A stretch of 64,000 bases of DNA, from assembly GCF_007970185.1 (NCBI RefSeq), contig NZ_CP042431.1:6555342-6619341 (forward strand), read 5' to 3'. Source of the stretch: Pseudobacter ginsenosidimutans. GTDB lineage: Bacteria; Bacteroidota; Bacteroidia; Chitinophagales; Chitinophagaceae. Below are positions 1 through 64,000 of the stretch, piece after piece; the stretch's first letter is position 1, and the number at the start of each line of letters is the position of its first letter. The notes beneath the pieces were generated by a model, which was not told the origin of the DNA, made no database searches, and saw nothing but the letters and a program-made list of their open reading frames with translations. The position numbers were made by a program, and so were the translations under genes.

Positions 1-860
1 TCCACTTGTCCTGATTTCCATGCTGGCCCGCCGATCATCAGTTCAGCGATGCTCACTTTTCCATTTTGTTCCTGCAGCAAAGCGCCGATACCATAATAGA
101 TACCGCTCATGCCTTCCTGGAATTCGCGGCGGTCAACCGGAAGAAAGTAGCTGGAATGCGGATCGTAGAGGTTGATGATGGAATTGAGATAGAGATTGAA
201 TGCTTCCTCATCAGCAGTGAGCTTGAGGATATTTTCCATGCTTCTCTTCTCGATGCGGGCAACGGTTTCGCGTGCTTTTGTTTCCAGTTGCGCATCTGTG
301 AAGTGATTGACAGTATCTTTTTTCCTCTGTTCCAGCAGATCGTCGTACTGCACCAGTACCTGGTATTTGAGGTAATTCTTCCAGCGTGTTTTCAGTTCAT
401 CGCTGTTTTTGCAGTAGAGGATATTTTTGGGAGAGTCGTTGAAATATTCGTCGTTGGTGAAACTGAAGGGTTGTGCCAGCAGGTCTTTGATGATCTGCTC
501 CACTTCTTTCACGCGTTGTTTGTAAACGGTGTTCACTACTTTGTAGAACTGCACCATCTTGCCGCGCATTTCATCATCCAGTTGCCATTCGAATTCCCTG
601 AAGCGTGTGATATCGCTTTTGAGGAAGAATCTTTTGCCGCCATCGAGTTGCTGAAGATATTCAGTGAACACCTGTCCGGAGAAATGGTCGTTCAGAGGTT
701 GCGGCGCATAATGGATCTGCTGCAACATGCCGGTGGTGTTATGGAAAACGAGATCTACATTGTCCACCACTTTGCTTTTCTGCGCAATGGCGGGAATGGA
801 CAGCAGGCAAATAGCAGAACCTGCAAAGAATGTACGGTTAAAAAAAGAAGTACTCTTCAT
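1..860 (-). CDS. prc: Prc/Tsp-type C-terminal processing protease, N-terminal part (truncated by window edge)
   Basis: Periplasmic tail-specific protease of peptidase family S41, which cleaves proteins from their C-termini and helps turn over envelope proteins. The visible 286 residues begin with a signal peptide (hydrophobic stretch ending near AIAQ, residues 18-25). The helical N-terminal domain typical of Prc/Tsp follows (about residues 30-240), including the DPHSSYFLP segment. A PDZ domain then begins at about residue 255 (GIYYGIGALLQ). The Ser/Lys catalytic domain lies beyond position 1 and cannot be judged. The ATG at 860 starts directly before the signal peptide. It lies 33 bp downstream of glk and is probably cotranscribed with it. 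The family call is firm from the similarity of the N-terminal domain to E. coli Prc; the substrate is unknown. Confidence 0.85.
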   Translation of the reverse strand, partial: MKSTSFFNRTFFAGSAICLLSIPAIAQKSKVVDNVDLVFHNTTGMLQQIHYAPQPLNDHFSGQVFTEYLQQLDGGKRFFLKSDITRFREFEWQLDDEMRGKMVQFYKVVNTVYKQRVKEVEQIIKDLLAQPFSFTNDEYFNDSPKNILYCKNSDELKTRWKNYLKYQVLVQYDDLLEQRKKDTVNHFTDAQLETKARETVARIEKRSMENILKLTADEEAFNLYLNSIINLYDPHSSYFLPVDRREFQEGMSGIYYGIGALLQEQNGKVSIAELMIGGPAWKSGQV

Positions 861-893
861 GCTCTACCCTCTTTAGGCGGTTATTGATGTTCG

Positions 894-1961
894 TTATAAT
901 GTAACCTGACCATATGCGCCGAACCAGGCAGCGCCCAGCAGGCCGGTCTGTTCATTTCTGATGATGCGGACAGGTACTGTTTGTAACAGATGTTGCATAC
1001 GGTCGCTATCCATATAATGACTGTAAAAATTTTCGCGCTGCAACAGTCCACTGATCTTGGGTGGAATGCCTCCTCCGAGAAACAGTCCTCCGGTGGCTTT
1101 CATTTTCAGCACCAGGTTGGCTGCTTCATGGCCGAGATAACGCACATAGTGCTGCATGGTTTCCACGCAGATAGCAGCGCCGTTCTCTGCTGCTGTCTGG
1201 CTGATCCTCGCGCTGGGATGTGTTTCAGTGGGCCAGAGTTCGGTAAGCCATTGGGGCTCTTCCACTTTCTTCACATCACGCAGGAACTGGTAAATATCGT
1301 AAATACCTGGACCGGCCACAACCTTCTCCCAGCTAACAACGCCATATTGCGCGGAAAGGTATTGGCAAAGCTCAAAATCGAATGAGGTCCTGGGAGAAAA
1401 ATCGCAATGCCCGCCTTCTGTGGGGAAAGGGGAATACGATTTGCCATTCCAGAAGAGCCCTGCTTCTCCGAGACCTGTACCGGGGGCCAGGATGGCCATG
1501 TTGCCGCGGGGCGACTGGCTTCCTTCGTGAATTGTGAAGAAATCATCAGGCTTCAATGCAGCGAGGCCATAAGCTGTTGCTTCCAGGTCATTGATGAGAC
1601 GGACATCCTTTACTCCTGTTCTGTCCTGCAGATCTTCCACACTGAGCGTCCAGTTGAGATTGGTCAGCTCTACCACGCCGTCCAGGACGGGCCCAGCAAC
1701 ACCGAGACTGATCCTGTCAGGGATCAGTTCAGGTTTTACCTGCAGGAATTCTGCAATGATCTCATGGAGACTGGCATAGGCGGGTGACCTGAATTTCTGG
1801 TCATGCAGATGTTGCACATCTTCCGCGGTTGCGCGGAAAAGGGCCAGATGTGTTTTAGTGCCGCCAATATCTCCTGCGAGGATAGTGATGCCCTCTGCCG
1901 GGATATTGTCTTTTGCCGGTAAATGAAGCGGGATCGTCAGTGCCTTACTAGTTACATTCAT
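894..1961 (-). CDS. glk: Glucokinase (Glk family)
   Basis: ATP-dependent cytosolic glucokinase that phosphorylates glucose to glucose-6-phosphate. The 355-residue protein has the phosphate-binding motif AGDIGGTKT (residues 29-37), the catalytic Asp in INDLEATAYG (D125), a second ATP-binding loop GTGLGEAGL (161-169) and the TEGGHCDF segment (181-188). This pattern matches the Glk family (PF02685) rather than the zinc-binding ROK kinases, since no CxCGxxGC motif is visible. The first 25 residues are a little longer than in E. coli Glk, so a later start is possible but no better ATG is seen. It is followed by prc after 33 bp. A 103-bp gap separates it from the upstream GSCFA gene. Confidence 0.88.
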   Translation of the reverse strand: MNVTSKALTIPLHLPAKDNIPAEGITILAGDIGGTKTHLALFRATAEDVQHLHDQKFRSPAYASLHEIIAEFLQVKPELIPDRISLGVAGPVLDGVVELTNLNWTLSVEDLQDRTGVKDVRLINDLEATAYGLAALKPDDFFTIHEGSQSPRGNMAILAPGTGLGEAGLFWNGKSYSPFPTEGGHCDFSPRTSFDFELCQYLSAQYGVVSWEKVVAGPGIYDIYQFLRDVKKVEEPQWLTELWPTETHPSARISQTAAENGAAICVETMQHYVRYLGHEAANLVLKMKATGGLFLGGGIPPKISGLLQRENFYSHYMDSDRMQHLLQTVPVRIIRNEQTGLLGAAWFGAYGQVTL

Positions 1962-2064
1962 CGTAATAAAGATAAGGCATTATTTTTTTTTGAATTCCTG
2001 AATATGGTTGAGCGGCTATTCATCGGAGACCACTCGACAGCCTCCGGCGAATGACTGGGTACAC

Positions 2065-3078
2065 TCAGTGTTTTCCGGAAAAAAATTTCAGTTCATCTGC
2101 AAGATCGAGGAACGGGTATTGAGCCTGCAATTCCTGCGCCTTCAGTAATTGCGATTGCAAAAATTTCTGATGTGCTTCCGTATGAGGATGAAAAGGTTTA
2201 TGCCTGCGGGAAACAGCCAGTTTCCTGAGTTCCGCTGCCAGTTGCTGTGAAGGCTCATCCACAAAATGGGTCATGAATTTTTCCAGCACAAACTGTGTGG
2301 CCGGATAATTCGGATGTGCCATATCGATATCATAGAAGCGGTAATCGCGGAGCACATCTATCACCAGTTCATAAGCGGGGAAATAATAAAGCCTGTCGAA
2401 TTTGTTCACCAGGTGGTGTACTACTTCCAGCAGTCTTGCCTTGCTCCGGTTGTTATCGATCACTCCATCACGGAGATGCCTGACCGGAGATATGGTGAAG
2501 ATGGTTTTGATCTTCGGATTGAAATAACGAACCTGGTGCAGGGCATTATCCAGTACAGATTTCGTTTCTTCGATGGTCATCATATGCTTCCTGAACCACT
2601 GCGAAGGCGCCCTGTGACAATTGGCTACAGCCCCTTCCGGGCCTGCATTGGCGCGTTGCTCTCCCGGAACAGTTTCTGTGGTCCGGTAGCTGAAGGAACT
2701 GCCGAGTGTGATCACCAGCCATTCTGCTTTTTTGAGGAAATCATGTGCCGCCTGTTGTGAGGCATTGATCATTTGCACCACTTCTGTCCTGTTCATACCT
2801 GAGAAGCGGCTATGATGCTGCCAGCTCTGCCAAACTTCGTTCAATAAAAAAAGATCTTCCTCCCTGTACTGTTTATTCTGTACATAAGAAACCAGGCTGG
2901 CAGCAACGCTTTGCGGATCGAAGAGGATGCCATTAGGATTTTGCATCACTTCGAATTTCATCTCCTGCAGGCTGTTACCGATATGTTCGGTGAAGCAGGA
3001 GCCCACCAGCATGATGGGTTGCTGGTATGCCACCGTCTGTGCCGGTGCTGGAATATTTATGTCTACCATGAAGTTCAT
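2065..3078 (-). CDS. GSCFA domain protein
   Basis: Member of the GSCFA family (PF08885), named after its conserved motif, here VGSCFTEHIG (residues 25-34). The family resembles SGNH/GDSL-type esterases. The later block HLRDGVIDNNRSKA and the DIDMAHPNYPAT segment with its Asp and His fit such a hydrolase fold, but the substrate is unknown. The 337-residue protein has no signal peptide. It is the last gene of a NUDIX-rlmB-HMGL-GSCFA run and begins 7 bp after the HMG-CoA lyase-like gene. An alternative ATG lies at 3069. Family call is firm; function is open. Confidence 0.82.
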   Translation of the reverse strand: MNFMVDINIPAPAQTVAYQQPIMLVGSCFTEHIGNSLQEMKFEVMQNPNGILFDPQSVAASLVSYVQNKQYREEDLFLLNEVWQSWQHHSRFSGMNRTEVVQMINASQQAAHDFLKKAEWLVITLGSSFSYRTTETVPGEQRANAGPEGAVANCHRAPSQWFRKHMMTIEETKSVLDNALHQVRYFNPKIKTIFTISPVRHLRDGVIDNNRSKARLLEVVHHLVNKFDRLYYFPAYELVIDVLRDYRFYDIDMAHPNYPATQFVLEKFMTHFVDEPSQQLAAELRKLAVSRRHKPFHPHTEAHQKFLQSQLLKAQELQAQYPFLDLADELKFFSGKH

Positions 3079-3085
3079 AACAGTA

Positions 3086-3952
3086 TCAGCTATGCGCAGT
3101 GGTAAATATCCGGTCTGCCAGTTGCAGGCTTTCTACCAATGCTTTTTTATCGAGAGCCGGCAATATGCCGAGTGATTCAAAATGTTCGATCATCAGTTCC
3201 GTATTCATATTTCCCACCAGTTCATCATTGGCCATGGGGCAGCCGCCGATGCCTTTTAGTGCGCCGTCGAAGCGAAGGCATCCTGCCTGCAAAGCCGCGT
3301 CTATCTTGGGTTTCCAGTTGAGGGCAGTGGAATGCAGGTGCACACCGATCTCAGTATCCGGTAATGATTTCACAAGGTACTCCGTAATGGTGCCTACCTG
3401 GTCCGGCGTTGCCAGCCCAACTGTATCGGCAACAGAAATGATGGTAACGCCCATCTCCACCAATTTTTCCGCCCATTGAAAAACGATCTGTTCAGACCAG
3501 GGATCGCCATAAGGGTTTCCGAATCCCATTGAGAGGTACACTACCAGTTTCTTTCGTTTGCGGATGCAGAGTTGTTGTATGCCGGCCACTGTTTCCAGTG
3601 ATTGGGCGATGGAGCTGTTGGTATTTCGTTGCTGAAAGGTTTCGGAAACGGAGAAAGGGAATCCGAGATAGCGCACGGCTTCATATTCAACAGCATCCTG
3701 TGCGCCGCGGAGATTGGCAACGATGGCCAGCAGTTTGGTATCGGTATCGCGCCAGTCGAGCTGGGGGATCACAAACCTGGTATCGGCCATTTGCGGGATC
3801 GCTTTGGGGGAAACGAAACTGCCGAAGTCCAGTGTCTGAAAGCCTACACGCAGCAGGCTGTTCAGGTATTCGATCTTTTGTTCAACGGGAATGATCACGG
3901 GCCAGCCCTGCATGGCGTCGCGCGGGCATTCTACGAGGTGCACTGTTGACAT
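3086..3952 (-). CDS. Hydroxymethylglutaryl-CoA lyase-like protein
   Basis: Predicted HMG-CoA lyase, splitting HMG-CoA into acetyl-CoA and acetoacetate in leucine or ketone-body metabolism. It is a 288-residue TIM-barrel protein of the HMGL-like family (PF00682). Visible elements are PRD near the N-terminus (R11, D12; the Arg is catalytic in the family), the metal ligand pair HLH (205-207), the VADTVGLATP segment (174-183) and the glycine-rich loop GIGGCPMA with the family's catalytic Cys (C238). Other HMGL-like enzymes share the barrel, but the Cys loop favours HMG-CoA lyase. It sits 23 bp after rlmB and 7 bp before the GSCFA gene, so translation within one operon is likely. Confidence 0.8.
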   Translation of the reverse strand: MSTVHLVECPRDAMQGWPVIIPVEQKIEYLNSLLRVGFQTLDFGSFVSPKAIPQMADTRFVIPQLDWRDTDTKLLAIVANLRGAQDAVEYEAVRYLGFPFSVSETFQQRNTNSSIAQSLETVAGIQQLCIRKRKKLVVYLSMGFGNPYGDPWSEQIVFQWAEKLVEMGVTIISVADTVGLATPDQVGTITEYLVKSLPDTEIGVHLHSTALNWKPKIDAALQAGCLRFDGALKGIGGCPMANDELVGNMNTELMIEHFESLGILPALDKKALVESLQLADRIFTTAHS

Positions 3953-3975
3953 GGATAATGATTTGTATTAACGAA

Positions 3976-4752
3976 CTATTTGTTCAGCATACGTTGTTTC
4001 ATTGCTTCATACAGGATCATGCCGGTGGCAACAGAAACGTTCAGGGATTCAAAATTCCCGGCCATGGGGATCTTGAAGATGCTGTCGCTGATCTTCAGCA
4101 ATCCTGAAAAAACGCCTTTGTCTTCACTGCCGGCAATGATACAACAAGGATCACGGTATTCCAGTTCGAAAACAGTTTCATTGGCTGTCATTTCGGAAGC
4201 GTAGACCTTGATACCGTTGAGGTGGAGGGTGTCCACCGCTTTCATGAGGCTGTTGACGCGGCAGACATGGATCTTCTCCAGTGCACCTGCGGAGGATTTG
4301 ATGGCTTCCTCATTGAGGGCTCCTACGCCTTTGTCCGGAATGATGAGGGCCTGCGCGCCGCAGCAGACGGCAGTCCTGGCAATGGCGCCGATATTGCGCA
4401 CATCGGTAACGCCATCCAGCATCACCATCAGCGGTGTTTCGCCGGCGCTGACGATATGATCTATCACCTGCTGGAGGTCCAAATACTGAACCAATCCTGC
4501 AATGGCGATAGTGCCCTGGTGATTGGCTTTGGTGAGTCCATTCAGTTTTTCAGGAGGTACCTGCTGAATGGGAATATTGTTATCGCGGGCCAGGGTTCTG
4601 ATCTTGCCGATGGCATCGCCGGTGACACCGCGTTGAAAGAAGATCTTATCGATAGCCCTTCCGGCTTCGATAGCTTCGATGATCGGCTGTCTGCCGATGA
4701 TCAGTTGTGATTTTTTGATACCGGCGCCCTGTCTTCTATGAAATCCTTCCAT
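3976..4752 (-). CDS. rlmB: 23S rRNA 2'-O-ribose methyltransferase RlmB (SpoU/TrmH family)
   Basis: SPOUT-class methyltransferase that uses S-adenosylmethionine to methylate a ribose in 23S rRNA. The 258-residue protein has an N-terminal substrate-binding domain (about 15-90) and the three SpoU motifs: NIGAIARTA (motif 1), IIAGSEDKGV (motif 2) and IPMAGNFESLNVSVA (motif 3), the last two forming the knotted cofactor site. RlmB is the usual assignment for this length; a tRNA-modifying TrmH relative cannot be excluded. Its first 17 bp overlap the end of the upstream NUDIX gene, which suggests translational coupling. Confidence 0.85.
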   Translation of the reverse strand: MEGFHRRQGAGIKKSQLIIGRQPIIEAIEAGRAIDKIFFQRGVTGDAIGKIRTLARDNNIPIQQVPPEKLNGLTKANHQGTIAIAGLVQYLDLQQVIDHIVSAGETPLMVMLDGVTDVRNIGAIARTAVCCGAQALIIPDKGVGALNEEAIKSSAGALEKIHVCRVNSLMKAVDTLHLNGIKVYASEMTANETVFELEYRDPCCIIAGSEDKGVFSGLLKISDSIFKIPMAGNFESLNVSVATGMILYEAMKQRMLNK

Positions 4753-5296
4753 CTGCGATCATGAGTTTTATTTTGAGGATGGCGGCAACAGACATGGAGT
4801 CTGTGATCCGTCCATCTTCCACCATTTTGAATACTTCTTCGAAAGGTAATCTGATTACCTGTAATTGCTCGGTCTCTTCCGGGCAGGCGGTTTGTTGGGT
4901 GAGGTTCCTTGCCAGGTAAATTACGGCATATTCATCAGTAACGGAGTTGGACAGGTGCATTTCCAGGATCTTTTCCATGGAATCCGCTACCAGCCCGGTT
5001 TCTTCCAGCAGTTCCCTGTGAGCGGAGAGAACGGGATCAGTGCCTTCCGGCGCTCCGCCTTCCGGGATCTCCCAACTGTACTGGTTGAGTGTAAAACGAT
5101 ACTGCCCTACCAGCCAGGTATTGAGCTCAGCATCCAGCGGCACTACGCCTACCGCCAGGTTCCTGAAACCTACTTTCCCGTAAATGCCATTGCCTCCGGA
5201 TGGATTGATCACTTTGTATTCCGTGACCCTTATCCAGGGGTTGAGGTATTTTTCTTCCGAGGAAAGAATTTTCCAGGGATTTTCGGATTGATTCAT
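4736..5296 (-). CDS. NUDIX hydrolase, ADP-ribose pyrophosphatase-like
   Basis: Predicted cytosolic hydrolase of nucleoside diphosphate derivatives such as ADP-ribose. The 186-residue protein carries a NUDIX box ending in RELLEETGL after EIPEGGAP, as in the ADP-ribose pyrophosphatase branch. The first Glu of the box is replaced by Thr, while the metal-binding RELxEE core is intact. I chose the ATG at 5296 (MNQSENPW) because the longer frame from 5350 would run into the metK terminator hairpin and a -7 element lies just upstream. It is the first gene of the run NUDIX-rlmB-HMGL-GSCFA. Confidence 0.82.
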   Translation of the reverse strand: MNQSENPWKILSSEEKYLNPWIRVTEYKVINPSGGNGIYGKVGFRNLAVGVVPLDAELNTWLVGQYRFTLNQYSWEIPEGGAPEGTDPVLSAHRELLEETGLVADSMEKILEMHLSNSVTDEYAVIYLARNLTQQTACPEETEQLQVIRLPFEEVFKMVEDGRITDSMSVAAILKIKLMIADGRIS

Positions 5297-5300
5297 GGCG

Positions 5301-5308
5301 CAAAAGTA
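5301..5308 (-). promoter_or_regulatory. Bacteroidota-type -7 element before the NUDIX gene
   Basis: TACTTTTG on the minus strand matches the Bacteroidota -7 consensus TAnnTTTG exactly. It ends only 4 bp before the ATG at 5296, so the transcript would be leaderless or nearly so. No good -33 TTTG was found at the expected spacing. It fits a separate promoter after the metK terminator. Confidence 0.4.
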
Positions 5309-5335
5309 GTGAAGATTGGGAAGCGATGGGCAAAC

Positions 5336-5366
5336 AAAAAGCCCCTCCAAACAGAAGGGGCTTTTT
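5336..5366 (-). terminator. Rho-independent terminator after metK
   Basis: An 11-bp perfect stem (AAAAAGCCCCT pairing with AGGGGCTTTTT) with a 9-nt loop lies 22 bp past the metK stop. On the minus strand the stem runs into TTTTTGTTTG. The plus strand also has a T-rich flank, so the element could work in both directions. It separates metK from the NUDIX operon. Confidence 0.85.
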
Positions 5367-5387
5367 GTTTTTTTGTGCCGACAAAAA

Positions 5388-6641
5388 TTATTTGATGCCG
5401 AAAGCTTTCTTCACTTTACTCACATAGTCCAGTTTCTCCCAGGTGAAGAGCTCCACTTTTTTCTTGATCGTTTTTCCATCCGGCGTGCTGAAGGTTTTTT
5501 CTACCACTTCAGGTTTGCGGCCCATGTGTCCATAAGCTGCAGTTTCGCTGTAGATGGGGTTACGGAGCTTCAGACGCTGTTCGATGAAGTAAGGGCGCAT
5601 GTCGAAGAGCTCGGAAACGATCTTCGCGATCTGTCCGTCTGTCTTCTTCACTTTTGAAGTTCCGTAGGTATTGATGTAAAGGCCCATCGGTTGTGCAACG
5701 CCGATAGCGTATGAAACCTGAACCAGTACTTCGTCGCAAACACCGGCAGCAACCAGGTTCTTGGCGATATGGCGTGTTGCATAAGCTGCTGAACGGTCCA
5801 CTTTGGAAGGATCTTTGCCGCTGAATGCGCCACCGCCGTGTGCGCCTTTTCCACCGTAGGTGTCAACGATGATCTTACGGCCTGTGAGACCAGTGTCTCC
5901 GTGTGGTCCGCCGATCACGAATTTTCCTGTGGGGTTGATATGGTATTTGATCTTACCTGCAAAGAGGTGTGCGTATTTCTTGTATTTTTCTTTTACGCGT
6001 GGAACCAGGATATTGATCATATCCTTCTTGATCTTCTCCTGCATTTTGGCTTCAGTATCGAAGTCGTCATGCTGGGTAGAGATCACGATAGCGTCAATAC
6101 GAACTGGTTTGTTGTTATCGTCGTATTCGAGCGTTACCTGGCTCTTGGCGTCAGGACGCAGATACTTGATCTGTTTTCCTTCGCGGCGGAGCACTGCCAG
6201 TTCCAGCAGGAGTTTATGTGCCAGGTCGAGTGCCAGCGGCATATAATCTTCTGTTTCGTTGGTAGCGTATCCGAACATCATGCCCTGGTCACCAGCGCCC
6301 TGTTCTTCTTTCTTCTTTTTATCTACACCCTGATTGATATCTGAAGACTGCTCATGGATAGCAGACAGCACACCGCAGGAATGCGCTTCGAACATATATT
6401 CGCTCTTGGTATAACCGATCTTGCGGATCACACCTCTGGCAATATCCTGAACATCCAGGTAAGCAGAAGATTTTACTTCACCTGCAAGCACCACCTGACC
6501 TGTTGTTACCAGTGTTTCGCAGGCAACTTTCGATTGGGGGTCGAATGCAAGAAAATTATCGATCAACGCATCGGAAATCTGGTCGGCAACCTTATCAGGA
6601 TGACCTTCAGACACACTTTCGGAAGTAAATAAATAAGGCAT
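5388..6641 (-). CDS. metK: S-adenosylmethionine synthetase
   Basis: Makes S-adenosylmethionine from methionine and ATP in the cytosol. The 417 residues cover the whole three-domain family. [11 protein letters not shown] at 7-17 includes the ATP-binding His. The MetK signature [12 protein letters not shown] lies at 115-126 and the phosphate-binding GGGAFSGKD at 269-277. The protein is slightly longer than E. coli MetK, with a Lys-rich insertion (DKKKKEEQ, 107-114) just before the signature, as is common in Bacteroidota. The gene has its own -7 element (6667-6674) and a terminator downstream. There is no room for a SAM riboswitch: the gap to the upstream gene is 43 bp. Confidence 0.96.
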
Positions 6642-6666
6642 GTTGAATTTTATTGTTAGTAGGCCG

Positions 6667-6674
6667 CAAATATA
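6667..6674 (-). promoter_or_regulatory. Bacteroidota-type -7 element before metK
   Basis: TATATTTG on the minus strand is an exact match to TAnnTTTG and ends 25 bp before the metK ATG, giving a predicted leader of about 20 nt. A matching -33 TTTG is not evident, so support is from the -7 box and position only. Confidence 0.45.
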
Positions 6675-6684
6675 AGCGGCAGGC

Positions 6685-8136
6685 TTAAATTTTAGAATAA
6701 ATAATTCTGACCCTCATTTTCTGGGTAGGATGGCTACCACCTCCGAGCACTACCCGGCCATAGCCAACGGGTGAGTTCACGTTGTAGGGCTGTACGCCAG
6801 GCGGGAGCGCAACAATTGTACCATTCGGTTGCTCCAGGTAGGGTTTTGTGTAGAATGGAGCATATACCTGCAGGGTTTTATAAAGCCTGTAGCCTTTTGA
6901 TACCCCTGTTTGCATATAGCGGGTGAGATTGAAAACATACCTGTTGGTCTGGAACATTCCTCCGAAACCTGCAACGTCATAATTGTTGCTGCCATCTCCG
7001 GTATAGGTAAAATCACTGCGGATGGTGATGGAAGAGTCTCCCACTTCATTCACGGCGTTGAGGAACAGTAAGGGTACAGGCCCGTAAGTATCATTGGATG
7101 GTAAAGCTATTCTTTCCATTATCAGTTCAGCCCTGTGGATCACGCGGTTCTTTGCCTGGAAGGTATCCAGTCCTTTGATCTTGATAGAGGCGAAAGAACC
7201 GGGGGAACTTTGCAGATACACTTTATCGTCATCCGGATTTCCGTTGTTGAGATATGCCAGATAATTATTGGCTGGTGTTTTCTTTATGAGATTGGCGGTA
7301 TACACAGGATTTGCCGGGAAATAAGGGGAGATTGTATCTACCTGGCCATTTACTGTAACCCTGCAATACACTGTCAAACGGGTGTTTTCCGCCTGAAGGT
7401 TGAAATAAGAGATGCCTGCTTTGGTGGGAGAGCCTGCACTCATTTTGATAGCCAGTCCTCTGAAATTGGAACGGAAACTACTATCGTTGATGTACATGTT
7501 GGTAGTATCACCGGTCACAAACTGATTGGCAAAAGCATTATCCAGTCTTATGCGGAGCTGGTTGTTCGACTTGATGGTATCCTTACCATTGTTCACGTAC
7601 ATCAGGGAATCGTTAAGGTCCTTGATGGCATAGGTCTTTGTGCCACGCACCCCGCCCATTTCAGGGAAAGGCGGATGGTTCAGCTTATAAGTAAAGGTGT
7701 CGTTGAAATTACCCGGCGTTGAATTGTCGATCTGCGATACTTCCACTGTCTGAACGGAATTGGTATCTCCGTAAGCTGTAACATATCCCAGTGATAACAC
7801 TACAGAATCGATCACTACGGAATCCTTGTTGACGAAAGGATGAACTTTTTGCGATCCGTAAGTGAATGCCGTGTACATATTGGCGGAAGTGGCGCCAAAT
7901 TCAGGATCATTACCGATCAGGCCAAGTGCATGGAGGTCTCCCCCATTGGTCCTGGTAGTATCGGGATACAGGAAATTATCTGTCACTACGTCCAGCACGG
8001 TTTCGAACGTATGTACATTATCTACCACGGGGATCAGATCATTGCCCAGGTCAGTAGAATCAACTTTTGTACAGGAACTATAGACGAAAATGCCGGTAAG
8101 AACCGTAATAGCTGAGGCAAAGATTTTCCGATTCAC
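6685..8136 (-). CDS. DUF4270 family outer-membrane-type lipoprotein
   Basis: Predicted lipoprotein of the Bacteroidota family DUF4270; no biochemical role is established. The 483-residue protein starts with a signal peptide and lipobox ending VYSSC (C22). The diagnostic N-terminal block [16 protein letters not shown] follows, and the rest is beta-rich, with a C-terminal strand that reads [10 protein letters not shown]. The reading frame opens with GTG at 8136; an in-frame stop lies a few codons upstream and no earlier ATG exists. It lies 47 bp after the glycogen-synthase-like gene. That pairing is common in Bacteroidota genomes, but the functional link is unknown. Confidence 0.82.
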
Positions 8137-8183
8137 GCAGTGGTTAGTTATTTAAGTAAAGTAGGTTACAGAATTTCGGACGC

Positions 8184-8996
8184 TTACTTAGCAAGGTCGG
8201 AATACAATTGTAAATAGTCTGTTAAATCAGATTCAGCGTTATAGGTCAACACTTTCTTTCCCTTCACTTTACCAAATTCCTCCACCAGTTTTTTATCTAC
8301 CTTGTCAGCGCCGAATGTGATGGCATCGGCATAGGTAGCTCCACCTCTGAACATTGCCAGGTTATTGGCTTCCTTGAAAGGCTCGAGGTCCTTTTCCTTG
8401 ATGTTGGGATTGATATTGGCGATCTTGAGGAAATCAGCGCCCAGTTTTTCCTTGAAGGTGTTGTTGCCCATGGTATAGATCATTTTGCTATGGGCAAAAA
8501 CTGGCTCCTTCTTGTATGCTGTCTTTTGGTAGAGCGGGATCAGGCCGGTCATCCAGCCACTGCAATGAATGATGTCCGGCGGCCAACCGAATTTTTTCAC
8601 GGTTTCCAGTGCGCCTTTACAGAAGAAAACAGATCTCAGACCATTGTCGTCGAACCATTTTTCCTGCTCATCATTAAAGATATATTTGCGTTTGAAGAGG
8701 TCTTCATTGTCGAGGAAATAAACCTGCAAGCGGGCATTGGGGAGAGAAGCAACCTTGATCTGCAGCGGATAATCATCATTATCAACACTCACATTGATCC
8801 CTGATAAACGTACTACTTCGTGCAAACGATGTCTACGCTCATTGATCACACCAAACCGGGGCATAATGCAACGTACTTCATAACCATTCTCATTTGCTTT
8901 TATCGCCAAACGATTGACCGTTTCAGAAAATTCGGTCATTTCCAGGTAAGGAGACATTTCGTTGGCAATAAATAAAATTCTTTTCTTTGTCAGCAT
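8184..8996 (-). CDS. Glycogen/starch synthase N-terminal domain protein, short
   Basis: The 270 residues match the N-terminal Rossmann domain of GT5 glycogen/starch synthases: ILFIANEMSPYLEMTEFSETV at the start, then the DIIHCSGWMTGLIPLY segment that parallels the D-x-x-H-x-H-D-W block. The C-terminal nucleotide-sugar-binding domain is absent; full synthases are about 480 residues. The ADP-glucose-binding KxGGL motif, expected at residues 17-21, is replaced by EMTEF. Catalysis as a glycogen synthase is therefore doubtful. It is divergent from panC with a 107-bp gap that holds its -7 element. Confidence 0.75.
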   Translation of the reverse strand: MLTKKRILFIANEMSPYLEMTEFSETVNRLAIKANENGYEVRCIMPRFGVINERRHRLHEVVRLSGINVSVDNDDYPLQIKVASLPNARLQVYFLDNEDLFKRKYIFNDEQEKWFDDNGLRSVFFCKGALETVKKFGWPPDIIHCSGWMTGLIPLYQKTAYKKEPVFAHSKMIYTMGNNTFKEKLGADFLKIANINPNIKEKDLEPFKEANNLAMFRGGATYADAITFGADKVDKKLVEEFGKVKGKKVLTYNAESDLTDYLQLYSDLAK

Positions 8997-9037
8997 TATG
9001 ATATTAATTGTTTAAGCCACCCTTGAAAAACAGGGTG

Positions 9038-9045
9038 CAAAGTTA
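9038..9045 (-). promoter_or_regulatory. -7 element before the glycogen-synthase-like gene
   Basis: TAACTTTG on the minus strand fits TAnnTTTG exactly, 41 bp before the ATG at 8996. A TTG at 9062-9064, 16 bp upstream of it, could be a weak -33 box. Confidence 0.42.
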
Positions 9046-9103
9046 AGGTTTTTTAATTAAACAAGGGTCCACCGCCGGACCGTAGCCCATAACACAAGAA
9101 CGA

Positions 9104-9961
9104 ATGATCATTATCAAGCAAGCAGTCCGCTTACAGGAATATTTGACACAACAAGCCGGCCGCGGCCTCATTTCAGGTTTCGTACCCACTATGGGAGCCC
9201 TCCACCAGGGCCATCTCAGCCTCATCGCGGAAAGCCGCAAACACGCTGGCATCACGGTTTGCAGCATCTTCGTAAATCCCACACAGTTCAACGACCCAAA
9301 GGATTTCGACAAATACCCCAAGACACTTGAACAAGACATCCTTTTGCTGGAAAAAGCAGGCACGGATATACTTTTTTTACCATCCGTTAACGAAATGTAC
9401 CCGGAGGGTTTAACAAATCTTGAACACTACGATCTTGGATATTTAGAAACCATTTTGGATGGAAAATTTCGGCCGGGACATTTTCAGGGCGTCTGCCAGG
9501 TGATGTACCGCCTCCTGAAACTGGTGGACCCCGACCTTCTTTTCATGGGACAAAAAGATTACCAGCAATGCATGGTTGTGAAGCGCTTACTGGCTATCAT
9601 GGAATCGAAAACGAAGCTGGTACCCTCTCCCACTGTACGCGAAAGCAGCGGACTGGCCATGAGCAGCCGCAATATGCGGCTCAGCGCGGACCAGCGCAGC
9701 GAAGCGGTGGACATTTCCAAAATACTGCAATTCATCAAAGAAAACCTTCGTAGCCAATCCCTCCCGGCTCTCAAAGCTGATGCAACGGAAAAACTGCAGC
9801 AGTCAGGCTTCAGGGTGGACTATGTGGAGATCTGCAACGCCGATACGCTCGAACCGCTAGAGTCATGGGATGGTAAAACGCCGCTGGTGGCCCTGGTTGC
9901 GGCTTTTCTTGGAGACATTCGATTAATAGACAATATGATCCTCACGGAAATTGGAGGATAA
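9104..9961 (+). CDS. panC: Pantothenate synthetase
   Basis: Condenses pantoate with beta-alanine using ATP to form pantothenate (vitamin B5, precursor of coenzyme A). The 285-residue length is normal. Motifs include the HIGH-type loop PTMGALHQGH (28-37), the pantoate site in RPGHFQGVCQV, and MGQKDYQQ and SSRNMRLS further on, all characteristic of PanC. PanD, which makes the beta-alanine, is encoded 108 bp downstream, so the two final steps lie side by side. Confidence 0.96.
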   Translation: MIIIKQAVRLQEYLTQQAGRGLISGFVPTMGALHQGHLSLIAESRKHAGITVCSIFVNPTQFNDPKDFDKYPKTLEQDILLLEKAGTDILFLPSVNEMYPEGLTNLEHYDLGYLETILDGKFRPGHFQGVCQVMYRLLKLVDPDLLFMGQKDYQQCMVVKRLLAIMESKTKLVPSPTVRESSGLAMSSRNMRLSADQRSEAVDISKILQFIKENLRSQSLPALKADATEKLQQSGFRVDYVEICNADTLEPLESWDGKTPLVALVAAFLGDIRLIDNMILTEIGG

Positions 9962-10069
9962 TTGATCGTTCGTTAGTTTATATTCAACAAACTTTTTTAG
10001 CTTGCGGCCGTTTTATTATAGGCGGTTTTCAAAAATTGCCGCCAACACCTAACAACAAACAGACCGATC

Positions 10070-10414
10070 ATGGATATTGAAGTGCTCAAATCTAAGGTTC
10101 ACAGGGCAGTAATTACAGAAGCTAACCTCAATTATGTAGGCAGTCTAACACTGGATGAAAACCTGATGGAAGCAGCCAATATGATTGAGAATGAAAAAAT
10201 ACAGGTGGTGAACGTGAATAACGGTACCCGCATCGAAACTTATCTCATCAAAGGCAAAAGAGGCTCGGGCGTTTGCTGCCTCAACGGTCCGGCCGCCCGT
10301 CAGGGCGCCGTTGGCGATACAGTTATTATCATTTCCTATGCGAGAATGGATTTTGAAAAGGCAAAAACTTTCAAACCCTGGATCGTATTTCCGAAGGAAG
10401 GTAATATCTTGTAA
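10070..10414 (+). CDS. panD: Aspartate 1-decarboxylase proenzyme
   Basis: Pyruvoyl enzyme that decarboxylates aspartate to beta-alanine, the substrate of PanC. The 114-residue proenzyme has the self-cleavage site Gly24-Ser25 (YVGSLT); Ser25 becomes the pyruvoyl group. Lys9, Tyr22, Arg54 and Tyr58 match the E. coli residue positions important for processing and catalysis. It follows panC and precedes the YbhN-like gene by 26 bp. Confidence 0.95.
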
Positions 10415-10440
10415 AAAAAACACAGCAGGGTCTGCATCGT

Positions 10441-11529
10441 ATGAACAAGAAGATCAAGAGCCTTATACAATACGCAATCATTCTGGCCCTGGTAGTTTTT
10501 CTCGTTTGGTGGTCACTGGCCAGTATCAAGCCGGACCAATGGCCATTGATCAAACATTCTCTCACCCACGCCAATTACTGGTTACTGGTTCCCGTGGTGG
10601 TGGCGCTGCTGGCCAGTCACCTGAGCCGCGCCATCCGCTGGAAGATCCTGATGGAGCCGTTGGGTTATAAACCCCGTCTCTCCAATACATATATGGCCGT
10701 ACTCATCGGTTATATGGCCAACCTGGCCGTACCCCGGCTGGGTGAAGTGCTGAAATGCACTGTGCTTGCCCGTTATGAGAAGGTTCCTGCAGACAAGATG
10801 GTGGGCACCATCGTGGCGGAAAGGGCTTTCGACCTGGTCTGCCTGGTGATCGTAATGGTGATCACCATCATCACCCAAACCGATCTGATCGGTGATTTCC
10901 TTTATGGGATGATGACAGACACTTTCGGTTCCAAAACACAAAGTATTTCCATTTCCCGCATATTGATACTCGTTGGTATCCTCGCCGCACTCGCAGCAGG
11001 CGCCATTTTCATTTTCAAAAAATTCAGTCACGTTGGATTTATCCGGAAGATCCGCAAAGTGATCGATGGCATCTGGCAGGGCCTCACCAGTGTACGCCTG
11101 GTAAAGAAGAAAGGATGGTTTATCTTCCATAGTCTCTTCATCTGGGCTATGTATCTCATGAGCGTGCAGATAGGTATGTATGCTCTCACAGAAACAGCAG
11201 GCTTCGGCATCAAAGCCTCCATGGCCGTGCTTTTCAGTGGAAGTATCGCCATGATCATCACACCCAGCGGTATCGGTGCCTACCCCATCCTGGTATCGAA
11301 AACGATGAAGCTGTACGGACTGAATGAAGCATACGGACAAGCATTCGGATGGCTGCTCTGGACTGTACAATTCTTCCAGATGCTGCTCTGCGGTGTTGTT
11401 GCCCTCATACTCCTGCCCTGGCTGAACAAACAAAAAGACGATCATGAAATCACCTCAGGTAATAGACACCAGGATCATCAGCCTGGAAACAGCAAAGCGA
11501 CAGATAGCCCAGTGGAGGCTGCTCAGTAA
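10441..11529 (+). CDS. Flippase-like membrane protein (YbhN / LPG synthase TM domain family)
   Basis: Integral inner-membrane protein of the YbhN/UPF0104 family, related to the membrane half of lysylphosphatidylglycerol synthase (PF03706). About eight hydrophobic segments can be traced in 362 residues, with the family's conserved RAIRWKILMEPLG and PRLGEVLKC stretches after the second segment and the SGIGAYPILV block late in the protein. A lipid or glycolipid transport role is inferred from the family only. The last 86 bp overlap the next gene in another frame. The resulting tail of about 28 residues is polar (KQKDDHEITSGN onward) and lies outside the conserved membrane domain. Confidence 0.8.
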   Translation: MNKKIKSLIQYAIILALVVFLVWWSLASIKPDQWPLIKHSLTHANYWLLVPVVVALLASHLSRAIRWKILMEPLGYKPRLSNTYMAVLIGYMANLAVPRLGEVLKCTVLARYEKVPADKMVGTIVAERAFDLVCLVIVMVITIITQTDLIGDFLYGMMTDTFGSKTQSISISRILILVGILAALAAGAIFIFKKFSHVGFIRKIRKVIDGIWQGLTSVRLVKKKGWFIFHSLFIWAMYLMSVQIGMYALTETAGFGIKASMAVLFSGSIAMIITPSGIGAYPILVSKTMKLYGLNEAYGQAFGWLLWTVQFFQMLLCGVVALILLPWLNKQKDDHEITSGNRHQDHQPGNSKATDSPVEAAQ

Positions 11530-11938
11530 GACCGTTTCCTTCACCAACGGTTGTTTCGATATCCTCCATCGCGGACATATCTTCAGTTTGTCGCAAGCCG
11601 CCATGGAAGCGGATTTCCTGATCGTCGGCCTTAATTCCGACGCCAGTTGCAAACGCCTCAAGGGCCCCACAAGACCTGTGAACGATGAACATTCCCGCGC
11701 ACTGGTACTGGCCTCACTGGTAATGGTAGACGCAGTTGTGATCTTTGAAGAAGATACTCCGCTTGAACTGATCAAAGCTTTGATGCCGGATGTGCTGGTG
11801 AAAGGCGGCGACTATACCGTTGAACAGATCGCCGGCGCCAAAGAGGTAATGGCCAATGGCGGCCGTGTAGTGATCAATCCCATCGTGGAAGGTTTCTCCA
11901 CCACAGGCACTATCGAAAAATTAAAGTCAGGTAAATAA
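11444..11938 (+). CDS. rfaE2: D-glycero-beta-D-manno-heptose 1-phosphate adenylyltransferase
   Basis: Transfers AMP from ATP to heptose 1-phosphate, giving ADP-heptose for lipopolysaccharide core synthesis. The 164-residue protein is the stand-alone equivalent of the C-terminal domain of HldE. It has the nucleotidyltransferase motif GCFDILHRGH (36-45) and the late motif VEGFSTTGTIEKL containing the S-T-T core. The conserved N-terminal helix (ISLETAKRQIAQWR) is coded inside the end of the YbhN-like gene, so the 86-bp overlap is real and not a start-site error. No kinase (HldE-N) gene is in the window. It converges with the DUF4294 gene with no bases between. Confidence 0.88.
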   Translation: MKSPQVIDTRIISLETAKRQIAQWRLLSKTVSFTNGCFDILHRGHIFSLSQAAMEADFLIVGLNSDASCKRLKGPTRPVNDEHSRALVLASLVMVDAVVIFEEDTPLELIKALMPDVLVKGGDYTVEQIAGAKEVMANGGRVVINPIVEGFSTTGTIEKLKSGK

Positions 11939-12598
11939 TCAGAGGCGGTACATCCGCTCCATCTCCAGTACAATGGATTCCATTTCGCGCTCGTCGCCCT
12001 GGGCATTGTATGGTTGTTTGAGATTGCTGCTGAAGAAGAAAGCAACCGTCTGATAGCAACGGGCAGTGAACCCGCCTTTGTATTCCTTGATGATCTCGTA
12101 ACAGTTATTACCTGTCTGCCGGTTGATAAGCTTCATCAACACTTTGCCCTGGTACACAGAGAGGTCGGACAATGGCTTGGTGAATTCTTTTTTCAATTCA
12201 CCTTCACGGCTCTTGATGTACTTCTTTCTAGCTTCCTTATCGGTGATGTTTGCAAGTTTGGCGTTCATGTCATTCATGATAGCGCCTGCCCTCTTCGCAT
12301 ATGGATAGGTAACGTAGATCGCATTGCGGAGCCTGGTCCATTCCTGCCGCTTCCTCAGCTTTTCTTTCGGGTACGGCGCTTTTATCCAGCACCAATCCAT
12401 AAACCCGGAAGGGACCAACTCATTGTTGATGATCATGGCATGTACCACGATGGTATCATTCGGACCCAGTTCGGGCTGCTTTACAGTGGGGGGAATTCCG
12501 GTTGTATCCGGCGTTTGTGCCAGGGCGGTAGTGCCCAGGAACAGCACAAATGCAGATACAGCCAGTTTATGTAATGATATGTTTCGCACGGGGTTCAT
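11939..12598 (-). CDS. DUF4294 family secreted protein
   Basis: Predicted exported protein of the Bacteroidota family DUF4294, function unknown. The 219 residues start with a signal peptide (hydrophobic SAFVLFLGTTALAQ, about 14-28). A domain follows with the PYAKRAGAIMNDMNAKLANI and NRQTGNNCYEIIKEYKGG blocks, charged and mostly helical. The stop codon directly abuts the stop of rfaE2 on the other strand. It lies 92 bp downstream of ccmF, probably outside that operon. Confidence 0.78.
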   Translation of the reverse strand: MNPVRNISLHKLAVSAFVLFLGTTALAQTPDTTGIPPTVKQPELGPNDTIVVHAMIINNELVPSGFMDWCWIKAPYPKEKLRKRQEWTRLRNAIYVTYPYAKRAGAIMNDMNAKLANITDKEARKKYIKSREGELKKEFTKPLSDLSVYQGKVLMKLINRQTGNNCYEIIKEYKGGFTARCYQTVAFFFSSNLKQPYNAQGDEREMESIVLEMERMYRL

Positions 12599-12690
12599 TG
12601 CCGGTTACTAAAGTAAGACAATTCCCCCACAGCATATAGCTGCACGGGCCCGAAATGATAGTGGAAGACTGTAAAAGAATTGTGAAAATT

Positions 12691-15114
12691 CTATTTCAGC
12701 AACCGTATCCTCCAGAACATACTCATTACAAAACCGATCACCATGATCACGGTGCCGATCCATACGAGATTTATGAAAGGAAATTGTAATACTTTCAGCC
12801 CAACGAAAGGCACCATGCGGCTGGATTCCTTTACACCGATATTGAAATAACCTTCCTTGTCTGAGGGCCCCATAGCCACTGCCATTCCCTGCGCAAACAC
12901 GGTGTCTATCACATAGCGCGGCTGGCTGTCTTCCAGGTAGAATACCGGGAAAGCTCCGAGCTTACGCTGGTCGCCGGTGATGAGCGTGAAGTTGGCCATC
13001 ACAGCTGTATCATTTGAAGTGAACTTGTGCTTTTCGTTATTGGGGTTAACGGTAACGCTGTCGAATTTCATCAGACCGCCGGAATAGAAAATGGTATCGC
13101 CCACTTTCACGATATGGCTCTTGAACTGAGCTGTATCCGGACCTTCCACCATCTTATCGGCATAACTGATATAGCTGAATACGTCGCGATGCAGGTAATG
13201 TTTGGCATCGGGATTATTGGAATACTGCTCCTGTCCTTTCGTGTTCTTGATCAGGTCAGGTTTCAATGTGAATTTCTCTTTTCCATCTTTCGATTCAAAA
13301 TCCACGAAGAAGAAGATCTTCTTGTCTTTGACGGTGGAAGAATCTTTCACATACGTGACCCAGTATTTACCCATGTCCATTTTCACGCCCTGGTAAAGGG
13401 TCATGTTCTCAACGCCTTTTTCTTTTGCTTCCGGTCCAAAGTTCAGCGGATTGAGGAAGTTATTGGAGAGAACCGATGTTTTGGAAGAAGAGATGAGCAT
13501 GCCCGCCAGCATGAGACCGAAACCAATATGCGCCACGGAAGCGCCCGCTGCTTTCAGTTTGCCTTTGAGTCCGATGCGGATATAAGCGGCATTGGCCACT
13601 ACTGCATAGGTGTTTGCGAAGATGGCAAGGTGAATGGCAATGAGGAAGCCCAATCCGTATTTATCGTAATCAACTCCGCCCCAGATGCTGATGGCAACAC
13701 TTGCGAGCAGGGCCACTACGGTTGGGACCAGTATCTTTTTACCGAATTCCTTTTTTGCAGTGTTCTTGTATTTGAAATATTGTGTACAGGCTGTGAGGAG
13801 ACCGAGTATCACGGCTACAAAAACCTGTATGCGGTTGTAGCTGAACTCCCTGTCTTCCCCTACCACGAAATTGGTCCCGAAGATCTTGTTGATCACCGGC
13901 AATGAAGTGGCCGTGATGATGAACATGCCGGACAGGAAGAGCACCAGTGAACCGATGAACATCCAGAATTCGCGTGAATAAGTACTTTCTTCCTTCCTGA
14001 TACTCGGAATGAGCTTGTATCTCTTAATATATAGCAGGAGAGCCGGAATGGAGAAGGCTGCCACAAACAAACGCAGTTGCCAGTTCATACCTGAGCCGGT
14101 GAATGCGTGTACGGAAGTATCCTGCAGATCTCCGCTACGTGTGAGGTAGGTGGAATACAGGATAAGGATGAACGTTAGTATGAAAAAGAAATAGGTTGGT
14201 CTGAGCGAGTGGCCGGTGGAATTGTAAACGAGCTGTGTGTGGATGCCTGCCACCAGGATCAGCCAGGGCACCAGCGATGCATTCTCTACGGGGTCCCATG
14301 CCCAGTAGCCACCGAAGGTGAGTGATTCATAAGCCCATTTGGCGCCCATCATAATACCGAGGCCCAGAATGCCCGCGGAGAAAAGGTTCCAGGGAAGAGC
14401 ATCTTTTATCCAGCCGCCGAAATCTTTTTTCCAGAGACCTGCAATGGCGTAGGCGAATGGAACGATAGTTGAGGCGAAACCGAGGAAGAGGATCGGCGGG
14501 TGGATCACCATCCAGTAATTCTGGAGCAATTGGTTGAGGCCACGGCCATCCTGCATACTCTGCAGGCTGAGGTAATCTGCACGCTGGAATATCGGTGCAT
14601 CCTGGAATTGATCGCGTGTGAGCAGGAAAGGCGTGCTGCCGATCTTGAGATCGAAAATGTATACGCCCAGTACCATGGTGGCCAGGCAGAGCTGTGCAAA
14701 ACTGATCACGGTCATTACCGGTGCTTCCCATTTTTTGGAAGTCTTCATCAATATCATACCGATCACGCCATGCCAAACGGTCCAGAGCATGAAGCTGCCC
14801 TCCTGTCCTTCCCAGATACTACTGATCAGGTATTTGGGCTCGAGCGAAACATCGGAGTGATTATATGCGTAATAATATTCGAACCAGTGATTCCAGATGA
14901 TGAAGAAGATGAGTGCGAACACAACCACTACAGAAGCGAAATCAATGATGAAAGCGATACGTCCGATGCGCTTCCAGCTGGCGGCCTCATCGGGCACAAC
15001 AGCCTGCGCACTTTTGAAATAAGCGATGGTAGCAATCAGGGACGCGATCAGAGAGAGCACAACCAGGAAATGACCAAGCTGCCCGGGAAACAGGTGTTCA
15101 CCGATATAGTTCAT
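12691..15114 (-). CDS. ccmF: Cytochrome c biogenesis protein, CcmF/CcsA type
   Basis: Multi-spanning inner-membrane protein that handles heme during covalent attachment to apocytochrome c (System I). At 807 residues it has the length of CcmF. It shows the tryptophan-rich heme motif as GGYWAWDPVENASLVPWL, with Tyr in place of one canonical Trp. A long periplasmic domain (about 590-770) precedes a final TM segment. It begins 4 bp after ccmE, so the two are cotranscribed. Other ccm genes are not in the window. CcmF and CcsA share the WWD domain, but the length and ccmE partner favour CcmF. Confidence 0.85.
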   Translation of the reverse strand: MNYIGEHLFPGQLGHFLVVLSLIASLIATIAYFKSAQAVVPDEAASWKRIGRIAFIIDFASVVVVFALIFFIIWNHWFEYYYAYNHSDVSLEPKYLISSIWEGQEGSFMLWTVWHGVIGMILMKTSKKWEAPVMTVISFAQLCLATMVLGVYIFDLKIGSTPFLLTRDQFQDAPIFQRADYLSLQSMQDGRGLNQLLQNYWMVIHPPILFLGFASTIVPFAYAIAGLWKKDFGGWIKDALPWNLFSAGILGLGIMMGAKWAYESLTFGGYWAWDPVENASLVPWLILVAGIHTQLVYNSTGHSLRPTYFFFILTFILILYSTYLTRSGDLQDTSVHAFTGSGMNWQLRLFVAAFSIPALLLYIKRYKLIPSIRKEESTYSREFWMFIGSLVLFLSGMFIITATSLPVINKIFGTNFVVGEDREFSYNRIQVFVAVILGLLTACTQYFKYKNTAKKEFGKKILVPTVVALLASVAISIWGGVDYDKYGLGFLIAIHLAIFANTYAVVANAAYIRIGLKGKLKAAGASVAHIGFGLMLAGMLISSSKTSVLSNNFLNPLNFGPEAKEKGVENMTLYQGVKMDMGKYWVTYVKDSSTVKDKKIFFFVDFESKDGKEKFTLKPDLIKNTKGQEQYSNNPDAKHYLHRDVFSYISYADKMVEGPDTAQFKSHIVKVGDTIFYSGGLMKFDSVTVNPNNEKHKFTSNDTAVMANFTLITGDQRKLGAFPVFYLEDSQPRYVIDTVFAQGMAVAMGPSDKEGYFNIGVKESSRMVPFVGLKVLQFPFINLVWIGTVIMVIGFVMSMFWRIRLLK

Positions 15115-15118
15115 GATG

Positions 15119-15544
15119 TCAGTTTACTTTTGTAGTGAGATTATTATAGGCAGCTTTGGGATCATCCTTGTATTTGGATGGGCATTTAATAAGGATACCG
15201 TCTTTGCGTGAGATCTCAAAAATATCGCCCTTCATCTTTCCTTTCAGCACAATGCGATCGCTTTTTTCCATATCGAAAGGTTTCTCGAAGTAATAGAGCA
15301 CGGTGGCTTTGTTGCCGAGAGAGTCCATAACGTGGAAGCGTGTCAGGTTGGGGTTCTTTACAGCATCGTATTCGATGGGATTGGCAAAGGACCTGTCCAG
15401 TTGCGTGATCACGGTTACAGTTTTACCTTCTTTCTGGCGGGCTGAAGCGAGGGTTTCATAAGTAGACAGATCTCCCATAAAACTGAGAAGGATCATGATA
15501 CCGGCTGCAATAGCCACCAGGATAACGATATGTGTTTTTTTCAT
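15119..15544 (-). CDS. ccmE: Heme chaperone CcmE, CXXXY variant
   Basis: Periplasmic, membrane-anchored heme carrier that passes heme to the CcmF complex. The 141-residue protein has one N-terminal TM helix followed by an OB-fold beta domain. The heme-binding motif is CPSKY (Cys121 to Tyr125) where the classical proteobacterial protein has HxxxY with a covalently bonded His. CxxxY forms of CcmE are known from archaea and Desulfovibrio. I start at the ATG at 15544 (MKKTH); an in-frame ATG at 15556 would add four residues. A -7 element lies at 15565-15572. Confidence 0.85.
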   Translation of the reverse strand: MKKTHIVILVAIAAGIMILLSFMGDLSTYETLASARQKEGKTVTVITQLDRSFANPIEYDAVKNPNLTRFHVMDSLGNKATVLYYFEKPFDMEKSDRIVLKGKMKGDIFEISRKDGILIKCPSKYKDDPKAAYNNLTTKVN

Positions 15545-15564
15545 AATGTGGAACAATTCCCGTG

Positions 15565-15572
15565 CAAAGTTA
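15565..15572 (-). promoter_or_regulatory. -7 element before ccmE
   Basis: TAACTTTG on the minus strand matches TAnnTTTG and lies 20 bp before the ATG at 15544. The context TAACTTTGCAC is shared with the element before the glycogen-synthase-like gene. No clear -33 box. The rest of the 251-bp gap 15545-15795 shows no further feature. Confidence 0.42.
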
Positions 15573-15795
15573 GCTCAAAAAAGACCTACTCGGGTGGTGA
15601 TTTTAATCAGCCTTCCACTTTTTAACCTGAGGATAAATGGGGGTTTATAATCAGGCTTTTAGGTGACGAGGCGCGTTTCCGCTGCACTTAACAAGCCATG
15701 GATGATTTTGTTGTGGGGAAATGAAATATTTTTTTAGAAGGATATGAGGCAGACAGACATTTTATTAATTTACTAATCCGGACAATGGAACGAAT

Positions 15796-16689
15796 ATGAT
15801 AAAAGTAAGAGAGGTCATAAATAAATTTCCCATTATCTCTTTTATAGTGCTCACATTTTTGGTCAGCCATATCGCTAATCCAATTGTGGTTGAATTGATC
15901 CATATTGTATTCCCCGGTTTTACATTCAGCTTTCCCGAAGCACAATTGAACGAAAGAAGCCTGATAGCGCAATATGGGCCAACCATCGCAGCCCTATTTC
16001 TCATTATTCGGTTAAATGGATTCCGCGGATTACAATCCATCATACATTTCAACCGGGTAACCAGTGCAACAGCCGGCTGGTTATTTGTAGCTCTGGCCTT
16101 GCCGTTAGTGATGATCGTTCTATCTTATCTGGCTGCAGGAGTAAGCTTTCCTGCTTTGTTGACCACGTTAAATGATCATTGGCAAGTTTACGTTATGATC
16201 ATTGCAGGTTTCCTCATTTCTGCAGGGCTTGCTGAAGAATTCGGATGGCGCGGATTCCTGCTTCCTCGGCTACTGAAGACAAACTCCCCCTTGATGGCCA
16301 CATTTATCGTTTTTGTTGTTGTGAGCCTATGGCACTTCCCTGCCCTGCTCGCAGGCTGGAAAACCGAACCGATATTGCCCTGGACCATTCTTTCGCTTGC
16401 CATCACAATAGTTCATTCATGGTTTTTTTTTAGATCCGGAGGCAATCTTGTTGTGGTGATACTCTTTCATGCTTCATTTGATGCGCAATACTCGTTCTAT
16501 TCCCGCTTTATTCCCGGTATGAACATTGCCAACACACCCTTTCACCAGGGTTGGGCGTATATTCTATTTTATTGTCTACTGGCTTTGGTAATAATCGTAT
16601 TAACAAAAGGAAATTTAGGATCCGATTGCCTGGCCTGGAATAAAAGGCAAAAGCCACCCTCCCATTCAACCAATCATGAATTTGAATGA
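15796..16689 (+). CDS. CPBP family intramembrane metalloprotease
   Basis: Membrane protein of the CAAX-protease/bacteriocin-processing (CPBP, ABI) family. In 297 residues it has about seven to eight hydrophobic segments. The expected intramembrane metal-site motifs are present: EExxxR at E147, E148 and R152 (AEEFGWRG), the WHFP motif with H180, and FHASFD with H225. All catalytic elements look intact. The substrate is unknown and no bacteriocin gene is nearby. The last codons fall inside a terminator hairpin. It stands alone between the ccmE region and the M16 gene, which converges on it. Confidence 0.85.
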   Translation: MIKVREVINKFPIISFIVLTFLVSHIANPIVVELIHIVFPGFTFSFPEAQLNERSLIAQYGPTIAALFLIIRLNGFRGLQSIIHFNRVTSATAGWLFVALALPLVMIVLSYLAAGVSFPALLTTLNDHWQVYVMIIAGFLISAGLAEEFGWRGFLLPRLLKTNSPLMATFIVFVVVSLWHFPALLAGWKTEPILPWTILSLAITIVHSWFFFRSGGNLVVVILFHASFDAQYSFYSRFIPGMNIANTPFHQGWAYILFYCLLALVIIVLTKGNLGSDCLAWNKRQKPPSHSTNHEFE

Positions 16690-16701
16690 GCGGTGGCTTT
16701 T
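16649..16701. terminator. Bidirectional terminator overlapping the end of the CPBP gene
   Basis: Outer stem AAAAGCCACC (16649-16658) pairs with GGTGGCTTTT (16692-16701). An inner stem CATTCAA (16663-16669) pairs with TTGAATG (16682-16688). Both strands end in T-runs. It serves the converging CPBP (+) and M16 (-) genes and contains the CPBP stop codon, so the C-terminal residues KPPSHSTNHEFE are coded by the hairpin. Confidence 0.75.
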
Positions 16702-16724
16702 CTGCCATCTGATTTTTCAAGGCT

Positions 16725-19529
16725 TTACTTTGGCAGTAAATAAAAATCCATAAAGGGTTTCTTTGTCAGGAATTCATTTGTTCCAGCTTTGATCCGGTCT
16801 TTACTCAACATGCCGATATATTTCTCAACGCTGTTCACTTCATTCAGATCATATCCATTCTGCAGGCTGGCAAATAGTACACTATGCCAGTAATCAGTAG
16901 TGCCCGACATCTTCGCGATACTGGCCCTGCTCTCCGCCACAAATTTACCCAGTTCATCATCAGTTGGCCCCTGCTGCGCCAATTGAGCCAGCACGGATCT
17001 CACTTCAGCCGTCAGCGCTTTCGCCCTTAACGGATCGCAGGTAAAAGAGATAACGAAACCATAGCGGGGAGAAGGATAATTCGATTTCTGCAAATTCACT
17101 GAAGGCGTATAAGTGGCGCTTTCTTTTGTACGCAAGGCTTCGGTTATACGGTATTGTAAGATGGTACGCAGGGCATTCAGCTGCACATTTTCCCAGGGCG
17201 TCCCTTTATAAGCACCAGGTATCACGATCTGTACAGTAGCTTTATTCTCCAGCTCCTGCTTCACCATGATGGTACGGCTCTGGTCAGCGAAATGTATGCC
17301 CATATCCACTATTGCTTCTTTCTTATTCAATGCAGGAAGACTACCAATGTATTGCTCCACCAATACTTTGATGGAATCAGGCTGATAACTGCCGGTGATG
17401 AGGAAAGTAAAATCAGCTGCATCGGCAAACCTTTCTTTGTAGATCTCCACTGCACGAGCAGGTTTCACTGCATCGAGCCTTTGAACGGTCATCGGTTGTT
17501 TGCGCCAGTGGCCGGCGGTCATGAAAGTATTTACACTGTCCATGAAAATATTCCCGGGCACCTGGTTCCTTTTCTCCAGTTCCAGCCTCGTATTGCGTAG
17601 CATGCCTGTAACAGCGCTTTCGTTGAGACCTGTTTTTGTGAAATAAAGATGGATCAGCTTCAGGCAGGTCTCGAAATCTTTCTTACTGCTGCCGGCGCTG
17701 AAACCTTCGGAATAATCAGAGATGAAAGGCTGGTATTGCACCATCTTTCCGGCAAGGAGTTGCGACAAAGCTTCGGGATCCAGTCCGGCCACACCGCCCT
17801 GCAAAGTAATGGGAACGGCCAGTGATGCAGCATCATAATCCTGTTGATTGTACAATGCAGTTCCACCAAAACTGAAAGCATTGATCAGGATCTTGTCTTC
17901 CTGGTTGCTGGTGGGTTTCAGGATCACCCTGGCGCCATTGCTGAGCGTCCACTCAGTAACGCCGATCTCATCAAGTTGCTTCGCTTCCACGATACTGCCT
18001 GGTTTTGCAGCAGGTGCAGGCAATCCGGAAGCAGCTTCAGGCTCCTTGTATTTTTCGATCTTACTGTCTTCTGTTGCCTCCATCCATTTTTTGATCTCCG
18101 CTTCGGCAGGCAATGCTTCTTTGCTGTCGGCCGGGGCAAGGATAATGATGTCCTGGTCGGGTGTGGTGAAAAATGTTTCGATCAGTTTATCTGCATCATC
18201 CAGCGTGATCAACCCCAGTTGTTCGCGGATCGATTTGTTGAGGAATTCCTCTGAAGGATAAGGCGTTTTTTGCATGAACGCTTGTGCATATTGGTTAGCA
18301 TAGGCTTCGGAACTGATCTTTTCCCGGTTATTGTAACGGTTATTCTGTGCTTCGCCCAGGGCCACTTTGGCGCGCTTGAGTTCTTCATCAGTAAATCCGT
18401 GTTTCTTTATTCGGTAGAGCTCAGTCATCAATGCCTTGTAGCCGCGCTCGATGCCACCGGGGAGGAAACTGATCTGAACAGTAGGGCCGCCAAGTCCTTC
18501 AGTAACCGGACCGATCCCGGCGCTCGCCTGCAGGAAGGGAGGATCGCTTTGCCGTTGCAGGTGAACGATCCGCCTGGCGAGCATATCGTTGAAAAGCTGG
18601 ATCGTCATGCCATTTCGTAGATCCTTATCCGTGAGCATTGGAGCAATCTTTTCTTTGCCATACCATTGCAGCGAAACGGTTTTGATCTCTTCATCACGCA
18701 CTATATTGAATGTTTTCTTACCGGTAAGTGCAACGGGATATTCAGGCAAGGCCGGTGCATCAGCAGGCTTCACGAGATCTCCGAACAATTGTTTGATCTG
18801 TGCCTCAACCACATCAAGATCAAATTCACCTACCACTACAATGGCCTGGAGATCCGGACGATACCAGTTGTGATAGAATTTGCGTAATAAATCAGGATTG
18901 AATGTCTTCAGCACTTCTTCGGTTCCGATCGGAAGGCGTTGCACATGCCGCGAATTATTGAGGAGGATAGGTAACGTTTTTTCGCTGATCCGCTCCCCTG
19001 CCCCTTTGCGCTGTCGTTTCTCTTCGAGGATCACGCCTCTTTCAGATTCGATGTCTTCGTTCACCATTTCAACACCTCCTGCCCAGTCTCGCAGGATCTG
19101 CATGCCACGGTTAAGCGAAGCTGTATCGTTCACGGGAATGTCCAGCTTATATACAGTTTGATCGAATGCCGTATAGGCATTGAGATCGGCGCCAAAGCGA
19201 ACGCCCATTTTCTGGAGGGCATCCACCAAACTGTTCTTCGGAAAGTTCTTTGTTCCCTTGAAAGCCATATGCTCCGTGAAATGCGCAAGGCCGCGCTGAT
19301 CATCTGTTTCCAGCAGTGAGCCCACTTTGTTCACCAGCATCAGGTAAGCCTGCTGGCGGGGCTCGGCATTCTTCCTGATATAATATGTGAGCCCGTTGGG
19401 CAATACGCCTGTTCGTACAGCAGTATCACTGGGCAACGGATTCACCTTTGTTTCCTTACAAGCCACGGCAATCCCGATGATCAGCAGGAAACAGGAAAAC
19501 TGTAAAATATTTTTCAATGGTAGTTTCAT
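16725..19529 (-). CDS. M16 (insulinase/pitrilysin) family zinc peptidase, lipoprotein
   Basis: Predicted periplasm-facing zinc protease. The 934-residue protein begins with a signal peptide and lipobox ending AVAC (C24). It then contains two M16 halves, as in family members of about 900 residues. The N-terminal half has the inverted zinc motif HFTEH (83-87) and a downstream Glu in ESERGVILEE (about 163); the C-terminal half lacks the motif, which is usual. I use the ATG at 19529; the longer frame begins with GTG at 19544. It is the last gene of an operon with the tandem MutS-like gene 15 bp upstream. Substrates are unknown; peptides handled by the linked ABC transporter are one guess. Confidence 0.85.
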   Translation of the reverse strand: MKLPLKNILQFSCFLLIIGIAVACKETKVNPLPSDTAVRTGVLPNGLTYYIRKNAEPRQQAYLMLVNKVGSLLETDDQRGLAHFTEHMAFKGTKNFPKNSLVDALQKMGVRFGADLNAYTAFDQTVYKLDIPVNDTASLNRGMQILRDWAGGVEMVNEDIESERGVILEEKRQRKGAGERISEKTLPILLNNSRHVQRLPIGTEEVLKTFNPDLLRKFYHNWYRPDLQAIVVVGEFDLDVVEAQIKQLFGDLVKPADAPALPEYPVALTGKKTFNIVRDEEIKTVSLQWYGKEKIAPMLTDKDLRNGMTIQLFNDMLARRIVHLQRQSDPPFLQASAGIGPVTEGLGGPTVQISFLPGGIERGYKALMTELYRIKKHGFTDEELKRAKVALGEAQNNRYNNREKISSEAYANQYAQAFMQKTPYPSEEFLNKSIREQLGLITLDDADKLIETFFTTPDQDIIILAPADSKEALPAEAEIKKWMEATEDSKIEKYKEPEAASGLPAPAAKPGSIVEAKQLDEIGVTEWTLSNGARVILKPTSNQEDKILINAFSFGGTALYNQQDYDAASLAVPITLQGGVAGLDPEALSQLLAGKMVQYQPFISDYSEGFSAGSSKKDFETCLKLIHLYFTKTGLNESAVTGMLRNTRLELEKRNQVPGNIFMDSVNTFMTAGHWRKQPMTVQRLDAVKPARAVEIYKERFADAADFTFLITGSYQPDSIKVLVEQYIGSLPALNKKEAIVDMGIHFADQSRTIMVKQELENKATVQIVIPGAYKGTPWENVQLNALRTILQYRITEALRTKESATYTPSVNLQKSNYPSPRYGFVISFTCDPLRAKALTAEVRSVLAQLAQQGPTDDELGKFVAESRASIAKMSGTTDYWHSVLFASLQNGYDLNEVNSVEKYIGMLSKDRIKAGTNEFLTKKPFMDFYLLPK

Positions 19530-19544
19530 AATCTTCAATATCAC

Positions 19545-22244
19545 TTATGGATGTGTGTTATATACTTCTTCGATCTCAGACAGCATATCTATTATGCCTT
19601 CCTGCCTGATGATAACCATACCATGACGGTCATTCGATATACCGTTGGTAAGCTCGTAGGTGTACACAGGCGAATTGCCCTGCATCACGGTTGGCATGAA
19701 TTTGAATTGTATGCCTGCTGTATGCAGGCCCAGCGCTGTTCCCACTTCCACAATATGTGTGGAGATGATGAAGATGCAACGGTTGAAATCATGGAATGCT
19801 TTCGAGAAAGCGAGTGTGGCATCGTAAGCATCTTTTACGTTCGTTCCCTTGAACAGCTCGTCGAACATGACGAACAATCTTTTTTGTGCCGATACCTGTT
19901 CTGCGATATGTTTCACACGCAGTACCTCTGCATAGAAATGACTGTAGCCCATATTAAGGTTATCAGCCACATTGATACTGGTATAGAGGCCTTCCATGGG
20001 ATGAAAATGCATGTTGCGGGCGGGAACGGGAAAGCCCATATGAGCGAGGTAAACGCAAACGCCGGTCGTTTTCATCAGGGTTGATTTACCGGCCATATTC
20101 GCTCCTGTGAGGAACATGAAATTGGATGACGCCCCGAATTCAATATCGTTCCCCTTTGCATTGGTAATGGCCGGGTGGAAACCACCTGTAATATTCAATT
20201 CATTGCCTGCTCCCTCCAGGGCCTTTGCAAAGGAAAGCCCCAATCGTTTGGCTGTATTGCCAACAGAAATATTTACATCGAGTTCATATAAAAGATGAAG
20301 CAGATTTGCAATCGATTTATTCATCTTGTTGAACAGCCAGATCTCATATCCGATCAGCTCCTTCCAGCCGATCTCTGCAGCGCTTTTGAAAGTCTGCGCC
20401 TGTTTCAGTTTCGGATCAGCAAGAAAAATGTTCGCTACATCGATGGCTGCTTTAATTTTTTCAGGCGCTTCTTTTACCCAGGCTGCATCCAGGAATACAC
20501 GTACTGCATTCAGCACCTGCAATGTTGCGAACAATCCTTCTGCTGCTTCTTCCATTTCTTTCTTCACCCCAAGCATGTTCAATGCCTGCCTTCTTGTTCC
20601 ACGCATGAACAGTTGAATACGGGTATCGAAAGGTCTGTCCTTCACATAATCCTCCATTCGCACAAACTGTGCAGGACTTACCGGGAACTGAAGTTGCTGA
20701 CTGCTGAAGAAGGAATAAATAGCTGCGCGTTCATTGATGGTTTGCGCATTTGTAAGCGGATTTGTGAAGAGCTGGTCCAGCTTACGTTCGCCGTCCCTGG
20801 TTTTGGTGGCATTGAATATACTGAAGATGGAATTCTGTTTGTATTTGCCAGAGATGTTCAGGTCTTCCATCGTTTGCTGATCGGTTTGAAATGCGCCCTG
20901 CCCTGTTGAAGTCTGAACAGCAGAAGATTCACGAAGCATATCCAGCATGCCTTCGTTCTGAATGATCAGCATACCATGACGATCGCCCGTCACTCCTTCT
21001 TCCAGTGTATAAGTATAACGAGGTACAGACCCCTCCATGTATGTAGGCATGTATACATACCTGATATTATCGCAGCGCTGCTTCAGTTCATCGGCCGCTT
21101 CGATGATATGGGTGGATACAACAAACAATGTTTGCTTTTGCATGGCAAATGCATGCGTGATGGCCACAGTGCCATCGCCTGCATCCTTCACATTGGTGCC
21201 CCTGAACAGCTCATCGAAGATCACGAAGAGATTATGCCCCTGCCTTACCTGCTCCACGATATTCTTCACGCGCAACACTTCAGCATAGAAATGACTATGC
21301 CCCATGTTGAGGTTATCGGCCAGGTTGATGGTGGTAAAGATGCCATCGCGCACGGAGAATTGCATGGATTTTGCCGGAACGGGGAATCCCATATGCGCGA
21401 GGTACATGCAGATGCCCATCGTTTTCATGAAGGTGGATTTGCCGGCCATATTGGCTCCGGTGAGGAATACCACCTGCTGTCCGGGCAATAGCTCAAAACT
21501 GTTGGGCACAGCCCGCTCCACCAGCGGATGCCAGGCTTTGTTCAGCATCAGTTCCGAATTGCCATCGGTGGCTACAGGGAAAGCCAGTTCCAGCTTCGTG
21601 GCAACATTGGCAACACAATGGTAAAGATCGATCGCATAACAGTAATGCACAACCTTCATGATGGTTTCCCGCAGCGTGAAACGATACAGTTTGTCCAGCA
21701 GCGCAGTATCTTCAAAGGACCTCTTCTTCAATGCGGCCAGTTGCAGCACCTGTTTAAATGCAGGGTCTTCCATACGGGCAAGCACATGCGCTGTTTCCTT
21801 TTCTATATCCTCGTTCCCTTTCAGCACATCGGAGTTCACGAAAGCATAGATGGCTGTAACGATATTCGAAACAGCATCCACACCATTCGCTACAAACTGA
21901 AACGCAGTATCGGACCCGATGAGGGAGGAGAATTTCCGTTTCAGGCTATTGTCTTCATGCGTCAAACGTGTACGTGCATCCGAATTCTCCAGGTAATGCC
22001 CGGCAGCATCGAACCACATTGACTGGAAAGGCAGCTCCGGTTTGCGTTGCTGGAAATGGCGGAAAATAGCGCTTCTGCGATTGATATCTTCCCTGTTAGA
22101 CAGGGGAGCGCGGAACATTTGTTCCAATAATTCCGCGCCCCCTGCCGTATGGGTCTGATTAAAGAACGCATAAATGGAAGGTTTTCCACTTTTGCTGAAT
22201 ATGCTGATGTCGTTCAGCGTTTGCTGGTCTGTAATGAAACTCAT
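19545..22244 (-). CDS. MutS-like protein with two complete tandem MutS ATPase units
   Basis: The 899-residue protein is two homologous units joined head to tail: residues 1-450 and 451-899. Each has a MutS lever/core-like helical region and a MutS ATPase domain. Unit 1 has Walker A GANMAGKST at 263-271 and Walker B FDE near 343-345. Unit 2 has Walker A at 714-722 and Walker B FDE near 794-796. Both keep the DNLNMGxSHFYAEVLRV block and the STHI switch, so both ATP sites look active. There is no mismatch-recognition domain, Smr domain or clamp. Since MutS proteins work as dimers, this is probably an intramolecular dimer. Its start codon overlaps the upstream stop (TAATG), indicating coupling to the permease gene. 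Role unknown. Confidence 0.88.
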   Translation of the reverse strand: MSFITDQQTLNDISIFSKSGKPSIYAFFNQTHTAGGAELLEQMFRAPLSNREDINRRSAIFRHFQQRKPELPFQSMWFDAAGHYLENSDARTRLTHEDNSLKRKFSSLIGSDTAFQFVANGVDAVSNIVTAIYAFVNSDVLKGNEDIEKETAHVLARMEDPAFKQVLQLAALKKRSFEDTALLDKLYRFTLRETIMKVVHYCYAIDLYHCVANVATKLELAFPVATDGNSELMLNKAWHPLVERAVPNSFELLPGQQVVFLTGANMAGKSTFMKTMGICMYLAHMGFPVPAKSMQFSVRDGIFTTINLADNLNMGHSHFYAEVLRVKNIVEQVRQGHNLFVIFDELFRGTNVKDAGDGTVAITHAFAMQKQTLFVVSTHIIEAADELKQRCDNIRYVYMPTYMEGSVPRYTYTLEEGVTGDRHGMLIIQNEGMLDMLRESSAVQTSTGQGAFQTDQQTMEDLNISGKYKQNSIFSIFNATKTRDGERKLDQLFTNPLTNAQTINERAAIYSFFSSQQLQFPVSPAQFVRMEDYVKDRPFDTRIQLFMRGTRRQALNMLGVKKEMEEAAEGLFATLQVLNAVRVFLDAAWVKEAPEKIKAAIDVANIFLADPKLKQAQTFKSAAEIGWKELIGYEIWLFNKMNKSIANLLHLLYELDVNISVGNTAKRLGLSFAKALEGAGNELNITGGFHPAITNAKGNDIEFGASSNFMFLTGANMAGKSTLMKTTGVCVYLAHMGFPVPARNMHFHPMEGLYTSINVADNLNMGYSHFYAEVLRVKHIAEQVSAQKRLFVMFDELFKGTNVKDAYDATLAFSKAFHDFNRCIFIISTHIVEVGTALGLHTAGIQFKFMPTVMQGNSPVYTYELTNGISNDRHGMVIIRQEGIIDMLSEIEEVYNTHP

Positions 22245-24550
22245 TATTTACCTCTTCTTTTGATCCACAGTAACAAACTGAATGCAAAGAGCCCGATAGG
22301 TAATACCCATTTGAGGAAGATCTTGAAACCTGTCCATACGCCTTCGCTGGTGCTGGCAGTATAATCGGTAGGATCGGGCCTGCTCATATCGATGGGCACT
22401 TCATTATCGGAAAGCCAGTAGAAAGAAGCAAGGATCAGGTTGAAATTGGAAGCATTCATTTCATAGCGTTGTGCGCCAAGCTCTCCATTGCTGATCCAGT
22501 CTGCATCACCGGTAACAATGATCTTCTGTGTTCTTCCTTTCACTTCTCTGCTGAGCGCCACCACAGTGGGGAATGGTTCAGCCTTCTCTCCCACTCCGGG
22601 ATTGAGAACAGCTTTCTCATCGATGAAATTGGTTGTTTCCAGTTCATTCCATGAACCTGTGGAGTCTGAAGTGAGCCAGGTAACGGCCTGGAATCCCTGT
22701 GTGGGGTTCACAGACAAGGGACTTGCATTCGGCATGGTCACCACACTCTGTCTTTTCTTCAGATCATCCAGGTACATATTGGAAGCAGCGCCTGCAGCTG
22801 TGGGTTTGGACAGCAACAGATCTGTCTGGTACTTCGCAGAAGGTTTCACCAGGATGCCTGGCTCCAGCTGCACGCCAAGTGGCGCAATGATGGGGTTCAC
22901 ACGATCACGACTGGCAGGATCACCCAGCACAATCATATTGCCACCGCGTTCAATATAACGTTTGATACGGTCTATCTCTTCCTGGCTCAATGCAGTGCGT
23001 GGCTCTGCCAGGATGAGGATGCGGATATCATCAGGCACATCATTGGCCAGCGTGAAATCCTTTATATCGAAGCCCTGGTTGATCAGCGCATAACGGAAAG
23101 TTTTTTCCTGCGCAATGAGATTGTAACCACGATCCTGGAAAGATGTGCTCTCGCGTTCACCATGCCCTGTAATGAAGCCAACTGTTGGCAGGTCCATCAC
23201 CAGGCGTTTGAACGCCGCCGTTATCTCGCGTTCTGTTGGCATCACCTGGTTATCGTCGAACACACGCAGGAAGGTTTGTTTGCCATCTGCTTTCTGCAGC
23301 AGTTTCACATAGCGGAACCTTTCGCCGGAGAGATCCACCTGTTGTTTGATCTCGTCATAGGATTTCACGGGGAAAGTCAGGTTCATCATTTTGGACATCG
23401 TGTCCCAGCGCTGCTTGCCGTTCATGTTCGCATACTGCTTATCCATCATGGGATTGGCCACCAGTTCATAGTAACGCTCGGTCTTCATTTTGATACGGGG
23501 CTTGAAGCGGGTGTATTGCTCAAACAATTGCCTTTCGAACATATACATGGCAGGCAATGCGTAGAAGAAATGCTTCTCCAGCATGTTTGCGTAGGTATGG
23601 ATCGTCAAATCATCTTCCCCAAGTTTTGCCAGTACATCCTGGCTGGATTTGGTAAGCGTGTTCAGCTTCGTACGCGTTACATCGTAATACCCTTTGAAAA
23701 TGGGCATGGAAGTGAAATAGCCGAGACCGAACACAACCACCAGTACCACTGCATATTTACCGAAGGAAATGAAGAAAGAACTTTTATGTCTCATGGAATT
23801 CAGGCGGATGGCCGTAAATGCAATGAACATAAGAGAGATGAGCACGAAATAGATCAGACGGTCTGTAGTGATCATACCCAGTACAAATGCATCCACCCTT
23901 CCGGAGATCGATAACCAGTGCGTGAGCTCGCGCAGTCCTTCAACGTCCTGCCAGAGTGTACGTGTGTAAGACAGTACAGCCAGCAACGCCAGCGTTCCCA
24001 TGGCAGACACAACAGTGTAAGACGTGAGGGAGCTCATGAACAGACCAATGGCGGCATAAGTACAGAAGAGCAGATAGATCCCAAAGATCCCACAGAGGAG
24101 CACAGGGAAATCAGCACTCTTGATACCGATCACACTATGGATCCCGAACACAGCCAGTACGCCCATCAGCAACAGGCCGTAAACGAGTAACGACAAGTAT
24201 TTGCCGAAGATGATCTGGTTGGTGGTAACGGGAGATGAATAAAGCATTTTGATACTGCCTGTGCTCAGCTCTCGACTAATCACGCCCATGGTGAGCAGCG
24301 GCACATACAGGTAGAGATAGCTGAGTACATGATTGAACACGCCGGTTGAAGAAGACCAGATATTGACTGTCTGGCTCATGGGTACATTCAATTTGATATA
24401 TCCCATGGTAACGGCACGCATCAGGCTATCGTAGTTGCCGGTATAAACCATACCTACCTGGAATGTAAAAATTATCAGTATCAACCAGGCAACAGGCGAA
24501 TAAAACATAGCCTGTAATTCCGCCTTTGCTATTTTCCAAATGACTTTCAT
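22244..24550 (-). CDS. Fused ABC-2 permease / GldG-like auxiliary protein
   Basis: 768-residue membrane protein combining two parts. Residues 1-240 form a six-TM ABC-2 permease like GldF (ISRELSTGSIKMLYSSPVTTNQIIFGKYLSLL is typical). After a further TM at about 270-285, residues 300-740 form a large extracytoplasmic domain like GldG (ABC_transp_aux type, with TVGFITGHGERE and the ILILAEPRTALS block). A final TM segment and KRRGK close the protein. In Flavobacterium GldF and GldG are separate proteins working with GldA in gliding. Here the ATPase is 17 bp upstream. A gliding role is not shown; other export functions are possible. Confidence 0.82.
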   Translation of the reverse strand: MKVIWKIAKAELQAMFYSPVAWLILIIFTFQVGMVYTGNYDSLMRAVTMGYIKLNVPMSQTVNIWSSSTGVFNHVLSYLYLYVPLLTMGVISRELSTGSIKMLYSSPVTTNQIIFGKYLSLLVYGLLLMGVLAVFGIHSVIGIKSADFPVLLCGIFGIYLLFCTYAAIGLFMSSLTSYTVVSAMGTLALLAVLSYTRTLWQDVEGLRELTHWLSISGRVDAFVLGMITTDRLIYFVLISLMFIAFTAIRLNSMRHKSSFFISFGKYAVVLVVVFGLGYFTSMPIFKGYYDVTRTKLNTLTKSSQDVLAKLGEDDLTIHTYANMLEKHFFYALPAMYMFERQLFEQYTRFKPRIKMKTERYYELVANPMMDKQYANMNGKQRWDTMSKMMNLTFPVKSYDEIKQQVDLSGERFRYVKLLQKADGKQTFLRVFDDNQVMPTEREITAAFKRLVMDLPTVGFITGHGERESTSFQDRGYNLIAQEKTFRYALINQGFDIKDFTLANDVPDDIRILILAEPRTALSQEEIDRIKRYIERGGNMIVLGDPASRDRVNPIIAPLGVQLEPGILVKPSAKYQTDLLLSKPTAAGAASNMYLDDLKKRQSVVTMPNASPLSVNPTQGFQAVTWLTSDSTGSWNELETTNFIDEKAVLNPGVGEKAEPFPTVVALSREVKGRTQKIIVTGDADWISNGELGAQRYEMNASNFNLILASFYWLSDNEVPIDMSRPDPTDYTASTSEGVWTGFKIFLKWVLPIGLFAFSLLLWIKRRGK

Positions 24551-24567
24551 TTTGTATTCGTTGTAGG

Positions 24568-25500
24568 TTAGGATTGTGATTGTTTGTTGGACAATTCAAT
24601 GAAGACGGCTTCCATGGAGCTCTTCTCGAGATTGATCTCCACCAGTCGCCAGCGTTTTGCCTGGCTGACCTCGATGAGCTTCTCGGCCGCTTCAGGCCAG
24701 GCTGTGAACCTGACGCGCATTTTGGTGCCATCCAGTTCCTCAACACCTGTAACGCCAGGCACAGCCATCAATTCTTCTTTGGATGGTTTGGCGAGGAAGG
24801 ATGCCATCAGTGAGCTCGGTGCGATATAGTTATCAAACTCATCGATTCCGCCGGAGAAAACAACGGAGCCATCATTGATCATCCAGATATGATCGCAAAG
24901 CGCCTGCACTTCCTGCAGGATATGGGTAGAGAGGATCACTGTACAGTATTCGCTGATCTCCCTGATCAGTTGCCTTACTTCAAGGATCTGGTTGGGATCG
25001 AGGCCGTTGGTAGGTTCATCCAGCACCACAAATTCTGGCTTGTGGATGATGCTTTGTGCAATGCCTACGCGTTGCTTGTAACCACCAGATAAATTCTTGA
25101 TCAAGCGCTCACGCATATGCGACAATCCGCATTTCTCCATTACCTCTGTAACGGCAGCAGGGATATCCTTGTCCGGCATCAGCCTGATACCGGCTGCATA
25201 GGTGAGGAATTCCTCTACATTGAATTCTCCCTGGAGTGGTGGCTGCTGTGGCAGGAAGCCCATGTATTTTTTCGCTTCCACAGGATTCTTCTGGATATCG
25301 ATCCCCTTGATGGTGATGCTGCCCCTGGTAGGCTTGATCACACCACAGACAACATTCATGATGGTGGACTTGCCGGCGCCATTGGCACCCAGCAATCCAA
25401 AAATACCACGCCTGTTCAGCTCGAGGTTGATATCACGAACGGCCCACTGCACACTGTACCGGTGTGAAAGCCCTTCGATTTTTACAATTGATTCGGCCAT
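24568..25500 (-). CDS. ABC transporter ATP-binding protein, GldA-like
   Basis: Cytoplasmic ATPase for the fused permease encoded just downstream. The 310 residues hold a complete nucleotide-binding domain: Walker A GANGAGKST (about 37-45), signature LSGGYKQR (about 144-151), Walker B VVLDEPTNGLDP and the switch His in LSTHIL. An extra C-terminal domain of about 85 residues follows, as in GldA and other ABC-2 ATPases. It opens a four-gene operon (ATPase, permease, tandem MutS, M16) and lies 96 bp after SusCD locus 1. Confidence 0.85.
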   Translation of the reverse strand: MAESIVKIEGLSHRYSVQWAVRDINLELNRRGIFGLLGANGAGKSTIMNVVCGVIKPTRGSITIKGIDIQKNPVEAKKYMGFLPQQPPLQGEFNVEEFLTYAAGIRLMPDKDIPAAVTEVMEKCGLSHMRERLIKNLSGGYKQRVGIAQSIIHKPEFVVLDEPTNGLDPNQILEVRQLIREISEYCTVILSTHILQEVQALCDHIWMINDGSVVFSGGIDEFDNYIAPSSLMASFLAKPSKEELMAVPGVTGVEELDGTKMRVRFTAWPEAAEKLIEVSQAKRWRLVEINLEKSSMEAVFIELSNKQSQS

Positions 25501-25596
25501 TATTTACTGTTTGTTTTTTTGAGCAAAAGGATCCCCTGCACCCGGTTTACTCAGGCGTTCAGCAGGGAATACTGTTATATTGTTATTGGATTATGC

Positions 25597-27126
25597 CTAT
25601 TGTGGTGATCCTCCCCTTAAGCTGATATCAGCAATGCGTCCGAGCCCGCTCAAACGGTGCAGCTCAACCGGTCCTCCACTCAGCAATGACTGGCTGGAGA
25701 TATCGTATAAGATCACAGTACCATCCGCAAGGCCCACGGCCAGTTGCTGACCATCCTCACTCTGCGTAAGCGCCGTGATGGATGCAGGAAGTGTATGGTA
25801 TTTTTTGGTAGCGCCGCCGATGCTCACATCGTAGTAATACAAACCTTTGTTATCGGCATCTCCGGAGAAGAACAGGAAGCTCCTTGTTTTGATCGCCACG
25901 AATTTTGTATTGGCATTCAGGTATTGCTTACCGGTGAATGTTTGCTTCATGCCGGGAGTATGGATGGTTTGGATGCCCATGAGGTTCATGAATGTGAAAG
26001 GTTGCAGGTATACCTCACCGGTAGCCTGCTCGCGCACAATGAACACAGGGTTGGAGGAAACTATAAGGTCATCCTTGAATGTACCGCCCCAGATATAGTC
26101 GTAACCGGTCAGCGGTAATGATGGATTGATATAGCCAGCCGGTACAGGTAAATAAACAGGAGGAGGCGGAAATGTATCGATCTTCAGCGTAGCTCCGAAA
26201 GTGATATTCTGTACCAGTTTCAGCGAAGCATAGAGCAGCCTGTTGTTCAGTTCATCATACATCACCGTATACATCGTATAGCCTGACTGCACATCCCAGA
26301 GATGTTTGATCTTCATTCCCTTGCTGACCTCCAGTGGAATGTTCAGCCAGGGAACAGTGAAGGCGATCGGGTTGGTCTGGAAGAGACGGGCATACAATTT
26401 TCCATCATCGTTCACCAGCAGGTCGGCAGTTTCATAGAAACCCGCATTCACGGGATTCAGTCCTGCGGGTCTGCCGCCCACGAAGGATTCATTTACCACC
26501 AGCCTCTTTTCGTAATTGAAACCAGAAAGCTCTACCGATCCCTGTCCACCCTGCTGAATAATGCCCACGCCCCTGCCTCCGTTCACGTAGTAATCCTTGA
26601 TGCGGAGCGGATGACTTCCCAGGCTTTCACCATTGTTCTTGTCTTTATACAGGGCCAGCTGATCACGATATCCTGTGGGTGTTTTGCGAATATGCGCAAT
26701 CTCAGATTCCCCGTCCTTTTCATACAGAACAACCCAACCGGTTTCATAGGGAGAGATCACGGTCATAGTAACAGGACCCGTTTCAAATCTCAGCCCTGTT
26801 TCCTTATCGATCATGTAATAATTGAGCATTACATATCCCGGTTTTGAGCCGAGGTAAACGAGATCAGCATCTTTTGATAGCAGCTTCCCATCCTGATACC
26901 ATTCATGATCATAATCATTAATGGTTTTGCCGGCCACTTCAAATTCCCTTTTGGGCACAATGTCAAGCGGCTCATCGATCACGGCTACCAGAGCACTGGT
27001 GATATCGAAAGAGAGCTTAACCGGATTGCCTTTTACGTAGTCGAAATTGCTCGTGTCTTTCACACAGGACAACTGCAGGAACAGACCTGTGATGAGGAGC
27101 AAACGAAAGATATTACTGGTTTTCAT
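25597..27126 (-). CDS. PKD-like family lipoprotein of SusCD locus 1
   Basis: Predicted outer-membrane lipoprotein of 509 residues with a lipobox ending LQLSC (C21). It resembles the Bacteroidota PKD-like family (PF16407): a first beta-sandwich-like region (about 25-145, with YDHEWYQDGKLLS and GYVMLNYYMIDKETG), then a long beta-rich region that could be a propeller and ends with DGTVILYDISSQ, a WD-like strand. The ATG at 27126 precedes the signal peptide; the longer frame is not credible. It follows the DUF4843 gene by 22 bp and is probably a surface partner in substrate binding. The ligand is unknown. Confidence 0.75.
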   Translation of the reverse strand: MKTSNIFRLLLITGLFLQLSCVKDTSNFDYVKGNPVKLSFDITSALVAVIDEPLDIVPKREFEVAGKTINDYDHEWYQDGKLLSKDADLVYLGSKPGYVMLNYYMIDKETGLRFETGPVTMTVISPYETGWVVLYEKDGESEIAHIRKTPTGYRDQLALYKDKNNGESLGSHPLRIKDYYVNGGRGVGIIQQGGQGSVELSGFNYEKRLVVNESFVGGRPAGLNPVNAGFYETADLLVNDDGKLYARLFQTNPIAFTVPWLNIPLEVSKGMKIKHLWDVQSGYTMYTVMYDELNNRLLYASLKLVQNITFGATLKIDTFPPPPVYLPVPAGYINPSLPLTGYDYIWGGTFKDDLIVSSNPVFIVREQATGEVYLQPFTFMNLMGIQTIHTPGMKQTFTGKQYLNANTKFVAIKTRSFLFFSGDADNKGLYYYDVSIGGATKKYHTLPASITALTQSEDGQQLAVGLADGTVILYDISSQSLLSGGPVELHRLSGLGRIADISLRGGSPQ

Positions 27127-27148
27127 TGTAGTCAGTTTGGTTGAATGA

Positions 27149-27862
27149 TTAGCCAAGCAATGGAACGGTACTGAGCATGTCTGCGCCATCTTCCATATAC
27201 ACCGGGGTACCATTTTGCTTTTGGTTGATCAGGTAATATTTGAACTGAAGGAAATAGATCAGCCGCTGGTTATTGTTGAGCGGTTCCAGATCGCCCACGC
27301 CTGTTACTTCCATGAATTTTCGGAATTTCTTTTCACTGTAGCGGCCCAGGTAATACAGATCCATATTACTGTCCCACCAGGTTGGCTTACTAACGCTGGC
27401 AGTCAACCGAATGATCTTATACGTGGCTTCCGTCTGGCCGGGCTCAATCTGACTACCTCCTTTGAGATGCAGTACCAGCCTAAGGTTGGAGGTTTCCAGC
27501 CCGGGTGTATTCTTTACAGTTATCCAGGCGGTATCACGGGTAACTCCTTTTCTGAATACCTGTGCTGCAGGCAGACTGTAATTGGCTGCTGTAGCAGTTC
27601 CTTCTGAAAGCAGGGCTTCCACGGTGTATTGCTGGTCTTCTGAAAATAACTGGCCTATAAGTTTAACAGGCATCCCGATGGTCACTTCATTTTTTCCCAG
27701 ATGATAGAAAAACGAAAAAGAGATGGAATCCTGGAAAGGGGTTACAAATTGCAGATACCTGCCGCTGTTGTAAACGCCTATTTCTTGTTTTTTGCAGGAT
27801 GCCAAAAACAAAATGGAAGCAACTGTTCCTGAAAATATGATGGTTGAGATTGTCTTTTTCAT
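27149..27862 (-). CDS. DUF4843 domain lipoprotein of SusCD locus 1
   Basis: Predicted lipoprotein of 237 residues; signal peptide with lipobox ending FLASC (C23). Beta-rich body with the DSISFSFFYHLGKNEVTIGMPVKLIG segment typical of DUF4843 proteins, which in Bacteroidota regularly follow susD and precede a PKD-like gene, exactly as here. The ATG at 27862 (MKKTIST) is 19 bp after the susD stop; the upstream extension would overlap susD without support. Function unknown, likely an accessory surface glycan- or peptide-binding protein. Confidence 0.75.
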   Translation of the reverse strand: MKKTISTIIFSGTVASILFLASCKKQEIGVYNSGRYLQFVTPFQDSISFSFFYHLGKNEVTIGMPVKLIGQLFSEDQQYTVEALLSEGTATAANYSLPAAQVFRKGVTRDTAWITVKNTPGLETSNLRLVLHLKGGSQIEPGQTEATYKIIRLTASVSKPTWWDSNMDLYYLGRYSEKKFRKFMEVTGVGDLEPLNNNQRLIYFLQFKYYLINQKQNGTPVYMEDGADMLSTVPLLG

Positions 27863-27881
27863 GCAGTCTTTTTTCCTGTTA

Positions 27882-29354
27882 CTAGAAAATTTGCTCTTGC
27901 TGAGGGATGGGCAATATGAAACGATCGTCCAGCACAATCACCTGCGAGCCACGCATCAGGTTCCGCTGCAGGCGTTTGTAGGCAAAGAAGGTTTGTCCTT
28001 CATTAATGAACTCACGGCGATATTCCGCCAGCAGTTCCTGGTAGAACGCTGTTTCATCTGACTGGGAGAAAGTGGTAAGCTTACCTCTTGCATTCCGCAC
28101 CTGGTTCAGCACGTTCAGTGCCTCATTGGTCTCACCGTCTTTGAACAGTGTTTCACTGTAGATATAATAAACCTCGCTCAGGCGAAGAACCGGCACAATG
28201 GTATTCTGCGCTTTCACATCATAATTTATGGCCCGGCTTTCCAGCCATTTATCAGAAACCTTTCCTTTCTGATTTTGATTGTCTGTCTGGAATTCACTGA
28301 TGAAGCCGGCACGGAAATCACGGTCTGTTGCAGGAAACCACTGATCAACATCTGTTGAAAGCCTGTAACTGTTCTGATAATTTGCAGAAAGATTGGCAAT
28401 AAGATCTGCATCATACGCAGCGAATAAAATATCATCGGCCAGTTTGCTGTACCTGTTGCCACTGGTGGTGGTAGCATTGAGCTCCGAAGTGAATTCCGAG
28501 AATTTCAACCGGCCATGCGGTCCGAAATTCTCATACACATATTTAGCGGACTGTTTTGCTTTCGCATAATTGCCTGCATAGAGATACACACGGGCCAGCA
28601 ATCCATGAATGGCAAGATAGTTGAGTCTGTGCATCCTGAAAGCGAAGAAAGCATTCGCCTGGGTAAATCCCACACTGCTCAGCTTGTTTTGTAAACCATT
28701 GGCCAATCCGGACCTGTTCACGATGGTATCATTTTCTGCCACCAGCGATTGTGCCTTTTCAAGATCAGCAGTGATATTGTCTATCACCTGGCTGGTTGCT
28801 ACGGGCGGGTTCAGTTTGGCAGGATAGGTATTCACATAGGGAATAAATTTTCCGTTGGGATCCTTTGCAGGTGCAGGAGCATAGAGCCTGAGCAATTCGA
28901 AATGCATCAGTGCGCGCATAGCCATAGCTTCACCAATGATGAGATTGCGTTCGGAACGTCCCTGTGCAAAGCTGCTTTCGGAAAGTGCTTCGATCTCCTT
29001 CAGGAGCTTGTTGCAGTTGGCGATATTATTGTATGCTTTTGTCCAGATCTCGTTTATGATGTCCTGGCTGAAAGGATTCGTTTTATCGAAATTATAGGCA
29101 AGGAATCGATCGTTCGACATATGCGCGCCATCATACTCCTGCGAGTAGGCAGTATTCAGGCCCCAGCTCAGGTTCTTACCAAAGAGCTCTTTACCGGCAG
29201 CCTGGATATATACACCATTCAGGGAATGGCGGAAGCCCTGGGCCTGGCTGAACAGCTCTTTATCCACGATCTGATCAGAAGGTTGTACATCCAGCCATTT
29301 CTTACATCCTGTAAGAGAAGAAATGATAACAAGTAGTAGGGTGATTTTTTTCAT
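27882..29354 (-). CDS. SusD/RagB nutrient-binding lipoprotein (locus 1)
   Basis: Outer-membrane lipoprotein that lids the SusC channel and binds its ligand. The 490 residues begin with a lipobox ending SLTGC (C17), then WLDVQPSDQIVDKELFSQAQGF, a typical SusD start. The TPR-like region (about 80-260) and the C-terminal LRLSEVYYIYSETLFKDGETNEALNVLNQVRNARG block are both diagnostic. It is 12 bp after susC. The ligand cannot be deduced because no glycosidase or peptidase gene is in the locus. Confidence 0.92.
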   Translation of the reverse strand: MKKITLLLVIISSLTGCKKWLDVQPSDQIVDKELFSQAQGFRHSLNGVYIQAAGKELFGKNLSWGLNTAYSQEYDGAHMSNDRFLAYNFDKTNPFSQDIINEIWTKAYNNIANCNKLLKEIEALSESSFAQGRSERNLIIGEAMAMRALMHFELLRLYAPAPAKDPNGKFIPYVNTYPAKLNPPVATSQVIDNITADLEKAQSLVAENDTIVNRSGLANGLQNKLSSVGFTQANAFFAFRMHRLNYLAIHGLLARVYLYAGNYAKAKQSAKYVYENFGPHGRLKFSEFTSELNATTTSGNRYSKLADDILFAAYDADLIANLSANYQNSYRLSTDVDQWFPATDRDFRAGFISEFQTDNQNQKGKVSDKWLESRAINYDVKAQNTIVPVLRLSEVYYIYSETLFKDGETNEALNVLNQVRNARGKLTTFSQSDETAFYQELLAEYRREFINEGQTFFAYKRLQRNLMRGSQVIVLDDRFILPIPQQEQIF

Positions 29355-29366
29355 GATCAGTAAGTT

Positions 29367-32300
29367 TTAAAGTCCTGCTCTGAGTGTCAATTCGAATTTG
29401 CGGTCAAAGGGAAAATCCAGGCCACGCTCCTGTTGTATGGAAGAAATGGTTGCCAGGTTATTGCCGGTAAGCTGGATCTTCAATCTCGACAATCCCATTT
29501 TGGCCACCTTTTGCTGAGGAATATCGTAAGCGAGGGTCACGGCGTCGATCCTTACGAAATTATTCTTCTGAATGAAACGTGATGTGGGTCTTGTGATGTA
29601 AAGCCTGTCTGCAATATCTTTCAGCGAAGTGAGTTCGCCGGGTTGCTGCCAGCGCTGGTCCAGCACCCTGCGGTCTGCATTGGTATTGTAGAGGTCCACA
29701 TTTTCCACTTTACTTACGAGTGTGTAATTGTAGTCAAGTCCACCGAACTGGTACATAAAGTTGGCGTAGAGTGAGAATCCTTTGTACACTGCATTGAAGG
29801 CAAAGCTTCCCTGCCCTTTCGGAGTTGCATCGCCTATCACCACCTGGTCGCCTGCAGTCCATACATACGTGATGGAACCATCAGGGCGCATATACACTTC
29901 CTTTCCATCAGCAGGGTTCACGCCCAGTGAACGCATACCATAAATGGCCGTTACGGAAGCACCTTCAACATATTTGGTATGGGCTGTTGTATATTTCTTT
30001 TTACGGGCAGGGTCTTCAGTAACTGCCAGCGCATCATTGAAGTCTTTGTACTCATCATTCACCAGCTCATTGTAACGTCTGAGTGAATTGGATAATTCAA
30101 GAAGTGTATTCTTGTTGGATGCGAAAGTGCCGAATACGCTGAAGTAAAAATCCTTTTTCCTGATGATATCGTAAGACAATCTCAATTCGATCCCGCGGTT
30201 CCTGATCTTGCCTACATTGTCCTTGTAAGTTGGGAAGCCGGAGGAAATGGGCATATCAACATCATTCACGAGGTCCTTCGTTACCTTATTGTACCAGTTG
30301 ACATTTACCATCATCTTGTTCTGGAGCAAGCTCATTTCAACTCCCAGATCAGTGGTATTGGTGATCTCCCAGGAGAGCAGCGGATTCTCCATTGCTCTTA
30401 TGAGTACACCTGTACCGGTGCTGTAAATAGACTGGTTAACGGTATAAGTTCCTTTGGCAGCGTAGGGAGCAAAATTCGTTTTACCCAGCTGTCCGAAAGA
30501 GCCGAACAATTTCACACGGTTGAAGACCTTGCTTTTGAAGAATTCATAGTTGTGCAGGTTGATGCCACTACCTACACTCCAGAAAGGAGCAAACCTTCTT
30601 TCGTCTCCGAAACTTGAATTACCATCCACCCTTCCTGCAAGGTCCAGCAGGTAGATATCCTTGTAAGTATAGTTCAATTGTGTGAACATACCTATCAATC
30701 TGTTGACGTTATCAACGTAGGTGGATTTGCGATCCATGAAAGCAGCATAGTTGGGAGAGTTCAATTCGCCGGAAGGAAAGCCGGCATAGAATTCAGATAC
30801 CTGGGAGCCTTTGTCTTCTTTTATATTCACACCTCCGGAAAGCATCATATTATGTCCTCCGAAATTATTCACGTAGCTCGCAAAGATATTGGTGTTGAAA
30901 GAGTAGGCGTCCCTTCTTCCGATGGTGAGTTTTCCTTCCCTGCCCTTGTCGTCAATGCCTGTTTGTGTGGCAGAAGCCGGATCGATGAATTTGTCGGACC
31001 TGGCAATGTTGCGTCCCAATGCGATCTCACCTCTCACTGTCAGTTTGCTCAACGGCGTCCAGGTGATGCCGGTATTATTGGTGATGGCCTGGTAGCTATT
31101 GGTGCTGAAATTTCTGGTCATGAGGGCTTCATACAAGGGATTGACGCGCGCCAGTTCGGAACCCATCCAGCGCCACCTTGTTGTTTTGTCCAATGGTTTT
31201 CCATTTGCATCGAAAGCCTCATCATAAGGGTTCTTCCTGGTATAATCCGAAAAACTACCATAAGGTGAGTCCTGGGCATCCACGATATCGTAAGTGAAAT
31301 CATTCTTTATCTGGAATTTCTTCAGCCGGTAATCGATCTGCAGGTTAGCGCTTTTACGTTCGCGGCCTGATCCTTTCATAACACCCTTCTCTGTATCATA
31401 ATTCAACCGGAGAGCGAACCTCAGCTGATCGAAGCCACCATCGAAACCCAGTGAATGTTTCTGGTTGAGCGCATTTTGAAGGGGCTGTGCAATCCAGTCC
31501 GTATTAACACCGCGTTTGATCTGGTTTCTCTTGGCCAGTAATTCCTGCGTAAGATTTGCGTCAGTGTATGAACCTTCGGGCTTATAATACCCCGCCAGTT
31601 CTTCTGCACGTATTTTCTCTTCGGCATTCATCAGGTTGTAATCACGCAGATCAGGTACACTGAGTGTGGAGGTATAATTGTAATCCACATGCAGTTTACC
31701 AGGCACCGGCGCTACTGTTTGTATCACCACCACGCCATTGGCTGCACGTGAACCATACACGGCTGTTGCAGCAGCATCCTTAAGAATGGTAACACTTGCA
31801 ATACGGTTGATATCGAAATCATATACACGTTCTACGGAGATCTCAAATCCATCCATGATGAAGATGGGAAGGTTGGGATTGTTGCTGAGCGCGGCTTCCG
31901 ATACATCCACCGGTTCCAGGGATTTCTGACCGATGCCGGAGCGGCCACGGATATAGAATTCCGGCATTGTATTGGGATCCGCTCCGCGGAGATTGTTCAC
32001 CTCCAAACGGAAGGAGGGATCAAATGCCTGAAGGGCGCTGATCACATTCCTGTTGCCCAGTTTCAGGATCTCATCCTTGGTTACACGGATGGAGTTGCCG
32101 GTAAAACTTTCTTTCCTGAGTTTAGTATAACCTGTTACTACTTCATCCATTCCTTTGGAAGAAAGTTTCAGGTTCACATGGAACACAGGCGCAAGGTATT
32201 TGATAGTGAGCGTGGTGGTTTCATAACCAACATAACTCACTTCAATCACGTCTCCGATCTCCACCTGGATCTCTGCGATACCATCGGTATTGGTGACTTT

Positions 32301-32846
32301 GGAGATCTTTTTGTTCCTCACCATTACAGAAGCCCTGGGCATGGGAATACCCAGCGTATCGATCACCCTGATCTTTACAGGGAATGGTATCGGTTCATCA
32401 TTACCGATAGTAATACTTTGAATAGGTTTAGGATTTAAGGGTACGGGTGCATCAGGTTTCTGGAACAGGAGTATGCTCCTGTTGTTGATCTCGTATCCTA
32501 TGGGTTGGGTTTTGAACAGTTCTTTCAGGAACTGCTCCAGGGGAACATTGCTGGCGTGAATGGTCACGGGGTGTGCAATGGTGAGTAAGGAACTGGGATA
32601 AAGGAAACTGTAGCCTGTTTGCTTTTTGCACTCGGCAAACACTTTTTCGATCGGCACATTGCTTCCTGTAAAACTAATGTTCTGGGAAAAGCTCTTGGCG
32701 CTTACGTTGAGGAAAGCAGCAGTCAGTAAGAGTACAGTCAGTTTCATACCTAATAGTATTGGCTTTAATTTCCGCCCGGCCGGCAGCAGTTCACGGCGCG
32801 TAGCGGATTTCCCCCTTCTATGGGAGAAGGAAACCACATTTTGCAT
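29367..32846 (-). CDS. SusC/RagA TonB-dependent transporter with STN signalling domain (locus 1)
   Basis: Outer-membrane active importer, 1159 residues. Order: N-terminal extension and signal peptide ending SAKSFSQ, STN domain (about 55-125, VPIEKVFAECKKQTGYSF), carboxypeptidase-like domain (about 155-240), plug with ILKDAAATAVYGSRAANGVVVI, and the large beta-barrel to the C-terminus. The STN domain means it can signal to the FecR and sigma pair encoded upstream. I chose ATG 32846 (MQNVVSFS): it puts the start 75 nt after the leader hairpin, matching locus 2 (70 nt). A longer frame to 32936 would run through the hairpin. Confidence 0.93.
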   Translation of the reverse strand: MQNVVSFSHRRGKSATRRELLPAGRKLKPILLGMKLTVLLLTAAFLNVSAKSFSQNISFTGSNVPIEKVFAECKKQTGYSFLYPSSLLTIAHPVTIHASNVPLEQFLKELFKTQPIGYEINNRSILLFQKPDAPVPLNPKPIQSITIGNDEPIPFPVKIRVIDTLGIPMPRASVMVRNKKISKVTNTDGIAEIQVEIGDVIEVSYVGYETTTLTIKYLAPVFHVNLKLSSKGMDEVVTGYTKLRKESFTGNSIRVTKDEILKLGNRNVISALQAFDPSFRLEVNNLRGADPNTMPEFYIRGRSGIGQKSLEPVDVSEAALSNNPNLPIFIMDGFEISVERVYDFDINRIASVTILKDAAATAVYGSRAANGVVVIQTVAPVPGKLHVDYNYTSTLSVPDLRDYNLMNAEEKIRAEELAGYYKPEGSYTDANLTQELLAKRNQIKRGVNTDWIAQPLQNALNQKHSLGFDGGFDQLRFALRLNYDTEKGVMKGSGRERKSANLQIDYRLKKFQIKNDFTYDIVDAQDSPYGSFSDYTRKNPYDEAFDANGKPLDKTTRWRWMGSELARVNPLYEALMTRNFSTNSYQAITNNTGITWTPLSKLTVRGEIALGRNIARSDKFIDPASATQTGIDDKGREGKLTIGRRDAYSFNTNIFASYVNNFGGHNMMLSGGVNIKEDKGSQVSEFYAGFPSGELNSPNYAAFMDRKSTYVDNVNRLIGMFTQLNYTYKDIYLLDLAGRVDGNSSFGDERRFAPFWSVGSGINLHNYEFFKSKVFNRVKLFGSFGQLGKTNFAPYAAKGTYTVNQSIYSTGTGVLIRAMENPLLSWEITNTTDLGVEMSLLQNKMMVNVNWYNKVTKDLVNDVDMPISSGFPTYKDNVGKIRNRGIELRLSYDIIRKKDFYFSVFGTFASNKNTLLELSNSLRRYNELVNDEYKDFNDALAVTEDPARKKKYTTAHTKYVEGASVTAIYGMRSLGVNPADGKEVYMRPDGSITYVWTAGDQVVIGDATPKGQGSFAFNAVYKGFSLYANFMYQFGGLDYNYTLVSKVENVDLYNTNADRRVLDQRWQQPGELTSLKDIADRLYITRPTSRFIQKNNFVRIDAVTLAYDIPQQKVAKMGLSRLKIQLTGNNLATISSIQQERGLDFPFDRKFELTLRAGL

Positions 32847-32921
32847 AACTTTGGTACGTTTGGGTGAAGTAATAAGCAGTCTTTCGCGAGACCTGTTTTT
32901 AATTAATAAACTCGAACTCTG

Positions 32922-32946
32922 CCGGGAGTGACGCAAACACTTCCGG
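32922..32946 (-). promoter_or_regulatory. Conserved hairpin in the fecR-susC gap (locus 1)
   Basis: CCGGGAGTG (32922-32930) and CACTTCCGG (32938-32946) form a 9-bp stem with one G:T pair and a 7-nt loop containing GCAA. It lies 33 bp after the fecR stop and 75 nt before the susC ATG. A near copy lies in locus 2. On the coding strand it is preceded, not followed, by a homopolymer run, so it is not an ordinary terminator of fecR. Confidence 0.6.
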
Positions 32947-32979
32947 TTTTGTTTTTTAATGCCATCTCATAGTTTTGGT

Positions 32980-34134
32980 TTACGGCAGAATTGTAATGGT
33001 CCTGCCTTCTCTTTCGAACTTTATATTCAAGCGGGAAAGATACTTGAGTACATCTGATAACGGGATCTGTCTGTCGAGATCTCCATTCAGTTTTACTGTG
33101 GGTATAGCACCGCGGTATTCTACCTTGATATCGTACCATCTTTCCAGTTGTCTCATCACTGTTTCAATGTCCGCTTTCTCGAAACTGAAGAAGCCATTCT
33201 TCCAGGCCAGGATATTCGCCAGCTCAGGACTGAATACTCCGGTGATCTCGCCATTGTTTGATGAAACAGCCTGCTGGCCCGGTTTCAATATTACATTACC
33301 GCTGTTGGACTCTAACGGCGACACACGTACGCTTCCGTTGACCAGTGTGGTCCTTACTACCCTTTCATCATCATAAGCATTGATATTGAAACTGGTGCCC
33401 AGTACCTGTACGCTTGTATTGCCGGCCTTTACCATAAATGGCGACTGCTGGTTCTGCGCCACTTCAAAATACACTTCACCCGAAACTTTAACTGTCCGAT
33501 CCTTACTGCTGAACTTCGAGGGGAACTCAACGGATGAAGCAGCATTCAACCATAGTTTCGATCCATCAGGAAGTACTGCCTGGAACTGTCCTCCACGTGG
33601 TGTGGAGAGTGTGATCATCTTATTTGTTTCCGCGATCTTTTCTCCATCATTATAGACGATGGCATTGCCTGCGGTAACGATGCCTGATTTCTGATCACTG
33701 AGATTGATCACGGAATCACCGATAGTAAGAATGGCCTGGTTCTTTCCGGGCAGGATCTCCGTATTCTCCACAACTGCCACAGGTTGTGTGTCCGTTTTTG
33801 CAACAAGAAAATACACACCTGAACCAATTGCCAGGAACAATACAGCTGCAGCTGCATAATGCCAGGGTTGACGGAATAAGCGCACCACTTTCTTTTTATC
33901 CGCAGGCGTCCATTTACCGGAGGCCACCATTTTGTTCCAGGCTGCATTTTCATCAAACTGCTGCAACTCATCCAGCTTTGATTCCAGTAATTCCTTGTTT
34001 TGAAAACTGTTGTACAGCTCCCTGTTCTCTGAGGATGCTTCCAGCCATTGATTCAATATCTCCTCCTCAGCGGCGTTGAGGGGCTGCTGTAATTGCTTTA
34101 TCAGTAATTCTTCTATCGATGGTTGATGCGCCAT
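32980..34134 (-). CDS. FecR family anti-sigma factor (locus 1)
   Basis: Inner-membrane regulator that holds the ECF sigma factor until SusC signals through its STN domain. The 384 residues have an N-terminal cytoplasmic sigma-binding region with LLIKQLQQPLNAAEEEILNQWL, one TM helix (about 91-112, AAAAVLFLAIGSGVYFLVA) and the periplasmic FecR domain (TPRGGQFQAVLPDGSKLWLNAASS, about 173-196). A C-terminal STN-like segment follows (SFEKADIETVMRQLERWYDIKVEY), as in Bacteroidota FecR proteins. It lies 86 bp downstream of the sigma gene. Confidence 0.93.
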   Translation of the reverse strand: MAHQPSIEELLIKQLQQPLNAAEEEILNQWLEASSENRELYNSFQNKELLESKLDELQQFDENAAWNKMVASGKWTPADKKKVVRLFRQPWHYAAAAVLFLAIGSGVYFLVAKTDTQPVAVVENTEILPGKNQAILTIGDSVINLSDQKSGIVTAGNAIVYNDGEKIAETNKMITLSTPRGGQFQAVLPDGSKLWLNAASSVEFPSKFSSKDRTVKVSGEVYFEVAQNQQSPFMVKAGNTSVQVLGTSFNINAYDDERVVRTTLVNGSVRVSPLESNSGNVILKPGQQAVSSNNGEITGVFSPELANILAWKNGFFSFEKADIETVMRQLERWYDIKVEYRGAIPTVKLNGDLDRQIPLSDVLKYLSRLNIKFEREGRTITILP

Positions 34135-34220
34135 TCTATTGTGTTAAGACAGGTTTCTAATACTATTACAGGCAGTGGAAGGTTTTTCCATCGCGAAAGG
34201 CAAAGTTTTTTTTTCGATGC

Positions 34221-34775
34221 TTATAATAAGAGCATCAATCCGCGCTTAAGGAGCAGCGCTTTCAATAGTTTGATGGCTTTCAGTTTTTGATTCAGCACAT
34301 TCTTGGTGCTGGTGTTGAGCAGCTCTGCAGCTTCGCTGGTAGTCTTCCCCTTGAAGTAGATCAGCTCAAAAACCTGAGCGCATTGTTCAGGTAAGGTTTG
34401 TAATTGCTGGTATATTTCGTTGATCAGTTCGGCATCGATGCGATGGCGGTCATGATCTTCTTCATTAATATTGGAGAGATAACCGATCTCCTGGTGCGAA
34501 CGATTGTGCCTTTCGGTTTCCTGCAGGTGATTGATGCAGGCATTGCGGACCGTCAGGTAAAGCCAGGATTTGATATGAGAGGGATTATCGAACTGCCGGC
34601 GGCGGTCCCACAATTTGAGCAGGGACTCTGTGGTAATATCTTCCGCCTGTTCCGGGTCACCGATCAGCTTGTTGGCGAAATAAGCGAGCCTTTTGAAGTA
34701 AGTTTTGTACACCTGTTCAAAAGCCGCGTTCTCGCCCTGTATGAAGGCTTCTATGATTTCCTTTTCCAATAACAT
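34221..34775 (-). CDS. ECF sigma-70 factor (locus 1)
   Basis: RNA polymerase sigma factor that should drive the SusCD locus. The 184-residue protein has sigma region 2 (about 22-85, with AEDITTESLLKLWDRR) and region 4 (about 125-175, LPEQCAQVFELIYFKGKTTSEAAELL). The arrangement sigma-fecR-susC-susD is the FecI/FecR type common in Bacteroidota. It is the first gene of the locus and is divergent from the agmatinase-like gene across a 168-bp gap. No convincing minus-strand promoter was identified there. Confidence 0.92.
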   Translation of the reverse strand: MLLEKEIIEAFIQGENAAFEQVYKTYFKRLAYFANKLIGDPEQAEDITTESLLKLWDRRRQFDNPSHIKSWLYLTVRNACINHLQETERHNRSHQEIGYLSNINEEDHDRHRIDAELINEIYQQLQTLPEQCAQVFELIYFKGKTTSEAAELLNTSTKNVLNQKLKAIKLLKALLLKRGLMLLL

Positions 34776-34877
34776 CGGGTCTCCGGGTTAGGGATTAAGC
34801 AGTTAAGGGTACAATAATAAAGAAATATTGTGTATATCCCGGATGCCCACTTGCCCCCATTTTGCAACTTATTCAGA

Positions 34878-34885
34878 TAATTTTG
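34878..34885 (+). promoter_or_regulatory. -7 element before the agmatinase-like gene
   Basis: TAATTTTG is an exact match to TAnnTTTG, 58 bp before the ATG at 34944. A TTTG at 34861-34864 is only 13 bp upstream, closer than the usual 17-20 bp, so only the -7 box is supported. Confidence 0.35.
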
Positions 34886-34943
34886 CATCTTAAAGGAACT
34901 GTGCTAACTTGCACGGCTTTTTAAACGGGAGTTTCCTTCAAAC

Positions 34944-35987
34944 ATGACAGACCTATCGCATTTCGATCCCAATGGGGCGAGTAATCCGAACAACAATATA
35001 TTTGGTTTACCCACCAATGAAGAGGATGCCAGACTGGTGATCCTGCCGGTTCCCTGGGAAGTGACAGTAAGTTACAACGCAGGCACTGCCAGGGCCGCTG
35101 ATCATATCTTCAAGGCCAGCATGCAGGTTGACCTCTTCGATGCAGACTGCAAGCAGGCCTGGAAAGAGGGATTCTTTATGCGGAGCCCAGACAGGAAAGT
35201 ACTGCTGAAAAGCGACTATCTCCGCAAGGAAGCCGAGCTCTACATCGACTATACCAGTAAAGGTGAACTGGTGGAAAAGAACAGCTTCATGTGCAAATCC
35301 CTCAAAGAGATCAATGAAGGCGCAGTTTACCTCAACAACTGGGTATACGAACAAACCCGCACCCTGCTCCAGCAAGGCAAACTGGTAGCCCTGCTCGGCG
35401 GCGACCACAGCACGCCACTCGGCTATTTCAAAGCCATCGCTGAAAAACACAATGATTTCGGAATTCTCCAGATAGATGCGCACTGCGACCTCCGCAAAGG
35501 CTACGAGAACTTCACCTACAGCCATGCCAGCATCATGTACAACGCTCTGAAGGAGATCCCGCCCCTCAGCAAACTGGTACAGGTAGGCGTTCGAGACTAC
35601 TGTGAAGAAGAATGGGACTTCGTTCGCGCCAATACCAGCCGCGTAACCACTTACTTCGACAAAGACATCAAAGAAAGATTATTCGAAGGCGAAACCTGGA
35701 AGAAGATCGCAGATGAGATCGTAGACAAACTGCCCTCACAGGTATACGTTAGTTTCGATATAGACGGACTGGATCCCAAACTCTGCCCCAATACCGGCAC
35801 ACCGGTTCCCGGCGGATTTGAAGCTGCCCATGTTTTCTATCTCCTGAAAAGGGTGATGCAGAGCGGCCGCACCATTATCGGTTTCGATCTTGTTGAAACC
35901 GGAGTGGGTGATAATGAATGGGACGCCAATGTTAGTGCCCGTATTTTGTGGAAGTTATGTAATTTGCTGGTGGCAAGCAATTCATAA
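34944..35987 (+). CDS. Agmatinase/arginase family ureohydrolase
   Basis: Manganese enzyme that removes urea, or formamide in formimidoylglutamase, from a guanidino-type substrate. In 347 residues the metal ligands are all present: GGDHS (His155), DAHCD (Asp178, His180, Asp182) and DIDGLDP (Asp272, Asp274). The exact substrate is uncertain: agmatine, arginine and formimidoylglutamate are all possible from these motifs. The N-terminal 150 residues include a 30-40 residue charged insertion (SDYLRKEAELYIDY) not usual in E. coli SpeB. It heads a plus-strand run of six genes. Confidence 0.88.
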   Translation: MTDLSHFDPNGASNPNNNIFGLPTNEEDARLVILPVPWEVTVSYNAGTARAADHIFKASMQVDLFDADCKQAWKEGFFMRSPDRKVLLKSDYLRKEAELYIDYTSKGELVEKNSFMCKSLKEINEGAVYLNNWVYEQTRTLLQQGKLVALLGGDHSTPLGYFKAIAEKHNDFGILQIDAHCDLRKGYENFTYSHASIMYNALKEIPPLSKLVQVGVRDYCEEEWDFVRANTSRVTTYFDKDIKERLFEGETWKKIADEIVDKLPSQVYVSFDIDGLDPKLCPNTGTPVPGGFEAAHVFYLLKRVMQSGRTIIGFDLVETGVGDNEWDANVSARILWKLCNLLVASNS

Positions 35988-36001
35988 CTTATCCGGCAAA
36001 T

Positions 36002-36568
36002 ATGGTGTATCAATATGTAGTCAGCCTTAAAAACCAACACAGCAAAACCATCGATATTTTCGGCATCCTCCTGAGCGCCGGCTCGGTGGTATTCTTCGTG
36101 TGGGAGCTGATCCTGCAACAACATATAAGTTTTGCATACTTCATCGGCTCCATCGTTGTTACCGGCGTGCTGGCATACAATATATGGGCTTCTTCCAAAG
36201 GCAGAAAGGTATACTACAGCCGCGCCCTGCTCCTGGCTGCACTCGTATGGATGAAGATGCCCTATTTCCAATGGATCAGTTTTCTTTTTATCATTCTGGC
36301 ATTACTGGAATACCAGGCAAAATATTCACTGGAGATCGGGTTTACAGACAGTCAGGTGGTGATCAATTCCCTCTTCAAAAAAAGATATGCCTGGAGTCAG
36401 TTCAATAATATCGTATTGAAAGATGGCCTCATCACACTGGACTTCACCAATAATAAACTGCTCCAACGGGAAGTGGTAGACGATGAAGAGGATGAAGCCG
36501 ACGAAGACGAGTTCAATCAGTATTGTCATGAACAATTAAAAAAAGCCGGACAGATCCCTGTGGAATAA
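36002..36568 (+). CDS. Membrane protein with C-terminal PH-like region (first of a related pair)
   Basis: No named family recognised with certainty. The 188 residues have about four hydrophobic segments in the first 110, then a beta-rich soluble part (EIGFTDSQVVINSLFKKRYAWSQFNNIVL) resembling bacterial PH-like domains. The tail is strongly acidic (DDEEDEADEDEFNQ). It lies 14 bp after the agmatinase-like gene. The next gene has the same order: TM segments, then a strand pattern with F-x-W-S/N-x-I/F. The two are probably diverged duplicates. Confidence 0.72.
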   Translation: MVYQYVVSLKNQHSKTIDIFGILLSAGSVVFFVWELILQQHISFAYFIGSIVVTGVLAYNIWASSKGRKVYYSRALLLAALVWMKMPYFQWISFLFIILALLEYQAKYSLEIGFTDSQVVINSLFKKRYAWSQFNNIVLKDGLITLDFTNNKLLQREVVDDEEDEADEDEFNQYCHEQLKKAGQIPVE

Positions 36569-36602
36569 TTCCATTTTTGCATCTTACGCCAAATTGCACT
36601 GT

Positions 36603-37211
36603 ATGAATTCCCTTTCCCTTCCGGTAGTGCATCCAGATTTCCAGAGGCTGAAACGCTCCGGCAAATTCCTTCATTTAGCTGCTGCGGGCTTTATCCTTCT
36701 TCATGCACTCACCCATGCCTTCTCTCATCACGCCAATTATTTTTATCTCGGTTGCCTCCTGCTGATAGCGGCGGACATCCTGATACTGGTGTTTGCGGGC
36801 TCCAATATCCTCAAAGCGATGCCCAAAGTGAATCTCTTCTTCCGCCTGGTGGAGTTCTTCTTCTTCCTGGGCATCGGCATCACCCTCCTGCTGGAAAAAG
36901 CCTGGCTGTTCGGCTCCGTGCATGTGGTTCTGAGTGCCGCCTATTTTTATCTTTTTTACCTGGAAAAACAGCTCCTCACGGAAGAATACCTGGCCATCCA
37001 CCATACCGGTATCAGCATACCCGATCTGCCTGAGCAAAAATTCTTTATCTGGAGCAATATCAATGGGGTAAATGCCCGGTACGACAGCATTACGGTACAA
37101 ACTTCCTCCAATAAATCTTACCATTTCGAGCTCCGGAAGAATCTTGAATTCGAAGAACTGGATCAAATTCACGAATTTTGCAGGCATTATTTAGGAACAA
37201 GCAGGTTCTGA
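36603..37211 (+). CDS. Membrane protein with C-terminal PH-like region (second of a related pair)
   Basis: A 202-residue membrane protein of unknown function. Hydrophobic segments lie at about 22-40, 45-65, 75-98 and 102-118. A soluble C-terminal part (about 130-200) includes AIHHTGISIPDLPEQKFFIW and ends with EELDQIHEFCRHYLG. The ATG at 36603 (MNSLSLPV) is preferred; the frame to 36594 would start at TTG. It follows its partner by 34 bp and precedes the radical SAM gene by 55 bp. Confidence 0.72.
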   Translation: MNSLSLPVVHPDFQRLKRSGKFLHLAAAGFILLHALTHAFSHHANYFYLGCLLLIAADILILVFAGSNILKAMPKVNLFFRLVEFFFFLGIGITLLLEKAWLFGSVHVVLSAAYFYLFYLEKQLLTEEYLAIHHTGISIPDLPEQKFFIWSNINGVNARYDSITVQTSSNKSYHFELRKNLEFEELDQIHEFCRHYLGTSRF

Positions 37212-37266
37212 GCGATGGATCCGGGATGGCCCGGCCCGCCGGCGCCCGCTAAAAACAAGGATCCCG

Positions 37267-38568
37267 ATGGCTGCATTACAAGAGAGTCCGTATTTATTGT
37301 ATTCCGATGGAAAGGGAAATATCTTCGAAGACATATCCCTTTACGCAGTAGGCCGTGCAGGATGGGACGCATTTCCCATTCCCGTGGAAGACTGGATCCC
37401 ACTGCCCGAAGGAGGCACCCTGTACGAACTGCCCGGCCGCCGGGGAATCGGCATCGATGTAAAAACCGGCGAAATGAGATTGTGTGAACTGGGATGGGCT
37501 ACCGCTGCTTTCATTCCTCCGGCTCATACCGGACTTTACCTGGCCGCGTATGAGACTGGTCATGATGCCCCCACTCTTCCGCTCTTTTGTTATACTGCCG
37601 CCGCCTGGCACAATGATAAATTCTATGTACCCGCCGTTCGCATCGAACAGGATATCCGCCAGGAATGTGGCGGCTTCGATGATGTGAAGATCCAGGGCGG
37701 CGTTGCCGAATTCCTCAAAGCTTATCCGCATAACAGGCTGGTGAAACACCTGGCGGAGAATTGTTGTCTCACGTATAACTGCCCTGCCGCCAGAAATTAT
37801 TTTATGGGAAGATGGGAATGTCCGATCCCAAGTTCTCCGGCCTGTAACGCCAATTGCATCGGTTGCATCTCCTTCCAGCCAAGCGATGAAGAGATCGTGA
37901 GCACACAGGACCGTCTTACTTTCAAACCATCCGCAGAAGAGATCGTGGAGTTCACTGTTCCGCACCTGGAAAGCGCTCCCTACCCTATCGTGAGCTTCGG
38001 ACAAGGTTGCGAAGGTGAACCGCTGCTGATGTGGGAAACCATCCGCCGCTCCATCATTGAGATGCGCAAGCATACACAGAAAGGTTCTATCAATATCAAT
38101 ACCAACGGTTCTAAACCGGATGCAGTTAAAGCATTATGCGAAGCAGGGCTCAACTCCATCCGTGTAAGCACCAACTCTGCACGCAAACATATTTACGAAG
38201 CTTATTACCGCCCCAATAATTACCAGTTCGAAGACATTATCGAAAGTTTGAAAGTGGTGCGCTCCTTCGGCGGCTGGACCAGCATCAACTACTTTGTATT
38301 CCCGGGTATGACAGACTCCGTGGAAGAATATGAAGCGCTGCGCAAACTGATCATCGATACCGGACTGAATATGATCCAATGGAGGAATTTCAATATCGAT
38401 CCGGATTGGTACCTGGGCAAGATCGGATTCCATGGCGAAGTGGAAATGATCGGCGTAAAACAGATGCAGGAGTTGATCCGTGAGGAATTCCCCGATCTGA
38501 AATTCGGTTATTTCAATCCACCGATGGAAAGGATCAGGGGAGATTATGAAGCTGATTTCGCACACTAA
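37267..38568 (+). CDS. Radical SAM protein of unknown function
   Basis: Predicted iron-sulfur enzyme using S-adenosylmethionine to start radical chemistry. The cluster motif CxxxCxxC is at Cys193, Cys197 and Cys200 (CNANCIGC). The remainder of the core follows (FGQGCEGEPLLMWETI, ININTNGSKPDAVKALCEAGLNSIRVS). The motif sits unusually late because of a 190-residue N-terminal region with several extra cysteines (C134, C166, C167, C172, C185). No product peptide or known pathway partner is adjacent. The TSUP transporter gene begins 8 bp later. Confidence 0.82.
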   Translation: MAALQESPYLLYSDGKGNIFEDISLYAVGRAGWDAFPIPVEDWIPLPEGGTLYELPGRRGIGIDVKTGEMRLCELGWATAAFIPPAHTGLYLAAYETGHDAPTLPLFCYTAAAWHNDKFYVPAVRIEQDIRQECGGFDDVKIQGGVAEFLKAYPHNRLVKHLAENCCLTYNCPAARNYFMGRWECPIPSSPACNANCIGCISFQPSDEEIVSTQDRLTFKPSAEEIVEFTVPHLESAPYPIVSFGQGCEGEPLLMWETIRRSIIEMRKHTQKGSININTNGSKPDAVKALCEAGLNSIRVSTNSARKHIYEAYYRPNNYQFEDIIESLKVVRSFGGWTSINYFVFPGMTDSVEEYEALRKLIIDTGLNMIQWRNFNIDPDWYLGKIGFHGEVEMIGVKQMQELIREEFPDLKFGYFNPPMERIRGDYEADFAH

Positions 38569-38576
38569 TTCCACTC

Positions 38577-39329
38577 ATGATCGCGCTTTGTATTGTAGCT
38601 TTTCTGGCAGGATTTGTTGACGCAATTGTAGGTGGCGGAGGTTTGATACAAACACCCGCCGCTTTAGTGTTGTTGCCGCAGTACCCCGTAGCAACGGTGA
38701 TCGGTACACTAAAAATACCCGCCTTCAGTGGCACATCCGTGGCAGCCTATCAATACGCAAAAAAAGTAAAGCTTAACTATCCCATGCTGGCATTGATGGC
38801 CGGCATCGCTTTTTGTGCCGCCTTCTGTGGCTCCAGATTACTGACGATGGTAAGCAACAGTTTCATGAAGCCATTACTCTTGTGCGTGCTGGTGGTGGTA
38901 GCCATCTACACCTATACCAATAAAAAATTCGGATCACATACTGCCAGAGAGCATTCTGAAAAAGAGCAATGGTGGTATGCTGCGCTCATCAGTCTTGTGC
39001 TTGGATTTTATGATGGTTTCATCGGACCGGGCACAGGCAGCTTTCTCGTGCTGGCCTTTATCGGCATACTTGGTTTTGATTTTCTGCAATCCAGCGCCAA
39101 CGCGAAGTTCGTGAACCTCAGTACCAACCTGGGCTCTATCGTTTTCTTTTTATTAAGTGGAAAGATCATCTTTGCAGTTGCCATTCCCATGGCCATCTGC
39201 AATATGATCGGTGGCTGGTGCGGCGCAAAACTGGCATTGCTCAAAGGCAATACTTTCATCAGGGTCTTCTTCCTCATTGTTGTATGCGCTACCATTCTTC
39301 GCTTTGCATATGACATCTTTTTCAAATAG
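38577..39329 (+). CDS. TSUP family transporter (TauE/SafE type)
   Basis: Inner-membrane permease of the TSUP family, which moves organosulfur compounds, sulfite or other small anions. The 250 residues have about eight hydrophobic segments. They show the twin family motifs: FVDAIVGGGGLIQTP near the N-terminus and FYDGFIGPGTGSFLV midway. It is 8 bp downstream of the radical SAM gene, so cotranscription is likely. The substrate is unknown. Confidence 0.85.
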   Translation: MIALCIVAFLAGFVDAIVGGGGLIQTPAALVLLPQYPVATVIGTLKIPAFSGTSVAAYQYAKKVKLNYPMLALMAGIAFCAAFCGSRLLTMVSNSFMKPLLLCVLVVVAIYTYTNKKFGSHTAREHSEKEQWWYAALISLVLGFYDGFIGPGTGSFLVLAFIGILGFDFLQSSANAKFVNLSTNLGSIVFFLLSGKIIFAVAIPMAICNMIGGWCGAKLALLKGNTFIRVFFLIVVCATILRFAYDIFFK

Positions 39330-39418
39330 ACGATTTTCAGCGTTCGTTTAACAATTAGCATAGTATTTGCAACGTTTAGAGGAAACATTGGTACATTCGT
39401 ACATAGAATTCCCGGCGT

Positions 39419-40285
39419 ATGACAGAAAATTTTGAATCGAAGAAGAACATGCAGGCGGGCACTTACACTGCCATCATTTGTGGCGCCCTGTTACTGATCT
39501 TCCTGTTTGTACGATGGTCACTACCACCGATCCCCGAACCTCCTGTTGAAGAAGGTATCGAAGTGAATCTCGGCAGCAGCGACCAGGGCTTTGGCGACGA
39601 CCAGCCCTTCGAGCCCGGCTCTCCTGCGCCGGCAGAACAGGCCAGCTACACACCTCCTCCTCCCACACCCACTCCCGATGCACCAGATAAAGAAGTGGAA
39701 GCAGATGATGCTCCCAGTGATCCTGTGGAAGTGAAGAAGCCGGAGGTAACCAAACCAGAGGTGAAGAAAGTTCCCGAGAAAGCAACAGTGAAAACACCTC
39801 CCGTAAAGAAACCTGTTGAAGCGCCTCCTGCTCCCACACCTCCCAAACCGAAAGCAACCATGCGTGGCGTTGGCGGCACAGGCACCGGTGGTAACGAAGC
39901 AGACAGTTACAAGAAAGGCGGCAACCAGGGCGTTGCAGGCGGAACCGGCGATCAGGGAAGACCCGGCGGCAATCCCAACTCCGATAATTATACTGGCGGC
40001 GGCAGAGGCAATGGAGTAACCATCTCCAAAGGATTACAGGGAAGAAGGATCACAGGACTGCCTTCTTTCAAAGATGATTTCAATGAAAATGCCACAGTGT
40101 ATGTAGATATCCGTGTAGATGAAAATGGTAAAGTAATTTCTGCCACTTTTCAGCCAAGAGGTTCCACTACTTCTGAAGCACAATACAAAAGCATCGCCAT
40201 TCAAAAAGCACAACAGGTAAAATTCAGTCCTGGTGATGGCGAATCAGTTGGAACGCTCAAATTCAATTTCAGGGTTCAAAACTAA
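39419..40285 (+). CDS. TonB-like energy transducer
   Basis: Inner-membrane protein reaching across the periplasm to outer-membrane transporters. The 288 residues have one N-terminal TM helix (about 16-31), a proline-rich and Lys/Glu-rich spacer (about 36-145), a glycine-rich stretch (about 148-205) and a C-terminal TonB-like domain (about 210-288, with TVYVDIRVDENGKVISATFQPRGS). No exbB or exbD gene is in the window. It lies 89 bp after the TSUP gene. It could energise the two SusC proteins, but this is inference. Confidence 0.78.
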   Translation: MTENFESKKNMQAGTYTAIICGALLLIFLFVRWSLPPIPEPPVEEGIEVNLGSSDQGFGDDQPFEPGSPAPAEQASYTPPPPTPTPDAPDKEVEADDAPSDPVEVKKPEVTKPEVKKVPEKATVKTPPVKKPVEAPPAPTPPKPKATMRGVGGTGTGGNEADSYKKGGNQGVAGGTGDQGRPGGNPNSDNYTGGGRGNGVTISKGLQGRRITGLPSFKDDFNENATVYVDIRVDENGKVISATFQPRGSTTSEAQYKSIAIQKAQQVKFSPGDGESVGTLKFNFRVQN

Positions 40286-40318
40286 TCCTCGCATATATAC
40301 CACAGTTATTTTAATTAT

Positions 40319-40348
40319 AAAAGCCCGCCTCTGATGAGTCGGGCTTTT
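40319..40348. terminator. Bidirectional terminator between tonB-like and phosphodiesterase genes
   Basis: AAAAGCCCG (40319-40327) pairs perfectly with CGGGCTTTT (40340-40348) around a 12-nt loop. Both strands show T-runs at the stem end, and the genes on either side converge. Confidence 0.8.
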
Positions 40349-40368
40349 GATTTTAGGAAAGCCTGCTA

Positions 40369-41658
40369 TTACTCAAGCAATCCAGGGATCAATTTTCCAT
40401 CAGGGGCTGTAAATGATAATTTCAATATTGCAGCCAGTAGAGGAGCGATATCGGTTACACACAGATCTTCGATCACCTTCCCTTTTCGGATACCGGCGCC
40501 GGCTGCAATGAATCCCGTCATCATTTCGGGGCGCTGCGGATCATATCCATGCGTAGCTCCTCTGGTTGGAAACCAAACAGGTTCTTCATCTCCATTGAGT
40601 AAAGCACATCTGGGATGTGCAGATAAGGCGAACACTGCATCAGGGTCTGCTCCCATTGTTGTGAGACGGTCTTTTTCAAGGATCGTAAAACATTTCCTGC
40701 CATAGAGCGTATCGAATAGTTCCCTCGCCTTCCTGATGGCGAAAGTATCACTGCCATAGAGAAAGGAAGCCCCATTGGCAGATTGAAATTTGACTTTCTC
40801 CGCCAGTCCTGCATTCTTCAATAATGAATTCGGACGGATGGCAACGCGCGTATCTGAAAATCCATGATCGCCTACCACCAGGATAGTTGTGGACGAACTC
40901 AATTGGCAGTCCTCTACAGTTTTCAGGATATGACCGATAGTGCTATCGATAGTCTTCAATGCCTGTTTTACTTTCTCATCATCACGGCCATTTTCATGTT
41001 GCTGGTAATCTGCCCCTGTAAAATGAACCGCCAGCAAGCCGGGTGTATATTTCCTGAATACATAAGCAGCCATCTTACCGGCATTGACATCCAGTTGTGA
41101 TGTGTGCTCACTCATGTTCACAGCATCGAGTCTGCCGGTTGCATGCAGCTCCAATTCCTCAACAAGTCCTGTTGTTGCATACCTGCGCGCAACAGTGATA
41201 CGATCATGCGCCCTAAGCGTGTCCCATATTTCAGGAACATTATAGGTTATATCATCGCCCACACTTATTGGCCATTGTATGGCAGCAGTCCTGATGTTCC
41301 GGATTTTGGCAGCCTGCCAGATGGTTGGAACTTTTATATCGCTCAGCATCCAGTTCCATTGCTTCAATCCTCTTTTTACATTGTAGTGAATGCCTGATCT
41401 GGCAGGCAATGCCCCGGTCAGCATTGCAGCATGTGAAGGATAGGTATAAGAAGGGAACACGCTTCGCATTTGCTTGGCATAAGCACCCTGCTTCATGAGC
41501 TGCTTCAGATGCGGAGTGGGAAAACTATCGGAAAGATAAAACTCCGGCCGCATCCCATCGATGCTGATAAGGATAACATGCCGGGAGGGCTGTGCCCCTG
41601 CGCCCTGCATCATCAGGAGCAACAGACAGATCAGGATATTACATTTCATCTTTATCAT
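40369..41658 (-). CDS. Alkaline phosphatase-superfamily nucleotide pyrophosphatase/phosphodiesterase (ENPP type)
   Basis: Exported metal-dependent phosphodiesterase, 429 residues with a signal peptide ending GAGAQ (about 22). The two-metal site is visible: ISIDGMRPEF with Asp34, nucleophile Thr72 in FPSYTYPSH, HFTGADYQQH, VVGDHGFSD and ATHGYDP. This is the nucleotide pyrophosphatase/phosphodiesterase pattern rather than classical PhoA. It is the last gene of SusCD locus 2; its start overlaps the previous gene by 20 bp (11 bp if ATG 41649 is used). It may process a phosphodiester substrate brought in by this SusCD pair. Confidence 0.87.
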   Translation of the reverse strand: MIKMKCNILICLLLLMMQGAGAQPSRHVILISIDGMRPEFYLSDSFPTPHLKQLMKQGAYAKQMRSVFPSYTYPSHAAMLTGALPARSGIHYNVKRGLKQWNWMLSDIKVPTIWQAAKIRNIRTAAIQWPISVGDDITYNVPEIWDTLRAHDRITVARRYATTGLVEELELHATGRLDAVNMSEHTSQLDVNAGKMAAYVFRKYTPGLLAVHFTGADYQQHENGRDDEKVKQALKTIDSTIGHILKTVEDCQLSSSTTILVVGDHGFSDTRVAIRPNSLLKNAGLAEKVKFQSANGASFLYGSDTFAIRKARELFDTLYGRKCFTILEKDRLTTMGADPDAVFALSAHPRCALLNGDEEPVWFPTRGATHGYDPQRPEMMTGFIAAGAGIRKGKVIEDLCVTDIAPLLAAILKLSFTAPDGKLIPGLLE

Positions 41659-42949
41659 CTTTAATAACTACCACTTTCATTTCTTTTACAATGGAGATCA
41701 CATCAAATCCATGCTCGCGCAAGGCACGGCGGATATCATTCAGATCATTGAAATCACAATACACCTCTATGTCAAATTCTCCGGTGATACCAGTCTGATC
41801 AAAGATGGGAATGCCGGATCCAAAATATGTTGCATTGAAATAGTACGACATTATATCATTCACCGTTTTGAACCTGGAGCGTGAGGCATTTACGTTCTTT
41901 ACCACTACCGGAGCCACTTTGGCAACCTTCACAAGTGCCTGCACCGGCATTTTTCTCTTTTCAACAGTCACTGCAAATCCAAAACAATTCTTCAGATCAC
42001 GCTGCAGTATCTTTCTGATATTGGACTCTTTCGCTCTTCCTTCAGGCAATTCGATACTATAACAAAAAGTATTCGTCCTCAAATTCCGGTTGGGTTTGAA
42101 CAGAGAAGGATCGGCCAGTTCCAATACTACATTCCGGTAGTATTCACTGTACTGGCGCTCATCCAATGCGATGTATCCGGATCCTGTATAGGCATAGCGA
42201 TAAAGGGATGCGAGATCAACCCCCATTACCTGCATTTGATTTCCTTTGATGCGGAACTGAGATTGACCATGCATATAATCCTTGTACGGAGATATCACGG
42301 AACGGTATAAGTAATCAGTGGCTGCTCCATTGTTACCATCGATCAGGAAAGGACGGGTATCTTCATAAGTGACCTTGTTTTCACCTTTTCTCCATGCCCT
42401 GGGTAATTTGGGTTGTTTCCCTGCAAGGAAGTCTTCGATATTTTCCTTTGTCAACATATACGTGATACCACGAACGATCCCGGACGGATCGATGATAAAA
42501 ATATGCGGACAACTATAGATGCTGAACCGGTGAAATATTGTTGAATCGAAGGCTGCCGGGAATGTAAGATCATGTTTCGCCTTGTACTTTTCAAAGTCAG
42601 CTCTGATGGCTTTGTCAGCCAATTCGCCGCCATACTGTGAACCATTATAACCCACCATGATGAACTGCATTTGTTGCCCGTATCGTTTATTGAACTCATT
42701 GATCTTCGGCATACTTTCCACGCAGGAGCCGCAATAACGGTTCCAGCAATCAAGCACCAGCCACTTACCTTTGAAATCCGAAAGGCTAACAGTTTTCTTT
42801 TCAAATTGCTGAACACCTTCAAGCTCGAAATCGGGCATTTTTTGTCCTACCTGCGGGAGGATATTCAGCGTAGTATTCACAGCTGTTTGCGCATTGCCAG
42901 GTAAATGATACAGGCATAGCAATCCTAATGAGAAGATGACTCTTTTCAT
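41639..42949 (-). CDS. Thioredoxin-like (redoxin) protein fused to a DUF3738 domain
   Basis: A 436-residue exported protein with a signal peptide (about 1-21). A TlpA/AhpC-type thioredoxin fold covers about 33-180, with active site CGSC (Cys73, Cys76) in LVLDCWNRYCGSC. A C-terminal region (about 205-430) resembles DUF3738 (TIGR03435): LASLYRYAYTGSGY, then the RKMPVQALVKVAK block, then FDQTGITGEFDIEVYC and a final VISIVKEMKVVVIKD. The fusion lies between susD and the phosphodiesterase. A role in disulfide reduction at the cell surface or periplasm is plausible; the DUF3738 part has no known function. Confidence 0.78.
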   Translation of the reverse strand: MKRVIFSLGLLCLYHLPGNAQTAVNTTLNILPQVGQKMPDFELEGVQQFEKKTVSLSDFKGKWLVLDCWNRYCGSCVESMPKINEFNKRYGQQMQFIMVGYNGSQYGGELADKAIRADFEKYKAKHDLTFPAAFDSTIFHRFSIYSCPHIFIIDPSGIVRGITYMLTKENIEDFLAGKQPKLPRAWRKGENKVTYEDTRPFLIDGNNGAATDYLYRSVISPYKDYMHGQSQFRIKGNQMQVMGVDLASLYRYAYTGSGYIALDERQYSEYYRNVVLELADPSLFKPNRNLRTNTFCYSIELPEGRAKESNIRKILQRDLKNCFGFAVTVEKRKMPVQALVKVAKVAPVVVKNVNASRSRFKTVNDIMSYYFNATYFGSGIPIFDQTGITGEFDIEVYCDFNDLNDIRRALREHGFDVISIVKEMKVVVIKDDKDEM

Positions 42950-42990
42950 GACATTTAATTTATTGGTATGGTAAAATCAATCCGGGGAAA

Positions 42991-44403
42991 TCAATATCCC
43001 GGGTTTTGTGTGAGGAAGGGGTTTGCTTCTATTTGTTCGTATGGTAAAGGCAAAAGGGTGTACTCCGTTTTCCATGCTCCACCTTTTTGAGGGGTGATGA
43101 TATTCATCAGAGCGTCCAAACGATTGGTCCGCTTCAGATCTGTGAACCTGTGTCCGAACTCGCAGAACAATTCGATACGCCTTTCTTTCAGCACAGCATC
43201 GATCAGTGATGACTGATCATTTGCTGTTGTGGGATCGAGACCTGCGCGCGCACGCACCAGGTCCAGGTCATCTTTTGCTCCGTCCACATTTCCCAGCCTG
43301 GCCCTGGCTTCGGCTCTGATCAAAATAGTTTCTGCGAGCCGGAATACAGTGTATGGTTCTGCAGGCTGACCGGCTACGCCTCTTCTTACCTTATACTTGT
43401 AAGGATAGTTAAATGGAATATTCCCGATGGTATTGGTGCGCGTCCATTCCTGCTGCCGCAGGTCATTGTTTTCAAAATCATTCCATAACCAGTCTGTGAG
43501 GGTATACCGTGGAATGGTTGTTTCATTCAATGGGATAATCCTTGATCCTTCCACAGTTTGATTTCCATCCGGGGGTAACAACTGCCAGATCGCTTCCCTG
43601 CTGTTGCGCAGAAAAACATTCCCGATATTATTTTCCAGCGCATAAGTATCACTGTTATTGATCAGCAGACTGGCTTCCTTTTCTGCATCTTCCCAATTTC
43701 CCATTTCCAGCCGGATGCGGGCCAGCAATGCAATCACTGTGTACTTGTTAGGACGCGCCCTGCCTTCAGTTGGATAAGTGGCTGGCAACAGTTCCTTTGC
43801 CGCTTCCAGATCAGCTACCACCTGGTCCAGCACTTTGTTTGCCGGATCACGCGGCATAGAAGCATTGGTGGCAAAATCTGTGGTAAGCGCAAGTGGAACT
43901 GCTCCAAAGACCTTGTGCAGGTTATAGTACATGAAGGCACGAACGAATTTCGTTTCGCCGGTCAACCGGTCCTTAACATGCTGTCCAAGGGTGCCGCTTG
44001 CTTCAATTCCTTCGATGCATGCATTCGCTTTATATAGCGTCAGGTAAGCTGATCTCCAGAATGTCCAAATCACCGAATTCTTTTCATTCAGGTTGTTCAA
44101 ATAAAATTCTGTCTCATACTGATCAGTAGAACCGGCCATTTTGAGCTCATCGGTATACAGACCTGTATAGATGGTCAGCCCTCCATTGAAAATATCCGGG
44201 TATTGCTTATTTGAGATGGCATCGATATAAATCCCCAATACCGCTGCTGTTGCATTGGCACTGTCGCTGAACACCACTTTACTACTCAGCCTGTCTTTGG
44301 GAGGATCGAGCTCTACAAATTTCCTGCAGCCGGTTATCATCAATATGGAACAAAACAGGCAGACAATTAAACAGCCTGGTAATATATGTTTGAATGATTT
44401 CAT
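42991..44403 (-). CDS. SusD/RagB nutrient-binding lipoprotein (locus 2)
   Basis: Lid lipoprotein of the second SusCD pair. The 470 residues have a signal peptide with lipobox ending MITGC (C26), then RKFVELDPPKDRLSSKVVFSD, a common SusD start. Late blocks VFRLAETILIRAEARARLGNVDGAKDDLDLVRARAGL and the C-terminal PLPYEQIEANPFLTQNPGY are diagnostic. It is 11 bp after susC. It differs strongly from the locus 1 SusD, so the ligands probably differ too. Confidence 0.92.
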   Translation of the reverse strand: MKSFKHILPGCLIVCLFCSILMITGCRKFVELDPPKDRLSSKVVFSDSANATAAVLGIYIDAISNKQYPDIFNGGLTIYTGLYTDELKMAGSTDQYETEFYLNNLNEKNSVIWTFWRSAYLTLYKANACIEGIEASGTLGQHVKDRLTGETKFVRAFMYYNLHKVFGAVPLALTTDFATNASMPRDPANKVLDQVVADLEAAKELLPATYPTEGRARPNKYTVIALLARIRLEMGNWEDAEKEASLLINNSDTYALENNIGNVFLRNSREAIWQLLPPDGNQTVEGSRIIPLNETTIPRYTLTDWLWNDFENNDLRQQEWTRTNTIGNIPFNYPYKYKVRRGVAGQPAEPYTVFRLAETILIRAEARARLGNVDGAKDDLDLVRARAGLDPTTANDQSSLIDAVLKERRIELFCEFGHRFTDLKRTNRLDALMNIITPQKGGAWKTEYTLLPLPYEQIEANPFLTQNPGY

Positions 44404-44414
44404 TTTTGATGCTT

Positions 44415-47400
44415 TTATAAGTTTACCTTAATACCAGCCACCACTGTCTTCACAGGTGGCACATTGGTGTATGCCTGCGTTTCCGGATCAGCGCCCTGGT
44501 ATCCGCTGATCGTAAATAAATTCTGCGCATAAGCGAACAACTGTATATCCATCCACTGCATCTTTTTCAATAAATGCCGGCTAAGATCATAAGAGAGCGC
44601 AATATTCCTGACCTTGATAAAGGATGCATCGCCATAAGCTGCATCTGAGGCGCCGAAATACATGCCGGCTATATAAGCATCGCCTGAATAACCTGTTGTC
44701 AGTTTTTGATATTCGGAGACATCGCCAGGCTTTCTCCAGTGATTGAGCAATGCTTTGGGAAGGTTGATGCTCCGGCTACCGATGGGAGCTCCGGTATAAA
44801 TAGATTGCCGGAATGTGGCGCCGACCTGCTTTCTGAACTCAAGCATGATATCGAAAGTAAAATCACCAATACGTATCGAGTTGTTGATACCACCTGTAAA
44901 CTTTGGAGTAGCAGGGTCCAGGTTGATAATGCGATCAGTCTTGTGCTCAGGTTCCACTGTTTTGCCATTGGCAGCAGAATAATATTGAAATACGCCGGTA
45001 GCAGGGTCCACTCCCAGTAAATGATAGAGTTTTCTTACGTTCACGGATTCACCTACAGTATAAGTATTGGCATAGCTGGAGGTTTCGATACCCGGGAAGT
45101 CAATGAGCTTGTTCCTGCCAATATTGATATTCAGACTGGTGGTCCAGTTAAAACCTTTCTTCTTTACATTTTGCGTGGTAAGCACAAAATCGAAACCTGA
45201 ATTTTCCACTGTAGCATTCTGGTTCATGGTCACATTTGCAAAGCCGGTTTGAAAAGGAAGTCTGTAAGCGAGCAACTGATTGCCACACCTGTTCCTGTAC
45301 CAGGCCAGCGTGAAGAACAGTCTGCCTTGCAGGAATTCCAGCTCAGTACCTATTTCCAGTTTCTTATTCACGGCCCAGCTAAAATCCGGGTTATAGAGGT
45401 TCATCGGATTATAACCAACAGAACCCTGGTAGGAATTGTAAGTAGGTTGCCAGTTATCGATGAATTGATAATCCGAAATAGCATCATTACCGGTAGTGCC
45501 ATAACTTGCCCTTAGCTTACCATAGCTGAGAAAATTGAAATGATCGCGTATCAATGAGGTTTCGGAAAATATCCAGCCCAATCCAACAGAGCCGAAATTG
45601 CCTACCTGCTTGCCAGGCCCGAACCTGCTTGAATAATCCCTTCTCAGATTGATATCTGCGATATACCTGCTCTGAAGGATGTAATTGATCCTGCCATACA
45701 GTGAAGCATATTTGAATTCCCGTTCTCCGATATTACTCTTTTCGATCACAGTGGCGCCAGCCAGAGACTGCAACAGCAGATCATTGGTATAACCCGATCC
45801 TGTAATCTCAGAGGAAGATTCGAATTCTTTCTGAATGGTGGATCCTCCCACCATCACCAATTTACCTTTCCCTATGATCCGTTTATATTCCAGGCGCGGC
45901 TCTACGGTCCATATGCCTGATGTCCTTTTACCGAAAACGGATACACCCGATTTGAATGTTGGGTCCATCGCCTTGATTGGCCTCATAAATACCTCATCAA
46001 ATGAATTGGTATTATAACCCATGATAGTAGTGAATTGCAGCCCATCCAGGATCTTATAATTGATGGTCATATTGGTAAGCAGGCTGTAGGTCCTGCCTGT
46101 ATACCCCTGCTTCAGGTACTGCATAGGATTATTGGAGATCTCTATTCCCTTATAGGACCAAACCAGGTTACCATCCTTATCCAGGAAATCAGGATAATTG
46201 GGCAACGTTGTAAAGTTTCCCAGGGCATCAGATCTGCCTGCCGAATTGTTGGTTTGAAAAGTATAATTCGCGCCAAGGTCCAGCGAGAAACGTTTGTTGG
46301 GAGTCTCATGATGAAGGCTGAAATTAGCGCCCATCCGCCTGTCGAGGAAGTCGCCTCTCATTACATAGGTCTCTTCCCGGTAATTGGCAGAAAGCCTGAA
46401 ACTGGTATTGGCGCTGCCTCCCGACAATTGTGTAAATGCATCTGTAACCGTACTGGATTTTCCCAGGAAATAATCTGTCCAGTCTGTATCTTTTGTTGAA
46501 TCGAAAACCAGCAGGTCAAAATCCTCCGCCATATTGGGAGTCCGGCCATCATTCGCAATGGCTTCTTTTCTGAACGCCCTGTATTCTCTGGTGTTCATTA
46601 GCTCAACCGTTTTACCGATCCGGCTTACACCTTTGTACACAGTAGTATTCACTCTCAATTTGCCTTCCTGTCCTTTTTTGGTAGTGATCATAACCACGCC
46701 ATTGGCGCCCCTGGAACCGAATATGGCCGTAGCATCAGCATCTTTCAATACTTCAATGCTTTCGATATCTGCCGGATTGATAGCAGTCAATGGGCTGATA
46801 CCGCTATATTGATTTCCATAAAAGGCAGCTGTTCCCGGCGCCGCGAGTGAATTGAGTTGATTCACATTTCTGTTGTTGGGCGCAAAAGGAATACCATCGA
46901 TGATGATCAGCGGATTATCGAATGGCATCACATTGTTGTTGGTGGTAGGATTCAGGGTATTCTGTCCCCTGATCTGTATCTTAAAAGCTGCGCCAGGCAA
47001 GCCGCTGGTACTTGAAACGATCAAACCCGGCACCCTGCCCTGCAGTGCCGCAAGCGGATTGGCAACCGGCTGCCGTCCGATCTCTGCACTGCTTACTTTG
47101 GATATGGATCCTGTACTGTATCGCTGGGTTGTAATTCCATATTTGATGAATTGAATTTCGTCCAGCTTACTTATTTTTTTACTGGCAGATAAAAAAAGCT
47201 CCCTTCTTCCATTCAATTTTATTTCGATGGTTTCGATATCGGTGGAGCTGAATATGATCGTGGCTTTTTCATCCACCGCCTTCAATTCAAATTCGCCATT
47301 GCTATTGGTGCTGGTGGCTTTCGCAGTGCCTTTCACTGCTACAGTGGCGCCCGCAACCGGATCACCGCCCTCATTCACAAGGCGCCCTCTTACATCCACC

Positions 47401-47834
47401 AGCGGAGGAAGCAGCCGCATTTCTTCAGGTATAGTATTAACAGGTACCGGGGCTTTCGCCTTTACCACAATGAATTTTTTCCTGAGGGTATACGATAATG
47501 GTTGTTCTTTGAAGCAAAGCGCCAGTACATCTTCCAGCTTTGCATTCTCCACTTTCATGGTTACTGTTCGGGCGCCTGACATTTCTGTTTGGGTATACAC
47601 AAAACTGTACCCTGTTTGTTTCTCGATCTCCCTGAATACATTTTCGATTGGAACATTTTTCAGAGAGAATGTGAGTTGCTGCGAAAAACTTTTCGCACTC
47701 ACCTGTATGGCTACAGTCAATAGTAAGATGGCCGTCAATTTCATAGCCATTAGCGCCAGCTTTACCCGCTGGCAGGTTTTGGTTGTTGAAAACTCATCCC
47801 ATAGGAGAGCTTTACAAAGAGCCCTGAATAGCAT
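44415..47834 (-). CDS. SusC/RagA TonB-dependent transporter with STN signalling domain (locus 2)
   Basis: Outer-membrane importer of 1139 residues. Signal peptide after a 30-residue extension, ending SAKSFSQ as in locus 1. STN domain at about 52-125 (VPIENVFREIEKQTGYSF). Carboxypeptidase-like domain (VDVRGRLVNEGGDPVAGATVAVKGT, about 147-170 onward). Plug with VLKDADATAIFGSRGANGVVMI, then a beta-barrel ending near KTVVAGIKVNL. The shared STN and the upstream fecR and sigma genes make it a signalling transporter. The conserved hairpin lies 70 nt before its ATG. Confidence 0.93.
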   Translation of the reverse strand: MLFRALCKALLWDEFSTTKTCQRVKLALMAMKLTAILLLTVAIQVSAKSFSQQLTFSLKNVPIENVFREIEKQTGYSFVYTQTEMSGARTVTMKVENAKLEDVLALCFKEQPLSYTLRKKFIVVKAKAPVPVNTIPEEMRLLPPLVDVRGRLVNEGGDPVAGATVAVKGTAKATSTNSNGEFELKAVDEKATIIFSSTDIETIEIKLNGRRELFLSASKKISKLDEIQFIKYGITTQRYSTGSISKVSSAEIGRQPVANPLAALQGRVPGLIVSSTSGLPGAAFKIQIRGQNTLNPTTNNNVMPFDNPLIIIDGIPFAPNNRNVNQLNSLAAPGTAAFYGNQYSGISPLTAINPADIESIEVLKDADATAIFGSRGANGVVMITTKKGQEGKLRVNTTVYKGVSRIGKTVELMNTREYRAFRKEAIANDGRTPNMAEDFDLLVFDSTKDTDWTDYFLGKSSTVTDAFTQLSGGSANTSFRLSANYREETYVMRGDFLDRRMGANFSLHHETPNKRFSLDLGANYTFQTNNSAGRSDALGNFTTLPNYPDFLDKDGNLVWSYKGIEISNNPMQYLKQGYTGRTYSLLTNMTINYKILDGLQFTTIMGYNTNSFDEVFMRPIKAMDPTFKSGVSVFGKRTSGIWTVEPRLEYKRIIGKGKLVMVGGSTIQKEFESSSEITGSGYTNDLLLQSLAGATVIEKSNIGEREFKYASLYGRINYILQSRYIADINLRRDYSSRFGPGKQVGNFGSVGLGWIFSETSLIRDHFNFLSYGKLRASYGTTGNDAISDYQFIDNWQPTYNSYQGSVGYNPMNLYNPDFSWAVNKKLEIGTELEFLQGRLFFTLAWYRNRCGNQLLAYRLPFQTGFANVTMNQNATVENSGFDFVLTTQNVKKKGFNWTTSLNINIGRNKLIDFPGIETSSYANTYTVGESVNVRKLYHLLGVDPATGVFQYYSAANGKTVEPEHKTDRIINLDPATPKFTGGINNSIRIGDFTFDIMLEFRKQVGATFRQSIYTGAPIGSRSINLPKALLNHWRKPGDVSEYQKLTTGYSGDAYIAGMYFGASDAAYGDASFIKVRNIALSYDLSRHLLKKMQWMDIQLFAYAQNLFTISGYQGADPETQAYTNVPPVKTVVAGIKVNL

Positions 47835-47904
47835 AACTTTGCTTAGTTTGGGTTAAACAATAAACAGTCCGACAGATTGAATATTCGGGTTAACCTGAAC
47901 AATT

Positions 47905-47929
47905 CCGGGAAGTGCTGCAATCACTTCCC
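47905..47929 (-). promoter_or_regulatory. Conserved hairpin in the fecR-susC gap (locus 2)
   Basis: GGGAAGTG (47907-47914) pairs perfectly with CACTTCCC (47922-47929); the 7-nt loop CTGCAAT holds GCAA. It lies 42 bp after the fecR stop and about 70 nt before the susC ATG, the same place as the locus 1 copy. Flanking CCGGG on one side and the T/A-run on the other are also shared. Confidence 0.6.
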
Positions 47930-47971
47930 TTTTTTGTTGGTCAACACCTTCAAAAGATTTTTCTGCTTCAA

Positions 47972-49123
47972 TTATTTCATAACGATAATTTTCCTTCCTT
48001 CGATCTTGAAATGTACCCTGTCTGTGAGTTCCAGCAGTTTCAGCAATTCAGAAATGGGCTCATTCCTTGGGATTTTTGCAACAAACAGGTGCGGCACGGC
48101 ATCCTGGTATTCCACTTCAACATCATACCATCTTTCCACTTCGCGCATGATCACTTCCATATTGCTGTTATTGAAATAGAACCTGCCATTTCTCCAGGCC
48201 ATCACGTTTTCCAGATCAGCATGATCTATCACTTCGAGGCCGGCGGCAAGCCTGGCCTGTTGCCCCGGTTTCAGCATGGCAACAGTTCCCTTACCACTCA
48301 CACGTACTTTTCCTTCCAGGAGAGTGGTGCGTACCGCGCCCTCATTGGTATAGGCATTGATGTTGAAATGGGTACCCAGCACTTCTACTTCAGCGCCATT
48401 TGCCAGAACCGTAAAACGTCTTGAAACATCTTTGGCCACTTCGAAATATGCCTCACCTGTTATTTCCACTCTCCGTTCCTTATCATTGAAGGAAACAGGA
48501 AAGCGGATACTGGAAGCAGCATTGAGCCATACTTTGGTGCCATCAGACAATTCAGTTGCAAATATTTCTGCTTTGGCTGTAGTGATAGTATTATAAAGCA
48601 CTTCCTTTGCTCCTGCTCTTTCTTCATAGATCAGCCTGTTACCCTGATGGATAACCGATGTATTGCCCTGTGTGGTCAACTCCCCTATTGCAGCGCTGTC
48701 GAGAATGATGATGCTGCTATCAGCCAGCATCAGTCTGGCACTGTATTTACCGGGATTCACATCATTCCTGAACCGCTGTTCCTGGCTCAGGGGCGTTTTG
48801 GTTTTATCAACGGACCTGTTGAATAACATGAGGTAGCCTCCCGCCGCCAATAACAACAGGATTGATGCAGCAGCAACCAGTTGCTTCCAATGAAACTTCC
48901 TGATCACAGGCTGCCTGCCATCCAGTATGCCTGACAGGAAATTTTCGGCTTCTTCTTCTTCCATTGCCACCAGCGGCTCCTTTTCCCAATACTCCTGCTC
49001 CAACCTGAGCAGAATGTCCTTGTTCCCGGGATCAAGAGCAAGCTCAGCCAGTTCCTTCTCTTCTGCCGCTGATATGGTCTTATCCATATACAGTCCGAAA
49101 AGATAGCGGATGCGATCGAACAT
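47972..49123 (-). CDS. FecR family anti-sigma factor (locus 2)
   Basis: Inner-membrane regulator paired with the locus 2 sigma factor. The 383 residues have an N-terminal cytoplasmic part with MDKTISAAEEKELAEL, one TM helix (about 83-100, QLVAAASILLLLAAGGYLMLF), and the FecR domain (LSDGTKVWLNAASSIRFPVSF). A C-terminal STN-like stretch follows (FNNSNMEVIMREVERWYDVEVEY). The same layout is seen in the locus 1 FecR. It lies 106 bp after the sigma gene. Confidence 0.93.
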   Translation of the reverse strand: MFDRIRYLFGLYMDKTISAAEEKELAELALDPGNKDILLRLEQEYWEKEPLVAMEEEEAENFLSGILDGRQPVIRKFHWKQLVAAASILLLLAAGGYLMLFNRSVDKTKTPLSQEQRFRNDVNPGKYSARLMLADSSIIILDSAAIGELTTQGNTSVIHQGNRLIYEERAGAKEVLYNTITTAKAEIFATELSDGTKVWLNAASSIRFPVSFNDKERRVEITGEAYFEVAKDVSRRFTVLANGAEVEVLGTHFNINAYTNEGAVRTTLLEGKVRVSGKGTVAMLKPGQQARLAAGLEVIDHADLENVMAWRNGRFYFNNSNMEVIMREVERWYDVEVEYQDAVPHLFVAKIPRNEPISELLKLLELTDRVHFKIEGRKIIVMK

Positions 49124-49229
49124 GGGCCATTCGTTTATTTGAAATGATAGGATGACTGCTTTTCAGGAACAGTCCGATAAGAAAGAGACATCAACCGGTC
49201 CCAGGTACCAGAAGATTTACCAGTTTTTT

Positions 49230-49829
49230 TTAAATAATGCCATGCAGTACAAAAATGGCTACTGCATATGGCCCATAGGAGATATGGATATCGTTCCTCA
49301 TAGATTGTAAGGCTTCTGAAATGGTATTTGAAACTGTGCGGCGGGTGATACCCAGCAGATCTGCGATCTCCTGGTGACTAAGCCCTTCATCCCGACTGAG
49401 CAGCAGGATCTTTCTTTGTTGAGGAGTCAGCCTTTGAATGGCTTTTTGAATAGCGGACTGAACTTCCCGGCTGGTGATCCTGTCTTCTCCTTCAGATTTG
49501 ATATTTATGGAGTCCGTCTTTTGAAGTTCAGCTACAATCAGCGTTTCCTTTGCCCGGCGCTGGAAGCTGCGATGCGCTGCATGCCGGGCTGCCGCAAACA
49601 GGTAGCTGTCGAATTGATCGATGTCTGCCAGTTTATGCCGGTTCTTCCAGATGTTCAGGAAAACATCATGCACGATATCTTCAGCCGTTTCTTTTGAAGA
49701 GGAAATTTTGAGAATATAGTTCCTGAGCTTACCTGCGTACTGATGAAAGATGATCCGGAATGCATCCTCACTACCTTCTGCAATCTTTTGCAGGATCAGC
49801 TTTTCATCGTATGTAGGGCTCAGGTGCAA
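49230..49829 (-). CDS. ECF sigma-70 factor (locus 2)
   Basis: Sigma factor of 199 residues with region 2 (about 25-90, with AEDIVHDVFLNIWKNRH) and region 4 (about 130-185, LTPQQRKILLLSRDEGLSHQEIADLLGI). The frame has no ATG near its start: the first possible codon is TTG at 49829 (TTG CAC CTG AGC), with an in-frame TAG seven codons upstream, so a TTG start is likely. A hydrophobic C-terminal tail (YGPYAVAIFVLHGII) follows region 4. It is divergent from folC across 186 bp. Confidence 0.9.
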   Translation of the reverse strand: MHLSPTYDEKLILQKIAEGSEDAFRIIFHQYAGKLRNYILKISSSKETAEDIVHDVFLNIWKNRHKLADIDQFDSYLFAAARHAAHRSFQRRAKETLIVAELQKTDSINIKSEGEDRITSREVQSAIQKAIQRLTPQQRKILLLSRDEGLSHQEIADLLGITRRTVSNTISEALQSMRNDIHISYGPYAVAIFVLHGII

Positions 49830-49969
49830 AGGCTTTTGGTTGACTCCGCTAAAAGTAACAAAATCCCGACATATGTTTACTTTATCCTTGTATTAGATTT
49901 TCTCGATAAAAACAGCCCGCCTCTTAGTCGTTGCTGTCCTCCCCTTCCTTTATGGGGACGATCTAAAAT

Positions 49970-49999
49970 TTTGTCAGCTTTGCAGGTTCCTTAGTTTTG
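49970..49999 (+). promoter_or_regulatory. Promoter of folC (-33 TTTG and -7 TAGTTTTG)
   Basis: TTTG at 49970-49973 and TAGTTTTG at 49992-49999 are separated by 18 bp. Both boxes match the Bacteroidota sigma-ABfr consensus exactly and the ATG of folC lies 16 bp further on. This is the best promoter match found in the window. Confidence 0.68.
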
Positions 50000-50015
50000 T
50001 GATCCAATACTGAAA

Positions 50016-51308
50016 ATGACCTATCAGGAAACGATCGATTATCTCTTCAACCGGCTGCCCATGTTCAGCCGCCTGGGAGCTGCGGCCTATAAAAAAGACC
50101 TGCACAATACCATTGCCCTTTGTGAATTCCTGGGCAATCCGCAACAGCGCGTCAAAACCATCCATATTGCCGGCACCAACGGGAAAGGCAGCACCAGTCA
50201 TATGCTGGCCGCCATCCTCCAAAGTGCGGGTTATAAAACAGGGCTCTATACTTCGCCTCATTTAAAAGATTTCCGAGAGCGGTTCCGCATCAACGGTGAA
50301 ATGATCAGCGAAGCATTTGTGACCAGGTTCACAGAGAAGATCAAACCTGCTATCGATCAGATAGAGCCCAGCTTCTTCGAGATCACCGTGGCCATGGCCT
50401 TCGACTGGTTTGAGGAAGCACAGGTAGACATTGCCGTTATCGAGACCGGTCTCGGCGGTCGTCTCGACAGTACCAATGTGATCAGCCCCGAGCTCAGCAT
50501 CATTACCAATATCGGTTATGATCATATGAACCTGCTGGGTGATACGCTGGAACTGATCGCTTTTGAAAAGGCTGGTATCATCAAGCCCGGCATTCCGGTA
50601 GTATTGGGCGAAACCAGCCCGGAGACCAGGCCGGTATTTGAAAAAGTAGCGGCAGAAAAGCAATCCCCTCTCCTCTTTGCAGATCATCTCCGCTATGCAG
50701 CCGACTGGCAATACCAACACCATCAACTGGTGGTGCAGGTAGCTAATCATACCAGCGCAGACAGAACAAGCTATACCCTGGATTTGCCGGGATTCTACCA
50801 GACAAAGAACCTGATGACCATCCTGGAAGCCGTTCACCAGCTACAATTGAAGCATTGGAATATTCCTGCTGAAGCCGTTCAGAAAGGACTGGCGCATGTG
50901 AAGAAACTAACGGGTCTGCATGGCCGCTGGGAAGTGGTGCATACCAGACCGGTGATAGTACTGGACGTAGGACATAATGAGGATGGCATCAAACAAATTG
51001 TAGCGCAACTGGAACTTACACCATACCGTCATCTGCATATCGTGATCGGTATGGTCAAGGACAAAGAGATCGATCATGCACTGGCTCTCTTACCCAAAGA
51101 AGCTGTGTATTATTTCACGCGCGCACAGATCCCAAGGGCACTGCCGGAAGATGAACTGGCTGCAAAAGGAGCGGGTTACGGTCTTAACGGTCACCATTAC
51201 CCCAGCGTACCAGATGCATTGCAGGCTGCGAAGCAGGCTGCGCATACGGATGATCTGATACTTGTTTGTGGTAGCGTGTTTGTAGTGGGTGAAGTGCCTG
51301 AATTATAA
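50016..51308 (+). CDS. folC: Folylpolyglutamate synthase / dihydrofolate synthase
   Basis: Adds glutamate to folates (and often also to dihydropteroate) with ATP, in the cytosol. The 430-residue length is normal. The ATP loop is GTNGKGST (53-60). The family block IETGLGGRLDSTNVI comes next, followed by ITNIGYDHMNLLG and the C-terminal VLDVGHNEDGIKQI. It is a single gene with its own promoter and a strong terminator. Confidence 0.94.
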   Translation: MTYQETIDYLFNRLPMFSRLGAAAYKKDLHNTIALCEFLGNPQQRVKTIHIAGTNGKGSTSHMLAAILQSAGYKTGLYTSPHLKDFRERFRINGEMISEAFVTRFTEKIKPAIDQIEPSFFEITVAMAFDWFEEAQVDIAVIETGLGGRLDSTNVISPELSIITNIGYDHMNLLGDTLELIAFEKAGIIKPGIPVVLGETSPETRPVFEKVAAEKQSPLLFADHLRYAADWQYQHHQLVVQVANHTSADRTSYTLDLPGFYQTKNLMTILEAVHQLQLKHWNIPAEAVQKGLAHVKKLTGLHGRWEVVHTRPVIVLDVGHNEDGIKQIVAQLELTPYRHLHIVIGMVKDKEIDHALALLPKEAVYYFTRAQIPRALPEDELAAKGAGYGLNGHHYPSVPDALQAAKQAAHTDDLILVCGSVFVVGEVPEL

Positions 51309-51329
51309 TTAGCTTCTTATATAATAAAA

Positions 51330-51363
51330 CAAGCGGCCATATCAGTGTTGATATGGCCGCTTG
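51330..51363. terminator. Bidirectional terminator between folC and the OmpA gene
   Basis: A perfect 15-bp stem: 51330-51344 pairs with 51349-51363 around the 4-nt loop GTGT. The plus strand continues into GCTTT; the minus strand ends in TTTTATTAT. The flanking genes converge. Confidence 0.85.
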
Positions 51364-51381
51364 CTTTAAATAAGCTTCCGT

Positions 51382-52722
51382 TTATTTTACTGTAACAGTC
51401 ACTCTCCTGTTGAGACGCCTGTTATGTTCAGAAGTATTGGGAACAAGGGGTTGAGTTGAACGGGCAGAGCTCAACTCCATGCGGCTTTCAGCAATACCCT
51501 TATCACGCAGATAAGCAGCCACAGCTTTTGCACGGTTGATCCCCACAGTTTCATTTTCCTTTTCGGTACCGATATCGCAGGTATGTCCAACAAGAGCCAC
51601 CTGCAGATCAGGATACTTGTTCAGGATATTCGCAACACTGTCCAGGTGCGGCTTCAAAGCCTCAGGCACTGCTGTGCTATTCAGTTCACTGAAGACCACA
51701 GGAGCTTGTACCTGTTCTGTTTCTGCTTTGGTGATCACCGGAGCAGGAGCAGGTTCAGGTTTCTTTTCTTCCACCGGTGCGGGTGCGGGTGCGGGTGCAG
51801 GCGTTGGTTCCTGAACGGATTTGGGTTCTTCCTTCACTTCAACAGGGGCTGCAACCACTACTGGCTCAGCCACTGGTTTCGCATCTTTCTTTTTCTTCAC
51901 AAAACCCAGTTTCACCTGCAGGCCGTAAGCCAGCAGTTTGGCATCGCCGCCTTTGAGAAGCAATCCGGTCACCTGTACATTGTTGATGCCGGTTGGACTG
52001 TAATTCACCAGGGCAGCAGATTCGTCTCTGTTCTTGCGCATATCGGTGAGGCCGTAATCGATATATACGCCGGTGTACAATCTCATGGAAGAACCAAGAG
52101 GGAAGCTAAGACCGGTAGCAGCGCTGAGAGTGGCTGTGGGCTTCAGTTCGGGCTCATATTCTTTTTCCAGGTTGTTCACAACGCCAAATCCGTGCTGGGG
52201 TACATTATCCAGTTCCACATTGAAGTCGGGATAATATCCACTCATCGCCAGCTGGCTGGCAGATGCTTTCGATTTCACATTGAAGGGAAACAGGAATTTA
52301 CCGCCGCCATTCAGGTACCACTGTGTTTTACCGGTAGTATGGTATTGCAGCATCAGTGGAATGCCGGCAGTGAAGAAGCTGAGCTTTTCTTCATATCCTT
52401 CCGGCTTAACCCTGAACTCGAAAGCTGATTCTTCTTCGTCTATCGCATAGGAACTGAAGAGAGAGCCATTATCGAGCGTGGTTTTGGTATTGTAATAACC
52501 ACCGGCGAGGCCGGTGATCAGTCCCCATCTCTTTCCTAACGGAAAAGTGTAATTGAAACCGAGTGCACCGCCGGGCTGTATTTTGGCCTTGCCGCCTGTT
52601 ATATCATACTGCAGGCCCTGTAATCCTCCATTCAATTCCACACCAAACTCCTGTGCATTGGCATGCACAGCGATGACCATGATACTGCCTGTTGTCAAAA
52701 TCCGGAATAATGTCTTTTTCAT
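51382..52722 (-). CDS. OmpA family outer-membrane protein
   Basis: Envelope protein of 446 residues. After a signal peptide (ending ANAQ, about 24) comes a beta-barrel-like domain (about 25-280). A Pro/Ala/Glu-rich linker (about 283-340, with repeated AP pairs) leads to a C-terminal OmpA peptidoglycan-binding domain (about 345-446, with GHTCDIGTEKENETVGINRAKAV and NRRLNRRV). It is 21 bp downstream of the large T9SS cargo gene, so they are probably cotranscribed. It may anchor or assist surface display, but this is inference. Confidence 0.88.
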   Translation of the reverse strand: MKKTLFRILTTGSIMVIAVHANAQEFGVELNGGLQGLQYDITGGKAKIQPGGALGFNYTFPLGKRWGLITGLAGGYYNTKTTLDNGSLFSSYAIDEEESAFEFRVKPEGYEEKLSFFTAGIPLMLQYHTTGKTQWYLNGGGKFLFPFNVKSKASASQLAMSGYYPDFNVELDNVPQHGFGVVNNLEKEYEPELKPTATLSAATGLSFPLGSSMRLYTGVYIDYGLTDMRKNRDESAALVNYSPTGINNVQVTGLLLKGGDAKLLAYGLQVKLGFVKKKKDAKPVAEPVVVAAPVEVKEEPKSVQEPTPAPAPAPAPVEEKKPEPAPAPVITKAETEQVQAPVVFSELNSTAVPEALKPHLDSVANILNKYPDLQVALVGHTCDIGTEKENETVGINRAKAVAAYLRDKGIAESRMELSSARSTQPLVPNTSEHNRRLNRRVTVTVK

Positions 52723-52743
52723 AATCGAAATTTCCCTTGCTTG

Positions 52744-55700
52744 TTATTTGGATAATACGTTTACGGATGCTTTTTCACCAGTTTGCAATACCAGTGTGAT
52801 CACATACAAACCGCTGGTGGCCGGCAATGTGAGCTGGATTACAGGCTGCACATTGGTGATCTGCTGAACCTGTGAGCCGCTTGCTGTAGTGAGCAGTAAT
52901 CTCGCTCCCACCAAAGCGGATGTATTGTAATTGCAGGTAACAGTGATGGTTGAACCAGCTTTGGCTGGGTTTGGATTCACTTTGATGCCACGCGCTGCAG
53001 TGCTGCCACTGGCAGTTAACGGACATGCTTCCACGGAGTTCCCATTCCTGTCTGTAACCACTACATGATATGCTCCATTCAATGCTGCCGATTCACTGCA
53101 GAATGCTTTTGTAGCGCCTGTTATGGCGTTTCCATTTTTATACCATTGCCATTGTACATAATTACCGCTGGAGTTATCGAAGATCAATACATCACTGAAT
53201 TGCTGACGGATAGCGCCGGCCAGACTGTATTTGAAATCCTTCACTACGGTTGTAGCGGCTGAATGGTTCTGGTCTCCCGGCTGAGAGGCTGTGATAGTGG
53301 TAGCACCTCCGTTCACAGGTGTGAGTATATCGCCGTTAACAGTTGCAATACTGGTATTAGCCACAGTATAAGTGATGGGCAGGCCGCTGTTGCTGCTTGC
53401 CAGCAGTTGAACAGTTGCTGTGCCATCGCAGCCTGCTTCCAGATTGGCCTGCGCCCAGGTAATGGTTTGTGTGGCTTTGGTGATGGTGAGTTTGGCTGAA
53501 GTGAAACTGATACTGTAGTTGGAACCGGCAGAGAAGGTACCCTGTCTGATATCGTAAGCGCCGGCATTTTCTCCTGCGTCCCTGCTCAATGAGCCACTGA
53601 TGAGGTCATTGCCGATCAGTCCGGTTTCAGTATAGGTGAATCCGGGGTCCGGTTCGCCGTACACTTTCGTTTGTGCATTGGCGGTAATTGATACGTGAGC
53701 CGGAGTGATTGAAGCATTGCTGAAGCTGAGTACGGTACTGTTTCCGATCACATAATTACCTGCGTCATTGCCAGTGAGACCGATACTGCTGAGGGGCAGC
53801 TCAATGGTCTTGCCAGTGCCTGCATTCTTGTTATCATAAGAAACCGCTGTTGAGCTGAGTGAAGCTTGTACCTCATCGCTATTGATGATGTCTCCGCTGG
53901 CGAATTCCAGGTCAGTGGCGGCAATGGTTCCATTGGTATTGCCATCATATACCTTCGTGATAGTGGTGGAGGATCTGATGCCTAATGTTACACTCTTTTT
54001 CCCAATGCTGAGATCGAAGGTTTGATCTGGTGCAGCAAAATATGCGCCGTTACCTGCCTGGCTGGCAGTGATGGTCACTGTTCCTGCTTTCAGGATCCTG
54101 ATCTTCCATTTATTATTGTCCGCAGCATCCTTGTAAGCTTCTGCAATGCTATTGTTGGCAGATGCATAGCTCACAGTGAGGCCGGAGCTGGCGGAGAATC
54201 CGGGCTCAAAATTCGCATCGCCATAGGTTTTGGTGATATCACTGACGGTAATGGTTTGAGCAGACATTTGAATTTCATACGCGCCCATATCCACCGCGGT
54301 TCCAGAAGTTCTCGGATTGCCAGCCAGGTCTTTGCTGAGTGAGGCGCTGAGCCCTGCCGGCCAGATGAATGCACCATGAACGCGAATGGACGTAAGCAAG
54401 CCCACCAATTGCGTGAGGTGTATCCTGGCGTAAGCTGCATCTGCATTGGCAGTAATACCTATGTAATTTACTGTTTGTCCGTTCAGCGTGGTAGTTTGAA
54501 CACTGGTAAATCCATTCTGAGATTGTAGTTCGTTACCCAATGCATCATACAGAACGATCTTGACATTCCCTAACAATGTCGCATCGAGCGCCAGATTATT
54601 TTGTGAAATGACGAAACCTACAAACTCTCTATGGTTAATGGTTTTGCCCGCCCAGGCCAGGTCAAGTTGTGCAGTGCCCAGCACACCGATCAGTCCAACA
54701 GGAATATTCAGTAAAGCATAATCAGAATATGAAATAGCATCTTTCGCCAGCTCAGGATTTACAACGCTGCAGAGCAGACCAGAGCATCCCGAAGCAATCA
54801 ATTCATCGGCCATTGAAGCAGGATCGATGGTGGTTCTATCCACTCCAATGATCTTGCTGTTATCGCCTGCATTGATAGCAGGACTGGAGGGCTGTAAAGT
54901 ATAATCTCCCCCTGAATTGGGAGAGGTTGCATAATGCGGCGCGTCAACAAGCACCGGATTGGCTCCGCTATTTCCTGCTCCTGCATAACCTCCCCTGACA
55001 ATGCTATTGGTAACTAAGGCCTGATCCGCTGCAATCTCCACCATATTGCCATAGATAATAGAATTGGTGATCTGTGGTTTACTACCGGTATTCATGATCA
55101 CCTGACCATTCCCGGAGTTTCCACAGACAGTTGAATTCACAACCAGGATACTGCTGTTGTTGCCACCAATGGCCACACCAGTATATCCTAAATTTCCGGA
55201 GATGAGTGTATTGCTGATCACCAGATTTGCCTGATCGCCAAAAATAGCGGCTGTTCCTCCCGTTCCTATATTGGCTTTGAAAGCACAATTACTGATTTCC
55301 ATTCCTGCATTCAACACTGCAATTCCACCCCCCTGGTTACCGGGCAGGTTTCGCGAGGCTACAGTCATGGGAATTCCCGGAAATCCGGCATAGCCGCGCA
55401 TTACAGTAAAGCCATCCATCAGATAATCACCACCGGCTGCAATTACAGTATGAAGGATGAATTCGCCGGTGGGGAGACCAGTTGGAGGATCATTGTCTTC
55501 CATATCTCCGCTGAGGATGCTCTTGTTGGCGGCTATCGAAAGGTCGCGTTGGGAAAGACTGGTTTCCGTTCCGGCAAAACCTCCGTATAGTTTTATGTTG
55601 TTCTTAAGCAGGAAACCTCGTGTGCGCGCATCCGTGGTAGTGCCGGCATCTCCACCGCTATACATGGGATGATAAGTACCGCCTGCTACCCAAATTTGTT

Positions 55701-56418
55701 TGATGGAAGGATCTTCTTCAGCAAGTTTCAATGCTGCTCCCAGCTCTCCCGTGGCATTGCTCCAGGAACCTCCTCCTCCGGTTCTGCCCTTTTTCACATA
55801 TAGGATGCCGTTAGCATCGGGGCCGGCAGCTTTTTTCCGGTAAGCAGAGTAAACCCTGAGATCCCACAATACAGTGCCATTTACGGAGGATAGGGTGATC
55901 TTCACCCTGTTGAATATTTTCGTTGGCTTCATTACCAGCTCAATGGAATTTTCATCCACTATGCGGAAATTGGATCCCCTGGCAAACACAGTGTCTTCAT
56001 TAGTAGTTACATCGTTGAATGTTTCAGCAAACACGTGCTTATACAAATCTTCAAGATCAGAAGGCAGGCTCGCACCGAGACGAATGATCAGGCTGTCTGA
56101 TCCACCATTGGCATTCAGGGAAGGGAAAACCAGCAATTGACCCAGGTACGCATCATATGTACCTGCCGGTATCGTTATAGTGGAGTAATCTTCCAGATCT
56201 GACTGATCAACTGATCTGTCGGGGTCTCTTACGGCACATAGTGAGCAAGGGCCACTGGTAATCGGGCTCATCTGATTGTTGGCATACACTTTTTGAGCAA
56301 TGGTGTTGCCAAGACTACCAAGAACGATCATCACGAGCAGTAAAATAGTTTTCCAGGGATTCGAAAACCGGGCTGCAGAGCGGTTTTCAGAAGGATGCGG
56401 AAATAAGGTTTTTGTCAT
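52744..56418 (-). CDS. Large secreted T9SS cargo protein with beta-helix and MBG/YDG repeats
   Basis: A 1224-residue exported protein. Signal peptide with long basic start, ending NTIAQ (about 42). Beta-helix region of the choice-of-anchor Q type (about 205-520; GILYVKKGRTGGGGSW, then IWVAGGTYHPMY). MBG-type repeats (TKTYGDANFEPGF and TKVYGEPDPGFTY) and a YDG-type repeat (ITKVYDGNTNGTI) occupy about 710-950, followed by an Ig-like region. The C-terminal sorting region (about 1145-1224) has KVNPNPAKAG and ends with LYVITLVLQTGEKASVNVLSK, typical of type A T9SS signals. Probably a surface adhesin or glycan-binding protein. ATG 56418 fits the signal peptide. Confidence 0.84.
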   Translation of the reverse strand: MTKTLFPHPSENRSAARFSNPWKTILLLVMIVLGSLGNTIAQKVYANNQMSPITSGPCSLCAVRDPDRSVDQSDLEDYSTITIPAGTYDAYLGQLLVFPSLNANGGSDSLIIRLGASLPSDLEDLYKHVFAETFNDVTTNEDTVFARGSNFRIVDENSIELVMKPTKIFNRVKITLSSVNGTVLWDLRVYSAYRKKAAGPDANGILYVKKGRTGGGGSWSNATGELGAALKLAEEDPSIKQIWVAGGTYHPMYSGGDAGTTTDARTRGFLLKNNIKLYGGFAGTETSLSQRDLSIAANKSILSGDMEDNDPPTGLPTGEFILHTVIAAGGDYLMDGFTVMRGYAGFPGIPMTVASRNLPGNQGGGIAVLNAGMEISNCAFKANIGTGGTAAIFGDQANLVISNTLISGNLGYTGVAIGGNNSSILVVNSTVCGNSGNGQVIMNTGSKPQITNSIIYGNMVEIAADQALVTNSIVRGGYAGAGNSGANPVLVDAPHYATSPNSGGDYTLQPSSPAINAGDNSKIIGVDRTTIDPASMADELIASGCSGLLCSVVNPELAKDAISYSDYALLNIPVGLIGVLGTAQLDLAWAGKTINHREFVGFVISQNNLALDATLLGNVKIVLYDALGNELQSQNGFTSVQTTTLNGQTVNYIGITANADAAYARIHLTQLVGLLTSIRVHGAFIWPAGLSASLSKDLAGNPRTSGTAVDMGAYEIQMSAQTITVSDITKTYGDANFEPGFSASSGLTVSYASANNSIAEAYKDAADNNKWKIRILKAGTVTITASQAGNGAYFAAPDQTFDLSIGKKSVTLGIRSSTTITKVYDGNTNGTIAATDLEFASGDIINSDEVQASLSSTAVSYDNKNAGTGKTIELPLSSIGLTGNDAGNYVIGNSTVLSFSNASITPAHVSITANAQTKVYGEPDPGFTYTETGLIGNDLISGSLSRDAGENAGAYDIRQGTFSAGSNYSISFTSAKLTITKATQTITWAQANLEAGCDGTATVQLLASSNSGLPITYTVANTSIATVNGDILTPVNGGATTITASQPGDQNHSAATTVVKDFKYSLAGAIRQQFSDVLIFDNSSGNYVQWQWYKNGNAITGATKAFCSESAALNGAYHVVVTDRNGNSVEACPLTASGSTAARGIKVNPNPAKAGSTITVTCNYNTSALVGARLLLTTASGSQVQQITNVQPVIQLTLPATSGLYVITLVLQTGEKASVNVLSK

Positions 56419-56724
56419 ATATCGAATAGTAAGGAATACAGTCTCATCAGGCTGGAACATAATAGCAATACCAATCCCCTGCTGCCTAAAGCAGAAAGGA
56501 ATCATTACAGCACAGTCAAATTCAGTTGCGCCGTTATAGTCCGGCTTTTGTAGTAGTAGATTTTGTGGACCTTTTCTTCAACTGATAGGAACATCGGTCA
56601 ACGTGGGTTGTATGATTGAATAAACCGTAGAAAAGGTAGTTCTTCAATGCCGGTGGATATAGGATTAATATTCAGCAGTAAAAATAGGAATGGGAAAGAT
56701 AATATGCAAAAAATAATAACGGGC
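56419..56724. other. 306-bp intergenic region without a recognised gene
   Basis: Lies upstream of the T9SS cargo gene and downstream of the NUDIX gene on the same strand. No tRNA-like fold, exact TAnnTTTG box or terminator hairpin was found. The in-frame extension of the cargo gene into it (MIPFCFRQQG onward) does not look like a signal peptide and is probably not translated. Confidence 0.5.
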
Positions 56725-57273
56725 CTACATGCCGAGCTTTTTCAGTGCATAAAATATTGTAGTAACATGCATGCTCTGCACAATCTCCTGCCGGTGTAGA
56801 AGATCCTTCAATTCATCGATAGAGAAGAGCTGTACTTCGATCTCTTCATTGTGATCGAGCTCCTGGTCCTTCACTTTTTTTCCACCGGTAGCAAGATACA
56901 TATGCATCCAGTTATTGTTGGTTGATGGATTGGAAGAGGTTTTGCCGAGGTATTCAAATTTGGAAAATTCATACCCGGTTTCTTCGAGCAATTCCCTTGA
57001 AGCAGCGTATTCGTAAGAGGGGTCGGTATCGTCCACGCAACCACCGGGCAGTTCCCAGGCGGTTACTTCGAGGGCATGGCGGTACTGTCTTTCCATGATC
57101 ACTTTTCCATCTTCCGTTAATGCAAAAACAGTAACCCATGTAGGGAATTCATAAACATAGTATGGATCGATGATGGCGCCATCCTGTCTTTCACAAATAT
57201 CTTTGCGAACAGTGAACCATATGTCTTTGAAGAGGTATTCTGAGGAGAGCTTTTTCCAACGCAGGTCTTTCAT
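56725..57273 (-). CDS. NUDIX hydrolase
   Basis: Cytosolic pyrophosphohydrolase of 182 residues with a NUDIX box: WELPGGCVDDTD, then the metal-binding core RELLEETGYEF. The later NNNWMHMYLATGGKKV segment fits the ADP-sugar branch. The substrate is not determined. It follows the YfiT-like gene by 15 bp. It is a different protein from the NUDIX gene at 4736-5296, with low similarity outside the box. Confidence 0.82.
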   Translation of the reverse strand: MKDLRWKKLSSEYLFKDIWFTVRKDICERQDGAIIDPYYVYEFPTWVTVFALTEDGKVIMERQYRHALEVTAWELPGGCVDDTDPSYEYAASRELLEETGYEFSKFEYLGKTSSNPSTNNNWMHMYLATGGKKVKDQELDHNEEIEVQLFSIDELKDLLHRQEIVQSMHVTTIFYALKKLGM

Positions 57274-57288
57274 TCTATTTGCTTTTGA

Positions 57289-57813
57289 TTAGTCCCATCT
57301 TTTTCTTTCACGCAATGAAGTGATATGCGCAACATGATGTTTGCCATGCCAGGCATACATACCAAGCAGCAGCCAGAGGCTCATTTCTTTCTTATGCTCG
57401 GGATGGAAAACGGTACGCTGCCATTCCTGGTCTGTGAGGTGAAGGATGGCCGCATGCCAGCGTGTGTGAAGGGTGTAGAGCAAAGTGATGCTCATATTGA
57501 TGGGAACGGCCTGTACATCCTTGAGTTCAGCCCAGCGGGCTTCATCGTAGGGTTTGATGGTTGGATTATCTTCGGTGAGACCCAGTTTGAAACGGACATA
57601 GGCGTTCATATGACTGTCGGCCACATGGTGGACCACTTGTTTAACGGTCCAGCCGCCATCGCGGTAAGGCGTATTGAGTTGCGCTTCATCCAGGTTTTCG
57701 ATGGCGGTTTCCAGCAGTCCCGGAAGAAACTGGATATCCTGCAACCAAAGTCTTTTCTGGTTGGAAGAGAACGGCTGGGTTTCATATTTACCGATCGGAT
57801 AACGAAGGTCCAT
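57289..57813 (-). CDS. YfiT/DinB family protein (bacillithiol transferase-like)
   Basis: Four-helix metal-binding protein of the DinB superfamily, YfiT/BstA branch. The 174 residues include the start LRYPIGKYETQP, the first metal ligand in VVHHVADSHMNAYVRFK, and the late pair in WHGKHHVAHITSL. YfiT-type proteins include bacillithiol S-transferases and putative metal hydrolases; whether this organism makes bacillithiol cannot be judged here. It sits between an ABC ATPase gene (31 bp upstream) and a NUDIX gene. Confidence 0.8.
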   Translation of the reverse strand: MDLRYPIGKYETQPFSSNQKRLWLQDIQFLPGLLETAIENLDEAQLNTPYRDGGWTVKQVVHHVADSHMNAYVRFKLGLTEDNPTIKPYDEARWAELKDVQAVPINMSITLLYTLHTRWHAAILHLTDQEWQRTVFHPEHKKEMSLWLLLGMYAWHGKHHVAHITSLRERKRWD

Positions 57814-57844
57814 TTTCTATTTATTGATATTTGGAATTGTTGGT

Positions 57845-58606
57845 TTACTGTTCGCGCAGCGCATGACCTGTGAGTTGGATGAACACATCTTCCAGGTTGG
57901 CTTTCTTGATATCTTTCGGTCTCTCGAAACCGGTAGCCACCAGTGCATCGATGAGATTATCTGTTGTATCGAGCGCCACGATCTTTCCTGAATCGATGAT
58001 AGCGATGCGGTCGCAGAGCAGTTCCGCTTCGTCCATATAATGGGTGGTGATGATCACGGTAGTGCCTTTACTGCGGATCTGTTTGATCAGGTCCCAGAGA
58101 TTGCGACGCGCCTGGGGATCAAGACCGGTAGTTGGTTCGTCCAGGAAAATGATTCTCGGATCATTGATCAGCGTGGTGGCGATGGAGAACCTTTGTTTTT
58201 GTCCGCCGCTGAGGTCTTTGAATTTGGCTTTGGCCTTGTCTTCCAGGTTCACACTGCGGAGTAATTCTTTGGGATCCACTTTCCGGTTGTACAATCCGGC
58301 AAAAAGCCCGATGAGCTCTATGAGGTTGAGACCGGGATAGAAACCGGATGTCTGCAGTTGAACGCCGATGATCTTTTTGATCTCTTCAGGATGGGTGTCC
58401 AGATTGTAGCCGGCTACGATGACCTGTCCGGAAGTTTTATCGCGTAGGGTTTCGATGATCTCCAGGGAAGTGGATTTACCGGCTCCGTTGGGGCCGAGAA
58501 GGCCGAATATCTCCCCTTCGTACACGTCGAAACTGATGCCCTTCACTGCTTCAAATTGTCCGTATTTCTTCACCAGGTCCTTTACCGAAATGATCACATT
58601 GCTCAT
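57845..58606 (-). CDS. ABC transporter ATP-binding protein
   Basis: ATPase of 253 residues for an ABC-2 type exporter. Walker A GPNGAGKST (about 36-44), signature LSGGQKQR (about 135-142), Walker B IIFLDEPTTGLDPQ and switch His in TTHYMDEAELL. The DTTDNLIDAL and ANLEDVFIQLTG tail is common in drug- or lipid-export ATPases. ATG 58606 (MSNVIISV) is preferred to the longer frame. No permease gene is next to it, so the partner is encoded elsewhere. Confidence 0.85.
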   Translation of the reverse strand: MSNVIISVKDLVKKYGQFEAVKGISFDVYEGEIFGLLGPNGAGKSTSLEIIETLRDKTSGQVIVAGYNLDTHPEEIKKIIGVQLQTSGFYPGLNLIELIGLFAGLYNRKVDPKELLRSVNLEDKAKAKFKDLSGGQKQRFSIATTLINDPRIIFLDEPTTGLDPQARRNLWDLIKQIRSKGTTVIITTHYMDEAELLCDRIAIIDSGKIVALDTTDNLIDALVATGFERPKDIKKANLEDVFIQLTGHALREQ

Positions 58607-58666
58607 GTTGAGGGGATTTGAAGGCACAATTTAGGGAAAATTGGAGTTCCCGGGTAGCCGGACCTT

Positions 58667-58828
58667 TCACCTCTGGAATTCCGGATGCGATTCCTTTGTA
58701 AACCCAGCATACAAGTTGTTCAGATTGGCCAGAGTCAATTCAGATGTCAGCACGATGGTCATCACTGCAATGGAACCTTTGGAAAGGATCAGTTTATCAA
58801 ACAGGCGCCGGCAAACGCTGACGCCCAT
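58667..58828 (-). CDS. Possible 53-residue small protein or gene remnant
   Basis: An open frame from ATG 58828 to TGA 58667 inside the 257-bp gap 58607-58863. The product starts MGVSVCRRLFDKLILSK, has a mixed hydrophobic and polar middle (AVMTIVLTSELTLANLNNLY) and ends FQR. No family is recognised. It may be an unannotated small protein, a decayed gene fragment or chance. The flanking genes are on the same strand. No exact -7 box was seen; a one-mismatch version (TTAATTTG) is directly before the ATG. Confidence 0.25.
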   Translation of the reverse strand: MGVSVCRRLFDKLILSKGSIAVMTIVLTSELTLANLNNLYAGFTKESHPEFQR

Positions 58829-58863
58829 TCAAATTAATACTCTTCTATCGATCACGCAAATTT

Positions 58864-59262
58864 CTACTTTATCTTTTTCAGCAACTCATCCAAAGAATAC
58901 TCCTGTTCTGTAAAACCTTCCTGGTAATCGAAGAAAAAAACCTTGTTCTTTTTATCTTCTGCCTTGATCCCGATATAACAGGTCTGATCAGTGAGCGTCG
59001 CCAATGGCAGAAACACTGAAGCTCCATCGAAATAACCATCATTGCTGAAATCGATCAGCATGGTCATTTTTTCAAGATCGATCTCGAGGATCGCATCGTC
59101 TTCCATGAAATATCCTTTGAGATGACCGGTGATATTTTTCTGATCGAGGATGTTGTACTGTTTTTCATTAAAATATTCAAGTCCCCTGGGAGGTACTGCT
59201 GCATTCGTCAATTCCACGAATTCCTTCAGGTAAGCATCGATCAGTTTTTTTGTAAGTGCCAT
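58864..59262 (-). CDS. Hypothetical cytosolic protein, 132 residues
   Basis: Unrecognised protein without signal peptide or TM segments, starting MALTKKLIDAYLKEFVELTN from ATG 59262. The pattern of acidic strands (DDAILEIDLEKMTMLIDFSNDGYFDG), the CYIGIKAEDKKNKVFFFDYQEG segment and the terminal helix SLDELLKKIK recalls SMI1/KNR4 (SUKH)-type immunity proteins. The resemblance is weak and no toxin gene is adjacent. Confidence 0.6.
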   Translation of the reverse strand: MALTKKLIDAYLKEFVELTNAAVPPRGLEYFNEKQYNILDQKNITGHLKGYFMEDDAILEIDLEKMTMLIDFSNDGYFDGASVFLPLATLTDQTCYIGIKAEDKKNKVFFFDYQEGFTEQEYSLDELLKKIK

Positions 59263-59379
59263 ACGGATAATTTCCCTGCAAGTTGCAACCAGGCGACTTA
59301 TCTCAATAGAACTGTTGTAATGAAGCACCTAATATTTTTGTTCAATAGTTAATCAGGAGTATTGAACTGCTGCTTCAGG

Positions 59380-59919
59380 TCAATCTTCTTTCAATTGCAG
59401 CGTCAAAACGTGGTAAGCATTTGTCAGTAACCTGTTTTCAGACACTTTCACATCATTGATCACATACGATGCTCCATCCATCAGTATACTGGACGGCCTG
59501 TAATCAACAGCTTTTCTCAATGCATCTTCACTGCTGTGAATCACCGGTCGATATGCCTTCAGAAGATCGCTCAGTGTATCTTTGATTTCTTCGAGAGTCC
59601 CCCCCGTTTCTTTTACCCGCCAGATATAGTACTTACGGGAATCAAAGTCATGCAGAACCGCTTCGTTCAAAGAAGGAAATGAGGAGTTCAATTCAATCAA
59701 CATGAACCTGCTGCCATTATTAAGCGGCATAAGCGCTGGAATATCCTGCCAGTAAATAGCCTTCGCGATAAAACTGTCTTTCAAAGGCAGTCTAAAATTA
59801 GCCGTATCAAAATAATTTTGCCGTACTACCATATATTCACTGGCTTTCCTATTACCGGTTGTGCAATGAGCGATGCAGCTCCCAAGGATCACAACAATGA
59901 ATAATAAATTCCTTTGCAT
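59380..59919 (-). CDS. Hypothetical lipoprotein, 179 residues
   Basis: Unrecognised exported protein. The start MQRNLLFIVVILGSC from ATG 59919 gives a lipobox-like ILGSC (C15). The mature part is mixed alpha/beta, with SRFMLIELNSSFPSLNEAV and KYYIWRVKETGG segments, and ends LTNAYHVLTLQLKED. It lies 76 bp from the CAP-domain gene and 117 bp from the 132-residue protein. No function is proposed. Confidence 0.6.
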   Translation of the reverse strand: MQRNLLFIVVILGSCIAHCTTGNRKASEYMVVRQNYFDTANFRLPLKDSFIAKAIYWQDIPALMPLNNGSRFMLIELNSSFPSLNEAVLHDFDSRKYYIWRVKETGGTLEEIKDTLSDLLKAYRPVIHSSEDALRKAVDYRPSSILMDGASYVINDVKVSENRLLTNAYHVLTLQLKED

Positions 59920-59995
59920 TTCAATAATTGAATTGAAAAATAAACCCGGAAAGATCAAAGATCAATCCGGGTAATACAATATAGAATTACATTTC

Positions 59996-60541
59996 TTATC
60001 GCGCAAATATCTGCGTAAAATACAACCTGCTTTGCTGGTCTCTCGCAACGCCAATCCCTGTGAGCTTATAATTCCCTTCGATATTCTTTTTATGTCCGGG
60101 ACTATTCAGCCAGCCATCCACCACTTCTTTGGCGGTGCTGCTGCCGAAGGCCACATTTTCTGCAACGGCATTGGTGCCGGGCACTTTTGACGTTACGATC
60201 TTGCTCCTGATATTGAAGCCATCATGACCGAAAGCGATCCTTTTGGTGGCCATCGCCATGCTGTGACGGCGGGCTTCGGTCTCGATCACCAGGTTATTGG
60301 TGAGGGCTGGCAGACCTTTCGACTGCCTGTGCTTATTGATCAGGATCAGGATATCATCTTCCAGTTTGGGCGCGGTGCTGGCGGTGCCTACCGGCCTTGG
60401 GGCAGAAGTGCTGCTTCCGGAAGATTTAACACTGGTTTTTGACGTTGATGCTGGTTTGCTTGCACAGGCGAAGGTTGCCACCAGGCCGAAGCCCAGTAAC
60501 AATAACAAGATCGGGCGCACATTCAACAGTTTATTTGTCAT
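59996..60541 (-). CDS. CAP (SCP/PR-1) domain exported protein
   Basis: Exported 181-residue protein with one CAP domain (cysteine-rich secretory/PR-1 superfamily). A signal peptide (LLLLLGFGLVATFAC, possible lipoprotein Cys) leads to a Ser/Thr-rich linker (about 28-58). The CAP domain follows with INKHRQSKGLPAL, a His in FGHDGFNIRSK, AVAENVAF and WLNSPGHKKNIEG. Start ATG 60541 matches the signal peptide. CAP proteins often bind lipids or peptides; the role here is unknown. It is 65 bp after fbp. Confidence 0.85.
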   Translation of the reverse strand: MTNKLLNVRPILLLLLGFGLVATFACASKPASTSKTSVKSSGSSTSAPRPVGTASTAPKLEDDILILINKHRQSKGLPALTNNLVIETEARRHSMAMATKRIAFGHDGFNIRSKIVTSKVPGTNAVAENVAFGSSTAKEVVDGWLNSPGHKKNIEGNYKLTGIGVARDQQSRLYFTQIFAR

Positions 60542-60606
60542 TGATACTGATTTTAAACTCACAACTCCAATTTCATACCAGAAAACAATAACAATATGCA
60601 AAACTA

Positions 60607-61623
60607 TCAATACTGCGCCATGCAGGCGTCCAGTTCGTCCATCATGCCCTTGCTGCCGATGAACAGTGGCGTACGCTGGTGCAGTTCGGTAGGCACGATA
60701 TCCAGGATACGTTCTTTGCCATTGGTAGCGCGGCCACCGGCCACTTCCAGGATGAATGCGAATGGATTGCTCTCGTACAGCAGGCGCAGCTTGCCTTTGG
60801 GCTTGTCTGTTGTACCCGGGTACATGAAGATGCCGCCCTTGATCAGGTTGCGGTGAACGTCTGCCACCATGCTGCCGATATAACGCTGCGTATAGGGGCC
60901 GCCGTTATCTTTGGTCCTGCGCTGGCAGGCATCGATATATTGCTGCACTCCTTTGGAGTACTGGAAGAAATTACCGTGGTTCACAGAGTAGATCTTTCCC
61001 CATTCAGGGCATTTGATATCGGGGTGACTGAGGCAAAATTCCCCGATGCTGGGATCCAGGGTAAAGCCATTCACGCCGCGACGTGTGGCGTACACCAGCA
61101 TGGTGGAAGACCCATATACCATATAACCGGCGGCTACCTGCATCCGGCCGGGTTGCAGGAAATCCTCTTTGGTAACCGGCGTGCCCTGCGGCGTAACGCG
61201 GCGGTATACACTGAAGATGGTGCCGATGCTCACATTCACATCGATATTTCCTGAGCCGTCCAGCGGATCGTATAAACAAACGTATTTGGAATTTTTGCTG
61301 ACGGCGTCGTCGAAGGCAACAAAATCGTCCAGTTCTTCGGAAGCGATACCGGCACAGCTGATACCATGCTGCAATACACCGGTGAACTGGTTATTGGCGA
61401 AAACATCGAGCTTTTTCACGTCTTCACCCTGAACATTCACGGCCCCGGCATCGCCAAGGATGTCTACCAGTCCGGCTTTATTCACTTCTACATTCACTCT
61501 TTTGGCGGCGAGGCCCATATCCCGCAGCAGTCCGCTCAGCTCTCCCGTAGCATGTGGGAAGTCGCGCAACTGCTGGATCGTAAATTCGTCAAGGGTCAGT
61601 ACTTTCCTGCTGACAATACTCAT
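60607..61623 (-). CDS. fbp: Fructose-1,6-bisphosphatase, class I
   Basis: Gluconeogenic enzyme that hydrolyses fructose 1,6-bisphosphate to fructose 6-phosphate. The 338 residues include the metal-site motif [20 protein letters not shown] and the active-site block [20 protein letters not shown], both class I signatures. ATG 61623 (MSIVSRKV) is the start; the longer frame opens with TTG. It is divergent from lysC, with a -7 element at 61655-61662. Confidence 0.95.
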
Positions 61624-61654
61624 AGATGGCAAGTTTTAAAAGGTTTGTCGGCCA

Positions 61655-61662
61655 CAAATATA
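61655..61662 (-). promoter_or_regulatory. -7 element before fbp
   Basis: TATATTTG on the minus strand matches TAnnTTTG exactly, 31 bp before the ATG at 61623, in the 150-bp divergent gap shared with lysC. No clear -33 box. Confidence 0.42.
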
Positions 61663-61773
61663 GGGAGTGGCCGCTAATTGGCATTTTCCGGATTGACGAA
61701 AGGGTTTTTATCAAAGGTTTACCGACATTTGCCACGGTTAAAACATTCCAACTCATTATTTATCGTTCCAGTT

Positions 61774-63042
61774 ATGAAGGTGTTCAAATTCGGAGGAGCC
61801 AGTGTTCAGCAGACAGAAAAGATCCAGAATGTAGCCAATATCATCCGCTCCTACTCTGATCAGCCGATCCTGATCGTTGTGTCCGCCATGGGCAAAACCA
61901 CCAATGCCCTGGAAAAAGTGGCCGAAGCCTTCTTCGAAGGGCGCCAGGATGAAGCCCTGAAGCTCTTCGAACTGATCAAACAAACACATATCAACACCGC
62001 CAAATACTTACTGGTAACGCATTTCAACGCACTGATGGACGAACTCGCCAATTTCTTCACGGAAGTGGAATGGCTCCTTCATGATAAGCCTGTTCGTGAA
62101 TACGATTATTATTACGACCAGATCGTTTGTGTGGGAGAACTGCTCTCCACCGCCATCGTAAGCGCTTACCTCAACGAATCAGGCATCCCCACGCAATGGG
62201 TGGATGTACGCGACATCTTCCGAACCGACGATAATTTCCGGGACGCGGCCATCGACTGGAATTTTACCAGTCAGCGTGTACAGGAAGACATTATTCTACT
62301 TTTCCAGGAAACGAATATTGTACTCACCCAGGGATTCATCGGTTCAACAGATGAGAACGAAAGCACCACCCTGGGCCGCGAAGGCAGCGATTACTCCGCC
62401 GCCGTATTCGCCAATCTCCTCAATGCAGAAAGCCAGACCATCTGGAAAGATGTGGAAGGCGTGATGAATGCCGACCCCAAACAGTTCCCCGATGCCCAAT
62501 TCATTGCGGAGCTCAACTATGAAGAAGTGATCGAGATGGCCTACTACGGCGCACAGGTGATCCATCCTAAAACCATCAAACCTTTACAGAACAAAGGCAT
62601 TCCACTTTTCGTGAAATGTTTTCTCGATAAAAACCTGCCCGGTACCGTTATCCATAATAAAAAAGTACACGGATTGCCACCCATCATCGTGATTAAAAAA
62701 GAACAGGCCCTGCTCACCCTGCATTCCCGCGATTTCTCTTTCGTAGGAGAAAAACCCGTAGCCGATCTCTACCAGCTGCTCAGCGATATCAAGATCAAAC
62801 CCAATATCATCCAGACCGGCGCCGTGAGCATCCAGGTTTGCCTGGACGATAAGCCGGAAAAAATCCAGAAGCTCGCCCTCGACGCATCTGAATTTTTTGA
62901 AGTACAGGTGGAAAAAGGATTGACCCTGCTCACCGTTCGCCATTACCAGGAAGAGCAACTGCAAAAACTCACCAATGGCCATCGTATCAAACTGAAACAA
63001 CAATCACCGGAAACTGTGCAGGTGCTTATGCAACCGGCTTAA
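61774..63042 (+). CDS. lysC: Aspartate kinase (monofunctional)
   Basis: Phosphorylates aspartate at the start of lysine, threonine and methionine synthesis. The 422 residues carry the catalytic motif KFGGASV near the N-terminus, GREGSDYSAAVFANLL (substrate site) and an IHPKTI segment, followed by C-terminal ACT-type regulatory sequence (about 300-415). It lacks a homoserine dehydrogenase domain, so it is not the fused ThrA type. ATG 61774 (MKVFKFGG) is preferred; the longer frame adds 32 unrelated residues. The next gene begins 18 bp later. Confidence 0.92.
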   Translation: MKVFKFGGASVQQTEKIQNVANIIRSYSDQPILIVVSAMGKTTNALEKVAEAFFEGRQDEALKLFELIKQTHINTAKYLLVTHFNALMDELANFFTEVEWLLHDKPVREYDYYYDQIVCVGELLSTAIVSAYLNESGIPTQWVDVRDIFRTDDNFRDAAIDWNFTSQRVQEDIILLFQETNIVLTQGFIGSTDENESTTLGREGSDYSAAVFANLLNAESQTIWKDVEGVMNADPKQFPDAQFIAELNYEEVIEMAYYGAQVIHPKTIKPLQNKGIPLFVKCFLDKNLPGTVIHNKKVHGLPPIIVIKKEQALLTLHSRDFSFVGEKPVADLYQLLSDIKIKPNIIQTGAVSIQVCLDDKPEKIQKLALDASEFFEVQVEKGLTLLTVRHYQEEQLQKLTNGHRIKLKQQSPETVQVLMQPA

Positions 63043-63060
63043 TCCGTTCAAACCTTATCT

Positions 63061-64000
63061 ATGCAATCTCCCGCAGCATACTACCAGCAAAGGATCCAGG
63101 AATTACAGGAACACCTGAAAAAAGTACAGCAACAACTGATCGGCGTATCTGTGGCAAGGCTGCTCAGTTTTCTCTGCGTACTGATTGCAGGTTATTACTG
63201 GATCAAAAGCGATAGCTCAACATTACTACCGGGCATTACCGTTATATCATTGATAATATTCATCATTTTTGTGAAACGGGCCTTCAGACTGAATGATGAT
63301 AAGGCGCTTACCAACAAATTACTTTTCGTCAACACCAACGAAGACGGCATCCTCCGGCGCCAGCAAAGCAAATTCCCCGATGGCCGGGAAGCCGCAGCAC
63401 AGTCGGGTTACGCGGCAGACCTGGATATATTTGGCCCCAATTCATTATTCCACCTGCTGAACCGTACCACCACCACACATGGCACTACTGCTTTACAGCA
63501 GATATTGCAGCAACCGGAACTGGACCCTGTTGTGATCCGCAACAACCAGGAAGCCATCAAACAATTGTCCACACAAACAGAAACGCGTCAGCTCCTCATC
63601 GCACATGGATTATTGCACGGCGAGAAGGAAGGAAATCTGCACGAGGTGCAACGCTGGCTGCAAATGCCTACCCTGCTCTACCAACTGAAATGGGTACGCG
63701 CAATTCGTTTCATCATGCCCGCTATCAGCCTGGCAGGATTGATCGCTTTCCTGGCAACGGATACCTATCAATGGCTGCTGCCGGGCATCATCGTCAGCTG
63801 GCTGATCACGGGCAGCTTTACCAAAAGAATCCTTCACCAGCATAACCTGCTCAGCAAGAAACAAACCATCCTGGAACAATATGGCAGCATCCTGCAATTG
63901 TTCAGCGAAATAGAGACAGGCGATTCCTCCGTACTGAAAAAAGAAAAAGCGACAGCACAGGATGCGAGTAAAGCCATCAAGCAATTGTCGAATCTGGCCG
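63061..64000 (+). CDS. Membrane-bound MutS-family protein, N-terminal part (truncated by window edge)
   Basis: First 313 residues of a MutS-related protein. Two TM segments (about 30-75) precede a MutS core-like region (about 120-190, with FGPNSLFHLLNRTTTTHG). Two further TM segments follow (about 215-260), then a helical part that continues off the window. The NSLFxxxNxTxTxxG block matches the same position in both units of the tandem MutS-like protein at 19545-22244. The ATPase domain would lie beyond 64000 and was not seen. It begins 18 bp after lysC. Function unknown. Confidence 0.78.
   Translation, partial: MQSPAAYYQQRIQELQEHLKKVQQQLIGVSVARLLSFLCVLIAGYYWIKSDSSTLLPGITVISLIIFIIFVKRAFRLNDDKALTNKLLFVNTNEDGILRRQQSKFPDGREAAAQSGYAADLDIFGPNSLFHLLNRTTTTHGTTALQQILQQPELDPVVIRNNQEAIKQLSTQTETRQLLIAHGLLHGEKEGNLHEVQRWLQMPTLLYQLKWVRAIRFIMPAISLAGLIAFLATDTYQWLLPGIIVSWLITGSFTKRILHQHNLLSKKQTILEQYGSILQLFSEIETGDSSVLKKEKATAQDASKAIKQLSNLA

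Follow-up and report, generated by a model that had tools for sequence, protein, structure and literature searches.

MutS-type ATPases are textbook DNA-repair proteins, and the eukaryotic MSH proteins are heterodimers of paralogues, a likeness to the pair described here. MutS ATPases, MSH heterodimers, SusC/SusD loci and Gld-type transporters are all already known. In a 64,000-nucleotide stretch of the Pseudobacter ginsenosidimutans genome (hereafter the window), a SusC/SusD operon with an ABC transporter carries a gene whose product fuses two MutS-like units, A and B. MutS1 (TIGR01070, PRK05399) shares with this fused protein the lever-type helices, the MutS_V ATPase and all catalytic motifs; however, the fused protein has no recognised domain I (mismatch), II (connector) or IV (clamp), and it misses both NCBIfam cut-offs (281.5 versus 480 and 225 versus 641.7 bits). 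Unlike MutS1, moreover, A and B are set in a transport operon, occur in many copies and are sometimes fused. MutS2 (TIGR01069; core structure 7vuf) shares the lever and the ATPase core, whereas the fused protein lacks Smr, is made of paired paralogues and falls short of the MutS2 cut-off (162.7 versus 400 bits). KamC (NF052383) is another MutS-like ATPase, with a name that refers to a function other than DNA repair; its cut-off is also missed (218 versus 300 bits).

The remaining parts of the operon have their own relatives. GldA, GldF and GldG of gliding motility are the best NCBIfam matches of the ABC ATPase and the permease, GldG matching the second part of the permease, but all three cut-offs are missed (269.1 versus 402.6, 68.2 versus 288.5 and 20.7 versus 389.85 bits, respectively), and in contrast with the gliding transporter the permease has its GldF- and GldG-like parts fused (GldFG) and is tied to SusC/SusD. 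Known SusC/SusD (RagA/RagB-like) loci have in common with this one the receptor pair, the sigma/FecR regulators and the DUF4843, PKD_2 and M16 accessory proteins; the ABC/GldFG and MutS-A/B modules are extra here. In the literature searched, PMC6365617 included, we found no description of the combination, its copy number or its repeated fusion, though an ABC-ATPase classification cited in PMC9164220, outside that search, may mention the clade. The portions consulted of PMC5458099 and PMC4010731, in which MutS and SusD appear together, describe no such operon.

The fused protein and its operon

The 899-codon reading frame runs on the minus strand from 22244 to 19545 with no internal stop (Table 1). 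The first-pass annotation, made from the letters alone, had described two complete homologous MutS-like ATPase units in one chain, and this description holds. Residues 1-450 and 451-899 align over 444 columns with 39% identity (E 4e-114), which rises to 54% in residues 241-450, the ATPase part, and falls to 26% in residues 1-240. The N-terminal 240 residues of the halves are clearly homologous as well, with a local score of 241 against a maximum of 60 across 1000 shuffles, which excludes an alignment confined to the ATPase core. Both halves contain the DQQT, DRHGM-x-II, GANMAGKST, FDEL and DNLNMGxSHFYAEVLRV motifs, and both ATPase sites are intact, as had been noted. With Pfam at E 0.1, MutS_III and MutS_V were matched in each half; MutS_III passes its cut-off with the whole chain or the second half as query, whereas the first half alone stays below it (31.3 versus 34.1 bits). 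The MutS ATPase superfamily (PF00488) was found in two stretches, at 201.5 bits for a cut-off of 30.2. At the same threshold MutS_I, MutS_II, MutS_IV and Smr gave no match in the fused protein, in agreement with the annotation's remark that mismatch-recognition, clamp and Smr domains are absent.

Table 1. Features of the fused gene and its operon (window coordinates)
Feature	Coordinates	Strand	Remarks
Fused MutS-A/MutS-B protein, 899 aa	19545..22244	-	No recognised mismatch-recognition, connector, clamp or Smr domain; halves in A and B clades
Unit A, residues 1-450, with lever-type helices and a MutS_V ATPase	20895..22244	-	Pfam; model matches MutS/MSH and MutS2 cores
Unit B, residues 451-899, with lever-type helices and a MutS_V ATPase	19548..20894	-	Pfam MutS_III and MutS_V; B side of tree
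A/B unit junction, about residues 438-455	20880..20933	-	Short linker, varies between fused lineages
Walker A, unit A, GANMAGKST, residues 263-271	21432..21458	-	Lys invariant in 53/53 A
Walker B, unit A, FDEL, residues 343-346	21207..21218	-	
Walker A, unit B, GANMAGKST, residues 714-722	20079..20105	-	Lys invariant in 53/53 B
Walker B, unit B, FDEL, residues 794-797	19854..19865	-	
M16 (insulinase-type) peptidase	16725..19544	-	Directly downstream of fused gene; also in three orthologous loci
GldF/GldG-like fused ABC-2 permease with ABC_transp_aux domain, 768 aa	22244..24550	-	Stop overlaps MutS start
ABC transporter ATPase, GldA-like, 310 aa	24568..25500	-	
PKD_2-family protein, likely lipoprotein	25597..27213	-	True start probably downstream of listed one
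DUF4843 protein, likely lipoprotein	27149..27937	-	True start probably downstream of listed one
SusD-like outer-membrane lipoprotein	27882..29354	-	
SusC-like TonB-dependent outer-membrane receptor	29367..32936	-	
FecR anti-sigma regulator	32980..34134	-	
ECF sigma factor	34221..34775	-	

The operon has the TonB receptor and the SusD lipoprotein together with sigma/FecR that characterise a SusC/SusD locus, and the MutS start lies on the last base of the permease stop, the overlap with a transporter gene reported earlier being of one base. The best 19-residue mean hydrophobicity of the fused protein is 1.48; since there is no strongly hydrophobic stretch, the protein is probably cytosolic. Full-length fused orthologues were found in three of the five other genus genomes searched (Pseudoflavitalea rhizosphaerae, a Chitinophagaceae MAG and Pseudoflavitalea sp. 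G-6-1-2), with identities of 87, 81 and 80%. By BLAST to the window genes, all three loci (L099, L100 and L101, which are the same contigs as G002, G042 and G041 and are counted once) have SusC, SusD, DUF4843-like, PKD_2-like, ABC and GldFG genes before the fused gene and M16 after it. The dN/dS of the fused gene against these orthologues was 0.085-0.116 overall and below 0.14 in each of four parts.

An AlphaFold2 model of the whole chain, built from a six-row alignment (the window protein, the three fused orthologues and two stretches of locus L102), was poor (pLDDT 54, pTM 0.39). Unit A alone, from a ten-row alignment, gave pLDDT 71 and pTM 0.72, with pLDDT below 50 in parts of the ATPase and in residues 393-450; this model matches the MutS/MSH and MutS2 cores in the PDB, the best TM by query length being 0.61 among the 50 matches listed. 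In a profile of the halves, positions 8-57 align with Taq MutS 255-305 and positions 179-384 with 500-700. The intervening 121 positions (residues 58-178) face 194 in Taq MutS (306-499) and are thus 73 shorter, which fits a missing clamp at the place that we take it to occupy in Taq MutS.

In PADLOC, the operon ABC ATPase gave a 105-bit match to mad3, a member of a defence set; ABC ATPases resemble one another widely, and 193 NCBIfam families match this one at E 0.1. For the MutS protein itself PADLOC returned weak P-loop matches of 21.4 bits at best. A search of viral contigs with the ten-row half alignment yielded 26 pattern stretches and no confirmed relative. Two other window reading frames (52744-56505 and 51382-52722) had been labelled SusC and SusD, and these labels were rejected on re-examination.

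A-B pairs in the host genome

The host genome is a single contig of 7,797,595 bases, and its 117 MutS_V matches resolve into 56 head-to-tail pairs on the same strand and 5 singles, the distance from one domain start to the next within pairs being 1278-1540 bases. The fusion co-occurs with unfused relatives, a point on which the first-pass annotation had suggested looking: A and B are separate genes at 51 loci and fused at two (the window and L039), and at three others (L015, L036, L040) one subunit is split, so that these were left out of the A/B trees, the distance comparison and the motif counts. In a tree of the 51 pairs and the two fused proteins, the 51 A genes group with both N-terminal halves in one clade (support 0.999), and the remainder consists of the B genes together with both C-terminal halves. 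The paralogues A and B are neighbouring genes: the median gap between them is 9 bases, and with the predicted starts they overlap in 18 of the 51 pairs. The Walker A lysine, the Walker B aspartate, the glutamate that follows it and the switch histidine (the roles of the last two are assumed) are invariant in 53/53 A and 53/53 B units. Some A genes are nearly identical between loci, up to 98.6%.

Every pair of the host genome belongs to an operon that also encodes an ABC ATPase and a GldF/G-like permease, located behind SusC/SusD and in most cases accompanied by sigma/FecR. Under a rule that follows the same strand upstream with gaps below 400 bases, ABC and GldFG precede the pair at 55 of the 56 loci, SusC and SusD at 54, FecR at at least 41 and sigma at at least 31, lower bounds since the loci are cut; GldFG is the immediate neighbour of the pair at 54. 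In the exception, L012, A-B stands at the front of a sigma-FecR-SusC-SusD-DUF4843-PKD-ABC-GldFG series in which SusC and SusD are broken into several reading frames, and the same pair-first order with whole genes is found in another genus (L128). At L027, SusC/SusD are located past a short reading frame on the opposite strand. A transporter neighbour had been called an unusual place for such an ATPase; across the 56 pairs it is instead the rule.

Read from the permease side, 83 of the 86 host GldFG genes are in operons with a pair (81 by the rule, one by inspection and one in the L012 operon). The other three have none: two belong to whole sigma-FecR-SusC-SusD-ABC-GldFG operons (L126, L127) and one to a locus with SusC, SusD and GldFG (L124). 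Ordinary SusC loci without a pair are plentiful. We traced 55 SusC genes in pair operons, and not one of them is among the best 56 of 309 host SusC candidates (all 56 above the family cut-off); therefore SusC alone does not bring a pair.

The proteins encoded between SusD and ABC vary, a 262-aa lipoprotein being present at 27 loci, a 320-aa one at 13, and DUF4843 and PKD_2-type proteins at others. Four scanned members of the 320-aa group had no Pfam match at E 1; in the 262-aa group one member showed DUF4397 below its cut-off (20.7 versus 30.6 bits) and another had no match. Among Pfam-scanned representatives of the recurring unlabelled neighbours we found lipoproteins, sigma and AraC-type regulators, S41 peptidases, a thioredoxin-like protein and a T9SS-sorted protein.

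Inheritance, fusion and distribution

Between-locus distances agree best for A-B (Mantel r 0.94), SusC-SusD (0.92) and ABC-GldFG (0.87), then for A/B-ABC (0.83) and A/B-GldFG (0.72), and least for A/B-SusC (0.48-0.53). The comparison kept 53 A, 53 B, 52 ABC, 51 GldFG, 47 SusC and 50 SusD sequences from the 56 loci, short or cut genes being dropped. Median paralogue identity is 0.59 for A, 0.61 for B, 0.65 for ABC, 0.40 for GldFG, 0.24 for SusC and 0.25 for SusD. We therefore read the operon as a conserved inner engine beneath a variable outer receptor. Whole-operon duplication without physical contact could also give co-occurrence and matching distances.

Beyond the window group, fused chains are encoded at L039 in the host, at L122 in G040, a different species of the genus, and at L112 in another genus. 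A tree built from 74 A+B sequences places the window group with the unfused L055 (0.996), L122 with the unfused L009 and L038 (0.993), and L112 among ten unfused loci (0.994). The place of L039 beside the L122 group is weakly supported (0.361); by BLAST this chain is closest to the unfused L026. Judging from these placements, A-B fusion arose at least three times and probably four, the lower figure being used because the weak support lets L039 and L122 share one event. In all fused chains A comes before B, and the linkers differ. Recurrent fusion in a constant order classically indicates that the partners work 1:1, and since fusion is repeatedly A-B it argues for an obligate heterodimer. The annotation had seen in the chain a dimer encoded in one polypeptide. 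Indirectly this is borne out, the halves being two paralogous clades that are separate neighbours at 51 of the 56 loci and were joined several times; the poor whole-chain model gives no such backing to an intramolecular ATPase dimer. Overall, the interpretation first proposed is partly supported.

The nearest sampled relatives outside A+B are single MutS-like proteins of 437-446 aa, followed by a 594-aa form, MutS2 and MutS1. The single proteins of 437 and 446 aa (L065 in the host and L121 in another family) have the same single-unit size as A and B, but their genes stand among other genes, not in SusCD-ABC operons, and they are about 28 and 37% identical to the window protein. In an ATPase-only tree, in which the MutS1 row is a 759-aa part because the locus is cut, A is a clade (0.924) and B is not resolved as one.

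Among 147 genomes of the family, the pair was detected (E 1e-80) in 15, from 10 of 100 genera, and GldFG (E 1e-60) in 16, all 15 pair genomes included. Taking the two surveys as the same draw, the co-occurrence has a Fisher probability of 1.4e-19, or 6e-13 by genus, kinship within and above genera being uncorrected. The family surveys scored about six or seven candidates per genome and the phylum and class surveys two, so that they show presence and not number. A phylum draw of 395 genomes gave 16 with matches at E 1e-40, of which those in the host, G035 and G138 are strong (E <1e-100), the other 13 being single genes about 30-40% identical. In a class draw of 395 genomes at E 1e-80 we recovered the host, G138 (another family) with a whole operon (L120) and G837 with the single A-like gene L121; GldFG was present in 7 genomes of this draw. 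Seven further GldFG loci comprise five SusC-SusD-ABC-GldFG operons without MutS (L130-L134), one with a pair (L135) and one stretch with two GldFG genes and no pair or recognised SusC/SusD (L136). Given the MutS-less operons (L126, L127, L130-L134), the pair looks like an add-on to the SusCD-ABC operon, and the transporter does not always need it. Within the genus, six genomes gave 106, 53, 39, 22, 11 and 8 matches at E 1e-10, counts in which some pairs figure once and other MutS proteins may be included.

Possible roles of the pair

For the window protein, the reading that we adopt, with the case for and against evenly poised, is that of a single-chain MutS-A/MutS-B heterodimer of a SusCD-ABC transport operon, acting as a clamp or switch on the transport machine and not in mismatch repair. 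A and B would pair 1:1 as a heterodimer whose two ATP sites are composite, as they are in MutS dimers, and fusion would fix this stoichiometry. ATP cycling would move the lever helices, and from the cytosol the dimer could act as a clamp or switch, driven by ATP, on the ABC/GldFG machine of the inner membrane or on its cargo, the divergent SusC/SusD pair presumably setting the ligand. With the mismatch, connector and clamp domains missing, mismatched DNA is probably not the target, which is more likely to be the ABC/GldFG complex or its cargo; DNA mismatch repair is an unlikely role for the pair, and from the operon setting we infer that it may act directly on the transporter. More tentatively, SusCD-ABC-MutS may be an envelope machine of its own kind. 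In it, a clamp heterodimer of MutS type, released from DNA repair, would gate or power an ABC/GldFG transporter supplied by a variable TonB receptor, and one bacterium would maintain more than 50 parallel versions that differ in their outer receptors and share one conserved inner engine.

Alternatively, the pair might act on DNA: as a MutS2-like heterodimer lacking a clamp, it would bind DNA that is branched or paired and control recombination or gene conversion among the receptor operons, or it would receive imported nucleic acid. The fold, which matches the MutS/MSH and MutS2 cores, speaks for this, and the 58 or 59 paralogous operons, some with nearly identical A genes, would offer recombination substrates. 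We nevertheless consider a DNA role unlikely, since the pair tracks the ABC/GldFG operon and not SusC in general, as the absence of the 56 best-scoring SusC genes from pair operons illustrates. Moreover, the representatives of recurring unlabelled neighbours that were scanned with Pfam include no nuclease or recombinase, searches for domains I, II and IV gave no match, and the lever charge is near neutral (on average -1.4 for A and +3.7 for B), which is weak evidence.

An ATP-dependent role in assembling or reactivating an enzyme or metal centre, similar to that of KamC (in NCBIfam, the lysine 5,6-aminomutase reactivase ATPase), is in our opinion quite improbable. KamC is the third-best NCBIfam match of the chain, and MutS-like proteins in operons of adenosylcobalamin-dependent enzymes have, according to a review (PMC9164220), been proposed as metalloprotein assembly helpers, a proposal that favours such a role; however, the score stays below the KamC cut-off, no cobalamin or radical enzyme occurs among the Pfam-scanned recurring neighbours, and no aminomutase gene occurs among the neighbours that were labelled or Pfam-scanned. 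It is very doubtful that a DNA-repair-type pair is carried by chance in an operon that is often duplicated, with no role in that operon. The MutS family name would suit such a passenger, and operon duplication carries its contents along, but the permease accompanies the pair in 15/15 pair genomes, all 56 pairs keep the link, the rearranged pair-first form keeps it in two genera (L125, L128), and purifying selection acts on all four parts of the fused gene. Finally, an assembly or frameshift artefact joining two genes, which the first-pass annotation had named as what would undo its reading and for which nothing speaks beyond the fact that most paralogues are unfused, is excluded by the full-length fused orthologues in three other genomes, by their dN/dS and by the A-B pairs fused elsewhere.

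The clamp or switch on the transport machine thus remains our preferred reading, and with it the 56 paired MutS-like genes of one soil-type bacterium, each tied to a TonB/ABC operon, point to a large-scale use outside repair. A natural single-chain heterodimer is a convenient object for structural and biochemical work, for which the separate gene pairs and the MutS-less operons of the same genome are built-in controls, and it could also reveal what GldF/G-type permeases do. As for the ligands, peptidase genes follow the pair at some loci, M16 in the window operon and at L055 and S41 types at L015 and L009, a weak hint at peptides.

Variation among the paired genes

In the tree of the 51 pairs and two fused proteins of the host genome, the MutS-A genes of eight loci (L034, L044, L046, L048, L049, L057, L058 and L062) form a closely similar group, and this likeness may reflect either recent duplication or gene conversion. 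In the pairs at L015, L036 and L040, the gene for one of the two MutS subunits is broken up into two open reading frames that overlap or adjoin.

Operon composition

At seven loci (L010, L018, L036, L044, L046, L048 and L059), the BLAST label indicates a second sigma-type gene within the operon, between the lipoprotein and ABC ATPase genes; in the case of L044, Pfam confirms this label. SusC-SusD-ABC-GldFG operons devoid of MutS occur at L126 and L127 in the host and at L130-L134 in other genomes, and they constitute a control set supplied by nature.

MutS-like genes outside the pairs

Among the matches listed for 40 genomes of the family, reading frames of about 440-460 aa with MutS_V occur in most genomes, and those of 596-645 aa in many. 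In the longest protein in the table below, two segments at about residues 26-44 and 53-71 are hydrophobic, as if the protein were anchored in the membrane by them.

Coordinates of MutS-like genes outside the pairs
Feature	Length (aa)	Position	Context
MutS-like protein	594	window 63061 to right end, on to G000:C1:6620186 (L067:6403-8187)	
Single MutS-like gene	437	L065:7663-8976	not within any SusCD-ABC operon
MutS-like remnant, without partner	170	L066:3787-4299	close to the L056 pair
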